In this document: positions 1 through 48,963 of the stretch, piece by piece
Position numbering within the stretch: position 1 is the stretch's first letter
Layout of the letters: each line of letters opens with the position of its first letter
Origin: an uncultured Alphaproteobacteria bacterium
Lineage (GTDB): Bacteria > Pseudomonadota > Alphaproteobacteria > CAAHEQ01 > UBA3637
Direction: 5' to 3'
Assembly (NCBI GenBank): GCA_905236245.1
Contig: CAJOPC010000021.1
Coordinates: forward strand, 1 to 48,963
Length of the DNA: 48,963 bases
Position numbers and translations under genes: made by a program
The notes under the pieces: model-generated
Databases searched by the model: none
Seen by the model: only the letters and a program-made list of their open reading frames with translations
Told to the model about the DNA's origin: nothing

Positions 1-19
1 TCGTTATTATAAGAATTTG

Positions 20-48
20 TTGTATTTGGATACAATTGCATGTATAAT
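20..48 (+). promoter_or_regulatory. Candidate sigma70 promoter for the GT8 gene
   Basis: A perfect -10 box TATAAT lies at 43-48. A weak -35 box TTGTAT lies at 20-25, with a 17-base spacer. The start codon at 93 is about 38 bases past the expected transcription start. The call rests on consensus match only. Confidence 0.5.
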
Positions 49-92
49 GGCAAAAACGAACAAATGCTCTGATTTAGTGTAAAGGGGGAAAA

Positions 93-1283
93 ATGAAAAA
101 AAAGGCCAAGCAGAAACATCCAAAAAAACATTTATGGTTGCGAATTATATTCGGTGTGTTCTTAACGGTCTTAATTCTTGCCGGCGCGTTTTTCGGACTT
201 GCTTATTGGGATTATAGGGGATTACAAATCACAAAAGAGATTAATGCATTTGAGCGCGTTTCTTCTTCTAGTTGTTTGTTTAAGAAAAAAACAGAAGTCA
301 ACATTGCCTATATTACGGACGCAAATTATTTATATCCTACACAGGTGGCGGTCTATTCTGCCATTAAAAATAAATGCCCAAACAATATTTATCACTTTTA
401 TATTTTGACGGATAATGTGCCGATGGATCAAGCACAAAAAGCTTTTGCGCCTATGGCACGCAAGGATGTGATATTTAAAATTGTGCCACAACAAAAAGTG
501 TTAGATATAGAATTTTCTGATTTTTTAGAGCATATTTCATCGGCGGCTATGTTAAAATTTATGATTGCTGAGGCTTTGCCAGAGGTCAACAGAGTTATTT
601 ATATGGATTCGGATACAGTTGTTGTAAAAGATTTGGCGGATTTATTTAATCAGGATTTGGAGGGCAATATCGTTGGTGCTGTAACAGACATTGCCACAAT
701 GGCTCAGCCCGGGTATTTGGCTACAATAGGCTATCGGGAATCTCAGTATTTTAATGCGGGCATGTTCTTGCTAGATTTACAACAAATGCGAAATCGAGGA
801 ATCGGCGCGCATTTGAATGAGTATGTTAGAAATAATCCCAACTTAGTGTTTATAGATCAGGATGCATATAATGTTGTGTTAAGGAAAAAAATTAAAAAAC
901 TATCCTATAATTATAACTGTATGGCTTCAATGTTTTTTGAAAAAAACAAAAAAGTTTCTTTCGTCAATTATCTTCGGCACAGAGTGTTAGGGCGTTCTAT
1001 ATTAAAATCTCAGTTTTTAAAACTGTATAAAGATGAATTACCGTTGTTTTATCGAAATGTCTTTAAAGATGTTGTGATGTTCCATTATTTCGGTTTCTCT
1101 AAACCATGGCGCGGAAAAGTTAAAAAAGAATCTTATCAAATGTATTATGCTATTTGGAATGGTTATTCAGAGGGGTTAGCTAAAGAACATGGCATCAAGC
1201 GTGCGGCTATTTCAAACATTGGAAAAAAACGAGATGCGATGGGGCCTGATTTTATTCCGGGCAATCCTCCGCCTGTAAAATAA
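93..1283 (+). CDS. Membrane-anchored family 8 glycosyltransferase
   Basis: Probable GT8-type glycosyltransferase of 396 residues that would move a sugar from a nucleotide-sugar to a cell-envelope acceptor. A lysine-rich N-terminus and one membrane segment (about residues 15-38) suggest an inner-membrane anchor. The catalytic domain starts near residue 68 with the NIAYITDANYL type of opening. It carries the metal-binding DSD motif at 172-174 inside VIYMDSDTVVVKDL, the YFNAGMFLLDL block near 218, and a C-terminal HYFGFSKPW metal-binding histidine motif. These are hallmarks of the family that includes LPS galactosyl- and glucosyltransferases. The start is preceded by a purine-rich AAAGGGGGAAAA ribosome site. 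The gene stands alone with its own promoter, so the acceptor cannot be inferred from context. Confidence 0.88.
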   Translation: MKKKAKQKHPKKHLWLRIIFGVFLTVLILAGAFFGLAYWDYRGLQITKEINAFERVSSSSCLFKKKTEVNIAYITDANYLYPTQVAVYSAIKNKCPNNIYHFYILTDNVPMDQAQKAFAPMARKDVIFKIVPQQKVLDIEFSDFLEHISSAAMLKFMIAEALPEVNRVIYMDSDTVVVKDLADLFNQDLEGNIVGAVTDIATMAQPGYLATIGYRESQYFNAGMFLLDLQQMRNRGIGAHLNEYVRNNPNLVFIDQDAYNVVLRKKIKKLSYNYNCMASMFFEKNKKVSFVNYLRHRVLGRSILKSQFLKLYKDELPLFYRNVFKDVVMFHYFGFSKPWRGKVKKESYQMYYAIWNGYSEGLAKEHGIKRAAISNIGKKRDAMGPDFIPGNPPPVK

Positions 1284-1341
1284 TGAGCTGAAATGCCTGA
1301 GTAAATTGGCGCTTGCCCAGGGGTGACAACTCATAAAATTC

Positions 1342-1370
1342 TTGACAAATAAAACAAAATAGGTTAAAAT
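1342..1370 (+). promoter_or_regulatory. Near-consensus sigma70 promoter
   Basis: The -35 box is a perfect TTGACA at 1342-1347. A 17-base spacer leads to TAAAAT at 1365-1370, a 5 of 6 match. It drives the HExxH gene starting at 1439, leaving a leader of about 60 bases. It is among the best promoter matches in the window. Confidence 0.75.
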
Positions 1371-1438
1371 CATTAACCATTGGATGTGGTTTAAAATCCA
1401 TATTTCCAAAATGATTTAATATAAAATGGAGTAATAAG

Positions 1439-2494
1439 ATGCCTCTCAATAATCGGCTCTCTGTTATTAATAACAAAAAATTATTTGCTTTTAGGCAACA
1501 AGATGAAGCTCTTTTTCGCAAGATGTTGAAATTGTTGATTCAAACAAATATAGGACGTCGGTTATTAGATGATATTTCTTCGTTGTTGAAACAGAAGCAA
1601 GAACATATTTTCTTTGCTATGCGAAGTCCTAGTGTGGATTCTGACGGAGAAACTTATCCTGATTTGCATGTCCTTATCAATCATGTTGACACCTCTTACA
1701 TGAGTCAAAAGCAAAAAGACAAATCGTTATTTACGCAAACAATTACATTGACGCATGAGTTAACACATGTAAGACAATTTTTATCCGGCAGCGAAGACCA
1801 GATGGCGGCATTTTCTGCACCGCATCAATTATATGCTTATCTGTTGCAGGAAGCAGAAGCAAGTTTGTCGGAAAGATTGTATGAGCAAGAGATGGCTAAG
1901 TTGTATCCTTCTTTGGCAGCCGGCATGCGTTTACAACGGGATGTTCCAAATTGGCGGGAAAATTATCTTCGGACATTTTTCCTTCAAGAAGATGAGCATT
2001 TTCCAATTACCAACTGGATAGATACTTTTGTGGAAGGACTTTGGAACATGTCCACTTTTGTTTTGAGCGGGAAAAAGGAAGATAGAATGTTCCGTCAATG
2101 GGCAGAAACTTCGCTCAAAGGAATGGGCGTCAATATCACATATGATGATGTGGCTCTTGAAAAGATGTGGCCTGTTACCCCTGTAAAAGGCGGAAAATAT
2201 TTATGGCTTCAAAGTGATGATACAGAGCTTAAATTTGATCGAGAAGGCAGAGTTGCTTGGGTAAGTAAAGGATTCGTTGGAGAAAATGAATCCGATATTC
2301 AATACTTGTTTTTTATGAAAAATTACGATCGTAAAAAGTATCGTGCTATGGTAAGGCGCGTTAAGGAATTATATCCACAAGCAAGTGCGAGATGCTCTAA
2401 GATAGAGGAAATAGAGTTTGGTTCCGAACCGCTTGCGCCGTTTAATCCGGTGCAATTACATGTGCGCCAAATGCGTGGAAAAGGTTCTAAATAA
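1439..2494 (+). CDS. Putative HExxH zinc metallopeptidase-like protein
   Basis: A 351-residue protein of unknown function. The clearest feature is THELTHVRQF with H106-E107-x-x-H110, the zinc-binding helix of gluzincin-type metallopeptidases. A conserved-looking EAEASLSERLYE helix at about 138-149 could supply the third ligand. No signal peptide or membrane segment is visible, so it is probably cytoplasmic. The C-terminal part (about 225-351) contains a stretch resembling a small beta-rich domain ending in a basic tail. An AATGGAG ribosome site and a near-consensus promoter precede it. It may belong to one of the uncharacterised metallopeptidase families (DUF6782 is one candidate), but I could not check. 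It could also be a non-peptidase zinc protein. Confidence 0.6.
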   Translation: MPLNNRLSVINNKKLFAFRQQDEALFRKMLKLLIQTNIGRRLLDDISSLLKQKQEHIFFAMRSPSVDSDGETYPDLHVLINHVDTSYMSQKQKDKSLFTQTITLTHELTHVRQFLSGSEDQMAAFSAPHQLYAYLLQEAEASLSERLYEQEMAKLYPSLAAGMRLQRDVPNWRENYLRTFFLQEDEHFPITNWIDTFVEGLWNMSTFVLSGKKEDRMFRQWAETSLKGMGVNITYDDVALEKMWPVTPVKGGKYLWLQSDDTELKFDREGRVAWVSKGFVGENESDIQYLFFMKNYDRKKYRAMVRRVKELYPQASARCSKIEEIEFGSEPLAPFNPVQLHVRQMRGKGSK

Positions 2495-2495
2495 C

Positions 2496-2711
2496 TTAAT
2501 GAACTTGTGCGGCAGTCAAATCATTTTGCCGGACAATGGCAAGTGCAACTTCGCGTGAAAAAGCTTGCGCCATACGTTCTCCATCCGGGCTATAAATCGC
2601 CCATACAAGATCTTCATTCTGTTGTTCTTGTTTGATATAAAAGCGATTTTCGTGTGCCACCTCTTGGGCGCAGAACGCATGCTCGGGACAAATGGTAATT
2701 TTTTTATTCAT
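2496..2711 (-). CDS. DUF1150 family small protein
   Basis: A 71-residue protein starting at MNKKITICPEHAF. The core LVWAIYSPDGERMA, followed by EVALAIVRQNDLTAAQVH at the C-terminus, matches the alphaproteobacterial DUF1150 family. That family is typically encoded next to an hsp20 gene and is of similar length; its function is unknown. The ATG lies inside the last codons of hsp20, with an 8-base overlap, which implies translational coupling. A longer frame begins at 2765, but it would run much further into hsp20, so I prefer 2711. Confidence 0.8.
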   Translation of the reverse strand: MNKKITICPEHAFCAQEVAHENRFYIKQEQQNEDLVWAIYSPDGERMAQAFSREVALAIVRQNDLTAAQVH

Positions 2712-3153
2712 GAGCTTTCTTTTTGCCTTCCAAATGAAGTGGTTTAGATTTCTTTTTAATATCAATTGTTTTTATATTAGGGCATTTTTCTGGTTTTTGC
2801 AAGGTCAGTGTCAATAGACCGTTTTCCAAAAGGGCTTCGATGATTTCCATGCCGTCTGCTAAAACAAATGTTTTAATAAAAGATCTGGCGGCAATTCCTT
2901 GATGTAGGTAATGTCGTGTCGGATCATGTTCTTGACGCCCCCGGACGATCAATTGATTGTCCTCAATAGTCACATTTAAATCTGCCTCTGAATATCCAGC
3001 AACTGCCAATGTAATTTCAAAAATAGTTGGCGTTTTTTGTTCAATGTTATATGGCGGAAAAGAATCTGCGCCCTTTGCTACACGCAAAAGCATTTGTTCC
3101 AATTCATTAAATCCGACCAAAAAAGGATTATTAAATGGTGTTAGGTTGGACAT
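2704..3153 (-). CDS. Hsp20/alpha-crystallin small heat shock protein
   Basis: ATP-independent holdase chaperone of the IbpA type that binds unfolding proteins in the cytoplasm. The 149-residue protein starts MSNLTPFNNPFLVGF, and another ATG sits two codons upstream at 3159. The alpha-crystallin domain runs from about FPPYNIEQ near residue 34 to KTIDIKKK near 133. It shows the GRQEHD beta-strand, a RSFIKTFVLADGMEI segment, and the ENGLLTLTLQKPE motif that ends the domain. A charged lysine-rich tail follows. The gene overlaps the 3' end of dnaA by about 23 bases and the downstream DUF1150 gene by 8, so all three are probably cotranscribed. Confidence 0.93.
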   Translation of the reverse strand: MSNLTPFNNPFLVGFNELEQMLLRVAKGADSFPPYNIEQKTPTIFEITLAVAGYSEADLNVTIEDNQLIVRGRQEHDPTRHYLHQGIAARSFIKTFVLADGMEIIEALLENGLLTLTLQKPEKCPNIKTIDIKKKSKPLHLEGKKKAHE

Positions 3154-4570
3154 GCGCATTCTCCTTTAGCTCATGTGTAATATCTTTGATGTGTTGGGCT
3201 AACTTTGTATCTCTTTCCATCAACCCTTCAATCGTTTTGACGGCGTGGATAATTGTTGTATGATCCCGCTTAAAGCATAAAGCGATATCCGGTAACGAAA
3301 GAGGTGTTAAAGTTTTTGTTAAATACATTGCAATTTGACGTGGGCGCGCAATACAACGATCCCGACGAGTTGACTTTAAATCCTCTAAAGAAAGGTTGTA
3401 ATACTTTGCTACGACTTTTTGAATTTCAGGTGCTTTAATTGGACGTTCATAGGTATGCAAAATATCCTTTAAAACAACTTTTGTGGTTTCCATATTGATG
3501 GGGTTGCCGATCAGTTCTGAATGAGCCACGATTCGTTTAAAGGCACCTTCCAATTCACGCACGTTTGTGGTAATACTTTTTGCTAAAAATGCTAAAACAT
3601 CATTAGGAACATTTGTTTTCAGTTCTTTGTTTTTGCCAAGCAAAATGCCAAGGCGCAAATTTTCATCAGCGGGCGCAATATCAACGACAAGCCCTTGAGA
3701 AATACGTGTGCGGAGCTTTTCATCAATGCCTTGTAATTCGTTTGGCATCGAATCGGCAGAAAGAATAATTGTTTTATTTTGAGCAATTAAATTATTAAAG
3801 GTGTGGAAGAATGCGTTTTGTGACCAGGATTTACCCAAAATAAATTGAATGTCATCAATGAGCAACACATCTACAGAACGAGCCAGAGTCAAGAAGGAAT
3901 CTTTGTTTTTAGAATCTTTGGATTTTAAATCATTCCAACAACGTTGACAGAATTGTTCACAAGAAAGGTATAAAACACTTTTATTTGGATGACGCTCTTT
4001 GATGCGCCAAGCAATTGCGTGTAAAAGGTGTGTTTTACCTAAACCAGATCCAGCATGAAAATATAAAGGATTAAAAGATAAAGTATCCTCTTCGGCCACT
4101 TTCTTGGCCGCAGCATAGGCGAATTGATTTGATTTACCAACAACAAAAGTATCAAATGTATGTGCTTTGTCCAAATAGCAGGGAATTTCTTCAAACGAAT
4201 CGGAGTCGATATCGGAAATGCTTTCTGTTGATTGTAATGCCGTGGCCACAGGTTGCGCAGAAACGGTTGGGGTTACAGGAGATTCTGTTGTAGTGGTGTT
4301 TGATTTTTTTAAAGGAGGAGTTAATTTTAAATTGATGGCCGAAACTTCCGGATCTTTTGTTTTCCAAAGGGATAAAATTTGATCCACATAATTTTTTTGA
4401 ATCAGCTCATGAATACACGGACTGGCAACCGTCAAGTTGACTTGGTTGTTTTCGATACAATCAGGCACAATTTTACTAAGCCAACGCATAGCGAATCGAT
4501 CGCTTAAACTTTTGGCCAACTGTGTACAAATCTCAGCCCATTGAACCTGGATAGTATCCGTGTTTTCCAT
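3131..4570 (-). CDS. dnaA: Chromosomal replication initiator DnaA
   Basis: The AAA+ initiator that binds DnaA boxes at oriC and opens the duplex. With the MENTDTIQVQ start it has 479 residues, the usual size. Domain I (DnaB and regulator contact) covers about 1-85. A low-complexity Thr/Ser/Val linker covers about 88-130. The AAA+ domain has Walker A GSGLGKT at 174-180 and Walker B LLIDDIQ near 236-242. The C-terminal DNA-binding domain carries TRRDRCIARPRQIAMYL and FKRDHTTIIHA. A frame upstream of 4570 is open, but its sequence is not DnaA-like, and the AAAGGGGTGAAA ribosome site fits 4570. No oriC or cluster of DnaA boxes was recognised nearby. Confidence 0.97.
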   Translation of the reverse strand: MENTDTIQVQWAEICTQLAKSLSDRFAMRWLSKIVPDCIENNQVNLTVASPCIHELIQKNYVDQILSLWKTKDPEVSAINLKLTPPLKKSNTTTTESPVTPTVSAQPVATALQSTESISDIDSDSFEEIPCYLDKAHTFDTFVVGKSNQFAYAAAKKVAEEDTLSFNPLYFHAGSGLGKTHLLHAIAWRIKERHPNKSVLYLSCEQFCQRCWNDLKSKDSKNKDSFLTLARSVDVLLIDDIQFILGKSWSQNAFFHTFNNLIAQNKTIILSADSMPNELQGIDEKLRTRISQGLVVDIAPADENLRLGILLGKNKELKTNVPNDVLAFLAKSITTNVRELEGAFKRIVAHSELIGNPINMETTKVVLKDILHTYERPIKAPEIQKVVAKYYNLSLEDLKSTRRDRCIARPRQIAMYLTKTLTPLSLPDIALCFKRDHTTIIHAVKTIEGLMERDTKLAQHIKDITHELKENAHVQPNTI

Positions 4571-4611
4571 TTTCACCCCTTTATAAGAATTTGGTTGTTT
4601 CTCTACCCCAC

Positions 4612-4639
4612 AGCATACGGGTATTTTGAAAAAAAACAA
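4612..4639 (-). promoter_or_regulatory. Weak candidate promoter for dnaA
   Basis: On the minus strand TTGTTT (4634-4639) is followed by a 16-base spacer and TATGCT (4612-4617). The matches are 3 of 6 and 4 of 6. Position relative to the 4570 start is sensible, but support is weak. Confidence 0.3.
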
Positions 4640-4691
4640 CAGAAAATTTTAATAATTTGTTAAATATTTTCCTTGACACTAAATGTTGTTT

Positions 4692-5186
4692 TTAGCGCCC
4701 CAAGATATTGTGTCCAGATAAGCCTAAAAAGCCATGGGTAAGGGCTATCGCTAAGGCGTCGGATGCATCGGCAGGTATGTTTTGTGGAACGGTTTTTAAT
4801 AGCGTACGCACCATCATATCTACTTGTTTCTTTTCTGCATGGCCTACACCGGTAATTGTTTTTTTAATCTGATTTGGAGTGTATTCCCCTACATTGAGCC
4901 CATAGATGGCCGGCGTCATTAGGACAACGCCGCGTGCTTGGCCTAATTTTAAAGTGGAATTAGGGTTTTTATTGACGAAGGTTTCTTCTACTGCGGCGGT
5001 ATCCGGTTTCCACTCTTCAATTAATTTTTTTAACGATTCGTGCAGCTCAAATAAACGATTCGCTAGTGGTAGCTTTTCATCTGGGTTGATGACGCCCGCT
5101 GCGACAAAAATAAAGTGGGAGCCTTGTTTATCCACAAGACCCCACCCAGTATGCCTTAATCCCGGATCCAACCCCAAAATCCGCAT
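4692..5186 (-). CDS. ruvC: Holliday junction resolvase RuvC
   Basis: Endonuclease that cleaves Holliday junctions at the end of homologous recombination, working with RuvAB. The 164-residue protein opens MRILGLDPGLRHTGWG with catalytic D7. AAVEETFVNKNP contains the second acidic residue (E67/E68), and ADASDALAIALTHG supplies D140 and D143. All four catalytic acids are present. It lies 12 bases after yebC in the same direction, matching the common yebC-ruvC arrangement, but ruvA and ruvB do not follow and must lie elsewhere. Confidence 0.96.
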   Translation of the reverse strand: MRILGLDPGLRHTGWGLVDKQGSHFIFVAAGVINPDEKLPLANRLFELHESLKKLIEEWKPDTAAVEETFVNKNPNSTLKLGQARGVVLMTPAIYGLNVGEYTPNQIKKTITGVGHAEKKQVDMMVRTLLKTVPQNIPADASDALAIALTHGFLGLSGHNILGR

Positions 5187-5198
5187 AAAATTCTCCCT

Positions 5199-5939
5199 TT
5201 AAAGTTGTGCTAAGATATCCTCTGGTATATTCGCATTAGTAATAACGCGTTGGACATCATCATCTTCATTGAGTTCTTCAACAAAGCTCATTAGTTTTTG
5301 AGCAGTTTCTAAATCTGCAATAGGTGTTTCCACCGTTGGTTTCCAATCGATTCGTGCAACATTTGGCGTGCCAAGCTTTTTCTCCAAAGCATCACGCACA
5401 GCGCCTAAATCTTCCGGCTTGCAAGTAATTTCGTGTGCCGAATCGGTTGTTTGTACATCATCAGCCCCAGCATTTAAAGCTTCTTCAAACATAGCATCTG
5501 CGCTGGCAACATCCAAAGAAAATTCCAAATATCCGATCTTTTCAAAATTGAACAAAACCGAATCGCCGAAAGAACCACCGCGCTTTGTGAATAAAGCACG
5601 TAAATTTGGTGCGGTGCGTGCGCGATTGTCTGTTAAAGCTTCAACAATAATGGCGACATGTCCTGGACCATAACCTTCATAACGAACTTCTTCATAATTG
5701 CTGGTATCAGCCGTTTGGCTACCTTTCGCAATGGCGCGTTCGATATTATCCTTTGGCATATTTTCGCTGCGTGCATTTTGAATAGCTAAACGCAAACGAG
5801 GATTGCTATTTGGATCAGCTCCCCCGGTTTTAACGGCGACCGTAATTTCACGGGCGCATTTAGAAAATACGCGAGCTCTTGCTTTATCTTGAGCTCCTTT
5901 GCGGTTCATAATGTTTTTAAATTGTGAATGTCCAGACAT
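5199..5939 (-). CDS. yebC: YebC/TACO1 family protein
   Basis: A 246-residue member of the YebC family. The family was long annotated as transcriptional regulators; more recent work links members to relief of ribosome stalling. The opening MSGHSQFKNIMNRKGAQDKARARVF is the family signature. GGADPNSNPRLRLAIQNAR and the NIERAIAKG block follow, then YEGYGPGHVAIIVEALTDNRART and the GGSFGDSVLFNF segment. Length and layout are normal. It is the first gene of a yebC-ruvC unit and has a strong promoter directly upstream. Confidence 0.95.
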   Translation of the reverse strand: MSGHSQFKNIMNRKGAQDKARARVFSKCAREITVAVKTGGADPNSNPRLRLAIQNARSENMPKDNIERAIAKGSQTADTSNYEEVRYEGYGPGHVAIIVEALTDNRARTAPNLRALFTKRGGSFGDSVLFNFEKIGYLEFSLDVASADAMFEEALNAGADDVQTTDSAHEITCKPEDLGAVRDALEKKLGTPNVARIDWKPTVETPIADLETAQKLMSFVEELNEDDDVQRVITNANIPEDILAQL

Positions 5940-5965
5940 GTGATTCCTTTCGTTATATGAAGGGC

Positions 5966-5994
5966 ATTATATCACAATTTGATTGTATTTTCAA
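5966..5994 (-). promoter_or_regulatory. Strong sigma70 promoter for yebC-ruvC
   Basis: On the minus strand TTGAAA (5989-5994), a 17-base spacer and a perfect TATAAT (5966-5971) precede yebC. The -35 and spacer lie inside the last codons of the preceding phosphodiesterase gene, so yebC can be expressed independently of it. Confidence 0.7.
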
Positions 5995-6784
5995 GTATAT
6001 CGCCCAGAATAATGGGGCGAATCGATGTTGGTGTCAAAGTTTTTTCGTTTACTTCAACCAAGACAGCCGCAAGTGTTGATGAATTGGTTGCCGGTTCGAA
6101 TCGTTTTCTTTCGGTTCCTAATCCAAAATGGGAAAAGGCCGTTTCCGTTGTCATGCCTAGGACAGATGTGTAATCGCCGCACATGCCAACATCTGTGACA
6201 AAAGCAGTTCCTTTTTGTAAAAGATGAGCGTCCGCCGTGGGGATATGTGTATGTGTGCCCACGACAAGAGTTGCTTGACCATCCAAAAAATAGCCCATTG
6301 CTACTTTTTCGGCGGTTGTTTCGGCATGCATATCTACCACCAATAAATCATACTCATCGCGATGTGTTTCGATAAATGATTGAATTGTTTGAAACGGATC
6401 TTCAAGCGGGATTTTTGTGTTCATAAATGCTTTGCCGAGCAATTGAGTCACACACAAGCGTTTATTCCCTACATTGAAAATGTGAAAGCCTTTGCCGGCC
6501 GTATCCGTTGGATAATTGAGGGGACGAACTAATACATTTTCTTTTTGCCAGATTTCTGTGACATCCATTTTGTCAAAGGTATGATTTCCCATTGTCATAA
6601 CGTCAGCGCCTGCACGTAAAAGTTCAGCATAAGTTTTGGGGGTTAAACCCAATCCATGAGCCGCGTTTTCAGCATTGACGATGATAGCATCAATGTGGTA
6701 TTTTTCTTTCAGTTGCGGCAAATAATTCTTTACGGCCTTACGACCAGCCGCTCCTGCCACATCTCCACAAAATAGGATTTTCAT
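5972..6784 (-). CDS. YmdB-type metallophosphoesterase
   Basis: A 270-residue member of the TIGR00282/YmdB calcineurin-like family. In Bacillus, YmdB hydrolyses 2',3'-cyclic nucleotides and affects biofilm choice; the role in proteobacteria is unclear. Metal-binding motifs are visible in order: MKILFCGDVAG, IVNAENAAHG, VMTMGNHTFDK, VDMHAETTAEKVAMG and VVGTHTHIPTAD. Length is typical. The start codon overlaps the zapA stop in an ATGA arrangement, so the three-gene unit with zapA and its coiled-coil neighbour is translationally coupled. Confidence 0.9.
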   Translation of the reverse strand: MKILFCGDVAGAAGRKAVKNYLPQLKEKYHIDAIIVNAENAAHGLGLTPKTYAELLRAGADVMTMGNHTFDKMDVTEIWQKENVLVRPLNYPTDTAGKGFHIFNVGNKRLCVTQLLGKAFMNTKIPLEDPFQTIQSFIETHRDEYDLLVVDMHAETTAEKVAMGYFLDGQATLVVGTHTHIPTADAHLLQKGTAFVTDVGMCGDYTSVLGMTTETAFSHFGLGTERKRFEPATNSSTLAAVLVEVNEKTLTPTSIRPIILGDILENTIKL

Positions 6785-7089
6785 TGTTCTAAACTTTCTG
6801 CCAATACGCCGACTTTAAGAGCTAAATTTTGAATGCTTTGAGCAATTTGATCCGTTGCTTGTTCTAGCATTTGGCTGTTTGTTGAACGTTCAAGGTGTTG
6901 TTTTTCTTCCGCCAACAACAGGCATATCATGGCCAACAATTGACCTTCTTGCATAAAACCAATGGATTTTGTTAAAGACTCAGCCCGTTTATCCAAACCT
7001 TCGGCCAATTCACGCATGTGCATTTCCTGTCCATCGTTACAGGAAAATTTATAAAAGCGCCCTCCAATTTTTAAAGAAACGACTGCCAT
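6781..7089 (-). CDS. zapA: Cell division protein ZapA
   Basis: Small FtsZ-binding protein that bundles FtsZ filaments at the division ring. The 102-residue protein begins MAVVSLKIGGRFYKFSCNDGQE, the ZapA N-terminal fold that precedes the LAEGLDKRAESL helix. A long helix with MICLLLAEEKQHLE follows and forms the tetramer coiled coil. I chose 7089 because a GGAGGAAAG ribosome site sits just before it and the upstream extension is unlike ZapA. It begins one base after the stop of the DUF4164-like gene. Confidence 0.85.
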   Translation of the reverse strand: MAVVSLKIGGRFYKFSCNDGQEMHMRELAEGLDKRAESLTKSIGFMQEGQLLAMICLLLAEEKQHLERSTNSQMLEQATDQIAQSIQNLALKVGVLAESLEQ

Positions 7090-7090
7090 A

Positions 7091-7282
7091 TTAACTTTCC
7101 TCCTTGTTCTGCAAGCGAGCAAGAGCCTTGTTTAAACGGTCATGTGTTTGACGAATGACAGTTTTTAATGTCGAAATTTCTTCTCCCGCGCGCCCTTTGT
7201 CTTTTTTGGACGCATGTACTGCCGCTTCTAGTCGCAAAACCGACTGTTCCAAATTTGTAATGGCCTGCTTAATTTGTTCCAT
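7091..7282 (-). CDS. DUF4164-like coiled-coil protein upstream of zapA
   Basis: A 63-residue, almost wholly helical protein, MEQIKQAITNLEQSVLRLEA at the start and NKALARLQNKEES at the end, with heptad-like leucine and isoleucine spacing. Small coiled-coil proteins of the DUF4164 type are commonly encoded just before zapA in alphaproteobacteria, and this fits in size and place. A link to division is inferred from that context only. The ATG at 7282 is preceded by GAGGAGAATT. A TTG one codon upstream is also in frame. Confidence 0.7.
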   Translation of the reverse strand: MEQIKQAITNLEQSVLRLEAAVHASKKDKGRAGEEISTLKTVIRQTHDRLNKALARLQNKEES

Positions 7283-7308
7283 CAATAATTCTCCTCTAAT
7301 GTTTGATA

Positions 7309-7337
7309 AGCATAGCAGATTTTGTTTTCGTCGTCCA
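7309..7337 (-). promoter_or_regulatory. Candidate promoter for the zapA unit
   Basis: Minus-strand TGGACG (7332-7337), a 17-base spacer and TATGCT (7309-7314) lie about 27 bases before the first gene of the unit. Both boxes match 4 of 6. Confidence 0.45.
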
Positions 7338-7365
7338 GTAAAAAACGTGCCGATTAATAAAATTC

Positions 7366-7393
7366 TTGCGTATTTGAAAAAAATCCTTAAAAT
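7366..7393 (+). promoter_or_regulatory. Candidate promoter for ybaB-recR
   Basis: TTGCGT (7366-7371), a 16-base spacer and TAAAAT (7388-7393) precede the ATG at 7419. The -10 box is good and the -35 poor. Confidence 0.4.
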
Positions 7394-7418
7394 AAAAGAG
7401 GCAACAGAAAGGATTTTT

Positions 7419-7742
7419 ATGAAAAATATCGGTGAATTGATTTCAAAAGCTCAAAAAGTACAATCTCAGATGAGTATTCTCCAATCAAAGATGGAACAAC
7501 AAGAGTTTTCCGGAGAGGCTGCTAATGGTGCGGTTAAAGTTGTGATGACCGGAAAAGGTGTTCCTGTGTCGATTAAATTGGACAAATCGATTGTGGATCC
7601 AAGTGATGTAGAAACATTGGAAGATTTGTTGATGGTTGCTTTGAAAGATGTTCGTGAAAACATCGACGGCTATATGATGTCTGAGATGGAAAAAATGCAA
7701 TCCTCTTTGGGTTTGCCACCAGGCTTTAAATTGCCGTTTTAA
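7419..7742 (+). CDS. ybaB: YbaB/EbfC nucleoid-associated protein
   Basis: DNA-binding dimer of 107 residues found with recR in most bacteria. The protein starts MKNIGELISKAQKVQSQMS, has a long N-terminal helix, then the beta-rich core with GAVKVVMTGKGVPVSIKLDKS and the helix LEDLLMVALKDV. It ends GLPPGFKLPF, the usual family C-terminus. The start was set at 7419 because the AGAAAGGA ribosome site and the family N-terminus agree. The open frame upstream of it is not YbaB-like. recR follows after 3 bases. dnaX, the usual first gene of this cluster, is absent here. Confidence 0.93.
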   Translation: MKNIGELISKAQKVQSQMSILQSKMEQQEFSGEAANGAVKVVMTGKGVPVSIKLDKSIVDPSDVETLEDLLMVALKDVRENIDGYMMSEMEKMQSSLGLPPGFKLPF

Positions 7743-7745
7743 GTT

Positions 7746-8339
7746 ATGTCTGCACCGCAAATTGAACAGCTTATTCAATTGTTGTCGCGTTTGCCGGGGC
7801 TGGGGCCTCGTTCTGCGCGGCGCGCTGTTTTGCATCTGATTGACAAGCGGGAAAGCCATCTGATGCCTTTGATTCAAACATTACAGGATGTTGCGGCAAA
7901 TGTGAAAATTTGTCCAGTTTGTGGCAATATGGATACGGAAACTCCATGCAACATTTGTACAGATGCCAAGCGTGATGTTTCTCAAATTTGTGTGGTGGAA
8001 GATGTTGCTGATTTATGGGCGCTGGAGCGCGCCAGCTTGTTTAAAGGACATTATCATGTTTTGGGTGGCGTGTTGTCCGCATTGGATGGTGTTGGACCGG
8101 ATGAATTAAAAATAGAAAGCTTAATGGCAAGAATACAATCCGGTAATGTGCAAGAAGTGATTTTAGCCTTGCCAGCAACGGTTGATGGCCAAACAACAGC
8201 ACATTATTTGGCCGAGCGTATGGCTAAATATCCTGTTAAAGTCACCACATTATCACGGGGCGTGCCATTGGGTGGCGAATTGGATTATTTAGATGATGGC
8301 ACAATTCAAATGGCATTTAAAGCACGTCGAGACGTGTAA
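7746..8339 (+). CDS. recR: Recombination mediator RecR
   Basis: Part of RecFOR, which loads RecA at gapped DNA. The 197-residue protein has the N-terminal helix-hairpin-helix [13 protein letters not shown], a four-cysteine zinc finger (C56, C59, C68, C71), and a Toprim domain beginning [14 protein letters not shown]. Near the C-terminus [19 protein letters not shown] is the conserved RecR ending. Length is typical. It is translated together with ybaB. Confidence 0.97.
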
Positions 8340-8357
8340 TCTTGTATGGCCGATTTC

Positions 8358-8879
8358 TTATTCATAGACCCAATCTTGTCGTTTTAAGGTATAAGAAATA
8401 AGTTTATTTAAAAGATCATTGTAAAGCAAAATATTGGGGACTTCTCCATATGCGCCACACCCTAGATTGCTTTCGGCACATATATTGTTTTTTTGCGCAA
8501 TAATTCCCGACATTTTTAAAAATGCTGTTTTGTGTTCATGAAAAGATTGGATACATTCTTCTCGATCTTGTGGATTGGGCAAAACTGTATCAAGTGTTTT
8601 AAAGAATTCTTTTTCTTTGCACTCAATTTCTTCTTTTGTAATATCCGCTAAATAATAATAATTTTTGGCATTTGGATCGTTGTCATATATTTTCCACCGA
8701 GGACTTTTGCATTTTTGAATAATTTCTTCGGTCAATTGCTCCCCGGAACGAGGTGCAGAACGAGTAAGGGTATCTTGTTCTTGCGGGGGATTGATGACAG
8801 ATTCTTGCCTGGCCATCATACAGCCAGATAGAGACATAATGGATAAAAATAAAAATGTATACTTATAAAGTTTATGCAT
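8358..8879 (-). CDS. Putative lipoprotein of unknown function
   Basis: A 173-residue protein with a lipoprotein signal peptide ending in the lipobox LSGC (C20). The mature part is charged and helical, with cysteines in QKCKSPRW, EECIQSF, NICAESNLGC and no recognisable domain. CAESNLGCGAYGE could form a disulfide loop in the periplasm. Its ATG overlaps the lepA stop by one base, so it is probably made from the lepA transcript. I recognise no family. Confidence 0.65.
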   Translation of the reverse strand: MHKLYKYTFLFLSIMSLSGCMMARQESVINPPQEQDTLTRSAPRSGEQLTEEIIQKCKSPRWKIYDNDPNAKNYYYLADITKEEIECKEKEFFKTLDTVLPNPQDREECIQSFHEHKTAFLKMSGIIAQKNNICAESNLGCGAYGEVPNILLYNDLLNKLISYTLKRQDWVYE

Positions 8880-10666
8880 TATTCTTCTCCGATTTTAAGG
8901 GCTTCGATGAAGGCATTTTGAGGAATTTCCACTTCGCCGAATTGACGCATGCGCTTTTTGCCTTCTTTTTGTTTTTCAAGAAGTTTGCGTTTACGCGTAA
9001 TATCTCCACCATAACATTTTGCGGTCACATCTTTGCGGTAGGCGGAGATATCTTCACGGGCAATAATTTTTCCGCCGATACTGGCCTGAATCGGAATCTT
9101 AAATTGGTGGCGTGGGATTAAGTCTTTTAGACGGGCACAGATTTGGCGCCCTCGGCGTTCTGCCTGTGATCTGTGAACAAGGAAAGCCAGAGCATCCACT
9201 TGTTCCCCATGAACTAAAATATTCACGCGCACTAAATCACTTGCCCGATAATCATCCACTTCGTAATCAAAGCTGGCATAACCGCGCGAGATAGATTTCA
9301 ATCGATCGTAAAAATCAAACACAATTTCATTTAACGGCAATCGATACACGGCCATAGCACGATTGCCAACATAGGTTAAATCCAATTGTTCGCCACGGCG
9401 TTCAGTGCATAGTTGTAAAATGCTGCCCAAATATTCATCCGGTGTCAAAATTGTGGCCTTTACCCAGGGTTCTTCAATTTTACGAATTGTTGTTAAATCA
9501 GGCATGTCGGCTGGATTGTGCATAACAAGCATTTCCCCGTTTGTTTTATAGACCTTATAAGCCACGGAAGGGGCCGTTGTAATTAAATCCAAATTGAATT
9601 CACGGGACAGGCGTTCTTGAATAATTTCCATATGGAGGAGCCCCAAAAAGCCACAGCGGAAGCCTTGTCCAAGAGCCATAGATTTATCGGGTGTGAATTG
9701 GAAACTTGCATCATTCAATTGCAACTTCCCAATCGCTTCTTTTAGGTTTTCATAGTCACTCATATCCACAGGGAACATAGAGCAGAACACAACACTTTGA
9801 CTGGGTTTAAAACCTGGCAAAGCCTCTTTGCAAGGATTTTTTTCGTGTGTAATTGTATCACCTACTTTTGTTTCACCAATAGTTTTCACACCACAAATCA
9901 CAAAACCAAGTTCGCCCGCGGTAATGCTGTCTGAATCTTGCATTTTTGGAGTAAAGTATCCCAAGCGTTCTACCTTGTAAGTCGCGCCCGTGGACATAAA
10001 TTGAATCTGATCGTTTTTCTTTAATGCTCCGTCCACTACGCGCACCAACACCACAATGCCTAAATAGGCATCATACCAAGAATCCACAAGCATTGCCTTT
10101 AATGGTGCGTTGGCGTCGCCCTGTGGGGGCGGTAAACGTTTGACAATTACATCCAATACTTCGTCAATGCCAATGCCTGTTTTGGCGGAAATTAGGGGCG
10201 CTCCTGTTGTGTCTAAACCAATCACATCTTCGATTTGTTTTTTCACTTTATCGGGATCGGCGGCTGGTAAATCAATTTTGTTGATGACCGGCACAATTTC
10301 ATGATTTGCATCCAAAGCTTTATACACATTGGCTAATGTTTGTGCCTCCACACCTTGTGTTGCATCCACAACCAACAAAGATCCTTCGCAAGCGTGCAAA
10401 GAACGACTAACCTCATAGCCAAAGTCCACATGTCCCGGCGTGTCAATTAAATTCAAAATATAATCGCCATATTTAAGGCGCACCGTTTGTGCTTTAATTG
10501 TAATGCCGCGCTCGCGTTCAATATCCATATTGTCCAAAATTTGAGCCTTCATTTCGCGATCGGACACGGCGCCACACTTTTGAATCAAGCGATCTGCTAA
10601 TGTAGATTTGCCGTGATCAATATGTGCCACGATGGAAAAATTACGAATATGCGATAAATCAATCAT
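8879..10666 (-). CDS. lepA: Elongation factor 4, LepA
   Basis: Ribosomal GTPase that acts in translation and ribosome biogenesis. The protein has the G1 loop AHIDHGKST, switch motif [15 protein letters not shown], and [10 protein letters not shown]. The LepA-specific C-terminal domain ends [26 protein letters not shown]. The length, 595 residues from [10 protein letters not shown], is normal. A TTG two codons upstream at 10672 is also in frame. No Shine-Dalgarno sequence precedes either start. A perfect -10 box ends 6 bases before the ATG at 10666, so the mRNA is probably leaderless and 10666 the true start. Confidence 0.96.
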
Positions 10667-10672
10667 AGGCAA

Positions 10673-10701
10673 ATTATAGCTGATTTTATTATAAAAATCA
10701 A
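10673..10701 (-). promoter_or_regulatory. Promoter placing the lepA transcript start at its ATG
   Basis: On the minus strand TTGATT (10696-10701), a 17-base spacer and a perfect TATAAT (10673-10678) precede lepA. Six bases separate the -10 box from the ATG, so the expected first transcribed base is the A of that codon. This predicts a leaderless lepA mRNA. Confidence 0.65.
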
Positions 10702-10715
10702 TAGTGTGACACTAT
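10696..10715 (-). terminator. Possible terminator hairpin at the end of folD
   Basis: The minus strand reads ATAGTG, TCA, CACTAT: a perfect 6-bp stem over the folD stop codon, followed by TTGATTTTT. The stem is short and AT-rich and the T run is interrupted. It could be a weak terminator or an operator. It abuts the -35 box of the lepA promoter. Confidence 0.35.
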
Positions 10716-11551
10716 GATTGATGCTTGACAATATTGACCATATTTGACATAAGCATTGCGACGGTCATGGGACCTACACCGCCCGGAACAGGCGTTAGCC
10801 AGCCGGCTCTGCCAAGAGCGGACTCTGAGTCCACATCACCTGTAATGCGGCTGTCTTTTGTGCGAGAAATGCCGACGTCAATGACTACGGCTCCGGGTTT
10901 TATAAAATCCCGTTTAATAAGTCCTGGGACGCCGGTTGCAGATACCAAAACATCTGCAGAGGCGCAAAGTTCCATTAGATTTTGAGTATATGTATGGGCT
11001 TGGGCAACTGTGCAATTTTCATTGAGTAAAAGTTGGGCCATCGGCCGTCCAACTAAACGAGAACGTCCCACCACAACGGCATTTAATCCAGTTAGAATTG
11101 GACGCGCTTGGTGAATTAAAGCCAGGCAGCCAAGAGGCGTACAGGGCATAATCGTTGGATGACCAGTCATAAGGCCACCTAGATTTTTTGTGGTCAGTCC
11201 ATCTGCATCTTTCTTTGGGTCAATTGTTTCAATGACGGCATCTGTATCAATATGTTCGGGTAATGGTAATTGGATCAATATTCCGTCAACGGATCTATCT
11301 TGATTCAATGTATGAATTGTTTCCATCAATTGCGCTGTGGAGATTTTGTCGGAAAGATGATAAATATTTGCTTCTATTCCAATAGAAGATGCAACGCGTG
11401 TTTTCATATTGATGTATATTGTGCTGGCAGCATTTTCTCCCAAAACGACAACTGCCAAAGTTGGCACATGCGAAAGGGTGCTGATTTCAGACCGTAATTT
11501 TTGATAAATATTTTGGGCAAGCAGCCGCCCATCTAATCGAATTGTTTCCAT
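10712..11551 (-). CDS. folD: Methylenetetrahydrofolate dehydrogenase/cyclohydrolase FolD
   Basis: Bifunctional NADP-dependent enzyme that interconverts 5,10-methylene-, methenyl- and 10-formyl-tetrahydrofolate for purine and formyl-Met synthesis. The 279-residue protein contains the catalytic Y46 and K50 in STIYINMKTRVA, the QLPLPEHID loop, PCTPLGCL, the dinucleotide-binding VVVGRSRLVGRPMAQLLL and the C-terminal TPVPGGVGPMTVAML. All signature residues are present. It is the last gene of the lptGD-surA-folD operon, 4 bases after surA. Its presence there looks like simple operon packing rather than a shared function. Confidence 0.97.
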   Translation of the reverse strand: METIRLDGRLLAQNIYQKLRSEISTLSHVPTLAVVVLGENAASTIYINMKTRVASSIGIEANIYHLSDKISTAQLMETIHTLNQDRSVDGILIQLPLPEHIDTDAVIETIDPKKDADGLTTKNLGGLMTGHPTIMPCTPLGCLALIHQARPILTGLNAVVVGRSRLVGRPMAQLLLNENCTVAQAHTYTQNLMELCASADVLVSATGVPGLIKRDFIKPGAVVIDVGISRTKDSRITGDVDSESALGRAGWLTPVPGGVGPMTVAMLMSNMVNIVKHQS

Positions 11552-11555
11552 TTTT

Positions 11556-12446
11556 TTACTCTTTCTTTTCTATTGTGGATTTTCGAGTTGCTTCTGCCAA
11601 TAGGCGCCTGGATAAAAGATCCAGTTGCTCGATTTCCAATTGTGTTTTTACTTGTTCTTTTGTTGGCATGACTTGCTGTGTTTTCAAATCACATTTCATC
11701 ATAACCAATATCCCCTTTGGTGTTTGCATAGGCCCTAATGTTTCTCCTACTGCAATATCGCTTAATAAATCATAAAGTTCCGGTGGAAATTGTTTTGGAT
11801 CAACCCAACCTCGTTGCGCTGACTCCGGATAAGGTCCTATTTTAATGTGCTCTAAAAATGCGTCACAAGTTTTTGATTCCAATGTTGTTGAAACATTCAC
11901 ATTTTCCGGAAAAACACCTTGGGCAATTTCCCATAAAGTGATATGGTCGCCTTTAATTCCTTGGGATTTTAATTCTTTGCGCATGGCCTGATATCTTTTA
12001 TCAACAGCCAAATCAGAGACCTTTAAATCGGCGGCATGGCTGTGTAAATATTGCAACCACAGCAAATCGGCCTCCACCTGATCAATCATGGTTTTTAAAG
12101 GAACGCCGTTTTTATTTAAAAAATTCGGAAGATCCCCTTGTTTTAGTCCGTTTTGTTGTTCCAAATGATTCAGGGCATTTTGTAAATCTTGTTTAGACGC
12201 TTTTGCCCCAGCAGCAATAGCAGTTTGTTTTTTGATTGTTGATTCTATTAAATTGTCCAAAACTTGTTTTTGAAATTTCTTTTCTTCCATGCGATCATAA
12301 ACTTGCGGTTGTTGCATTTTAAGTAACTTTCCCCAATTTTTGACGTCCAAGTCGGACAGAGGCGTATCATTAACTGTCGCCTTTAATTCCATGGCCATGG
12401 TCGTTCCAGAGATGAGCAGCCATAATGTAAGAATTAAATATCTCAT
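11556..12446 (-). CDS. surA: SurA-type periplasmic peptidyl-prolyl isomerase
   Basis: Periplasmic chaperone for outer membrane proteins, including LptD. The 296-residue protein has a signal peptide (MRYLILTLWLLISGTTMAM, cleavage near residue 18). An N-terminal SurA helical domain follows, and one parvulin-like domain covers about 165-260. That domain shows QRGWVDPKQFPPELYDLLSDIAVGETLGPMQTPKGI, close to the usual GGDLGW...LP.ef...l..G..s.P..t..G pattern. E. coli SurA has two parvulin domains and 428 residues, so this is a short form. The ATG overlaps the lptD stop. The lptD-surA order is the classic one. Confidence 0.88.
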   Translation of the reverse strand: MRYLILTLWLLISGTTMAMELKATVNDTPLSDLDVKNWGKLLKMQQPQVYDRMEEKKFQKQVLDNLIESTIKKQTAIAAGAKASKQDLQNALNHLEQQNGLKQGDLPNFLNKNGVPLKTMIDQVEADLLWLQYLHSHAADLKVSDLAVDKRYQAMRKELKSQGIKGDHITLWEIAQGVFPENVNVSTTLESKTCDAFLEHIKIGPYPESAQRGWVDPKQFPPELYDLLSDIAVGETLGPMQTPKGILVMMKCDLKTQQVMPTKEQVKTQLEIEQLDLLSRRLLAEATRKSTIEKKE

Positions 12447-15400
12447 TCGCCGAGTCCTCCTAAAGTTTTTAACAAAAGTTTGAACACAATAGATGTGCTA
12501 CCTTTATAGTTTCTGTCCCTTGCATATGATTTGGACACATTCATTGAGACAGCAGTACACTCATTATCATAGCGTAATTGCCATCCATATTCAATAGGGC
12601 CGCCGTGTTTTTTTAGGTTATAACGGTAATATCCGGAAGTTTGCCAGTTTTTAGTTAGTTGCGAGGATGCATTAAAACGAATTTCATCTTCTTCGTCATA
12701 ATATTTGTCATCCAACACATAGCTAGCTTGATATAGATAATTGATGCCAAGACGTAAAGGATCATTTCCTACTTGGAAGCCAACGTCATTTTTGCGTTTT
12801 GAAAAATTCTTTTGATCCAATCTGAAACGATAAGAAAGGTTCATATATTGATAGTTCATTTGAACATGTCCTACGTAATCAGATAGGTGATTGCTATAGC
12901 CCATAACGTCACTCAGTTCATCATTTGCGTGTAATCGATAGACTTGTCCGAATAAGAAGGAAAAAGAGCGCGTTCTGTTTTCATTGTGATAAGCTGTCCA
13001 TTGGAAACCATAATTGACGCGGTTGCCATATTCAATACGATCATAACCGGCAAATCGATTTTCGGAAAATAAATTCGTATCATCAAAGTCAAAGATACTA
13101 CTGTCTATATTGGGAATTTCAGATGAATTTTTTGAATTGGGTGAGGCAATTAACATCACGATGGGTTCAAATATTTGTGTGGTAGATTCTGTATACATGC
13201 CCAACGGATAGCTGATTTTTGTTGAAGCAATAGGTGAGAATCGTCCTTTATTAAAGGAGTCTTGTTGATTTCGAGTAGAAACCAAAGTATCTCTGTTTAT
13301 GTTTAACGCATATCCGTCTAAGCGCACGCTTGCTCTTGTTTTGGTCACAAGCCCGAATCCTGTGGTATAAGGAAGCTCAAAACCTTGAATACCTGATAAT
13401 CTGTTAGATTTTAAATGTGTCCGTGTGTTATACATAGCAGCATTTATTTTTGTGAAAGCAATTAATCCAGAATCTGTCAGAGGAGCGGTTGTATAATTGC
13501 TATCAACCGTAGGAATGACAATAGGAATTGATTCACTGTTGACCCCGTTTACCAAACTTTGAAAATGCCAAGCTTTTGCTTGTGTGTAAAAACGGGTTCC
13601 AAAATATTCTGCCGTCAAATGGGAACGCAAGAAAGATTCCGAATCGTCAACATTAGGGATGGTATATCGTCTGAAATATGTATCATTGATTGTTCGGAAA
13701 TATTGTCCGGAAAGACGTAAATTTTCTGTTGTATCATATTCAAAATTTGTTTTAATGTGCCCTTGTTTGGCAGAATCATTATCTTTTGTTCCGCTGAGTT
13801 GTAAATTCACAATGCCTTTTGTAAAACGCCCGGAATAATCAATAATCCCCAGTGGTAAGTGATTAAAAGATATCTCCGGTGTAAATAATAAATTTTGATT
13901 TTGTGCAAGATTTACAAAAAACGGTGTTTCAATTGCCAATCCCATTTCTCGGGTATGTCGAATGGCTGGTGCTAAAAATCCCGTTTTCCTTTTAATGGTC
14001 ATATCTGGAATTTGAAAATAGGGAAAATATAAAATAGGAAAGTCCATAATATCTAAGAACATATGATTAAAAGACAAAGTATGATCCGTAAAATCCTGGG
14101 TAATTTTTTTTGCTCCGATTTGCCATAATGGAGCTTCTCCCTGACAAACATGACAAGGTGTATAAGTTGCTTCCTGCAAGATAATGATGTTTCCATCTGA
14201 AGTGTGCATCTTCTCTGCGCTTAATAAACTGCCATCAGTAAATTGATTGGTAATGGAGTTGGCTTCTGCCTTTGATTGTTTAGGCGACAATGTCATGTTT
14301 TCAACAGTAGATTGTGTGCCGTCCGCCAAAGATAGTTGTGTTTTGTGAGGCACTAAAACTTCGTCTTTTTCTTTGTTGTAAAGAATTTTATCTGTTTTAA
14401 TTTTCAATTGATCTTGTCGTAAGATCACATTCCCTGTCGCGGTTATGATATTCTTATGCGCATCATAACTCATGTGATCTGCTTCAAAATCTATAGGAGC
14501 TTTTGGGTTTATGTGATCTAAATTAATTTTTGGAACCGCAAAACTAGGAGAGGCAAGGCCTATTACTGCCAGAAAAACACTCAAAGAAATAAATCCCATT
14601 TTGCGTTCTTTTATGAGGACAAAATACAATACAATAAGCGGAATAAATAAGTTTGAAGCCATCAAAATAATCCCCCACAAATTACGCACGGCTATATTTT
14701 CAAAAGCCAGTGAAAATGATTGTAGCAGTAATGCGCAAAAAATGATAGCATTAATTTGTTTGGATTGTCCGCGACGATTGTAAAAACCATGTAAAACACC
14801 AAAAGCGGCCAGCCATAAAAACAGCAAATTATATAATGGTTGAGTTAAACGTTTAAAGGCTTCTACTTTGCATTTGCGGTAGAGTGGAGCATCCGGTATC
14901 ATCTCGGGAGTTACTTGAATTAATTGCTTCAATGTCATTTCTCGAGGATCCATCTTATGTTTTGATTTGCCCGCTTTGTCTGAAAAGAGCATAGTATATT
15001 TATCAAATTTTAAAATGGAAAACTGTTGTGTTTGCGGCGTGTATTCTTGGCGAATACCATTGTTAAATGTGAGGCTGATGCCTTCGGGAGTTTGCATCAT
15101 AGAACCTTCGCGGGCAATTAAAGTGGATTTTTTATCATCTTTCATTTCATAAGCTAAAATACCACGCACCTTGCCGGAATTTTCTCGTTCTCTGATATAC
15201 AGGGTTGAGCCGTTTTTAAAAGAAGTAAATTGGCCTTCTTGTAATAATAAGTGAGAAAGATTGTTTTGAATTTGCCATCGAATTTCTTTGCGTTCATTAA
15301 AGGATTTGGGAATAATGTAAAGTGTTAAAAAATAACCTCCGATAATCAACAGAAAAGCTAAAAATTGTAAAGGTTTTAAAAGTTGTTTGCTGCTCATGCC

Positions 15401-15676
15401 AACGGCCTTTAATACAATCAATTCTTTGTCTGCTTGCATGCGGATAAAAACAAACAAAACGACACCGAATAAAGCCAGTGGTGATAGAATTTGTAAAAAG
15501 TTTGGTAAGACTAAAAGCGTCATTTTTAAAAAGATTCCAACAGAAACACCCTTTGTGACAATCATGTCAATCATGCGCAAAGATTGTGTCAGCCAAATCA
15601 AAGTCGTCAAGCTGATTAAAATCGCAAGAAAGCCGATTAAAGTTTGCTTAAAAATATAAGTGTTTACTGTTTTCAT
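12443..15676 (-). CDS. LptG-LptD fusion: LPS transport permease joined to LPS assembly protein
   Basis: One open frame of 1077 residues covers two proteins normally made separately. Residues 1 to about 359 are a YjgP/YjgQ-type LptG permease of the inner-membrane LPS transporter. They have three N-terminal membrane segments, a periplasmic beta domain, and three C-terminal segments ending in LIVLYFVLIKERK. Residue 360 is a methionine (ATG at 14597-14599) that begins a textbook signal peptide, MGFISLSVFLAVIGLASPSFA. An OstA/LptA-like domain with IDFEADHMSYDAHKNIITATG follows, then the YTPCHVC cysteine pair and the LptD beta-barrel to the end. No stop codon separates the halves. Either a true fusion is processed by signal peptidase, or the ATG at 14599 is an internal start. 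LptF is not adjacent. Confidence 0.88.
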   Translation of the reverse strand: MKTVNTYIFKQTLIGFLAILISLTTLIWLTQSLRMIDMIVTKGVSVGIFLKMTLLVLPNFLQILSPLALFGVVLFVFIRMQADKELIVLKAVGMSSKQLLKPLQFLAFLLIIGGYFLTLYIIPKSFNERKEIRWQIQNNLSHLLLQEGQFTSFKNGSTLYIRERENSGKVRGILAYEMKDDKKSTLIAREGSMMQTPEGISLTFNNGIRQEYTPQTQQFSILKFDKYTMLFSDKAGKSKHKMDPREMTLKQLIQVTPEMIPDAPLYRKCKVEAFKRLTQPLYNLLFLWLAAFGVLHGFYNRRGQSKQINAIIFCALLLQSFSLAFENIAVRNLWGIILMASNLFIPLIVLYFVLIKERKMGFISLSVFLAVIGLASPSFAVPKINLDHINPKAPIDFEADHMSYDAHKNIITATGNVILRQDQLKIKTDKILYNKEKDEVLVPHKTQLSLADGTQSTVENMTLSPKQSKAEANSITNQFTDGSLLSAEKMHTSDGNIIILQEATYTPCHVCQGEAPLWQIGAKKITQDFTDHTLSFNHMFLDIMDFPILYFPYFQIPDMTIKRKTGFLAPAIRHTREMGLAIETPFFVNLAQNQNLLFTPEISFNHLPLGIIDYSGRFTKGIVNLQLSGTKDNDSAKQGHIKTNFEYDTTENLRLSGQYFRTINDTYFRRYTIPNVDDSESFLRSHLTAEYFGTRFYTQAKAWHFQSLVNGVNSESIPIVIPTVDSNYTTAPLTDSGLIAFTKINAAMYNTRTHLKSNRLSGIQGFELPYTTGFGLVTKTRASVRLDGYALNINRDTLVSTRNQQDSFNKGRFSPIASTKISYPLGMYTESTTQIFEPIVMLIASPNSKNSSEIPNIDSSIFDFDDTNLFSENRFAGYDRIEYGNRVNYGFQWTAYHNENRTRSFSFLFGQVYRLHANDELSDVMGYSNHLSDYVGHVQMNYQYMNLSYRFRLDQKNFSKRKNDVGFQVGNDPLRLGINYLYQASYVLDDKYYDEEDEIRFNASSQLTKNWQTSGYYRYNLKKHGGPIEYGWQLRYDNECTAVSMNVSKSYARDRNYKGSTSIVFKLLLKTLGGLGE

Positions 15677-16603
15677 CTATTTATCCTTGTCGCTATTATA
15701 CGCTAAAGGATGAGAATTTTCAATGACCTTTTTTAATCTGTCTGGTAAAATGTGGGTGTAAATTTCTGTGGTTGTAATATCCGAATGGCCCAAGAGCTTT
15801 TGAACAGAGCGAAGGTCTGCATCGTGTGCAATCAGATGTGACGCAAAGGAGTGTCGGAAAACGTGGGGTGAGACGGAACTTGATTTTACGCCGGCCGAAT
15901 CGGCTAATTTTTTAAGTTCTTTGAAAAAGGCACCGCGGGTCAAATGTCCTTGTTTTGATTTTGTTGATGGGAAAAGCCATTTGTTTTTATCTGCTCGCGG
16001 AATTGTGTTGGGACGAACAGCAAGCCAACAATCTAAGGCCCCTTGGGCTTTTTCATTTAAAGGGACAATGCGTTCTTTGTTTCCTTTGCCCATGATGTAA
16101 ATATGTTTTTTTTCACGCATAACTGCTTCCATGGGAAGGCCGACAAGCTCGCTTACACGCATGCCGGAGGCATATAAAACTTCCAATAGCGCGCGCAATT
16201 CGGGGCCGGTTGCTTCAGCCGCATTGATCAATGCTGTGATATCATCTTCGGAAAGGTATTTTGGCAGTGGTTTTTGGGTTTTGGGTGATTGTAGGTAATC
16301 TGTTGGATTTTTGGTAATTTGATTTTCAGAATATAAAAAACGATAAAATTCGCGCATGCTGGAAATGCGACGGCTTTGAGTTTTTACGGCATAGCCTTGA
16401 TTCGTTATAAAGGCTAAATACTCTCTTAAATCTTGGATGGAAGCATCTTTTAATGAAATTCCTTTTTGGTGCAAGAAATCATTGAGTATTTCCAGATCAC
16501 GCCTGTAAGCTTCCAAAGTATTTCGGGCGGCCCCGCATTCGGCCGCTTGCATTTCCAAAAATGCTTCAATTTCTGGAGATATAGCAGGATTATTTTCTTT
16601 CAT
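15677..16603 (-). CDS. Tyrosine recombinase XerC/XerD
   Basis: Site-specific recombinase of 308 residues that resolves chromosome dimers at dif with FtsK. The N-terminal SAM-like DNA-binding domain covers about 10-95. The catalytic domain has R149 (YASGMRVSELVGL), K173 in MGKGNKERIVPL, H247 and R250 (HVFRHSFASHL), H273 (LLGHSDITTT) and the nucleophile Y282 (EIYTHI). The full set is present, so it should be active. I lean to XerD, but XerC cannot be excluded from sequence alone. The lptG-lptD start codon directly follows its stop codon. Confidence 0.93.
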   Translation of the reverse strand: MKENNPAISPEIEAFLEMQAAECGAARNTLEAYRRDLEILNDFLHQKGISLKDASIQDLREYLAFITNQGYAVKTQSRRISSMREFYRFLYSENQITKNPTDYLQSPKTQKPLPKYLSEDDITALINAAEATGPELRALLEVLYASGMRVSELVGLPMEAVMREKKHIYIMGKGNKERIVPLNEKAQGALDCWLAVRPNTIPRADKNKWLFPSTKSKQGHLTRGAFFKELKKLADSAGVKSSSVSPHVFRHSFASHLIAHDADLRSVQKLLGHSDITTTEIYTHILPDRLKKVIENSHPLAYNSDKDK

Positions 16604-16733
16604 GCGTTATGACGATCTCTTGTTCCTTTTCTGATGGTGAAAAGTCACATATGGCAAAAAAGGTTGCAACGGCCCCTAAGATTAAAGCGACCACTTTGGT
16701 GATGATATGATTGTTTTTATCTGTAGATTTCAT
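16590..16733 (-). CDS. 47-residue predicted membrane protein overlapping the xer start
   Basis: A short frame, MKSTDKNNHIITKVVALILG at the start and EIVITHERK at the end, behind an AGAAGGAGAAAAG ribosome site. One hydrophobic segment (about residues 11-29) predicts a single membrane span with a short charged tail. Its 3' end overlaps the xer start by 14 bases. The xer gene itself has no obvious ribosome site, so translation of this gene probably feeds it. No family is recognised. The ribosome site and membrane pattern support a real gene over chance. Confidence 0.6.
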   Translation of the reverse strand: MKSTDKNNHIITKVVALILGAVATFFAICDFSPSEKEQEIVITHERK

Positions 16734-16749
16734 CTTTTCTCCTTCTTTC

Positions 16750-16780
16750 TGGACAAACAATAAAATTTATGCTATATAAT
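16750..16780 (+). promoter_or_regulatory. Promoter predicting a leaderless aroK mRNA
   Basis: A perfect TATAAT at 16775-16780 ends 5 bases before the aroK ATG. TGGACA at 16750-16755 is a 5 of 6 match to the -35 box, but with a long 19-base spacer; a shifted TATATA at 16773 would give 17. No Shine-Dalgarno sequence lies before the ATG, so transcription probably starts at or next to it. Confidence 0.6.
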
Positions 16781-16785
16781 TTAGC

Positions 16786-17355
16786 ATGACTCAAAAATTA
16801 TTACAACCCAAAATCTTATTGCTTGTCGGCATGATGGGTGTTGGCAAGACAAGTGTCGGGCGTTTGTTAGCCCGTAAGTTAAAGTTGCCCTTTTTGGATT
16901 CGGACAAAGAAATTGAACGGATGACGGGTTTTTCGATTTCCGATTTGTTTGCGCGTTATGGTGAAGCAGAGTTTCGGTTGGGTGAAGAAAAAGTGATGGA
17001 AAGATTACTTCATGGAGGTCCTTGTGTTTTGTCTTCGGGCGGTGGCGCCTTTTTGTCGGCTAAAACACGGAAATTATCCAAAGAAACGGCTGTGTCGGTA
17101 TGGTTAAAGGCTGGCGCCGAAGTGATTTCCGGCCGGACTCAAGGAAGAACACATCGCCCCTTGGTGCCTTCGGCGGACAATCAACAAGTTATCGAAAGAT
17201 TATTAAAGGAATGTTATCCTCTATATGCAGAAGCGGATTTAACCATTGAATCATACAATGAACATCCATCCAAAACGGTTGTTCGATTGTTGCGTGCCTT
17301 AGAGCAAAATGAAATTATTTCCCCGTATGTATCTCCTCGGGTAAGGAATAAATAA
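16786..17355 (+). CDS. aroK: Shikimate kinase
   Basis: Phosphorylates shikimate at the 3-hydroxyl in the pathway to chorismate. The 189-residue protein has the P-loop GMMGVGKTS, the acidic substrate-binding DSDKEIE, the FRLGEEKV block, the SSGGGAF motif and the lid segment RTQGRTHRPL. All are characteristic of AroK. A C-terminal extension after the kinase core ends ISPYVSPRVRNK. aroB, a frequent partner downstream, is replaced here by a CorC-like gene whose start overlaps the aroK stop as TAATG. No ribosome site precedes the start, consistent with a leaderless message. Confidence 0.96.
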   Translation: MTQKLLQPKILLLVGMMGVGKTSVGRLLARKLKLPFLDSDKEIERMTGFSISDLFARYGEAEFRLGEEKVMERLLHGGPCVLSSGGGAFLSAKTRKLSKETAVSVWLKAGAEVISGRTQGRTHRPLVPSADNQQVIERLLKECYPLYAEADLTIESYNEHPSKTVVRLLRALEQNEIISPYVSPRVRNK

Positions 17356-18611
17356 TGGCGTGGATTATTTTGTTTTTTTTATTGTTGGGTTCATTTTATT
17401 TTTCCGGAACGGAAACGGCCGTAACAGCAGTATCAAAGCCTTTATTACATGAGCAGGCAAAGCGAGGCAATAAATGGGCCGCAAAATTATTAGAGTTGAA
17501 AAGCAATTCCCCGCTTGTTTTGGGAACATTGTTGTTTGGAAATAACATTGTGAATATTGCTTTTACCGCAATTTCAACGGGATTGTTGGTTGAATGGTTT
17601 GGTCCGCATTATGGCGTTTTGATATCGACTTTTGTTGTCAGTTTGATTGTGATGGTTTTTGCCGAGATTTTGCCTAAAACGTATGCCATGAACAACTCTT
17701 TGCCGGTAGCTTTAAAAATGACCCCTGTTTTGTCGGTTTTCGTTTTTATTTTAAAGCCGGCCGTTCGGGCATTGAATTGGTGGAGTAAAAAGGCAATGAT
17801 TTTATTGCCAAAAGCAAAAATTCAATCGGATCCAAATGAACGCTTAAAGGCGGAAATTCGTGGGGCCTTGGCCATGCAAGGAGCAAATGTTTTACCCCAG
17901 GAAAAAGGTATGTTAAAAAGTGTGTTAGATTTGGACGAAGTGAGCGTTGGGGATATTAAAGTGCATAGATCAAAAGTCGTGTTATTAAATGCCAATATGC
18001 CGCCCGCAGATATTATTAAATTTGTGATTAATACATCATATAGTCGTATTCCTGTATATAAAGGTCGTCGTGATAATATTATCGGAATCTTGCATATTAA
18101 AATGCTTATGAAAATGATGCCGTTGATTTATAGCCGAAAACGGAAATTTAATTTGCTAGATTGTTGCACAAAACCATGGTTTGTTTTAAACACGGTTTCT
18201 TTGCTGGATCAGCTTATTGCTTTTAAAAAACGTCGTGAACATTTTGCGGTTATTGTGAATGAGTATGGTGATTGGGAAGGCATTTTAACATTAGAGGATC
18301 TTTTGGAAGAAATTGTGGGAGATATTTCGGATGAAACTGATAAGATTGAAGAATCTACTTTTTCTTGGGAACGCACTGCAAACGGAGGTTATTTGTTGGA
18401 TGGTGCGGTGACTATTCGTGATATTAACAGGCATTTTCATTGGGAATTAAGTGATGAGGATGCAGCAACTTTGGCCGGATATGTTATGTATTATCTCGAG
18501 CGTATTCCCAATAAAGGACAAACATTTGATATTGCAGGATGGCAATTTACGATTATAGAAAAAGACCATAATCAATTAAAGAAAATTGAGGTTGTGCCAC
18601 CTTCGTTATAA
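17355..18611 (+). CDS. CNNM/CBS-domain membrane protein (HlyC/CorC family)
   Basis: A 418-residue integral membrane protein of the CNNM-CBS family, linked to magnesium or cobalt efflux and stress resistance. The N-terminal DUF21/CNNM domain (about 1-150) has three to four membrane segments and the GNNIVNIAFTAI motif. A CBS pair covers about 195-325, with SRIPVYKGRRDNIIGILHIK and the second-domain VNEYGDWEGILTLEDLLEEIVGDI. The C-terminal CorC_HlyC domain (about 335-418) includes LLDGAVTIRDINRHF and ends in the usual beta strands. Its last 6 bases overlap the convergent yraN gene. Confidence 0.93.
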   Translation: MAWIILFFLLLGSFYFSGTETAVTAVSKPLLHEQAKRGNKWAAKLLELKSNSPLVLGTLLFGNNIVNIAFTAISTGLLVEWFGPHYGVLISTFVVSLIVMVFAEILPKTYAMNNSLPVALKMTPVLSVFVFILKPAVRALNWWSKKAMILLPKAKIQSDPNERLKAEIRGALAMQGANVLPQEKGMLKSVLDLDEVSVGDIKVHRSKVVLLNANMPPADIIKFVINTSYSRIPVYKGRRDNIIGILHIKMLMKMMPLIYSRKRKFNLLDCCTKPWFVLNTVSLLDQLIAFKKRREHFAVIVNEYGDWEGILTLEDLLEEIVGDISDETDKIEESTFSWERTANGGYLLDGAVTIRDINRHFHWELSDEDAATLAGYVMYYLERIPNKGQTFDIAGWQFTIIEKDHNQLKKIEVVPPSL

Positions 18612-18971
18612 TCGCCAAGCCTCTTTGATGTGTTGTGGCAAAAAGGTATTATCAAATAAAACTGCATCAAAACGAATATCATAGGTTTGATATAATGGAT
18701 GTTTTGCAATGAAAACTTCTGCTGCCTTGGCGATTCGTTTTTTTGATTTTGATGTAATGGCTTCTCCCGCAGTCATTTTATCTTGTCTTTTTTTAACTTC
18801 AATAAAAATGAGTGTCTTTCTTTTTTCCATAATCAGGTCTATTTCGCTTGCGCCAGTGCCACGACCGGTGACGTAATTCATTTGAATTAAACGATATCCT
18901 TTGAAACGCAAAAACCAAAGCGCAATTTTTTCGGAAAAGTGACCGATCTTATAATTTGTTTTCTTTTTCAT
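18606..18971 (-). CDS. yraN: UPF0102 family protein YraN
   Basis: Restriction-endonuclease-like fold protein of 121 residues; its cellular role is not settled. The core GTGASEIDLIMEKRKTLIFIEVKKRQ matches the family's acidic active-site pattern (E/D...EVK). The N-terminal GHFSEKIALWFLRFKGYRLI helix is also typical. It overlaps the end of rsmI by 23 bases and is translated after it. In E. coli yraN is likewise grouped with rsmI (yraL) and lpoA (yraM). Confidence 0.9.
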   Translation of the reverse strand: MKKKTNYKIGHFSEKIALWFLRFKGYRLIQMNYVTGRGTGASEIDLIMEKRKTLIFIEVKKRQDKMTAGEAITSKSKKRIAKAAEVFIAKHPLYQTYDIRFDAVLFDNTFLPQHIKEAWRL

Positions 18972-19779
18972 AAGATAAAATCAATTGATAAATAAATTTT
19001 TTACTGTATCCCGTTTGCTCGGATAAAAGAGCAGCTGCTTGTTTAACGGGGTATTGGGGACGAACGGACTTGATGAATTTGGGCCAATCAATAGAGATTG
19101 CCGGTTGGTCCGAAGCACCTTCAATGACGAGAACAAGTTCTCCCTTTGGCAGACCAAATTCCGTGTAATAATTAATTAAATTTTGAACGGAATCTAAACG
19201 CGTTTCTTCAAATTTTTTGGTGAGTTCTCGCACAACGGCGACTTGACGATTGCCATACTCGGACAAAATATCTTGTAAAGCGTCTAGCAATCGATTGGGT
19301 GTTTCGTAAAAAATAAGGGTTGATTTTAAGGCTTTGACTCCGGCAAGATGATTTTTGCGCGCACCGGATTTTGGGGGTAAAAAACCACCGAAATAAAAAC
19401 TGGCTGATGAAAGGCCGGACAGTTGTAAAGCGGATAAAACAGCGTTGGCTCCTGGAACAGTAGAAACTTTAATGTGGTTTGCAATACAATCACGCACCAA
19501 TTTATATCCCGGATCTGAAATAAGAGGTGTGCCTGCGTCTGAAACTAAGGCGATTGTTTTGTCGTCTTGCAACAATGTAATCAGTTTAGGACGAGCTTTA
19601 TCAGCGTTGTGATCGTGATAAGCTATCATTTTTTTTGCTTTAATCCCGAGCAAATTAAATAATTGTCCGCTTGTCCGCGTGTCTTCACAAGCCACATAAT
19701 CGGCCGATTCCAATACATCTTTTGCTCGTGCGCTGATGTCGCCGAGATTCCCAATAGGAGTTGAAACTAGGTATAACAT
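18949..19779 (-). CDS. rsmI: 16S rRNA ribose methyltransferase RsmI
   Basis: Methylates the 2'-O of C1402 in 16S rRNA using S-adenosylmethionine. The 276-residue protein begins MLYLVSTPIGNLGDISARA and has ACEDTRTSG, VSDAGTPLISDPGYKLV, STVPGANAVLSAL and FYFGGFLPPKSGAR, all strong family blocks of the tetrapyrrole methylase fold. I use the ATG at 19779, which follows an AAGGAGA ribosome site. A TTG one codon upstream is in frame. It is divergent from lpoA, as in E. coli. Confidence 0.96.
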   Translation of the reverse strand: MLYLVSTPIGNLGDISARAKDVLESADYVACEDTRTSGQLFNLLGIKAKKMIAYHDHNADKARPKLITLLQDDKTIALVSDAGTPLISDPGYKLVRDCIANHIKVSTVPGANAVLSALQLSGLSSASFYFGGFLPPKSGARKNHLAGVKALKSTLIFYETPNRLLDALQDILSEYGNRQVAVVRELTKKFEETRLDSVQNLINYYTEFGLPKGELVLVIEGASDQPAISIDWPKFIKSVRPQYPVKQAAALLSEQTGYSKKFIYQLILSYEKENKL

Positions 19780-19790
19780 CAAAAATCTCC

Positions 19791-19819
19791 TTGAAAAATT
19801 ATTTAAGACAGTATATCAT
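19791..19819 (+). promoter_or_regulatory. Promoter for lpoA
   Basis: TTGAAA (19791-19796), a 17-base spacer and TATCAT (19814-19819) lie in the 61-base gap between the divergent rsmI and lpoA starts. Both boxes match 5 of 6. The rsmI promoter must overlap it; a minus-strand TATACT box is present in the same gap. Confidence 0.6.
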
Positions 19820-19840
19820 AAATTTAAGGAAAAGGGAAAG

Positions 19841-21079
19841 ATGTTTAAAAAAATCTTTGTTTTTTTATTTATGGTTTTGTTGGCCGGTTGTGCGCGCCAA
19901 TATCATCCTGTTTTTTGGCGCGGAGATACCAGCCCGGCGACGGAAACACATAAAAAGGCTCCGACAGTGGCGGCTTTGTTGCCCTTGTCCGGTCAATCTA
20001 AAAGTGTAGGTGAAAGTTTGAAAAATGCCGCCTTGATGTCAGCTTTTGAAAATCGTCAAACCCCTGTCAAGGTTCTTTTCTTTGATACAGAAGGGACAGA
20101 AGGTGGTGCCGAGCAGGCTTATCAATGGGCTTTGGCACAACGTCCGGACATTGTCTTAGGACCTGTTTTTTCTAAAGAGGTGGCCGCCGTTCAAAAGTCA
20201 GGTATTTCTGTGCCGCTTTTGACATTTTCTTCGGATACATCTTTGATGAATTATAAAACAGGCACGATGGCTGTGACTGTGCCGGAACAAATTCGGCAAA
20301 TGGTGCGCTATGCTTGCCGTAATAATCAGTTGCGGTTGGGCGTATTGGGCCCAGAAAGTAAAACCGGAGAAATTTCTATGAATGCTTTGGCAGAAGAAAT
20401 ACAAAGTTGTCCGGGGATGAATATGGCGAAAATTTCATTATATGAAGCCGATACCATGAATTTCACAAAGGCTGTTCAGGATATTTTGCCACCAATTATT
20501 GATGCGGATAAGCCGAACCTTTCCGAAAAGGAAAAAGCAGAACTTGCCAAACCCATGTCTGAACGTGCAGGGTTGGATGCAATTTTTGTGTTTGAAGAAG
20601 GTATAAAGTTGAGACAGTTATTAAGTATTTTGGCTTTCTATGACGCGGGGCCTCGTGATATTCCGGTGTATACCTTTGCCGTGGTTGGTCAAATTAATGA
20701 TAATAGTGTAAATGGCGCTTATTTCGCAGATTTGGATGAAACGAATTATCGTAATTTTGCACAAAAATATCAAACAAGTTTTGGCCGAGCGCCAACACGG
20801 ATTGCTTCCCAGATGTATGATGCTTTGAGCTGGATTTTTTCGGAAGTCGCTTCTGGTAATTCTGTCTCTTTGTCGGATTTGCAGCAAAAAAGCCGTTATT
20901 GGGGTGTTGATGGTTTGATTCATTTGAATTCAGATGGAACAAATAGACGTGCGCTCCAATTAAAACAGAAACGTGGTTCTCGCAGTGTGTTAGTCGAGGC
21001 GGCAGAAGATGATTTTTCAAGCTTGTCCAATGCCAATGTCGGCGGCTTTATGGGGCAAGAAGCAACACTAGCTTATTAA
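19841..21079 (+). CDS. lpoA: LpoA/LppC-like penicillin-binding protein activator
   Basis: Outer-membrane lipoprotein with a periplasmic-binding-protein fold. E. coli LpoA activates PBP1A, and the same role is inferred here. The 412-residue protein starts MFKKIFVFLFMVLLAGC, with the lipobox cysteine at 17. The binding fold begins PTVAALLPLSGQSKSVGESLKNA and continues with VLGPVFSKEVAAV. The E. coli protein has an extra N-terminal TPR-like domain that is missing here, so this matches the shorter alphaproteobacterial form. An AAAGGGAAAG ribosome site fixes the start. Its end overlaps hemW by 32 bases. Confidence 0.85.
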   Translation: MFKKIFVFLFMVLLAGCARQYHPVFWRGDTSPATETHKKAPTVAALLPLSGQSKSVGESLKNAALMSAFENRQTPVKVLFFDTEGTEGGAEQAYQWALAQRPDIVLGPVFSKEVAAVQKSGISVPLLTFSSDTSLMNYKTGTMAVTVPEQIRQMVRYACRNNQLRLGVLGPESKTGEISMNALAEEIQSCPGMNMAKISLYEADTMNFTKAVQDILPPIIDADKPNLSEKEKAELAKPMSERAGLDAIFVFEEGIKLRQLLSILAFYDAGPRDIPVYTFAVVGQINDNSVNGAYFADLDETNYRNFAQKYQTSFGRAPTRIASQMYDALSWIFSEVASGNSVSLSDLQQKSRYWGVDGLIHLNSDGTNRRALQLKQKRGSRSVLVEAAEDDFSSLSNANVGGFMGQEATLAY

Positions 21080-22127
21080 GCATTAAGATGCCGTCTAACG
21101 TTGGAAGAATGCCCGTTTTATTCAGAGTTATCCAATTTTGTTGAAGGGCCTTTTTGAGGCCGTTGGGATCAAGATTTTTAATCGGATAAGGTATGTTGCG
21201 AAGGCGGAGTCCCATCAAGAGTTTTTCCAACTCTCTTTGTTCCTCGGTCAGCTTTTCTATTTGGGTGGGCGTTTTTAACCATAAAGAAACAGAGGCTTTG
21301 TTTTGTGTGGCATTTAATCCGATGCGTCCGTGGGCCGCAGGACCTATGCCGATATAATCACACCCAAGCCAATAAGCCATGTTGTGGCGACATTCAAAAC
21401 CTTTTTGCGCATAATTCGATACTTCATAAGCAGGACATTTGGCGTTATTCATTATTTCATCGGTTAGCGAATACATCTTTCGCATTTGTATTTCTGAAGG
21501 CAAAATCATATGCTGATGTCCAAAAACTGTATTTGGTTCAATGGTAAGTTGATATAGCGAATAATGAGGTAATTGGAAAGAAAGTGCTTTTTGTAATTCA
21601 TTTTCCCAATCTTTTAATTTTTGATGAGGGCGTGCGTAAATTAAATCCATATTGATGTTATTAAAAATTTCTTGAGCCGTCTGAATAATTTTTATTGCCG
21701 TTTGGATGGAATGCTTTCTGCCCAAAAATTGAAGCGCTTTTTTATTCAAAGATTGGACGCCGACAGATAAACGATTGATCCCACTTTTTTTAAAGAACAA
21801 CATTTTTTCTTTTGTGATCGCATCTGGATTAGCTTCCACGGAAATTTCACAATCTGGGGCTAAGGCGTAGTATTTTTGAATTGTATTCATCAGCTTGTCG
21901 AATAGTTGAGGACTCATTAAACTGGGGGTGCCACCACCAAAAAAAATGCTGGTTATGGGTTTTGTTGTTTGAAATTGTTTTAAATCTCTAAGGTAGCCTT
22001 GAAATAAAACATCTTCATCAATGTTCTTATTGACACAGCTGGCAAAATCACAGTATGGACACTTGGATAAGCAATAGGGCCAATGGACATATAATGCGTG
22101 CAAATAAGGGGTTGATTTTGGGGACAC
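21048..22127 (-). CDS. hemW: Radical SAM protein HemW
   Basis: Radical SAM enzyme related to oxygen-independent coproporphyrinogen oxidase HemN. Characterised HemW proteins act as heme chaperones and not as oxidases. The 359-residue protein has the 4Fe-4S motif CLSKCPYC, FFGGGTPSLM, EANPDAIT, RLSVGVQSL and the HemW-type CRHNMAYWLGCDYIGIGPAAHG. It starts at a GTG (22125-22127) preceded by TTAAGGATTGTCAA. Length is typical. The C-terminal 32 bases overlap lpoA on the opposite strand. Confidence 0.93.
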   Translation of the reverse strand: MSPKSTPYLHALYVHWPYCLSKCPYCDFASCVNKNIDEDVLFQGYLRDLKQFQTTKPITSIFFGGGTPSLMSPQLFDKLMNTIQKYYALAPDCEISVEANPDAITKEKMLFFKKSGINRLSVGVQSLNKKALQFLGRKHSIQTAIKIIQTAQEIFNNINMDLIYARPHQKLKDWENELQKALSFQLPHYSLYQLTIEPNTVFGHQHMILPSEIQMRKMYSLTDEIMNNAKCPAYEVSNYAQKGFECRHNMAYWLGCDYIGIGPAAHGRIGLNATQNKASVSLWLKTPTQIEKLTEEQRELEKLLMGLRLRNIPYPIKNLDPNGLKKALQQNWITLNKTGILPTLDGILMLNKLVLLLAP

Positions 22128-22156
22128 TTGACAATCCTTAAAAAAAACAGTATCGT
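22128..22156 (+). promoter_or_regulatory. Promoter for hpf-ptsN-rnhA
   Basis: A perfect TTGACA (22128-22133), 17-base spacer and TATCGT (22151-22156) lie just upstream of the divergent hemW start. The hpf ATG is at 22192, giving a leader of about 29 bases. Confidence 0.6.
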
Positions 22157-22191
22157 AATTCTTAGATTAATTTTAACTGAAAGGGAATAAA

Positions 22192-22740
22192 ATGCAAGTA
22201 ATTATTAACGGACATCAAATTGACTTGGGGGATAGTTGGAGAACATATACAACCGAGAAATTGACAGATATTGCACAGAAATATTTCCCGAAGGCGTTGG
22301 ACGCAACGGTTAAAGTTTCTCGTAGCGGCGAACAGCTGAAATCAGAAATTATTGTGCATCCTGCACAAGGAACGGTTATTTCGGCAGAAGGAAAAGCCGG
22401 CGATGCGTATGGTTCCATTGATGAAGCTTTGGGTAAAATGAGCCGTCAATTAAATAAATACAAAAACAAACTGGTCGGACATAAGTTTAGTACAGTAGAG
22501 ATGGTTGATATGTCCGTGATTGACGCGGAACAAGAAAAAGAAGTAGTGGGTGATGCGCCGGTTATTATTGCAGAAATGCAAACAGAGTTGCCTTTGTGTA
22601 CTGTTGCGACCGCTGTGATGCGGATGGATTTATCTGGACAAAATGCTTTGTTGTTCCGTAATACAGCCCATGGCGGATTAAACATGGTTTATCGTCGTGC
22701 AGACGGGAACATCGGTTGGGTTGATCCGAAAAACAAATAA
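22192..22740 (+). CDS. hpf: Long-form ribosome hibernation promoting factor
   Basis: Dimerises 70S ribosomes into inactive 100S particles in starvation. The 182-residue protein has the N-terminal S30AE domain (about 1-100) starting MQVIINGHQIDLGDSWRTYT, and a C-terminal dimerisation domain (about 123-182) with ALLFRNTAHGGLNMVYRRADGNIGWVDPK. Two domains mark the long form seen in alphaproteobacteria. ptsN follows after 9 bases, the usual order. rpoN, which often comes just before, is not here. Confidence 0.93.
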   Translation: MQVIINGHQIDLGDSWRTYTTEKLTDIAQKYFPKALDATVKVSRSGEQLKSEIIVHPAQGTVISAEGKAGDAYGSIDEALGKMSRQLNKYKNKLVGHKFSTVEMVDMSVIDAEQEKEVVGDAPVIIAEMQTELPLCTVATAVMRMDLSGQNALLFRNTAHGGLNMVYRRADGNIGWVDPKNK

Positions 22741-22749
22741 GGAGTTTTT

Positions 22750-23205
22750 ATGAAGATTTCGACTATTTTATCGCGGGATGCCGTTTTGCCCCATGTAAAG
22801 GCAAAAAGCAAGAAACAGCTATTGGGTGAGTTGGCGGCATTGGCGGCTGCGAAAATGAAATTAGACGAATCGGTCGTTTTAGATGCTTTAATTGAACGCG
22901 AACGTTTGGGGACGACCGGCATTGGTTTCGGTGTTGCTTTGCCCCATACGCGGTTGCCGAAATTGAAGAAGATCTTTTGCGGTTTTGCAAAGTCCGATCC
23001 TGTTGATTTTGAAGCGGTGGATAATAAACCTGTGGATTTGGCTTTTGTGTTGTTGGTTCCGGAAGAGGCTGGAGCCGATCATTTAAAGGCGTTGGCAAGG
23101 TTATCTCGTTTATTGAAAGATGAAGAAGTTGTCGCTGCTTTAAGAAAGGCGAAAACTGCAGACGAACTTTATGATTTGGTGATTCAAAACGATTCTAATG
23201 AATAA
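22750..23205 (+). CDS. ptsN: PTS IIA-like nitrogen-regulatory protein PtsN
   Basis: EIIA-Ntr of the nitrogen phosphotransfer system, a regulatory protein without sugar transport. The 151-residue protein contains [19 protein letters not shown] with the phosphorylated histidine at H66. [29 protein letters not shown] is the conserved second half. The start follows an ATAAGGAG ribosome site. Its end overlaps the rnhA start by 8 bases, so rnhA is translationally coupled. Confidence 0.95.
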
Positions 23206-23635
23206 ACATGTGCTTTTATACACAGACGGAGCTTGTTCCGGGAATCCTGGTCCCGGAGGATGGGCTTGTATTTTGGTGTATAATGGCATAGAAAAAGAAT
23301 TTTCAGATGGTGAGCATGAAACAACGAATAATCGGATGGAAATGACCGCAGTTATTAAAGGATTGCAAGCCCTTAAAGAACCTTGCGATATTGATTTGTA
23401 CACGGATAGCAAGTATGTTTTGGAAGGGGCTACCAAATGGCTTGCTGGGTGGCAAGAAAAAGGTTGGAAACGCGCCGACAAAAAACCCGTTTTAAATGTT
23501 GATTTGTGGCAGATTTTATCCGATCAAATGGGGCGCCATAACATTACTTGGCATTGGGTAAAAGGACATGCCGGAAATACTTTTAATGAAAAGGTAGATG
23601 CGTTGGCTGTCTTGCAACGCGATTCTCATAAATAA
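23198..23635 (+). CDS. rnhA: Ribonuclease HI
   Basis: Cleaves RNA in RNA-DNA hybrids. The 145-residue protein has [16 protein letters not shown] (first Asp), [15 protein letters not shown] (Glu), [11 protein letters not shown] (second Asp), [18 protein letters not shown] (His and last Asp). All active-site residues are visible. The last 10 bases overlap the convergent DsbD-like gene. Confidence 0.96.
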
Positions 23636-24930
23636 AGATAAAGCCAAACTATCAGAATCAGCCAGGGTAATCTGACATTCCACCATATTAGTGAAAGATT
23701 ATTGGTCCGATTTATTAAATCAAAGAATTTTTGAGCATAAATTTTTTGCACAACAAAGGTTCCAATTGTTACGGCAAATCCAATGATTAAAGTAGCCAAT
23801 TGAACGGCTAAATCTGCATTTGTTAAAAAATGCAAATAAGGACGAGGCGTTATAAAGGCTGCCAAAAGTGCTGTAATAGGCAAAGCATCAGCAAGGAAGA
23901 AGATAACGCCGGCCCAAATAAGCCATGTTGCAATGGACATGTTGGGTGTTATGAACCACGATAGATCGCCTTGGAATATGCCCCATGCTAGTGTGATTAT
24001 AGCAAACAGAGAGCTGGCAATAATTGCACCAGATGTTTGTAGTTTGTATTGATCAAAACTTGTTCTTTTTGTGCGGCCAAAATACAAAAACCATGGTGAA
24101 ACTAAAAACATCAAAATGCTAGAAAATAAAATTTGTTGAAAAGGAATTTGTGATAAAGGCGTTGGCTCGGTGATTTCTTTTAAAACAGGTGTTTCAATTT
24201 CATAATAATACATACCGCTGTGAATATACAGTTTTAAGACGTCATCATTTGTAGTAGAAGCTGGCAAAACAAGTTTTGTATGTGTTCCTTTTACTTCGGC
24301 TTTAACCGATAAAAGCTGTTTGTTGTAATCAAACGCTGTTAATTGATGCGGTAAATGGGGCAAATCAAGGTGAAGTAAAATAGTGTTATCCTGTTGTCTG
24401 GTCGCTTGAGCAGAAAGTCGATTCATATATGTAGGAATTGGTGTGTTCACCAAAGTTTGTGTAATACCTGTGCAAGCCGGTGTAATGATTGCCGTTTCGC
24501 GAGGTAAATCCAGTTTCAAACGAATCGGTTGTGTGATGCAAGTTTCTTCGTGGCAGGCGCTCCAACTCCCCGATACGGTAAAGGTGATCGGTTGTTTGAT
24601 GTCTTGAATGGCATAAGTGATGGGAAAGAACATTTGATCGTCATAGACTTGCCGGAAAGGGATCAATACTGTGCCAGGGCTGTGATTAGATGTTGTTGTG
24701 GCTAAATCAGGTGTTTTTAATTCCCAGCCAGGAAATGGTTGAGCGTGAACCGCCAAATAATTTAATCCGATTTGTGGAGATGTTAGACAAGAAACGAGGC
24801 GAATTTTGGCAAAAGGCAATTCCTGCCAATCGCTATGTCCTGGCATTTCGCTCCATATTGAAGCCGAACAAGTCCAGCTCCACATCAGCATAATTAAAAA
24901 TAAAATCCCCTTTTTCATGAAAAATATCAT
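23626..24930 (-). CDS. DsbD/ScsB-like membrane protein without thioredoxin domain
   Basis: A 434-residue protein that may take part in periplasmic thiol chemistry. After a signal peptide (to about CSAS, 20-24) the N-terminal half resembles the DsbD N-terminal domain. It shows [17 protein letters not shown], an immunoglobulin-like strand pattern and the redox pair C126-x4-C131 in [12 protein letters not shown]. The C-terminal half (about 265-434) has five or so hydrophobic segments. It lacks cysteines and the C-terminal thioredoxin domain that would let a DsbD transfer electrons, so a canonical reductase role is doubtful. Starts at 24930 and 24918 are both possible, and neither has a clear ribosome site. 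Family assignment is moderate. Confidence 0.6.
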
Positions 24931-24943
24931 AGCAAAAAAAAAC

Positions 24944-24971
24944 TTGATTGTCTTTAAAAAAATGATATAAT
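24944..24971 (+). promoter_or_regulatory. Promoter for infC
   Basis: TTGATT (24944-24949), a 16-base spacer and a perfect TATAAT (24966-24971) lie about 38 bases before the infC start. It could also read through into the secretion genes, since no terminator is visible after infC. Confidence 0.65.
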
Positions 24972-25008
24972 AAAAACGTTTTGATAAATTTATTTGGAGG
25001 AAACGACT

Positions 25009-25560
25009 ATTTTAAACAATTATAATAGGGCAGATACGCGGAGCCCTGATACAAACAAAGATGAACCGCGCATTAACGAAAAAATCAACGCTTTACAAAT
25101 TCGGCTTATAGATGAAAACGGGATTAATGTCGGCATTATGACCGCACGCGAGGCTTTGCGTCGCGCAAATGAAGCCGGATTAGATTTAATTGAAATTTCC
25201 AGTAATCCGAACGGTTCTGTGTGTAAGATTATGGATGCTGGCAAATATAAGTACGAATTACAGAAGCGTAAAGCCGAAGCGAAGAAAAAACAAAAAATTC
25301 AAGAAACAAAAGAAATTAAGTTTACCCCAAACATTGGTGATAATGATTATCAAGTTAAAATGCGTAATGCTAAAAAATTCTTGGCCGAAGGGGATAAAGT
25401 GAAATTTACTGTGCGTTTCCGTGGACGTGAAATGTCCTATCAAGATTTGGGAGCAGCTGTTTTGCAGCGCGCTATTGCGGATGTTGCGGATGTTGCTAAA
25501 GTGGAACAAGCGCCAAAATTAGAAGGGCGCAACATGGGAACTTTGGTTAGCCCGAAATAA
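25009..25560 (+). CDS. infC: Translation initiation factor IF-3, ATT start
   Basis: IF-3 keeps ribosomal subunits apart and proofreads start codons. The protein has RADTRSPDTNKDEPRINEKI at its N-terminus, then IRLIDENGINVGIMTAREALRRA, a basic linker KYELQKRKAEAKKKQKIQE, and the C-terminal domain with KFTVRFRGREMSYQDLG. An ideal GGAGG site at 24996-25000 is followed after 8 bases by ATT at 25009-25011, which I take as the start (183 residues). An in-frame TTG at 24994 overlaps the ribosome site and is unlikely. An ATT start lets IF-3 repress its own synthesis, as known for E. coli infC. Confidence 0.93.
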   Translation: MLNNYNRADTRSPDTNKDEPRINEKINALQIRLIDENGINVGIMTAREALRRANEAGLDLIEISSNPNGSVCKIMDAGKYKYELQKRKAEAKKKQKIQETKEIKFTPNIGDNDYQVKMRNAKKFLAEGDKVKFTVRFRGREMSYQDLGAAVLQRAIADVADVAKVEQAPKLEGRNMGTLVSPK

Positions 25561-25584
25561 GCGCAATAAAAAGGGGGGGAGAGC

Positions 25585-25881
25585 ATGAAACATTTATTAA
25601 TTAAGTTTATTTTCGCAAGTTGTTGCGGAGGAATGTTGTTCTTTGCTCCAAATGTGTGGGCAATACTGATTGATACTGGACTTGGGGCTGGTACAACGGT
25701 TCTTGATTCAAGTATGTGGAATGAATCGGAAGGTTCAACAGATGGAAGAACCGATGAAGGACAAGACAATGCCTCCGTTGAAAATGAAGATGATGATTGG
25801 CCTACACCAGAAGAGTTGTATGATATAGCTGTAAGACAAAGCGAACAGGCTAATCGCGAAAATTCGACCGAAATCGAATAG
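25585..25881 (+). CDS. Small secreted acidic protein at the head of the secretion block
   Basis: A 98-residue protein with a signal peptide (MKHLLIKFIFASCCGGMLFF, probable cleavage after NVWA near 26). The mature part is short, acidic and probably disordered, with a stretch rich in D, E, N and S followed by WPTPEELYDIAVRQSEQ. I recognise no family. A GGGGGGGAGAGC ribosome site precedes the ATG. It lies 24 bases after infC and starts the 21-kb same-strand block, so it may be a minor secretion component or simply a small exported protein. Confidence 0.6.
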   Translation: MKHLLIKFIFASCCGGMLFFAPNVWAILIDTGLGAGTTVLDSSMWNESEGSTDGRTDEGQDNASVENEDDDWPTPEELYDIAVRQSEQANRENSTEIE

Positions 25882-25931
25882 GTCGGTGAAATAGCACACA
25901 ATAAAAAAATCAAAAAAAATGAAAAAAAGTG

Positions 25932-25960
25932 TTGCAAAGGCCAAAAAAAGTATGTAAATT
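25932..25960 (+). promoter_or_regulatory. Candidate promoter for the secretion block
   Basis: TTGCAA (25932-25937), a 17-base spacer and TAAATT (25955-25960) precede the 1329-residue protein gene. Each box matches 4 of 6. An 8-base perfect palindrome ACCTAGGT at 25963-25970 lies over the expected transcription start and could be an operator half. Confidence 0.4.
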
Positions 25961-25994
25961 GGACCTAGGTACTTTTTTAAAGAGGGAGGATTGT

Positions 25995-28900
25995 ATGCAG
26001 AATTTTATCCGAATTTTGTTATTAGGTGTTGCATTTGTGTGTGGGGCAAGCTGTGAGGTTTGGGCAGCAGATTCGCAACATTATGTTGGGCTTCCGCGAG
26101 ATGGAATGTTAGATATTTTTGCAGATAGCGATGGTCATGCAATTTTTACTTTTCATATTGGCTCTACGGATCAGGTGTTTCATACGGCGGCCCAGGCCCG
26201 AGAGGCTTTGATAGATGAGTACTATGGTAGCCGTGAGGATCGCGCACTGAGGACTTTTGATGCTCTTGTGAGTGCATATGGTTTAAGTCCGAATGATAGT
26301 AGTACTCAATATTTTCAACCAAGAGATTACACGAGAACGTGGACCAGAGATGATAATGGACAGGTTGTTTTTGAAACACAACTTAAATCGATAACTATTC
26401 CTGGTTCTGCAGGAGGCAATTCAAATGGTTCTAGTTCGGATTATACGTATATGCCGGGAGCCTCTTGGACATCGCCAAGTGAGGTTGGTAGTGTAGGTGG
26501 TGGAGTTTTGTCTGCGCGAGAGGCAATGAAATATTCTAATATCATGGGGGTTGCTCCAAGAGATCCTACGCAACTTTCTTTTGGGCCAGTTCAGGGGGCG
26601 ACAGATCAATTTACTGGCAGCCTTACCGAATTGATGGGCAAGCCAGGGGGAAGAGAGTATTATCATGCGGTAATTGCTCCACAATTGGGTGATATGGGTA
26701 TCACGGTATTGAATAATGCGGCAAATAATACGACCTATTATGCAAAAAAGGAGGATTTACCACAGTTAAATGGTACTTTGAATCAAACCATTAAGATAGA
26801 TGGTGTCCCTATGCAAGTGGGAGATCTGGATACTGCGTCCATACGATCTTTGGCCGAAGCAAGCGGTATGACGTATAATAATGATACTACTTCTTTCAAA
26901 TATAATACCGACAGTTTAAGTGGTGTTACAAGAAACCCAGGAGGAGATTATTCTGCTACGGTTAATGGGACGGAAGTTTCCGGTATTTCACGGGAGATGT
27001 TGCCGTTTTCTATGGCCCAAACTGCAGATGATCATTTCCAGGCAAAAGTGGATCAAGTAGGAACAGCCGTACCGGTTACAACTGCAGATGGACGAACGAC
27101 GGGATGGTATGATGAAAAAACAAAAACAATAACCGTTGGAGGTCAGACATATACAGGGGTCATTGCAGAAGGAGATACTTTTTATGGTGGTAATCAGACT
27201 TTCCAACGAGCGGGGGAGGCCGCAGGATATGAGGTATATGACAAGTTTAATACCCATGTTGATCCCCAAAATGTTTCTATTAGAGTTGTAGATGGAAAGC
27301 CAGTTGCTGTTGATCGTCTTGGGCAAGTGATGGATGGGGCACACTTGGTGCCAAAGTCATTGGCTTCGGAATATAGTATGGATTCATACTTGGTTTATGA
27401 TAAAGACGGTGGTACTTGGAGTATAAGAGGTAATGATGCAAGCGGATCTCTTGTTCCAGCTCAAGTGCTTCAATATAATCCAGCGACAAATACATTTGAA
27501 TTGTCGGATGCACAGCGGCAATTGAACGCGGCACATGTTGCCAATCAGAACAATTATAACGCACAAATGGCAAAACTGGGCGAACAAATAAAGGGCGCAG
27601 AGGATGTTTTGCGTTTTGCAACCGTGCCCGAAAAGAATGCCGAAGGTCAGAAAACTGGTGGAACTACCTGGTTAAGCGATAGCGATAAGGAAACAATTCG
27701 AGGATTTATTAACAATGGTAATGCGGCTGGGTTGCAGGAGTATTTTGCGAACAACAATCCGGGTTTGTCTGAAGGGGATGTTAAAGCATTAGTGAATGCG
27801 GCTGCATCTCGGGCTACTCTTGATTCCTTGGCTAAACAACCAGGTGTGACGCAAGGGGATGTTCCTACTATGAACTTTAATAGTGCTATTGATAATGATT
27901 TAAAGAAAATGCAAACTCTTGCCGGTACAGTGAATGGAAATGATACGCTTGAGAATCGTTGGAATGCTTTGACCAGTTTGGCAGGTTTGGCTAATGGATA
28001 TGCTGATCCTAATTCGCCGACTTATAATCCTAGCTTTAATCCCAATAATATGCCATCAAGCATTGGATCCGCGATGGATGCGTCTCAGTACTTTTTTGAT
28101 ACGTCAGGAGATACGCTTAAGGGTGCCAATAAGACATTGTGGGATAATTTGAGATTTGGTCAAAATGATTATAATCAGTCTGGATATTACGCATTGAATG
28201 ACCAGAATCGTGGAATAATAGATGGACGCTACATGTTTGATGCCCGAGAAGGTAGTGAGTTTTCAAAGGGTTTGGCCAAGTTGGGTTTGAAAGTTGTGAC
28301 GCCGGATGGTGGTGATACATGGCAATTTGTGGCTGCGGGAGATTATAAGGATTTAGGTAGTGCATATATGGACTATGCTGCGGCAAGGAATGCTTATGAT
28401 GCATTATCTGGTCGTGGAAGTATGTCTCAAAGTACTTCGACAGTTGGCCGGTTACAAAATACGATTAGAGATCTTGAAAATAGGCTAAGTGAAATGCCAT
28501 TCTTTAAGAATAAGGACCAGAAGGCTCAAGCGGCTCAGCTTAAGCAACAGCTTGCAGACGCCAAAAAAGAACTTGCGGCAGCACAGGGACTGGTCGATAC
28601 TTATAAAAAGGATTTGAATGATCCTACTAATTTCAGCAAGTATTCAGAACTTGTTGGTCCTATGCAGGCGGCTCAGGACAGATTGGCGGCAGCTGAGGCA
28701 GCTTTAAAGAAAAACCCAAATGATCCAAAAGCAAAACAGGCTGTTGAATCGGCTAAGAAGGCGTTAGAAGATGCGCAAAATGCGTCCAAGCAAAATGTGC
28801 AAGATCTAGGGGCCCAACATATAGCAGCCGAGGCGGCAAATGCGGCACGGGAAAAGTTGATAGCAGAGTCAAGGAATGCTGCAAATCAAACTCTTGCCGG

Positions 28901-29984
28901 AGCGGCTGGATCTGGTGATACACCTAATGGACTTGGAACAAACAATAATGGAACATTTGTGCCAAGCGCTGGATTTGCACCGTTCTATAATATGATGATG
29001 GATCCGGATAGCGAGATTGGTGCGGGTATGCGTAATTATTTTGCAAGTAGCATTGACCCAAATACTGGTAATACATCTTCTGATTATCACAACCTTGATT
29101 TTTACAAGAATATGAGTCCGGAGCAAAGGGAAGCCTTTGATAAGTGGTTTGGTGGTTTGTCTCCCGAAGAAAGGCAAGCTTTGCAGACTGCCGGTGTCCA
29201 AACGGATGGTCCAATGGGAACGAAAAAAACTGAAGATCCATTGATGGCCCAAACCGAATTGGATAAGAAGGGAATGGATGTTCCACATGAAGCAAAGGTG
29301 GCAGATATTATCCAGTTAGCCTTAGAAATCACGAATACTCTTATGACCGACAATGAATTCGATGAAGTTAAGAACGTCGAAATTGCGGCAGGTGATATTG
29401 GCGAGGCCGTTGGCCCTGTTGAACCGACAGCGTTGGCAGATTCTGATTCTGTGACTCCAAGTGGTCGAATCACCAGTGCGGCAAGTTCTGCAGCCACATT
29501 GTTGAAGATGAGTCCTGTTGACTTGGATCTTTTGAGCACACATGTTGCACAAGAGGAAGAGGAGAATAATACACCTGCTTTACAAACGGGTCTTGGCGGA
29601 ACAAGTCAAGGACAAGGAACCGGAGAGGATGGCACACTTAATCCACCTGCACCGACGCCCGTTGTGGACTCAGAATATGTGAAGGAGATTAAACGACGTC
29701 GGCTTGAATTATTGCGTCAAACAGTGAATAGAGTTATTCCGTTGGCTGAAGGCATGAATGCAATATCCAAAGATTACTTTGAACGTGCAGACGGTTTTGT
29801 GTCGGATTTGAAGCCGGTGGTGACACAGAATGGATCTTTGGGTGGAAATCAAGACGTGAGTCGGTTTGTCTTGTTTGAGAACTTGCGTGCCAGTGCGTTG
29901 ACAGGGGCTCAAATGAGTGTGCAAAGTGCTAGAATTTTGAATGAACAGGAGGTTGTAGATGAAACTACATCAAGCAATAATTAA
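25995..29984 (+). CDS. Giant 1329-residue secreted protein of the T4SS block
   Basis: No family recognised. A signal peptide (MQNFIRILLLGVAFVCGASC, cleavage after EVWA near 25) targets it to the periplasm or beyond. Residues about 30-800 are rich in G, N, D, T and Y with repeated small beta-like stretches. Residues about 808-970 form a predicted coiled coil with AAQAQ and AAAEAALKK-type heptads. The C-terminal about 100 residues, from VKEIKRRRLELLRQTV to SARILNEQEV, are helical and resemble in pattern the ends of the next proteins. I start it at 25995 behind AGAGGGAGG; the open frame upstream lacks a signal. AGA, CGA and ATA codons look more frequent than in neighbours. It could be a surface or pilus-tip component, or an effector. 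Confidence 0.75.
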   Translation: MQNFIRILLLGVAFVCGASCEVWAADSQHYVGLPRDGMLDIFADSDGHAIFTFHIGSTDQVFHTAAQAREALIDEYYGSREDRALRTFDALVSAYGLSPNDSSTQYFQPRDYTRTWTRDDNGQVVFETQLKSITIPGSAGGNSNGSSSDYTYMPGASWTSPSEVGSVGGGVLSAREAMKYSNIMGVAPRDPTQLSFGPVQGATDQFTGSLTELMGKPGGREYYHAVIAPQLGDMGITVLNNAANNTTYYAKKEDLPQLNGTLNQTIKIDGVPMQVGDLDTASIRSLAEASGMTYNNDTTSFKYNTDSLSGVTRNPGGDYSATVNGTEVSGISREMLPFSMAQTADDHFQAKVDQVGTAVPVTTADGRTTGWYDEKTKTITVGGQTYTGVIAEGDTFYGGNQTFQRAGEAAGYEVYDKFNTHVDPQNVSIRVVDGKPVAVDRLGQVMDGAHLVPKSLASEYSMDSYLVYDKDGGTWSIRGNDASGSLVPAQVLQYNPATNTFELSDAQRQLNAAHVANQNNYNAQMAKLGEQIKGAEDVLRFATVPEKNAEGQKTGGTTWLSDSDKETIRGFINNGNAAGLQEYFANNNPGLSEGDVKALVNAAASRATLDSLAKQPGVTQGDVPTMNFNSAIDNDLKKMQTLAGTVNGNDTLENRWNALTSLAGLANGYADPNSPTYNPSFNPNNMPSSIGSAMDASQYFFDTSGDTLKGANKTLWDNLRFGQNDYNQSGYYALNDQNRGIIDGRYMFDAREGSEFSKGLAKLGLKVVTPDGGDTWQFVAAGDYKDLGSAYMDYAAARNAYDALSGRGSMSQSTSTVGRLQNTIRDLENRLSEMPFFKNKDQKAQAAQLKQQLADAKKELAAAQGLVDTYKKDLNDPTNFSKYSELVGPMQAAQDRLAAAEAALKKNPNDPKAKQAVESAKKALEDAQNASKQNVQDLGAQHIAAEAANAAREKLIAESRNAANQTLAGAAGSGDTPNGLGTNNNGTFVPSAGFAPFYNMMMDPDSEIGAGMRNYFASSIDPNTGNTSSDYHNLDFYKNMSPEQREAFDKWFGGLSPEERQALQTAGVQTDGPMGTKKTEDPLMAQTELDKKGMDVPHEAKVADIIQLALEITNTLMTDNEFDEVKNVEIAAGDIGEAVGPVEPTALADSDSVTPSGRITSAASSAATLLKMSPVDLDLLSTHVAQEEEENNTPALQTGLGGTSQGQGTGEDGTLNPPAPTPVVDSEYVKEIKRRRLELLRQTVNRVIPLAEGMNAISKDYFERADGFVSDLKPVVTQNGSLGGNQDVSRFVLFENLRASALTGAQMSVQSARILNEQEVVDETTSSNN

Positions 29985-30939
29985 TGCCGTTTGTGGTGCT
30001 GCTTTATTGGGGATGACGGTAGCTTCACCGGTTCGGAGTTATGCTTCGACAAGTGAGAAAATGGCTGAGATTCAGGAAGTGTTCACTTATCTTTCTGCGG
30101 GGGTTACCATACTTGCGGCAGGAGTGTCTTTGGTAACTACAGCTGGATGTCCGCTCTTTTGGTGTACGGATTCTATGCCTATGAAGGATGGAATTGGTAC
30201 TGGTTCATTTAATATAGATATTGCCGGGGCCCTTGTGGATGCTGCTGCCATTTGGGTGACCTCAGAATCTGGAACCGAGTGGAAAGGTTTGGAAGATGGT
30301 TTGCAAGCTGCTGTGCGAAAAATCGGCGAAGCAGAGGATCTACAAGAGTCTGGAGTGGAAGAAGCCTTTGTTGATAAATCAGAAATTTTGGTTGAATCCT
30401 TAGATACGGCTGGTTTGGAAGCACTGGAAGATCCAAGCGGAAACATTCCTAAGACACTCGATGAGATTATCAGTTCTCCAGCGAAAATTCAGGATGCTTT
30501 TGGCACGGTATCAGTAAGTCAATTGCAATCGGGTAGTAGTAATGGTAGCAATAGTGGTAGTAATACGAATAGTGGTAGTAATGGAACGTCAACAACGACA
30601 GTGCCATCTAATACCAATTTACAAACAGGCGTGAATCCCGAAAATCTGACGGCTGAGGAGTTAGACTTATTAAGAGCTCGTAGGCGTGAGGCTCATTTAC
30701 AAAAAGTTGCAACTGCAGGTGCTGCTCGTGCTCATTTGATGAAGGTTATTGCTAAAAGAGAAAAAGAGGCAGTTGAGAAGATGAAAGAAGTCGGTAAGGC
30801 CGATGGATTGGTTGCAAATGTTAAGTTGGTGACGGCAGATGATTTATATTTGGGACAGTTGCAAAATACAATGAATTCAGTTTTGGGGCAAGAAGTTGCA
30901 AATGAGGCTGCTGCGGCCTTGCAGAGTATTGAAGAATAA
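29959..30939 (+). CDS. Secreted protein with Ser/Asn/Gly linker (T4SS block)
   Basis: A 326-residue exported protein of unknown function. A signal peptide (cleavage near SYAS, about 30) is followed by a hydrophobic stretch with FTYLSAGVTILAAGVSLV and a CPLFWC motif that could form a disulfide. Then come an acidic middle, a low-complexity SSNGSNSGSNTNSGSNGTS linker (about 192-212), and a helical C-terminal region beginning LDLLRARRREAHLQKV. The long helix and the final LGQEVANEAAAALQSIEE suggest a hairpin. The start follows AGGAGG and overlaps the preceding gene by 26 bases, so the two are coupled. Confidence 0.7.
   Translation: MKLHQAIINAVCGAALLGMTVASPVRSYASTSEKMAEIQEVFTYLSAGVTILAAGVSLVTTAGCPLFWCTDSMPMKDGIGTGSFNIDIAGALVDAAAIWVTSESGTEWKGLEDGLQAAVRKIGEAEDLQESGVEEAFVDKSEILVESLDTAGLEALEDPSGNIPKTLDEIISSPAKIQDAFGTVSVSQLQSGSSNGSNSGSNTNSGSNGTSTTTVPSNTNLQTGVNPENLTAEELDLLRARRREAHLQKVATAGAARAHLMKVIAKREKEAVEKMKEVGKADGLVANVKLVTADDLYLGQLQNTMNSVLGQEVANEAAAALQSIEE
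30532..30593 (+). repeat. Low-complexity GGTAGTAAT-type repeat coding a linker
   Basis: Imperfect copies of GGTAGT and AATAGTGGTAGTAAT run through this stretch and encode the Gly/Ser/Asn linker of the secreted protein. The copies are close enough that slippage could vary linker length. Confidence 0.6.
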
Positions 30940-30950
30940 AGGAGGAGAAA

Positions 30951-31772
30951 ATGCGTAGAAAGCTTTTATTATCGGTTGTGGTGAGCTGTTTTCTTTTTTG
31001 TTCCAGTGTAGGTTATGGAAAGGTTGTTTTCCCGACCGGCGGTTTAGTCCATTCGCAGATACAAGATCCTATTAGCGCATTGGTTGAGGCTTTATTTTTA
31101 GCCATACAGTATACTCGTAAAGATACGGAAATTGATGCGAGCGCAGGTATTAAAAAGATAAAGGATAACATTGGACAAGGTGATGGTCCGGGAATTTCAG
31201 CAACGGGAGCTTCAGGCGCTGATACTGTTACTGATGAAGAAGCAGCTGAGATGGTTAAGGCAGCAGAAGAAGAGGCTGCAACAGTTCCTAATTTGATTAT
31301 TGAACTGATTGAGAAAAAGGAAGCCGATTTTAAGAAAGTTCAAGCGGTTATTGCAGATCAAGCTTTTGTGCGCGATAGCGCTGAAGTTAATGCTGATTGC
31401 GAATGTGATAATGGTAAAAAAGGCACACAATGTAGCCCTGTAGATTGTGCTGTTGATCGTCAAAATGAAGATTTAATGACCGCCTCAACGGCAGCATCGA
31501 CATTAGCAGATAGCTTTTTCCAAAAGGGGCAAGATGAAAGTTATGAAAAATTACAAGGGTTGATAGACCAGATTAATAGTGATGAAACGCTGATTGATTT
31601 CGTCGCAGATATGGGTGCTGTTTCTGTTTATTCTTCGGATCAATTGGTGGATATGATTGAGTTGTATGCATATGACTTGGCAGCTCAATCCTATCGTAAT
31701 TTATCAACGGTTGGCGTTGCGGAAGTTGATGTCGCACAAGCTGTGAAAGGGGATGTAGATGATGATTCGTAA
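30951..31772 (+). CDS. Secreted protein with cysteine-rich loop (T4SS block)
   Basis: A 273-residue exported protein of unknown function, preceded by an excellent AAAGGAGGAGAAA site. The signal peptide ends near SVGYG (about 24). The N-terminal part has PTGGLVHSQIQDPISALVEALFLAIQ, perhaps an amphipathic helix. A cluster DCECDNGKKGTQCSPVDC (about residues 150-167) holds five cysteines that could form disulfides or bind metal. The C-terminal about 100 residues are helical and end near DMIELYAYDLAAQSYRNL. Its last 14 bases overlap the next gene. Confidence 0.68.
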   Translation: MRRKLLLSVVVSCFLFCSSVGYGKVVFPTGGLVHSQIQDPISALVEALFLAIQYTRKDTEIDASAGIKKIKDNIGQGDGPGISATGASGADTVTDEEAAEMVKAAEEEAATVPNLIIELIEKKEADFKKVQAVIADQAFVRDSAEVNADCECDNGKKGTQCSPVDCAVDRQNEDLMTASTAASTLADSFFQKGQDESYEKLQGLIDQINSDETLIDFVADMGAVSVYSSDQLVDMIELYAYDLAAQSYRNLSTVGVAEVDVAQAVKGDVDDDS

Positions 31773-32637
31773 TAAAACTTTTTCAGGTATTATTTTAGGG
31801 GCTCTTTTTATGTCCTCGCTTGTTTGGGCGACATGTCCACCGGAAGGTCGTCCCAAGATTGTGATGGCTCCGTGGGCTGTGACCGATCCAATCCGTAATA
31901 TAACGGGTGCAGTTTTGACGTTGATATCCATGGGTAAGCATCCAAAACAAGTTGCAAAGATTGTTGGACACCAACAGGAAGTAGATGCTTTGATTGATGG
32001 TGAGGAGTCTTATAAGGTTGAGGAAGGAACGGGTTCGGGATCTGGTCCTTTGGAAATTAGCGCCTATACATATATCAAAGAAAAGATTTTTGATAAGCAA
32101 ATGTATTCTCCTTATTCAAAATTGAATAATAAGATTAAACCTTTATTAGGAGGTAGTAGTTCTTCCGGTTCCGGGGAATCCGGTGGTTCATCTGGCTCTG
32201 ATGGTTCTTCGGGCTCTAATGGTTCTTCGGGTTCTAGTGGTTCTTCGGGTTCAAGCTCGGGCGTTTCAAATTCAAGATTGCGTGAAGTTATCTTAGAAGA
32301 ATTTTTCATCGAAAATTCGGCTAAAAATACCGAGGAAAATCGTAAGAAAGTTCAACGTAATCGGGATGATTATTTAAGGGCTTTGGGAACTGAATATACG
32401 CGTTTGTCCAATACTGTTCAATCAAAAATCGGAGATGATATGGCGGCTGTTGTCGCAGCAGTTAGTGGAGATGGTTCTATAGGAATTGTGTCTGGAACCG
32501 ATCAGAGTTGGAAAGCTATTAACAAAGCAGTTTTGGTGGATTTGGCTTTGCAAATTGAAATGATGGAATTGGAAGCGGCACGGTTCTTGTCTGTTCAACC
32601 TATTCCAATGATTGATAATCCAGAACAAGGGTCGTAA
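31759..32637 (+). CDS. Secreted protein with Ser/Gly repeat linker (T4SS block)
   Basis: A 292-residue exported protein of unknown function. The signal peptide runs to about SLVWA (23). The N-terminal domain includes MAPWAVTDPIRNITGAVLTL. A long Gly/Ser linker (about 132-170) is encoded by near-exact 18-base repeats. The C-terminal helical domain begins LREVILEEFF, continues NRKKVQRNRDDYLRAL, and ends NKAVLVDLALQIEMMELEAA then RFLSVQP. That last segment looks like the end of VirB5/TrbJ-type proteins. Starts at 31759 (ATG ATG) are adjacent and I keep the first. The start overlaps the previous gene, so it is coupled. Confidence 0.7.
   Translation: MMIRNKTFSGIILGALFMSSLVWATCPPEGRPKIVMAPWAVTDPIRNITGAVLTLISMGKHPKQVAKIVGHQQEVDALIDGEESYKVEEGTGSGSGPLEISAYTYIKEKIFDKQMYSPYSKLNNKIKPLLGGSSSSGSGESGGSSGSDGSSGSNGSSGSSGSSGSSSGVSNSRLREVILEEFFIENSAKNTEENRKKVQRNRDDYLRALGTEYTRLSNTVQSKIGDDMAAVVAAVSGDGSIGIVSGTDQSWKAINKAVLVDLALQIEMMELEAARFLSVQPIPMIDNPEQGS
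32185..32256 (+). repeat. Four 18-base tandem repeats coding Gly-Ser-Ser-Gly-Ser linker
   Basis: Copies begin at 32185, 32203, 32221 and 32239 with the form GGTTCTTCGGGTTCTAGT and a few substitutions. They encode six-residue units of GSSGSX. Such perfect-length tandem copies can expand or contract by slippage without breaking the frame. Confidence 0.75.
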
Positions 32638-32647
32638 GGAGGATCAG

Positions 32648-33853
32648 ATGAAAAAGTTTTTAATTGGTTTACTACTTTTGGGCGTGAGCGTTTCTGCTGT
32701 CGCGGTGGATGAGCCGTACGATTCTCATGCGAGAGCTACAGGTTATAATATGGCCGCAGGAAAACAGCAGGGAACTGAATTGGGAAATAGAAATGATAAT
32801 CCTACTTATCGTAAAGATGATGATATCGCGGCTGGTATCAATATGGGGCTTGGTTCTATTTCCATGGTGGATTCTCTTTTGGGAATGTTTACTAAATTTA
32901 CAATAATGGGAAAACTTAATGAATGGGCTAAAGATGCCATTCAAGGTTTGATTTCTTCTGGAGAATCTAAGGCTGCTAACTGCCCGCTGTGTGCTACGAC
33001 ATTGGCAACGGAAGCAACAGGTGGCCCTGAAGATCCGGCTTATGCTGGGGCTTATGCTTCATTTTTGTTGTCTTGTGAGACAATGCCTCCTGTTATGTTA
33101 AAACCTGGTCCAAACGAGCAACATTCTTTTGAAGATACTGTTTGCCCGGTGTGTGTGGAATCTATTGGACATAAGTGGCCACCGATTCTTTTTGTGGCGC
33201 CGGATGTGATGGGTTTGGTTGTTTCAGGTGTAAAATTGCTCACAACACAATTTTTACAGGATGCTAATAAAGTTATTGCACAATTGGTTGGAGCAGAAGG
33301 CCATGTGACAGATAAATGGGTTGGTCCGCCATCTCGTAATACAGTTATTCAAACTATGGGCGAAGTTATTGCGGTTACTTCTCATACATTTGCTTCCTTG
33401 GGTTTTGATGCAAGTGAATACAAGGGAATAGAGGCTCCGGATAAAGCTTCTAGACGAGAATTATTTGAATATCGTTCTAAACAGATTGCCGAAGATCAAA
33501 GATCTTTAAAGAATGTGACACAAAAGAATTTGCGTTTGTTGTATCGTGCTCAACAACGTTCGGTAAAGGCTTTGACTCGTGCGATGGAATTAAAAAAGCA
33601 ATTAAATGTTTTGGCAGATGTGGATGCTAAGATTGATGCAAAATATGATAATTTGCCATCTTCTTTGTCGGCAGAAGCCAGTCGTCGGGCCTTGTTTGGT
33701 GCTTTGATGCAATTAAAATTAAGTATAGTGGCTGCGCGTACGAAAATGCGTTCAGAGGCTTTGGAATTAGAATTTAAACCCATGGTTAAACAAACAGAAG
33801 GTGTGAAATTAGCCACGGGAACTGCTGGGATAACAGACGGAGGCTCACAATGA
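32648..33853 (+). CDS. Secreted protein with paired CPxC motifs (T4SS block)
   Basis: A 401-residue exported protein of unknown function. The signal peptide MKKFLIGLLLLGVSVSAVAV ends near 19. The middle holds NCPLC (about residues 116-120) and VCPVC (about 166-170), with a further cysteine in LLSCETMPP. The two CPxC pairs are about 50 residues apart and could bind zinc or form disulfides. A hydrophobic region AGINMGLGSISMVDSLLGMF precedes them. The C-terminal half (from RRELFEYRSKQIAEDQ) is long-helical, with QRSVKALTRAMELKKQLNVL and ALFGALMQLKLSIVAARTKM. The ATG at 32648 follows AAGGAGGATCAG. Its stop overlaps the next start as ATGA. Confidence 0.7.
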   Translation: MKKFLIGLLLLGVSVSAVAVDEPYDSHARATGYNMAAGKQQGTELGNRNDNPTYRKDDDIAAGINMGLGSISMVDSLLGMFTKFTIMGKLNEWAKDAIQGLISSGESKAANCPLCATTLATEATGGPEDPAYAGAYASFLLSCETMPPVMLKPGPNEQHSFEDTVCPVCVESIGHKWPPILFVAPDVMGLVVSGVKLLTTQFLQDANKVIAQLVGAEGHVTDKWVGPPSRNTVIQTMGEVIAVTSHTFASLGFDASEYKGIEAPDKASRRELFEYRSKQIAEDQRSLKNVTQKNLRLLYRAQQRSVKALTRAMELKKQLNVLADVDAKIDAKYDNLPSSLSAEASRRALFGALMQLKLSIVAARTKMRSEALELEFKPMVKQTEGVKLATGTAGITDGGSQ

Positions 33854-35013
33854 AAAAATCATTCTTTTTGTTTGTTTGTTTAACTGCATTGGTTGCCGGA
33901 ACAGGACATGCGGCACGTTATGGGGTTACGCCAATGGTAGAACGTCAAATTGGCACGATAGGAAAGTATCTTCCTTCTCATAACGAGGCACTCGATAACG
34001 CGTTGACGGCACACAATTTGCTTAATAAGTTGCCGGAGTTACAGAAGGTGTCCGAGACAATGCGTACTTTGGGACTTACAACCAAAAAAATGCAAAAATA
34101 TTTTGATAGTTTGATGAAGTGTAATGAACAACGGTTTGCCGGACGTTTTAAGAATCCTCGGGCGATGGTTGATAAAGTGCGGCAGGAATATGCACAACGT
34201 GTTGACGCAATGCCAAAAGAGGCTGATTCGGATCCGGATAGTATTGTTCCGTTATCTATCAGACAACGTGATGAGCGTAGTAAGCGTAAGGCGCAGATTG
34301 AAAACGAGGTAATGACAGATGTTTTTAAAAATGGTGAAAAATATGGTGGTGAGATTATAGCTAAATCTTCTGCTGTTGCGCCCAAAGTGATGCCTCGAAA
34401 TTCCGAGTATAATGTGCTCCAAGAAATGGGAGATTTGGAGACGGGCTTGAATAATGCTAAGGTTGGTCAAGAACAGTTGGCATCCACGTTTAAGCGGATG
34501 CAAGACGATTTTTCTCGCCAACTTGAGAAATTAGGTTTGTCGTATCCGAATTTAGATCTGTCAAAGGGGGCTCAGGTTTTGTCAGTGCGTAAAGCGCTCA
34601 AAGAGGTGAAAAGTCGTTATCTAAACGAAGCTAAAGCATATATCGTGAAGTTGGACGAACAGGACGCGGCTCATCCAGATTTAGCTAAAGAACGTGAAGC
34701 GCGTTCTATGAATAAAGAAAAAGTTATGGCGCGGATGCAAGAGCAATTCCCGGAGGCTTTTTCTGAATTACAAAGTTTGGATTATCAAACCCCACAACAA
34801 CAGCAACAGTTGTTGGTTACGGCCTTGGAACAGGATAAGGAAGCCTTGGTGTATTTAACAGCTACAAATGCTGTAGAAGTAGATCAGCGCATGGCTGAAG
34901 GGCGTTCAAATCGAGCCATGGTCCAAGAGTTAGTCGATAAAGCCTTTAATTTGGTTGACGAAAATATGGAACAGGCGTTTGATTTTGATTTTAGTATGTG
35001 TCAATCAAGCTAA
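33850..35013 (+). CDS. Secreted helical protein (T4SS block)
   Basis: A 387-residue exported, almost entirely helical protein of unknown function. Signal peptide MKKSFFLFVCLTALVAGTGH, probable cleavage after A21. It contains several predicted coiled-coil runs, including MGDLETGLNNAKVGQEQLAS and RQLEKLGLSYPN. A Gln-rich stretch TPQQQQQLLVTAL lies near 317, and SMCQSS is at the C-terminus. Two cysteines (in MKCNEQRF and at the end) are the only ones in the mature protein. It differs from the five preceding proteins in lacking the linker plus terminal-helix layout. Coupled to the previous gene by ATGA. Confidence 0.68.
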   Translation: MKKSFFLFVCLTALVAGTGHAARYGVTPMVERQIGTIGKYLPSHNEALDNALTAHNLLNKLPELQKVSETMRTLGLTTKKMQKYFDSLMKCNEQRFAGRFKNPRAMVDKVRQEYAQRVDAMPKEADSDPDSIVPLSIRQRDERSKRKAQIENEVMTDVFKNGEKYGGEIIAKSSAVAPKVMPRNSEYNVLQEMGDLETGLNNAKVGQEQLASTFKRMQDDFSRQLEKLGLSYPNLDLSKGAQVLSVRKALKEVKSRYLNEAKAYIVKLDEQDAAHPDLAKEREARSMNKEKVMARMQEQFPEAFSELQSLDYQTPQQQQQLLVTALEQDKEALVYLTATNAVEVDQRMAEGRSNRAMVQELVDKAFNLVDENMEQAFDFDFSMCQSS

Positions 35014-35030
35014 TTGACAAGGAGATTTGA

Positions 35031-35651
35031 ATGGCGCAGCAGTTGCAGTCAGCATGGCATTTGACGCGTTTGTTGATGGTATCGTGTTGGATTCTGTGGG
35101 TGTTGGTGTTTTTTGTGACTGTGACTCTTTTCCAGGCGGTCATACAGATTCATGTGGTTGCTCAGGTCGTTCGGCAAAACTCGATGTTTTTTGAGGATTT
35201 AAGCCAGGTCGTTCCGATTAATGCGGGTATTTGGACGCGTGTGGATGATATGTTGGTGCGCTTTTATTTGGAAATGCGTTATTCCATTATTCCGGATTTG
35301 GATGAAATGAAAAGACGGTGGGGAGAAGCAGGTATCGTATCATATTTGTCTTCTTCGTCGGCCTATAATGCATTTATGCCTAAACCCAATGAAATTTCCC
35401 AAATTGTTACGTCAACACCTCCGCGGGTTGTTGATGTGACGCGGGTGGAACGGCAAGGTGGTCGTTATTCTGTTGACTTTGATTTATATGAGTTTGATAA
35501 GATATCTAAATGGCGTAAAACAAGTAAGACGGCAACTTTGGACTTTACGTATGATCGTAGTAGAGTCTTGTTGGTTCCTGAGATGGGTAATCCCAATGGT
35601 TTTGTGATCACACGTGTCAGTGAATCTGAAGAAAAATCTGTGACGAATTAA
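35031..35651 (+). CDS. VirB8/DotI-like T4SS protein, copy 1
   Basis: Inner-membrane T4SS protein of 206 residues. One membrane segment (about 13-38, LLMVSCWILWVLVFFVTVTL) is followed by a periplasmic NTF2-like domain. It shows LDEMKRRWGEAGIVSYLSSSSAYNAFM, matching ELEERWGEDGIVYWMSVDSVFSQF in the second copy, and a C-terminal NPNGFVITRV that mirrors the VirB8 ending NPLGFTVTRF. The two copies look like diverged paralogs, as Legionella DotI and DotJ are. It follows an AAGGAG site 17 bases after the preceding gene. Confidence 0.75.
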   Translation: MAQQLQSAWHLTRLLMVSCWILWVLVFFVTVTLFQAVIQIHVVAQVVRQNSMFFEDLSQVVPINAGIWTRVDDMLVRFYLEMRYSIIPDLDEMKRRWGEAGIVSYLSSSSAYNAFMPKPNEISQIVTSTPPRVVDVTRVERQGGRYSVDFDLYEFDKISKWRKTSKTATLDFTYDRSRVLLVPEMGNPNGFVITRVSESEEKSVTN

Positions 35652-35659
35652 TTTTTTTG

Positions 35660-35688
35660 TTGGATATTTTATTTTTATGTGTTAAAGT
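35660..35688 (+). promoter_or_regulatory. Weak internal promoter candidate
   Basis: TTGGAT (35660-35665), a 17-base spacer and TAAAGT (35683-35688) lie before the small lipoprotein gene. The gap also changes in base composition. Support is consensus similarity only (3 and 4 of 6). Confidence 0.3.
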
Positions 35689-35718
35689 AGGAAAGGTATA
35701 GTAAGAGAGGTAATGAAA

Positions 35719-35895
35719 ATGAGAAAAGTTTTATTATTAGCAGTGGTTGTCGGAGCTGTTGTTTTAGCAGCATGTACATCTGTGTATGAAAAACCACCAG
35801 TTGGAATCGGAACAGAATATTCTGAATTAAAAAAGTCGCCTTGTGCTTGTTTAGAGCTGAAAAAGGCTCCAGAGGTGCCAGAGTGGTTCTCTTAA
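35719..35895 (+). CDS. Tiny VirB7-like lipoprotein
   Basis: A lipoprotein precursor of 58 residues from the ATG at 35719, or 60 from an ATG at 35713. I prefer 35719 because the AGAGAGG site is 8 bases away. The signal peptide ends in the lipobox LAAC; the mature form is only about 40 residues and has SPCACLELKKAPEVP. Size and place before virB8 and virB9 genes match VirB7, the lipoprotein that caps the outer-membrane core complex. DotD is much larger, so this is VirB7-like by size. Homology cannot be shown for so short a protein. Confidence 0.65.
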   Translation: MRKVLLLAVVVGAVVLAACTSVYEKPPVGIGTEYSELKKSPCACLELKKAPEVPEWFS

Positions 35896-35909
35896 AAAAG
35901 GGGGCCTAA

Positions 35910-36611
35910 ATGGCTGGTGAAACCACAGGACAACAAGGACATCACAAAATTTCTGCGCGAGAGGTATTACAGGAAGAAAGATACCTGTGGATGTCGCGCG
36001 CTTTTACAGTTATGGTCGTGTTGGCCATTATTTGTAATGTTATTTTGTTGATTGCTTTAGCTAATGTGACGCCGGTGATGCGTGTGCAGCCATTTTATTT
36101 GGAAATACAAGATAAAGATCATCAAGTTATCAATATTGTTCGGCCGAGTGCGGAGACTTTGGATTCCGATTTGTTAAAAGAATCTTTGTTGCGCCAATAT
36201 TTATTGGCTCGATTTGGAATGGGATCGGATTTAACCGAATTAGAAGAGCGTTGGGGTGAAGATGGAATTGTTTATTGGATGAGCGTTGATTCCGTGTTCT
36301 CACAATTTACAGAAGAAGCTCGTAAGTTATTGCGTTTGGCATATGAAGACAATTTGGTGAGAAGTGTGCGTATTTTGTCAGCAAAGAAGGCCAGCCAAGG
36401 TAGCACGGAAGGGGCTGCTGACGTGTGGGAAGTTAAATTGGAATTTCAAGATATAGACAGATCATCTGAAGAGCCAAAGTTTCGGTATTTTGTGGCAAAG
36501 GTTGAGGTTATTTTCCAACCGACACGGTCCGGTTTATTGTGGAGTCAAAGGTTGAAAAACCCGCTTGGTTTTACGGTAACCAGATTTGGTTTGACCGCTG
36601 TTGAAAAATAA
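35910..36611 (+). CDS. VirB8/DotI-like T4SS protein, copy 2
   Basis: Inner-membrane T4SS protein of 233 residues. An N-terminal cytoplasmic tail of about 28 residues is followed by a membrane segment (FTVMVVLAIICNVILLIALA) and a periplasmic VirB8 fold. Key stretches are LLRQYLLARFGMGSDLTELEERW, FRYFVAKVEVIFQPT and the ending KNPLGFTVTRFGLTAVEK, close to VirB8 C-termini. VirB8 nucleates assembly of the channel in the inner membrane. The ribosome site AAAAAGGGGG is good. A 130-base gap with an AGAAAATTTTTTCT palindrome separates it from the VirB9 gene. Confidence 0.82.
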   Translation: MAGETTGQQGHHKISAREVLQEERYLWMSRAFTVMVVLAIICNVILLIALANVTPVMRVQPFYLEIQDKDHQVINIVRPSAETLDSDLLKESLLRQYLLARFGMGSDLTELEERWGEDGIVYWMSVDSVFSQFTEEARKLLRLAYEDNLVRSVRILSAKKASQGSTEGAADVWEVKLEFQDIDRSSEEPKFRYFVAKVEVIFQPTRSGLLWSQRLKNPLGFTVTRFGLTAVEK

Positions 36612-36741
36612 AAATCTGATATATTTAAGCTAAGAAAATTTTTTCTTGTAAAAAACTTAAAAAAAACACTTTTTTTACTGGACTTTCATTTCATTTTTAG
36701 ATAAGCTGAAGTAAAGCGGTGTCTAGAAAAAAGGAGGACAA

Positions 36742-38433
36742 GTGAAAAAGAAGGTATTTTTAAAGGGGGTTTTACCTTTATTAACAGGGGCAGTTTCTGC
36801 TATTTCTCTTTCTGCAATTGCGCAAAATTTGCCGGCGGATCCGCAAGCGGCTCAATTGGCCGATGCTATGGCTGGAACAGCGGGAGAATATGATGAAGTC
36901 AATTTGGATTATATTCATTCGTTGGGAATGCAACAAAAAGCGTGGAATAATCCATTAGCTCACATGGGTGCTGGTCAAACAAAACCAGGTTATTCAAAGT
37001 ATAATTGGACGCCTGATACTGTTTTGCCTGTGCGTGTGCGTGAAGGCATGATGACATTGATCAACTTGCCCGCATGGGAGTTGATAGAAAATGCACACAT
37101 TGGTTCTCCGGAATCTTTTTATGGTAAAGTGGTGGCGCCAAATTCAATCATGATTTATGCGGAACCTTCCTATATCGGTGTGGATAGTAACATGATTTTG
37201 TTTGGACGCTCTGGAAATCGATATGTGTTCTATTTGCGTAGTGAAACATTTAACACAGATAAAATCACACAATCCGTTGTGGATGTATTGGTTGGTCCGC
37301 GTTGGACGCCTGTCGCTGATGGTGGACAGATGCGTGAAGGAAATGGAACATCTACCATGGCCTCTATGCCGACAATCAATTTGGCTGGCGGATTTTCTAC
37401 GGGAACATCTGGTTCTGTTGCTAATGCTTCTGTGGCTCAAAATATCGCAGATGAGTGGAAAAATAGTGTTCCTATGGACCCTGAGAGCTTGAAATTTGAT
37501 TTGGATATGTTTTTGCCAAATCCTGATGATGTGGATATCGCTCCGGATAATATTTGGAGAGATAATATTTTCACCTATATTGATTTGGGACCGAAGGCAT
37601 TGACGATGACACAGCGTCCTGTGGTTAGTTTGTTAGTGCAAGATACAGAGGTGCCAGTCGGATTTAGAACGCGTGGCGCGAATAGTCGTTTGATTGTTGT
37701 AGAAGCAATTGGTGATTTAGTGTTGCGTAATGGTCAAAAAGTTATTTGTATTAAATTAAGACGTGATCCTGCGGCTGGTTTGGAATATACGGATTATAGC
37801 GGATTTAATGAAAAACCATATGCGTATTTGCAACAGTTGCCGTCACGTTCTGGAGATATGCCGAACCCAGAAGTGACTTTGAATAACGGATCTATGTTGC
37901 ATGGTAGCAGTCCATATGTTTCAGCACAAAATGGCGGTGGCGTTGTAAATGCTGGTTATGCTACGGAAACGGGTGGATTAAATCCATATGCAACGCCTTC
38001 ATATGCAATGCCTTCTTATTGTGCGGATACGACAGGCGCAAATCGTTGTGCTGCCGGTGGAACATGGCAGGATATTCGTCCAATTCCTGAATCTGCAGTC
38101 AATTATGCCCCGGCTTATGCTGGTGTAGAGGCTGCAACGGCTGATCGTGGAACGGTCTTGCCTGTGGCGGTCAATGAGACAATCGCTTTAGAGTTTGGTA
38201 CGGCGCCTGATATTGCAGACTTGGAAAAGCTGTGGGAGCAAGTATATGCGGCTAATGCAGATATTTTATCTGGATATGATCCATATTATTCCGTCGATGC
38301 TTCTGCAAACGGCGAGATGGCGGATCTGTTCCGTTTAAGGGCCGGCACTGTGAAAGATGCTGAAACCGGAGACGCCTTGTGCCGTAAGTTGGGTCGTCGA
38401 GGATACTCATGCTCGGTTGTGCGTATTAAATAA
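36742..38433 (+). CDS. VirB9/DotH-like protein with C-terminal SPOR domain
   Basis: Core-complex protein of 563 residues, GTG start with AAGGAGGA. A signal peptide ends near SAIA (27). The VirB9 N-terminal domain (about 85-185) shows VRVREGMMTLINLPAWELIE, APNSIMIY and RSGNRYVFYLRSE. The C-terminal VirB9 domain (about 266-343) has IFTYIDLG, PVVSLLV and LVLRNGQKVICIK. A Gly/Pro/Tyr linker then leads to about 469-563. There IALEFGTAPDIADLEKLWEQ and LFRLRAGTVKDAETGDALCR, with GYSCSVVRIK, match the SPOR peptidoglycan-binding domain. That domain is not part of the usual VirB9 or DotH and may anchor the channel to the wall. The virB10-like gene follows after 9 bases. Confidence 0.85.
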   Translation: MKKKVFLKGVLPLLTGAVSAISLSAIAQNLPADPQAAQLADAMAGTAGEYDEVNLDYIHSLGMQQKAWNNPLAHMGAGQTKPGYSKYNWTPDTVLPVRVREGMMTLINLPAWELIENAHIGSPESFYGKVVAPNSIMIYAEPSYIGVDSNMILFGRSGNRYVFYLRSETFNTDKITQSVVDVLVGPRWTPVADGGQMREGNGTSTMASMPTINLAGGFSTGTSGSVANASVAQNIADEWKNSVPMDPESLKFDLDMFLPNPDDVDIAPDNIWRDNIFTYIDLGPKALTMTQRPVVSLLVQDTEVPVGFRTRGANSRLIVVEAIGDLVLRNGQKVICIKLRRDPAAGLEYTDYSGFNEKPYAYLQQLPSRSGDMPNPEVTLNNGSMLHGSSPYVSAQNGGGVVNAGYATETGGLNPYATPSYAMPSYCADTTGANRCAAGGTWQDIRPIPESAVNYAPAYAGVEAATADRGTVLPVAVNETIALEFGTAPDIADLEKLWEQVYAANADILSGYDPYYSVDASANGEMADLFRLRAGTVKDAETGDALCRKLGRRGYSCSVVRIK

Positions 38434-38442
38434 GGATTTTTA

Positions 38443-41400
38443 ATGGCAGAGAATCGGAAAAGCTTATCAGAACAATCAAAACAACGGACAACTTGGATTT
38501 TATCCGTTATGGGTTTGATCATTTTGATGTTGTTTATTGTGGTTTTCTGCTCTTTAAGACAGAAAGAAGCTCCTGTTGTGCGTCAACAAGAACAAGATGT
38601 CTTTACGGTGACATCCACATTAGATGACGCAAATAATGGAGATTCGGGGATCCCCGATTGGAATGCGGAAAAAGCACAATTAATTATTAATCCCGCCGAG
38701 GTTGATTTAGGTAAAGCAATTTTGGGGGCGACAGCTGAGGCCAATGTTATTTTAAGAGCGGAAGATGCCCCGATTGTCTTTTTGCAAAAGTATCTAGCGG
38801 AAACGACGGATAATGGTTTTATCTTGACGGGTCCTTGTATGGAAAAAACGCAATTGAATGCGGGCGAGGAATGTGTATTGAAAGTTACTTGGACGCCTGT
38901 GACAGTGCGCAACATACAAAATGTATTGACAATTGTATGGCGGACTGATGATCCTCGAGTTTTGCGTGATCAAAGAAGCCAAATCCAATTAAGAGCAAGT
39001 TCGACAGATTCTAAAGATTGTGTTTGTTGTGAAATCGAAAAAGAAACAGAGCCTGTTGTTCCTCAAAAGGGTGTCAATGTTGCGACCGGTGAGGAAGTTG
39101 AAATCAAAGATGGCAAGGTCATCGTAGATGGTAAAGAGATCGAAGTCAAAGGAGAAGTTGCTATTGATCCGGACAGCGATATTTTTGTTATTGTTGAGCC
39201 AGAACGCATAGCATTAAGTTTGGATAATAAGTTTTTGGGTCGTGTTTCCGATCGTCGTACGGTCGTAGATGCAGAAGGTAAAACTATTGGTCGGTTATTA
39301 GGAGATGATACATTAGTTGATTCTAATTTCAATATTTTAGGGGCAGCGCTACCATTGGTTTCTGTATTAGATGCTCAAGGCGCCGTTATTGGTAAAACAG
39401 AGGTCACTCAAGATGGAAAAAATGTTCGTGTTGTTGATGCAGATGGCGAAATTGGAACTTTGAGAGTAGATGGATCTGTTGTGGATAGATCGGGCACTCA
39501 AATCGGTATGTTGCGCGATTGGGGTATGGCCATGGATTTGTCTGGCGAGTTGATGGGGGCGGTTTTGCCAACAGGTGTGGTTGTTAATTCAAACAAGAAA
39601 GCTTTAGGACATATTCAACAAAATGGCTTTATTTTGGATGATAGCGGTATCTTGATTGGTGGTGTTGTGCCAAAAGGTATTGCGGTCGGAACAGGATGTC
39701 GTTCATATGGAACGATTGCGTTAAATGGTCAGGTTAAGGATTCATATGGTCAGGTTGTTGGTCGAGTGATGTTGGATCGAGGTGTTGTTGATACAAACTT
39801 TAACGAGCTTGGTGCGGCAGTGTCTGCGGGTGTTATCGTTGATATGAAAGGCCAAGTAATTGGGTTTGTTAATTCAGAAGGTAAAGCTGTTGATGGTAAA
39901 GGTTCTTTAATTGGATGTATTGCGCCGAACGGAGTGGTGTCTGCAGGCAAGAAGAACGTAGGCGGTATTTTGCAAAAAGGTAAAGTGACAAGTAATACAT
40001 GCGGTGTGTTGGGTTCTGTATATCCAGATGCAAGTGTTATGAATCAAGATGTTCAACCCATTGGAAAAGTGCGTTCGGATGGATATGTTATTGACAAGCA
40101 AAATAACCGTTTAGGTATTGTTGTTCCTCGGGGCACAGTGCTTGCTGAAGCTTGTAATTTGATGGGTGTTATTTCTGTTACCGGTCAGGTGATTAATACA
40201 AAAGGGATGTCTATCGGATGTATCAATATGTCTCGCCAAGCTGTCGATACAGAAGGCCGAGAAATTGGTAAAATAACTCCGACGGGACCGGTATTGGCCG
40301 CAGATGGTACTTTGGTTGGTCGAGCAAGATATGATGGACGAATTATTGATAAATCCGGGAAAGTAATTGATTGTATTAATCCAGATGGTAGTAGCTCTGT
40401 GGGACAATCCGCAGGTAGTGGCCGTGGTAATGGTGCAATTTTTGATGATAATGGTTTGCCGACAGGGTGGACTTCTTTGGCTGGTAAATGTTATGATGAA
40501 CGCAATGATGAAGTTGGTACTATTGCTTTCAATGGTTGGGTTTCTGATAAAAACGGACGGTTGATCGGATTTATGCCGCCAAATGGTTTTGTTGTTTCTT
40601 CTTCTGGATCCATTTTAGGTAATTATAACGCATTGTTGGGCTTGGTTCAAAATTTGAACGGAGATGAGTTAGGTCGTGTTATGCCCGATTGGACGGTTTT
40701 AAATGTTGATGGAACTGAAATTTTAGGAGCTCTTATTCCTTCAAATGCTGGATTTGTTGATTTGTCTGGTAAAGTTATCGGGCGTTTAAATGGGGATGGT
40801 AAGGCAATCAATGCAGAAGGCAGTGTATTAGGTAAAGTTTTGGCTGATGGTGCTTTGTATGGAAATGATAATGCATTGCTTGGTGGTATGGTTCCTACCG
40901 GAGCGGTGTTGTCTTCATTGGGCGCATATGTTGGATTGGCCAATGAACAAGGAGATGTGTTGGCTCAAGGAACCCGTATTGGTCGTGCTCTTTCCAATGG
41001 ATTGGTTGTTACACCGGATAATCGTATATTGGGCCGTGTATGGATGCCAATGTCTGTTTTGGTGTCTGGAGAAGGTGTTATTGGAACGATTGTTCCTAAG
41101 GCTGTGAATAAATCTGATAGCACTGCTTATCAGTTGGCCGGATATGATAAGACGGGCAATTATCTTGGAAGTGTTTCTCCATTTGGTGTTTTACTATCTA
41201 GTGATGGGCGTTTAGGTGGTAGGGCCGTGCCGATTACCATGGTTGTTGATACCAGTCGTCGTTTTATTGGTTGGGTTAATTTTAAAGGACAAGTTGTAAA
41301 TGCCGAAGGGCAAGGTGTTGGTGTTTTAATGGGCGATGGCCTTGTTTTGGACAGCGACGGACATTTGGTTGGAACCGTTGTTCGTAAAGGAACTGTTGTG

Positions 41401-44400
41401 AATTCTCAAGGTGAATTTATGGGAATGGTTGGTGTTGATGGTGTGGTTCAAACTGCCAGTGGCGCGACACCCTTATTTATTGGGCCATCGGATGTTATGA
41501 TGTCGTCTGATTTTAAGACAGAAGGTCGGTTGTTGCCTATCGGTTTAGGAATGTCTGTAGTCAAAGGTTTACAAGGTTGGACACAGGCGGATGGCCAAAT
41601 TGCTAATGCCTCCGGCGTTGTTGGACGTGTGTTTGCGGATAATCGTGTTCAAGATGGGGCCGGTGTTATTACAAGCGGATATATCCCATTGGGGGCACCT
41701 TCTGTGCATGAGACGGTTTCCGGCATTGTGAATGAGGTAGGTAATGTTGTATCTGTGGCCGGTAAAACTTTGGGTGTTGTTTTAGCCCCGGATTATACAA
41801 TCCAGAATGGTTTGTTGGTTGGGCGTATACGCACGCAATCTGTATTTGTTCGGAATATAACGAATCCTGAACCTGTGGGCCCAGCCTCTTTGGATGGTTC
41901 TGTTTATCGGGAGCGCACGGTTAAAAGTGTTGCCGATTTAATGTTGAATAATTTTGCGGTAGATTCGAATAAGAAGGTAATGGCTTGTGCCGTTCCTGCT
42001 GGTTATGCGACGGCTGTGAATTTGACGCCATTGGGCGTAGAAGATGAAATGGGTTCAATCGCAAAAGATACAAAGGTTCAAGCACAAAGTTCCGGTTTGG
42101 GTATTACATATTTGAATTCCAGCACGATCAATGGTGGTATTTTTGCCCCAGGATTAGTGGTTGATAAAAATGGTGCTATTTTAGGCAGAAGTAATGCATT
42201 GAGTGATGTTGTGGATAAAAGCGGTAAAAAGATTGCTTCGCGGATGGCTTTTGATTCAGCTTTAACAGAAGAAACAATTTGGGCCGGCGGTGTAATTCGC
42301 ACAGGTGCGGTTATTGATGACTATGCTAAAAAGGTTGGCGCTGTCGCTGCGGATGGAACTTTAGTTGGTGTTGCAAACTCTTTTAAAGGGCGTATTTTGT
42401 CGGATGGTTCAGCCGTTGGTGTTTCGGAGCCGGAAGTTTATAATTCTATGCCATATGTCGGACATTTAACTTCTCAAGGAGTGCCGTTCAGCTATGAGCG
42501 AACGATTATTGGTCGCACAACATTGCAGGGCGATGTGATAGATGCTTCTAATAAAGTGCTTTTCCAAACATTGGATGATGGAACGATTTTAGGAAAGACT
42601 CGGCCTTTGGAAGGTGTTATTTTGCCGTTTAGAACAGCGGTATCTCAACAAAATACAGTTTTGGGAATCATGGATGGTGATGCGCATGTTCTTTCTCCAA
42701 GTGGGGAAGATGTTGGCCCTGTGGCGAATAATGGTGCGGTTAAAGGTGATCATGAATTAAAGGATATCGGTGGTTTAATTCCGGATACTTTGGTTGTGAA
42801 TAATTGTAAAGTTATTGGTCAAACAGCTTATAACGGTGAAGTGGTGAATGGTCAAGGTAATACAGTTGGTCGTATGCAACCAGATGAATGGGCGGAAGAT
42901 ACGCAAGGTAAAAAATTAGGGCGTTCGGTGCGCTATGGACCTGTGACAGGTCTAGAAACAACGGCATGGAATTATGTAGGGCGTGTGTTGCCAGATTCAA
43001 CGGTTGTGAATCCTGATGGTGTGTTGATTGGGTGCGCTCAAAATGATAAGATGGTGTTAGATTCTTCGGGCGAAGAAATTGGCCGTGTTAGAAGCCGTGG
43101 TCCAGTATTTAACAAAGAACACAGAATGTTTGGTCGTGTAGATGCTATGGGTCGAGTAGTTGGCGTGGACAATGAAATCCTTGGATTTATTGCTGGCCGT
43201 GAAGATAAAGCTTATAACTTTGAAGGTAAAGAAATTGGTTGGATGGCTTCACGTGAAGACGAGTTGTTCTTTAATCCGGATGGGACATTGGCCAAAGTTT
43301 TGAGTCGTGAAGGTGATGTGAAAGATGCTGATGGCAACTTCCTGTTTAGAATTGATCAAAAAACAGGCAAAATTTACGATAAATATGGCAATGAAATTGG
43401 TCAGTTAGGGGAAGAAAATTATGTGTACTTATATGATATGGAAGATCATATTGTTGCTCGGTTAGTGGGATGTGAATTGAAAAAGTTGCCCGAAGGGAAC
43501 AAGATGGGTATGTTATTAGCGGATGGAACAATCCAAGATGACAATGGTGAATTGATTTTATCTGCAACGCCCGATGGTAAAGTGTTTAATCCAGATGGAA
43601 CTCAGTATGGTCGTTTTTCCGGTATAGGTTTGGATTTGCGTCGATGCGGATTGTCGGGAACTAATGCTGCGGCTAGTCGTAAAATCGTTTGGGGCGGCAA
43701 ACCTTATACAGTTGAAAATGGTATGATTTTAAATGAACAGGGTGAGGGCATTGGTTATATTGATGAGAATGGTAGGCCTTATTGGTTTGATAAAGCTAAG
43801 CCAGAAGTTATTAAGCCTCGGGAAGATCCTCGGGTGCGTCCTGACTTGCCAAAGCCACGTAAGCTGACGCCAGAGGAACGCGAAAGAATGGTAGATATTG
43901 TGAATAAGCGCCGTAAATTGATGCAAAAGGAATTGGGTAAACCTGTCGAAATTCCCGGATATATTAAGGCGATGGCAAAGAAACACAAAGACAAGGATTG
44001 GGGGAGCGATAAGGCTGTTTCTACTTGGCCGGTTGATATGTCCAATGTGCTGTTAGCCGATAAGGCAATTCCTGCTGTTTTGGTTCGGTCTATTGATTCT
44101 CGTTATGCGGACGTGCCTGTGACGGCGATGGTAGAACGTCATATTTATGCTGAAGAAGGCCGGCGTATTTTGATCCCAGCGGGCAGCCATTTGATTGGTG
44201 AAGCGTCCGGAGGAGCTGCCGGTGCAGGTGGTATTTGGGATACTAGCAAAATTGCTATTTCATGGAAGCGGTTGATTCGTCCGGATGGGGCTGCATTTAA
44301 ATTTTCAGCAACATCAGGTGACGCACAAGGTCGTGGCGGTGTTGCGGCTTATTTGGATGATCGGTTCTTTGAAAAGTATGCTCGTCCGGTCTTGGCAACA

Positions 44401-44937
44401 TTTGCCGAAGGCGCCGTGTTAAAGGCAACCGAGTTGAATCAGTCTGATGAAGAAAAGGCAGCAGAGGCAAGTGCTTCGGGTGAAACGCCGGGTAAGCAGA
44501 CACGTGATATGTTGATTAAGAACTTTAAAGATATTTATGATCAGATGATCGAAGCCGCTGGTAGTGTTGAGACAATTGTTTATGTTCCATCCGGAACGCG
44601 GATAACCGTATTTGCCAATACCGATTTGTGGTTGCGTTCTGTGAGTGATGATGTGGAGGATGAGTCAAAAGGAAATTTGGTTGGAAATTTATTTGAGTCT
44701 AAAGATTCAGAAACAGGAGATGTCGAGCCATGGACTAAAGCTCGTTCAAAAGAGATGCAAGATGGTGCTGGCTCAGATGATGATATGGGCGGGGATTCCG
44801 GTGCATCGGGTGGTGGCCGGTTAAATCCTACGCCTGATGTGGATGCTATCTACGAGCCAGAATTGCCAGATGATTTAGATAATCGAACAGTTTTGCCTGT
44901 CGGTAGTCAAGAATCAGACGACAAGAATTATTTTTAG
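38443..44937 (+). CDS. Giant VirB10/DotG-like channel protein with 17-residue repeats
   Basis: T4SS scaffold protein of 2164 residues; VirB10 is usually about 400, Legionella DotG about 1050. Residues 1-23 are cytoplasmic and 24-46 span the inner membrane. Residues about 80-185 look like an immunoglobulin-type ASH domain (LIINPAEVDLGKAILG, LNAGEECVLKVTWTPV). From about 265 to 1790 a repeat of about 17 residues recurs, of the form G-x-V-x-x-x-G-x-V-[VIL]-[DN]-x-x-G-x-x-[IL]. A Pro/Lys-rich hinge (about 1785-1860) leads to the VirB10/TrbI domain (about 1861-2065). That has VLVRSIDSRYADVPVTAMVE, ILIPAGSHLIGE and VYVPSGTRITVFANTDLWL. An acidic tail follows. The repeat resembles fungal DUF3659-type units, not CagY or DotG repeats. 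Confidence 0.88.
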   Translation: MAENRKSLSEQSKQRTTWILSVMGLIILMLFIVVFCSLRQKEAPVVRQQEQDVFTVTSTLDDANNGDSGIPDWNAEKAQLIINPAEVDLGKAILGATAEANVILRAEDAPIVFLQKYLAETTDNGFILTGPCMEKTQLNAGEECVLKVTWTPVTVRNIQNVLTIVWRTDDPRVLRDQRSQIQLRASSTDSKDCVCCEIEKETEPVVPQKGVNVATGEEVEIKDGKVIVDGKEIEVKGEVAIDPDSDIFVIVEPERIALSLDNKFLGRVSDRRTVVDAEGKTIGRLLGDDTLVDSNFNILGAALPLVSVLDAQGAVIGKTEVTQDGKNVRVVDADGEIGTLRVDGSVVDRSGTQIGMLRDWGMAMDLSGELMGAVLPTGVVVNSNKKALGHIQQNGFILDDSGILIGGVVPKGIAVGTGCRSYGTIALNGQVKDSYGQVVGRVMLDRGVVDTNFNELGAAVSAGVIVDMKGQVIGFVNSEGKAVDGKGSLIGCIAPNGVVSAGKKNVGGILQKGKVTSNTCGVLGSVYPDASVMNQDVQPIGKVRSDGYVIDKQNNRLGIVVPRGTVLAEACNLMGVISVTGQVINTKGMSIGCINMSRQAVDTEGREIGKITPTGPVLAADGTLVGRARYDGRIIDKSGKVIDCINPDGSSSVGQSAGSGRGNGAIFDDNGLPTGWTSLAGKCYDERNDEVGTIAFNGWVSDKNGRLIGFMPPNGFVVSSSGSILGNYNALLGLVQNLNGDELGRVMPDWTVLNVDGTEILGALIPSNAGFVDLSGKVIGRLNGDGKAINAEGSVLGKVLADGALYGNDNALLGGMVPTGAVLSSLGAYVGLANEQGDVLAQGTRIGRALSNGLVVTPDNRILGRVWMPMSVLVSGEGVIGTIVPKAVNKSDSTAYQLAGYDKTGNYLGSVSPFGVLLSSDGRLGGRAVPITMVVDTSRRFIGWVNFKGQVVNAEGQGVGVLMGDGLVLDSDGHLVGTVVRKGTVVNSQGEFMGMVGVDGVVQTASGATPLFIGPSDVMMSSDFKTEGRLLPIGLGMSVVKGLQGWTQADGQIANASGVVGRVFADNRVQDGAGVITSGYIPLGAPSVHETVSGIVNEVGNVVSVAGKTLGVVLAPDYTIQNGLLVGRIRTQSVFVRNITNPEPVGPASLDGSVYRERTVKSVADLMLNNFAVDSNKKVMACAVPAGYATAVNLTPLGVEDEMGSIAKDTKVQAQSSGLGITYLNSSTINGGIFAPGLVVDKNGAILGRSNALSDVVDKSGKKIASRMAFDSALTEETIWAGGVIRTGAVIDDYAKKVGAVAADGTLVGVANSFKGRILSDGSAVGVSEPEVYNSMPYVGHLTSQGVPFSYERTIIGRTTLQGDVIDASNKVLFQTLDDGTILGKTRPLEGVILPFRTAVSQQNTVLGIMDGDAHVLSPSGEDVGPVANNGAVKGDHELKDIGGLIPDTLVVNNCKVIGQTAYNGEVVNGQGNTVGRMQPDEWAEDTQGKKLGRSVRYGPVTGLETTAWNYVGRVLPDSTVVNPDGVLIGCAQNDKMVLDSSGEEIGRVRSRGPVFNKEHRMFGRVDAMGRVVGVDNEILGFIAGREDKAYNFEGKEIGWMASREDELFFNPDGTLAKVLSREGDVKDADGNFLFRIDQKTGKIYDKYGNEIGQLGEENYVYLYDMEDHIVARLVGCELKKLPEGNKMGMLLADGTIQDDNGELILSATPDGKVFNPDGTQYGRFSGIGLDLRRCGLSGTNAAASRKIVWGGKPYTVENGMILNEQGEGIGYIDENGRPYWFDKAKPEVIKPREDPRVRPDLPKPRKLTPEERERMVDIVNKRRKLMQKELGKPVEIPGYIKAMAKKHKDKDWGSDKAVSTWPVDMSNVLLADKAIPAVLVRSIDSRYADVPVTAMVERHIYAEEGRRILIPAGSHLIGEASGGAAGAGGIWDTSKIAISWKRLIRPDGAAFKFSATSGDAQGRGGVAAYLDDRFFEKYARPVLATFAEGAVLKATELNQSDEEKAAEASASGETPGKQTRDMLIKNFKDIYDQMIEAAGSVETIVYVPSGTRITVFANTDLWLRSVSDDVEDESKGNLVGNLFESKDSETGDVEPWTKARSKEMQDGAGSDDDMGGDSGASGGGRLNPTPDVDAIYEPELPDDLDNRTVLPVGSQESDDKNYF
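39230..43820 (+). repeat. Tandem 17-residue protein repeat array within the VirB10-like gene
   Basis: Almost the whole middle of the gene encodes units of about 17 residues, for example GRVMLDRGVVDTNFNEL, then GAAVSAGVIVDMKGQVI, then GFVNSEGKAVDGKGSLI. Length divided by period suggests roughly 80-90 units, some interrupted; I did not count them singly. Copies are diverged at DNA level, so the array looks old and under selection for protein pattern. Confidence 0.8.
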
Positions 44938-44951
44938 GAGTTTAAATTTAA

Positions 44952-45938
44952 ATGGGTGGCGGATTAGTTGATTCATACAGAGTTTTGGAAATGGCTTTGA
45001 AGCCCTTGTCATATTGGTATAGTCAAGACAATGTGGAAGATGTTGCAGTCAATAATCCTGGCGGTATATGGTTGCGTCTTCGAGGTCGTCATGCGCATCC
45101 GTGGCATTATTATGAAGATCCAAAACTAACAAGAGAATATTTGTATAATATTATGTATTTGATTGCAAATACATTGGAACAGCCGTTTGGTCCAGAGATT
45201 CAAATTCCGATGCTTTACACGGATTTGCCCGGCGGACACCGTTTCGGCGGTATTATGGGGCAAAATGTGCGTTATGATGAAAATGATTTGGAGGGCGGTA
45301 TTGCATTCGATATCCGTGTTTATCGGCCAGATGTTGATATTAAAATGGAAGAATTTGGTTTGGTCAAAGGTGGTCGCTTACATCAATTGAATCGTTTGAA
45401 AAATGTGGAAGATCCGGATGATCCGTATGAGCGATTGGTTTTATCTATCAAACGTGGAGATCATTTGTTGATCAGTGGTGGAACGGCGACCGGTAAAACA
45501 ACATTTTTAAATAATATCTTGAAATTATTGGATGAACACAAGCGTATTGTGACGGTTGAAGATACACGAGAATTGATTGTTCATCAACCGAATCATGTAC
45601 ATTTGTTGGTTTCTCGTGCTGGTGCGGCAAACAAATTTGGTTATGCTCAAGTGGTGGACTTGGTTAACCGTTTTACGCCGGATTCTATTATTTGCGGAGA
45701 GATTTCAACAGATAATGCTTCTGCTATATGGGAATTGATGAATACTGGTCACGATAACTGCTTTGCAACTATTCACGCAGATAGTGCGGAAACGGCTTAT
45801 CGCGCTTTTATCAGCCGAATTATGCATACAAATCGTGAGCTGGATCAAGATAAAACATTTAAAGAAATGAAAGAGCGGTTGCGTGTTGTTCAAATCAATC
45901 GTGATGGAAATATTCGTGCAATTACTGCTATTACTTAA
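44952..45938 (+). CDS. virB11: VirB11-type secretion ATPase
   Basis: Hexameric cytoplasmic ATPase that powers T4SS assembly and transport. The 328-residue protein has an N-terminal domain to about 150, then Walker A GGTATGKTT (about 175-183), the Asp box VTVEDTRELIV, Walker B DSIICGEI, and the His box NTGHDNCFATIHADSAETAYRAF. The motif set and length are those of VirB11; the related DotB and PilT proteins share the fold. It sits 14 bases after the virB10-like gene, the usual order. The AGGAG site is upstream of the ATG. Confidence 0.93.
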   Translation: MGGGLVDSYRVLEMALKPLSYWYSQDNVEDVAVNNPGGIWLRLRGRHAHPWHYYEDPKLTREYLYNIMYLIANTLEQPFGPEIQIPMLYTDLPGGHRFGGIMGQNVRYDENDLEGGIAFDIRVYRPDVDIKMEEFGLVKGGRLHQLNRLKNVEDPDDPYERLVLSIKRGDHLLISGGTATGKTTFLNNILKLLDEHKRIVTVEDTRELIVHQPNHVHLLVSRAGAANKFGYAQVVDLVNRFTPDSIICGEISTDNASAIWELMNTGHDNCFATIHADSAETAYRAFISRIMHTNRELDQDKTFKEMKERLRVVQINRDGNIRAITAIT

Positions 45939-45949
45939 AGGAGAAAAGT

Positions 45950-46504
45950 TTGAGAACGGTACCGACTTTGTATATTGCACAAACTGCTGATGGTATTGGA
46001 CTTCCTTTGCCGTCATATACGAGTCGTTATCATGTGGGATTAAATCTTCAAGCTGCAATTCCTTCTGCAATGCGATTGGAGCCAGGGGAAAGAGTTGTTG
46101 TTCCTTGTGGTTTTGAGATAGGAATTCCAGATGGTTATTGTGGTCAAATTTTAAGTAATGCCGCTATGGCGCAAGCACACGGATTGATTATTTTGGGTGG
46201 TCCTCAACTTGTGCATCCGGCAGATCGTGGTCCTTTATTTTTGTTGCTTCAAAATATATCGGCAAAACAGGTTGTGTTGCATCGTGGAGATGTTGTGGCA
46301 CAATTGATTATTTGCCCCGTTGTTCAAGTTGCGTGGCGTGATTTAACAAGAAAGGATAGTTATTTGGCTCCCACAACAGATGTTGATGGCTTAGTTTTAG
46401 ATGCAGCAGAAGTTCAAAGTGAAGGAGCAACAGAAAAAACACCCTCTAAACGGGTTTATAAAAGCCCCAGGAATCGATTTGCAAGTGAAGAGGAAGAAGA
46501 ATGA
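45950..46504 (+). CDS. Degenerate dUTPase-fold protein in the T4SS block
   Basis: A 184-residue protein starting at a TTG behind AAAGGAGAAAAGT. It has a dUTPase/dCTP-deaminase-type trimer core (about 5-125). Motif I-like YHVGLNLQAAI replaces the usual AGxDLxA. PCGFEIGIPDGYCGQIL is the strand before motif II, and HRGDVVAQLII resembles motif IV. The motif III region reads GGPQLVHPADRGPLFLLLQN, with His where the catalytic Asp and Asp where the Tyr should be. The C-terminal glycine-rich motif V is absent, replaced by an acidic and basic tail. It is therefore probably not an active dUTPase. It is encoded just after virB11 and coupled by ATGA to the SH3b gene. Confidence 0.72.
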   Translation: MRTVPTLYIAQTADGIGLPLPSYTSRYHVGLNLQAAIPSAMRLEPGERVVVPCGFEIGIPDGYCGQILSNAAMAQAHGLIILGGPQLVHPADRGPLFLLLQNISAKQVVLHRGDVVAQLIICPVVQVAWRDLTRKDSYLAPTTDVDGLVLDAAEVQSEGATEKTPSKRVYKSPRNRFASEEEEE

Positions 46505-46980
46505 AAATCGTTAGAATTTGTTTGTTGTTGGGCTTTTTTTTCGTTTTGCCAACCCTCGCGGCGGAAAATTTAGGTTTTTATTCTTTAAAGACGGATTTGG
46601 TAAATTTACGTGCCGGTCCGGCAGAACGTTTCCCCATTAAATGGGTTTATCAAGAGCGTAATTATCCTGTAGAGGTTATTGATACTTTTGAAATGTGGCG
46701 TCAGGTTCGAGAGGCAGATGGAACGATTGGTTGGATACATGAAAAGATGTTAAAGCCCACTCGGTATGTGGTGATTCAAGATGAGGACAAATTGTTGTCT
46801 AGTCCTAGTGTGTCTGGTAAAGTTATTGCCTATGTTCAGCCGGGTGTTATTGGACATGTGCATTCTTGCCCGGCCGGGGATTATTGCCTTTTGCAATTTG
46901 TTCACAAAGATCATAAAGTTGAAGGATGGTTTCCTCGTCGTCTTGTGTGGGGGCTTTATGAAGGCGAAGTTATTGAATAA
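46501..46980 (+). CDS. Exported SH3b-domain protein
   Basis: A 159-residue protein with a signal peptide (cleavage near TLAA, 20). Two bacterial SH3-like domains follow, the first with VNLRAGPAERFPIKWVY, EMWRQVREADGTIGWIHEKML, the second ending in VEGWFPRRLVWGLYEGE. Bacterial SH3b domains often bind peptidoglycan or proteins in the envelope, so it could help a channel pass the wall. It could equally be an unrelated SH3 protein of the kind common in alphaproteobacteria. It is the last gene of the block, and its end abuts the convergent lipoprotein gene. Confidence 0.8.
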   Translation: MKIVRICLLLGFFFVLPTLAAENLGFYSLKTDLVNLRAGPAERFPIKWVYQERNYPVEVIDTFEMWRQVREADGTIGWIHEKMLKPTRYVVIQDEDKLLSSPSVSGKVIAYVQPGVIGHVHSCPAGDYCLLQFVHKDHKVEGWFPRRLVWGLYEGEVIE

Positions 46981-47268
46981 TTATTCGCATTTATAGATGG
47001 CAGTTGCCGGATTAAATAAACGACATGAAAAATAATGTTTTTCCACATAAACGGCTTTTTTGTTTGTGCGTGCACAGGCCGCTTGTGCCAAAGGCAGCGT
47101 TTCTTCTTGATTATGCCACAGCGGATTATAGCAAATAACAGGTTGCTTGTTGGAAGATTGGCCTACTGGATTAACAGAGCCGGCTTCTCGACGCATATCC
47201 TCAAAGGGCTCAAATTGCGAACAAGCGCTCAATAAAAAAACAGCTATTAAAATAAGACTTTTTTTCAT
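46981..47268 (-). CDS. Small lipoprotein of unknown function
   Basis: A 95-residue protein with lipobox LSAC (C16). The mature part has four cysteines (VICYNP, QAACART, FSCRLF, KCE), enough for two disulfides. WHNQEETLPLAQAACARTNK followed by AVYVEKHYFSCRLFNP is a distinctive arrangement. I recognise no family. Its start overlaps the MscS stop as ATGA, so it is coupled to the channel gene. Confidence 0.65.
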   Translation of the reverse strand: MKKSLILIAVFLLSACSQFEPFEDMRREAGSVNPVGQSSNKQPVICYNPLWHNQEETLPLAQAACARTNKKAVYVEKHYFSCRLFNPATAIYKCE

Positions 47269-48209
47269 TTTTCTAAATGGACAACCTGTTGTGGATATGG
47301 AATCTCGATATTGTTTTCTTTAAATGCATCCCAAATGGCAAACATCAAGTTGCTTTTAACAACCAAACCTTGCGTCACATTCTTTAAAATAGCGCGTAAC
47401 TCAAGTTTGACGCAACTATCTGCAAAGTCTGTTAATAATACGAACGGGGCAGGATCTTGCTGTAAAGCAGGTTCATTTTGTGCCACGGAAAGTAAAATGC
47501 GTTCAACAAGTCGTAAGTCTGAATTATATGAAACGCCTACCGAAATAATAATACGGCCTAAACGATCTCCCTTCGTAATGTTTTCCAAATTTTGTGACAA
47601 AACCTCAGAGTTTGGAATTAAGATTCGTGTTTTTGCAAATGTTTCAAGTTCTGTTGAACGAATATGAATACTTTTGACAATTCCTTCTTGTCCGCTGATC
47701 TTAATCCAGTCACCTTTTTGAATTGGACGTTCGAATAAAATCAAAAGACCGGAAATAAAATTATTCACAATATGTTGTAAGCCAAAACCGATTCCAACGG
47801 ACAAGGCACCGATAATGACTGCTAAGCTTTGTAGATTAACTCCTAACAACGATAAGCCGCCCCATGTGGCAATCACCCAACCTAGATAGCCGAGTAGCGT
47901 CACAAACGAGTAGTAAATACCTTTGTCGATTTTGTCATGGCGCTTGATCCAGTTAATCATAGCTTTTTTGATAATGCGGAAAACGGTTAAAATAACCCAC
48001 ACAAACAAAATTGCTTTTAAAATTGCCGTGTAATTTATTTTATCCCATTTAAAATTTGGAAAGATAACAGCAATTGTTTCCGGATGCCAGACAGCATAGC
48101 CGATTAAAATTAGCAGAATAATCCATAGTAAGATATTATTCAAAATCACAAGCCAATTGGGCATCATAAAAGGGGATGAATCTGTGGCTCGTTTTTTGAA
48201 TATGTTCAT
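47265..48209 (-). CDS. MscS-family mechanosensitive channel
   Basis: A 314-residue small-conductance channel that opens under membrane tension and releases solutes in osmotic downshock. Four membrane segments are visible. The pore-lining one has LAVIIGALSVGIGFGLQHIVNNFISGLLI, with the Gly/Ala packing pattern of MscS TM3. The cytoplasmic beta domain follows with RPIQKGDWIKISGQEGIVKSIHIRSTELETF and ILIPNSEVLSQNLENIT. Length and features are normal for the family. It lies 3 bases after carD. Confidence 0.93.
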   Translation of the reverse strand: MNIFKKRATDSSPFMMPNWLVILNNILLWIILLILIGYAVWHPETIAVIFPNFKWDKINYTAILKAILFVWVILTVFRIIKKAMINWIKRHDKIDKGIYYSFVTLLGYLGWVIATWGGLSLLGVNLQSLAVIIGALSVGIGFGLQHIVNNFISGLLILFERPIQKGDWIKISGQEGIVKSIHIRSTELETFAKTRILIPNSEVLSQNLENITKGDRLGRIIISVGVSYNSDLRLVERILLSVAQNEPALQQDPAPFVLLTDFADSCVKLELRAILKNVTQGLVVKSNLMFAIWDAFKENNIEIPYPQQVVHLEK

Positions 48210-48212
48210 GAT

Positions 48213-48722
48213 TTATTCCGCTGATAAAGGGGATTTTAAACAGTCTTCAATAGCCGCACAAGCCTCAGCTTCTGTCATTTTATGAATGACGGCATATTCT
48301 GGAGCCAAACGACCCAAGGCCTTTTCATAAAGTTGACGCTCGCTATATGTTTGAGTTGCTATTTCTGGATTTTTATATAAATCTCTCAAAACTTCTGCTA
48401 AGGAAACAGGGTCTCCTGAACCAATCTTGGCAATATATTCTGCGGAACGTTTACTCCATTGAACGCGTTTTGTCTTTGTCTTTGTGCGTAAAACGTTTTC
48501 AACAGTTTCCATTGTAATGGGGGTTGCTACTTGACGCAAGCCTTTTTCTACGGCCTGATCAGAAGGGATTTTCATTGTCATTTTGTCTTTTGTAAAATGT
48601 ATCGCAATCAAATCTAAATCCTGTCCGGCGACAGTTGTAGTTTGTCGCTCTGTCACTTGCCCTACACCATGCGCAGGATAAACAACAAAATCACCGGGAT
48701 TGAATGTATAATTCTTCGACAT
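48213..48722 (-). CDS. carD: CarD/CdnL-family RNA polymerase-binding regulator
   Basis: Regulator that contacts RNA polymerase beta and stabilises open promoters, often at rRNA and growth genes. The 169-residue protein has the Tudor-like N-terminal domain beginning FNPGDFVVYPAHGVGQV (about 7-25). The helical C-terminal DNA-binding domain includes TKTKRVQWSKRSAEYIAKIGSGD and LAEVLRDLYKN. Length and motifs match alphaproteobacterial CdnL. It is the first gene of a carD-mscS-lipoprotein unit. Confidence 0.95.
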   Translation of the reverse strand: MSKNYTFNPGDFVVYPAHGVGQVTERQTTTVAGQDLDLIAIHFTKDKMTMKIPSDQAVEKGLRQVATPITMETVENVLRTKTKTKRVQWSKRSAEYIAKIGSGDPVSLAEVLRDLYKNPEIATQTYSERQLYEKALGRLAPEYAVIHKMTEAEACAAIEDCLKSPLSAE

Positions 48723-48761
48723 CTTTTCTCCGTTTCATTTTCGTTTTCCCTCAACAGCGCC

Positions 48762-48790
48762 AGTATAGCACGTTTTATAACGAAAGACCA
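48762..48790 (-). promoter_or_regulatory. Candidate promoter for carD
   Basis: Minus-strand TGGTCT (48785-48790), a 17-base spacer and TATACT (48762-48767, 5 of 6) precede carD by about 40 bases. Confidence 0.45.
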
Positions 48791-48838
48791 GCAAAAAATG
48801 ACAAAAATAAAAAAGATTTTGTTTTGATAAGAAAAAGA

Positions 48839-48867
48839 TTGCTTTTTAAGTTAAAATTTGATAAAAT
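48839..48867 (+). promoter_or_regulatory. Promoter for the CAU tRNA gene
   Basis: TTGCTT (48839-48844), a 17-base spacer and TAAAAT (48862-48867, 5 of 6) lie 18 bases before the tRNA. Confidence 0.55.
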
Positions 48868-48885
48868 AGCGCCGTGTATTGTATG

Positions 48886-48962
48886 GGGCCTGTAGCTCAG
48901 TTGGTTAGAGCTGTCCGCTCATAACGGATAGGTCGTGGGTTCAAGTCCTACCGGGCCCACCA
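48886..48962 (+). tRNA. tRNA with CAU anticodon (elongator Met or Ile2)
   Basis: A complete 77-base tRNA gene. The acceptor stem pairs GGGCCTG with CGGGCCC and the encoded CCA ends at 48962. The D arm is GCTC...GAGC, the anticodon stem GTCCG/CGGAT carries CTCATAA with CAT at 48920-48922, and the T arm GTGGG TTCAAGT CCTAC closes. The acceptor starts with a G-C pair and the anticodon stem lacks three consecutive G-C pairs, so it is not initiator tRNA. The acceptor resembles alphaproteobacterial isoleucine tRNAs, which favours tRNA-Ile2 read with lysidine, but elongator Met is possible. Confidence 0.9.
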
Positions 48963-48963
48963 A

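What the first reader, a model, noticed from the sequence alone, without database searches (positions are those of the whole stretch)
38443..44937. VirB10-like protein of 2164 residues with a long 17-residue repeat array
A repeat of pattern G-x-V-x3-G-x-V-[VIL]-[DN]-x2-G-x2-[IL] fills about 1500 residues between the membrane anchor and the VirB10 cap domain. CagY of H. pylori and DotG also carry repeats here, but of different sequence. If each unit were one coil of a beta-solenoid (about 0.48 nm rise), 80-90 units would give roughly 40 nm, longer than a normal periplasm. The array may therefore fold back, form a wide wall around the channel, or extend outside.
Basis: partly seen in the sequence, partly recalled or inferred. 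Interest (0 to 1): 0.8.

Follow-up and report, generated by a model that had tools for sequence, protein, structure and literature searches.

The report
Secretion-channel protein with stapled hairpin array
A structural protein of a bacterial secretion machine in uncultured gut bacteria carries an unusually long rod-like stretch of about 85 small beta-hairpins, grouped in threes and apparently stapled by disulfide bonds; in relatives the same protein is made as two separate pieces, although it is known as the one part that ties the two membranes together.

Summary
In detail: ORF 38443-44937 (+) is a 2164-aa VirB10/TrbI protein with about 85 units of 17 aa (aa 249-1787) between the inner-membrane anchor and the TrbI cap. 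The interpretation needs changing. The unit is a beta-flower petal (Pfam PF21785, E 6e-70), not a CagY, DotG or pentapeptide repeat. Coevolution shows antiparallel hairpins, not one parallel solenoid coil per unit. AlphaFold2 gives confident all-beta models (pLDDT 88-90) with no global match in PDB or BFVD. New here: (1) a strict three-unit (51-aa) super-repeat, the only period that predicts held-out clades; (2) array cysteines occur almost only at two positions of that super-repeat, and all 134 testable cases have the partner exactly 73 residues on, so disulfide staples probably join successive modules; (3) units keep positional identity and length is nearly fixed within the genus, unlike CagY; (4) in a supported sister clade VirB10 is two genes: an anchored array, and a signal-peptide array with the cap. 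In three 100%-complete genomes the second gene holds the only cap. Best reading: a stiff, stapled periplasmic scaffold in a chromosomal T4SS.

The parts
38443..44937 (+). VirB10/TrbI protein, 2164 aa
38497..38553 (+). inner-membrane anchor, aa 19-37, positively charged N-terminus (array therefore periplasmic)
   Evidence: hydropathy
38689..38937 (+). Ig-like ASH / choice-of-anchor-D-like domain, aa 83-165, with invariant Cys 132 and 144
   Evidence: PF15780 E 2e-4 (below cut-off); NF012200 E 3e-4; Cys
39187..43803 (+). 17-aa beta-hairpin array, aa 249-1787, about 85 units (regular to about aa 1600, degenerate after)
   Evidence: PF21785; structure
39523..40278 (+). five consecutive 51-aa three-hairpin modules picked out by the structural aligner (aa 361-612)
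   Evidence: block boundaries; super-period
39697..39918 (+). predicted disulfide staple Cys419-Cys492 (73 residues apart)
   Evidence: both present or both absent in all 24 aligned proteins; 134/134 rule
40000..40221 (+). predicted disulfide staple Cys520-Cys593
   Evidence: phi 1.0
40153..40374 (+). predicted disulfide staple Cys571-Cys644
   Evidence: 23 of 24 each
42805..43035 (+). predicted disulfide staple Cys1455-Cys1531 (five units apart)
   Evidence: 23 of 24 each
43471..43647 (+). co-varying Cys1677-Cys1735 pair in the degenerate end of the array
   Evidence: phi 0.91
43804..44037 (+). charged, proline-containing linker between array and cap, aa 1788-1865
   Evidence: sequence
44038..44646 (+). 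VirB10 cap (TrbI domain; aligns to ComB10 2bhv and TrwE), aa 1866-2068
44647..44934 (+). acidic C-terminal tail, aa 2069-2164, poorly conserved
   Evidence: sequence
35031..35651 (+). first VirB8-like protein
   Evidence: PF04335 E 9e-7
35910..36611 (+). second VirB8-like protein
   Evidence: PF04335 E 5e-13
36742..38433 (+). VirB9 (CagX), 563 aa, extended C-terminus
   Evidence: PF03524 E 3e-15
44952..45938 (+). VirB11-type ATPase
   Evidence: PF00437 E 3e-22

Best explanation
This is the VirB10 subunit of a chromosomal, scattered T4SS in uncultured gut Alphaproteobacteria. Its flexible linker has been replaced by a long stiff beta-hairpin array that works as a periplasmic scaffold between inner-membrane complex and outer-membrane cap. 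Shown from sequence: 17-aa units, each one beta-hairpin of the beta-flower type (strand A = positions 16,17,1,2,3; strand B = positions 8-10; tip D-x-x-G); units grouped in threes into 51-aa modules that run from strand B of one 'phase-1' unit to strand A of the next; loss of the A-B hairpin coupling at the module boundary ([VIL]-P-x-G instead of a D/N-G turn); cysteines almost only at phase-1 position 14 and phase-0 position 2, always in pairs 73 residues apart. Inferred: each module folds as a six-stranded, three-hairpin unit whose two edges meet; the cysteines form disulfides that staple a module to the next and stiffen the rod; several copies line the stalk as a wall. In the split clade the rod is made from two separately exported halves that must associate non-covalently, so a covalent membrane-to-membrane link is not needed there.
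For: VirB10 identity and neighbours VirB8, VirB8, VirB9, VirB11. Beta-flower family E 6e-70. AF2 pLDDT 88.5, pTM 0.84 over 895 aa and 89.7 / 0.77 over 210 aa. Antiparallel couplings. Period three: unit similarity by lag and in every group, permutation p 0.001, the only period to improve held-out likelihood on the split clade, and block boundaries in the structural alignments. Module closure: phase-1 position 7 to next phase-1 position 3 ranks 2/690 and 8/690 in two separate protein sets and 230th or lower for other phases; position 4-8 coupling is near zero only in phase 1. Cys: 214 and 213 at the two sites, the rest under about 35 together, 134/134 paired, with phase assigned Cys-masked; phi 1.0 by column. 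Near-constant length within the genus (cap begins at aa 1831-1871 at 45-62% cap identity), positional conservation. Split: 19/19 second genes have a ribosome-binding site and signal peptide; only VirB10 cap in three 100%-complete genomes; clade support 99/97.
Against: No coordinates of the AF2 models were available, so strand order, closure and rod path were not seen. Foldseek and VIA gave no global match (TM at most about 0.24, Z at most 4.5). Coupling depth is low (effective 184-380 windows for the phased analyses). Pfam describes closed four-, five- and six-petal rings, not three-petal modules. Disulfide formation is inferred. Assignment as a wall around the channel rests only on VirB10's known place in T4SS. 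No standard VirB6 (PF04610) was found in an 85%-complete genome. All genomes with the array are MAGs.
Confidence: 0.6

Rival explanations
1. The array is a string of closed four- or five-petal beta-flowers, as Pfam describes, like beads, giving a flexible chain rather than a rod.
For: PF21785 (5-fold) and PF21784 (4-fold) both above cut-off; relatives in other families have secreted stand-alone proteins of five or six near-identical units.
Against: The sequence super-period is 3; periods 4 and 5 do worse than no period on held-out data; no linkers every 4-5 units; cysteine pairs join units n and n+5 at fixed phase; pTM 0.84 over 895 aa argues against loose beads.
Confidence: 0.15
2. A helical beta-hairpin ribbon (Rhs/teneurin YD-shell-like or choline-binding-like) that winds into a hollow tube or cocoon, with turns stapled by the disulfides, so that the array makes a conduit or wall by itself.
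For: Foldseek's best hits are YD shells with E down to 5e-35; RHS_repeat above cut-off in a relative; the cysteine pairing puts unit n next to unit n+5.
Against: TM only about 0.1 to Rhs shells; module-specific couplings and phase-restricted cysteines fit discrete three-hairpin modules better than a uniform ribbon.
Confidence: 0.15
3. Each 17-aa unit is one coil of a parallel beta-solenoid.
For: Regular 17-aa period with G, D/N and branched residues; two short strands per unit.
Against: Couplings are antiparallel and i to i+17 coupling occurs at position 1 only; Foldseek neighbours are mostly antiparallel hairpin folds: Rhs/YD shells, teneurins, propellers, fascin, with TcdA CROPs and choline-binding repeats the hairpin-solenoid exceptions.
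Confidence: 0.05
4. The array is an exposed, surface-variable region (adhesin or antigenic-variation type, as proposed for parts of CagY).
For: CagY repeats lie at the same place in VirB10 and CagY has been reported on sheathed tubes (PMC6520456).
Against: No DNA repeats, near-fixed length in the genus, unit-by-unit positional conservation at 33-60% identity.
Confidence: 0.05

Closest known systems
VirB10 / TrbI / TrwE / ComB10 (PF03743)
   Same: anchor, C-terminal cap, gene neighbours VirB8-VirB9-VirB11
   Different: linker of minimized systems is about 125 residues and Pro-rich (PMC6520456); here about 1540 residues of folded hairpins plus an Ig-like domain, and in one clade the protein is two genes
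CagY (H. pylori) multiple-repeat region
   Same: VirB10 homologue with a >1300-residue repeat region at the same place (PMC6520456)
   Different: unrelated repeat; CagY repeats are DNA-level direct repeats that recombine and vary, here no DNA repeats and near-constant length in the genus
DotG/IcmE (Dot/Icm)
   Same: VirB10-like C-terminus with repeats before it
   Different: DotG has pentapeptide repeats (PMC7511231); none found here
Beta-flower proteins (PF21784, PF21785, PF21786; clan CL0395)
   Same: unit sequence, D-x-x-G hairpin tip, short antiparallel strands (PMC10584680)
   Different: described flowers are single domains of 8-12 strands with 4-6 petals; here about 85 petals in 3-petal modules with staple cysteines, in a T4SS subunit
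DUF3659 (PF12396) and RHS/YD repeats (PF05593)
   Same: related hairpin repeats; a split-clade relative matches both above cut-off
   Different: window protein is below cut-off for DUF3659 and does not list RHS_repeat
Rickettsiales rvh T4SS
   Same: duplicated VirB8, chromosomal, scattered gene blocks
   Different: the 2009 Rickettsia survey reports one split VirB6 gene; no split VirB10 was found in the passages read (PMC2653234); array not reported

Membership tests
VirB10/TrbI | TrbI cap domain PF03743 above cut-off | tested here: met
   103.6 bits vs 35, aa 1870-2064; ComB10 2bhv E 7e-16
VirB10/TrbI | N-terminal single inner-membrane anchor | tested here: met
   aa 19-37
VirB10/TrbI | encoded with VirB8, VirB9, VirB11 | tested here: met
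VirB10/TrbI | one polypeptide holding both anchor and cap | tested here: met
   met in the window protein; not met in the sister clade where anchor and cap are separate genes
VirB10/TrbI | oligomeric ring forming the outer-membrane channel | not testable with these tools
   needs structure of the complex
Beta-flower PF21785 | profile match above curated cut-off | tested here: met
   232.6 bits vs 38, 10 stretches
Beta-flower PF21785 | [DNEQ]xxG motif at hairpin tip | tested here: met
   positions 11-14 D-x-x-G lie in the strand B to strand A loop
Beta-flower PF21785 | closed 4-, 5- or 6-petal ring | tested here: inconclusive
   coevolution and periodicity point to 3-petal modules; no coordinates
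CagY multiple-repeat region | CagY repeat families / DNA-level direct repeats | tested here: not met
   no such Pfam family at E<=1; no tandem repeat in the gene
DotG pentapeptide repeat | five-residue repeat | tested here: not met
   period is 17; no pentapeptide family
DUF3659 PF12396 | match above curated cut-off | tested here: not met
   14.6 vs 24.8 bits; relative L101 gene 1 reaches 139 bits
RHS/YD repeat | PF05593 match and YD-shell fold | tested here: inconclusive
   relative matches 41.5 bits vs 22; Foldseek E 5e-35 but TM 0.1
Parallel beta-solenoid, one coil per unit | parallel i to i+17 contacts | tested here: not met
   antiparallel couplings, apart from position 1

The most novel reading that the evidence does not exclude
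The array is a new beta architecture, a stack of disulfide-stapled three-petal beta-flower modules, that builds the periplasmic wall of a T4SS; and VirB10, described as the only T4SS subunit that physically bridges both membranes, can work without a covalent bridge, because a whole clade makes it as an anchored array plus a separately exported array with the cap.
Probability: 0.4. Interest if true: 0.85.

Novelty: new variant of a known kind. Interest (0 to 1): 0.7.

Why it matters
[quoted passage not shown] A clade in which anchor and cap sit on separate polypeptides makes that claim directly testable. The array also places the recently named beta-flower fold, so far without assigned function, in a defined machine and shows how it can be extended into a stapled rod; the paired cysteines give distance restraints that a structure can confirm quickly. 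Very long VirB10 linkers (CagY, DotG, this one) now appear with three unrelated repeat types, which suggests a convergent need for a wide periplasmic cylinder in some T4SSs.

Tried and rejected
One-coil-per-unit solenoid. Hypervariable CagY-like array: no DNA repeats, near-fixed length in the genus. Fold-back with the apex at the split point: the split-clade second gene aligns from about aa 365 of the window protein, near the front and not the middle of the array, so the split gives no support for fold-back; global alignment of repeats is uncertain. PDB and BFVD fold searches: no global match; not taken as proof of a new fold. Searches failed for coordinate or length reasons; one search was an ill-judged query and yielded nothing. 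Relaxase searches PF03432 and PF03389 negative, but the genome is 85% complete. Papers: none combining VirB10 with beta-flower or RF32 with type IV secretion and Alphaproteobacteria.
Full report
OBSERVATION. The ORF at 38443-44937 (+) encodes 2164 aa. It has one N-terminal TM segment (aa 19-37), an Ig-like ASH/choice-of-anchor-D-like region (aa 83-165, weak hits), the repeat array, a charged linker, a TrbI/VirB10 cap (aa 1870-2064, E 1.6e-29; ComB10 structure 2bhv E 7e-16) and an acidic tail. The array autocorrelates at 17 residues. An iterated profile tiles aa 249-1787 into 90 units, 65 exactly 17 aa long, the last ten degenerate; the consensus is GRVMPDGTVVDANGNVI. On shuffled columns 2.3 positions pass the threshold against 80 observed.

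SETTING. Upstream lie two VirB8-like genes and VirB9, downstream VirB11. VirB3-VirB4 lie on another contig beside gatA/gatB, and VirD4 on a third. The genome is 1.12 Mb, 85% complete; relatives are mostly herbivore-gut MAGs titled Alphaproteobacteria. That they belong to GTDB order RF32 is my recollection and was not tested. No relaxase of families PF03432 or PF03389 and no TrbL/VirB6 PF04610 was found. VirB10-domain proteins without the array exist in the same class (L044, L045, L049 and the Microvirga copies, 530-670 aa).

WHAT THE UNIT IS. Pfam assigns the array to Bflower_2 (PF21785, E 6.4e-70) and Bflower (PF21784), the beta-flower fold named in 2023 (PMC10584680). DUF3659 is sub-threshold here but strong in a split-clade relative, which also matches RHS_repeat. 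No CagY, DotG or pentapeptide family appears at E<=1. AF2 on aa 236-1130 (23 sequences) gave mean pLDDT 88.5 and pTM 0.84, all beta; on aa 334-543 (43 sequences) 89.7 and 0.77. Per unit there is a 5-residue strand A (positions 16,17,1,2,3), a 4-residue turn, a 3-residue strand B (8-10) and a 5-residue turn with the D-x-x-G motif. Foldseek hits are mostly antiparallel hairpin folds (Rhs shells, teneurin, propellers, fascin) with TM about 0.1, and VIA Z is at most 4.5; the viral library gave nothing better.

ANTIPARALLEL, NOT SOLENOID. Direct-coupling analysis on 2623 windows (effective 1472) ranks antiparallel pairs 8-16, 11-15, 4-8, 4-10, 9-17, 10-16, 3-9; an i to i+17 coupling appears only at position 1.

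THREE-UNIT SUPER-REPEAT. After removing the consensus, unit similarity is raised at lags 3, 6, 9, 12, 15, 18 and not between. Lag 3 stands out in every group of relatives, and lags 6 and 9 in most. Phase-1 units carry [VIL]-P-x-G where the others have a D/N-G turn (permutation p 0.001). A periodic model trained on unsplit proteins and tested on the split clade improves only with period 3 (-35.50 to -35.19 nats per unit over 1106 units; periods 2 and 4-7 are worse than period 1). The structural aligner, which knows nothing of this, cut the models into blocks aa 360-411, 412-460, 463-510, 512-560, 563-612: the same phase.

MODULE AND STAPLES. With cysteines masked, coupling between phase-1 position 7 and position 3 of the next phase-1 unit (47 residues on) ranks 2 of 690 and 8 of 690 in two separate sets of proteins and only in that phase; the in-unit turn coupling 4-8 is near zero only in phase 1. 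So the module runs from strand B of one phase-1 unit to strand A of the next, six strands, with its two edges close together (inferred). Cysteines in the arrays sit at phase-1 position 14 (214) and phase-0 position 2 (213), almost nowhere else; in all 134 cases where the place 73 residues on lies in the same run, it is Cys. In the family alignment the pairs 419-492 and 520-593 are gained and lost together (phi 1.0), 571-644 and 1455-1531 are each in 23 of 24. Disulfides stapling successive modules are the natural reading (inferred). A caveat: many windows are related, so 134 is not a count of independent events.

CONSERVATION AND LENGTH. Homologues at 33-60% identity align unit by unit with few indels between aa 240 and 1640; length changes cluster at aa 1650-1740. 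Within the genus the cap starts at aa 1831-1871. Elsewhere the protein reaches 2514-2831 aa or shrinks to 1273. This is unlike CagY, whose repeats recombine (PMC6520456).

SPLIT VIRB10. In about 20 loci gene 1 carries anchor, Ig-like domain and array (frames of 1051-1842 aa where complete) and ends in a conserved C-terminus, and gene 2 starts at its end with a ribosome-binding site (mostly GGAGGAACT), a signal peptide (typically ending A|Q), an array and the cap. All 19 second genes examined have these signals; several start with TTG or GTG. Three genomes at 100% estimated completeness have no other VirB10 cap. Twenty split rows form a clade with support 99/97, and array-bearing caps separate from array-less ones with 98/91. 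The gene-2 signal peptide shows that the array is exported. Gene 2 aligns from about aa 365 of the window protein, so gene 1 of the split clade has extra array. A sequencing frameshift is made very unlikely by the many independent MAGs, the conserved end of gene 1 and the new signal peptide.

MECHANISM. VirB10 bridges the inner-membrane complex and the outer-membrane core, where its cap makes the channel (PMC12857230). The array replaces a short Pro-rich linker with a stiff, stapled rod. If VirB10 here is multimeric as in other systems, a dozen or more rods would surround the stalk. In the split clade the two rod pieces must bind each other or a partner. Shown: anatomy, periodicity, cysteine pairing, split. 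Inferred: disulfides, module closure, wall role. Unknown: rod length, hollow or solid, substrate.

VERDICT. Observation confirmed; solenoid reading replaced; a new variant of VirB10 with two points of real interest: the stapled three-petal beta-flower array and the natural two-gene VirB10.

Noticed in passing
window 25929-35013: Block of six consecutive proteins (1351, 326, 273, 292, 413, 387 aa) with N-terminal hydrophobic segments like signal peptides and no significant Pfam match, directly before the VirB8 genes; probably unrecognised T4SS parts or substrates.
   Followed up: partly
window 35031-36611: Two adjacent VirB8-like genes, as in Rickettsiales; two are also seen in other array-bearing families.
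   Followed up: partly
window 36742-38433: VirB9 is 563 aa with a C-terminal extension that weakly matches SPOR (E 0.006), unusual for VirB9.
   Followed up: no
G000:C24:7353-10098 and G000:C4:83533: VirB3-VirB4 and VirD4 lie apart from the window, VirB3-VirB4 among housekeeping genes: a scattered chromosomal T4SS.
   Followed up: partly
L142 (G083), reverse strand 3-6052: VirB10 may be in three or more pieces: an array end, a 411-aa signal-peptide array with 20 units, then a 1349-aa frame with the cap; assembly error not excluded.
   Followed up: partly
L035 (G022): Array ORF broken into 594 and 1605 aa with one TGA between; could be a MAG error or a recent break.
   Followed up: no
L146, L147, L148 (G287, G059): Small secreted proteins of 5-6 near-identical units, stand-alone beta-flowers in another alphaproteobacterial family; possible source of the array.
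   Followed up: partly
window 32184-32252: 18-bp tandem repeat encoding a Ser/Gly-rich stretch in the 292-aa protein.
   Followed up: no
window 45950-46980: dUTPase-like and SH3-domain secreted protein genes follow VirB11 closely.
   Followed up: no
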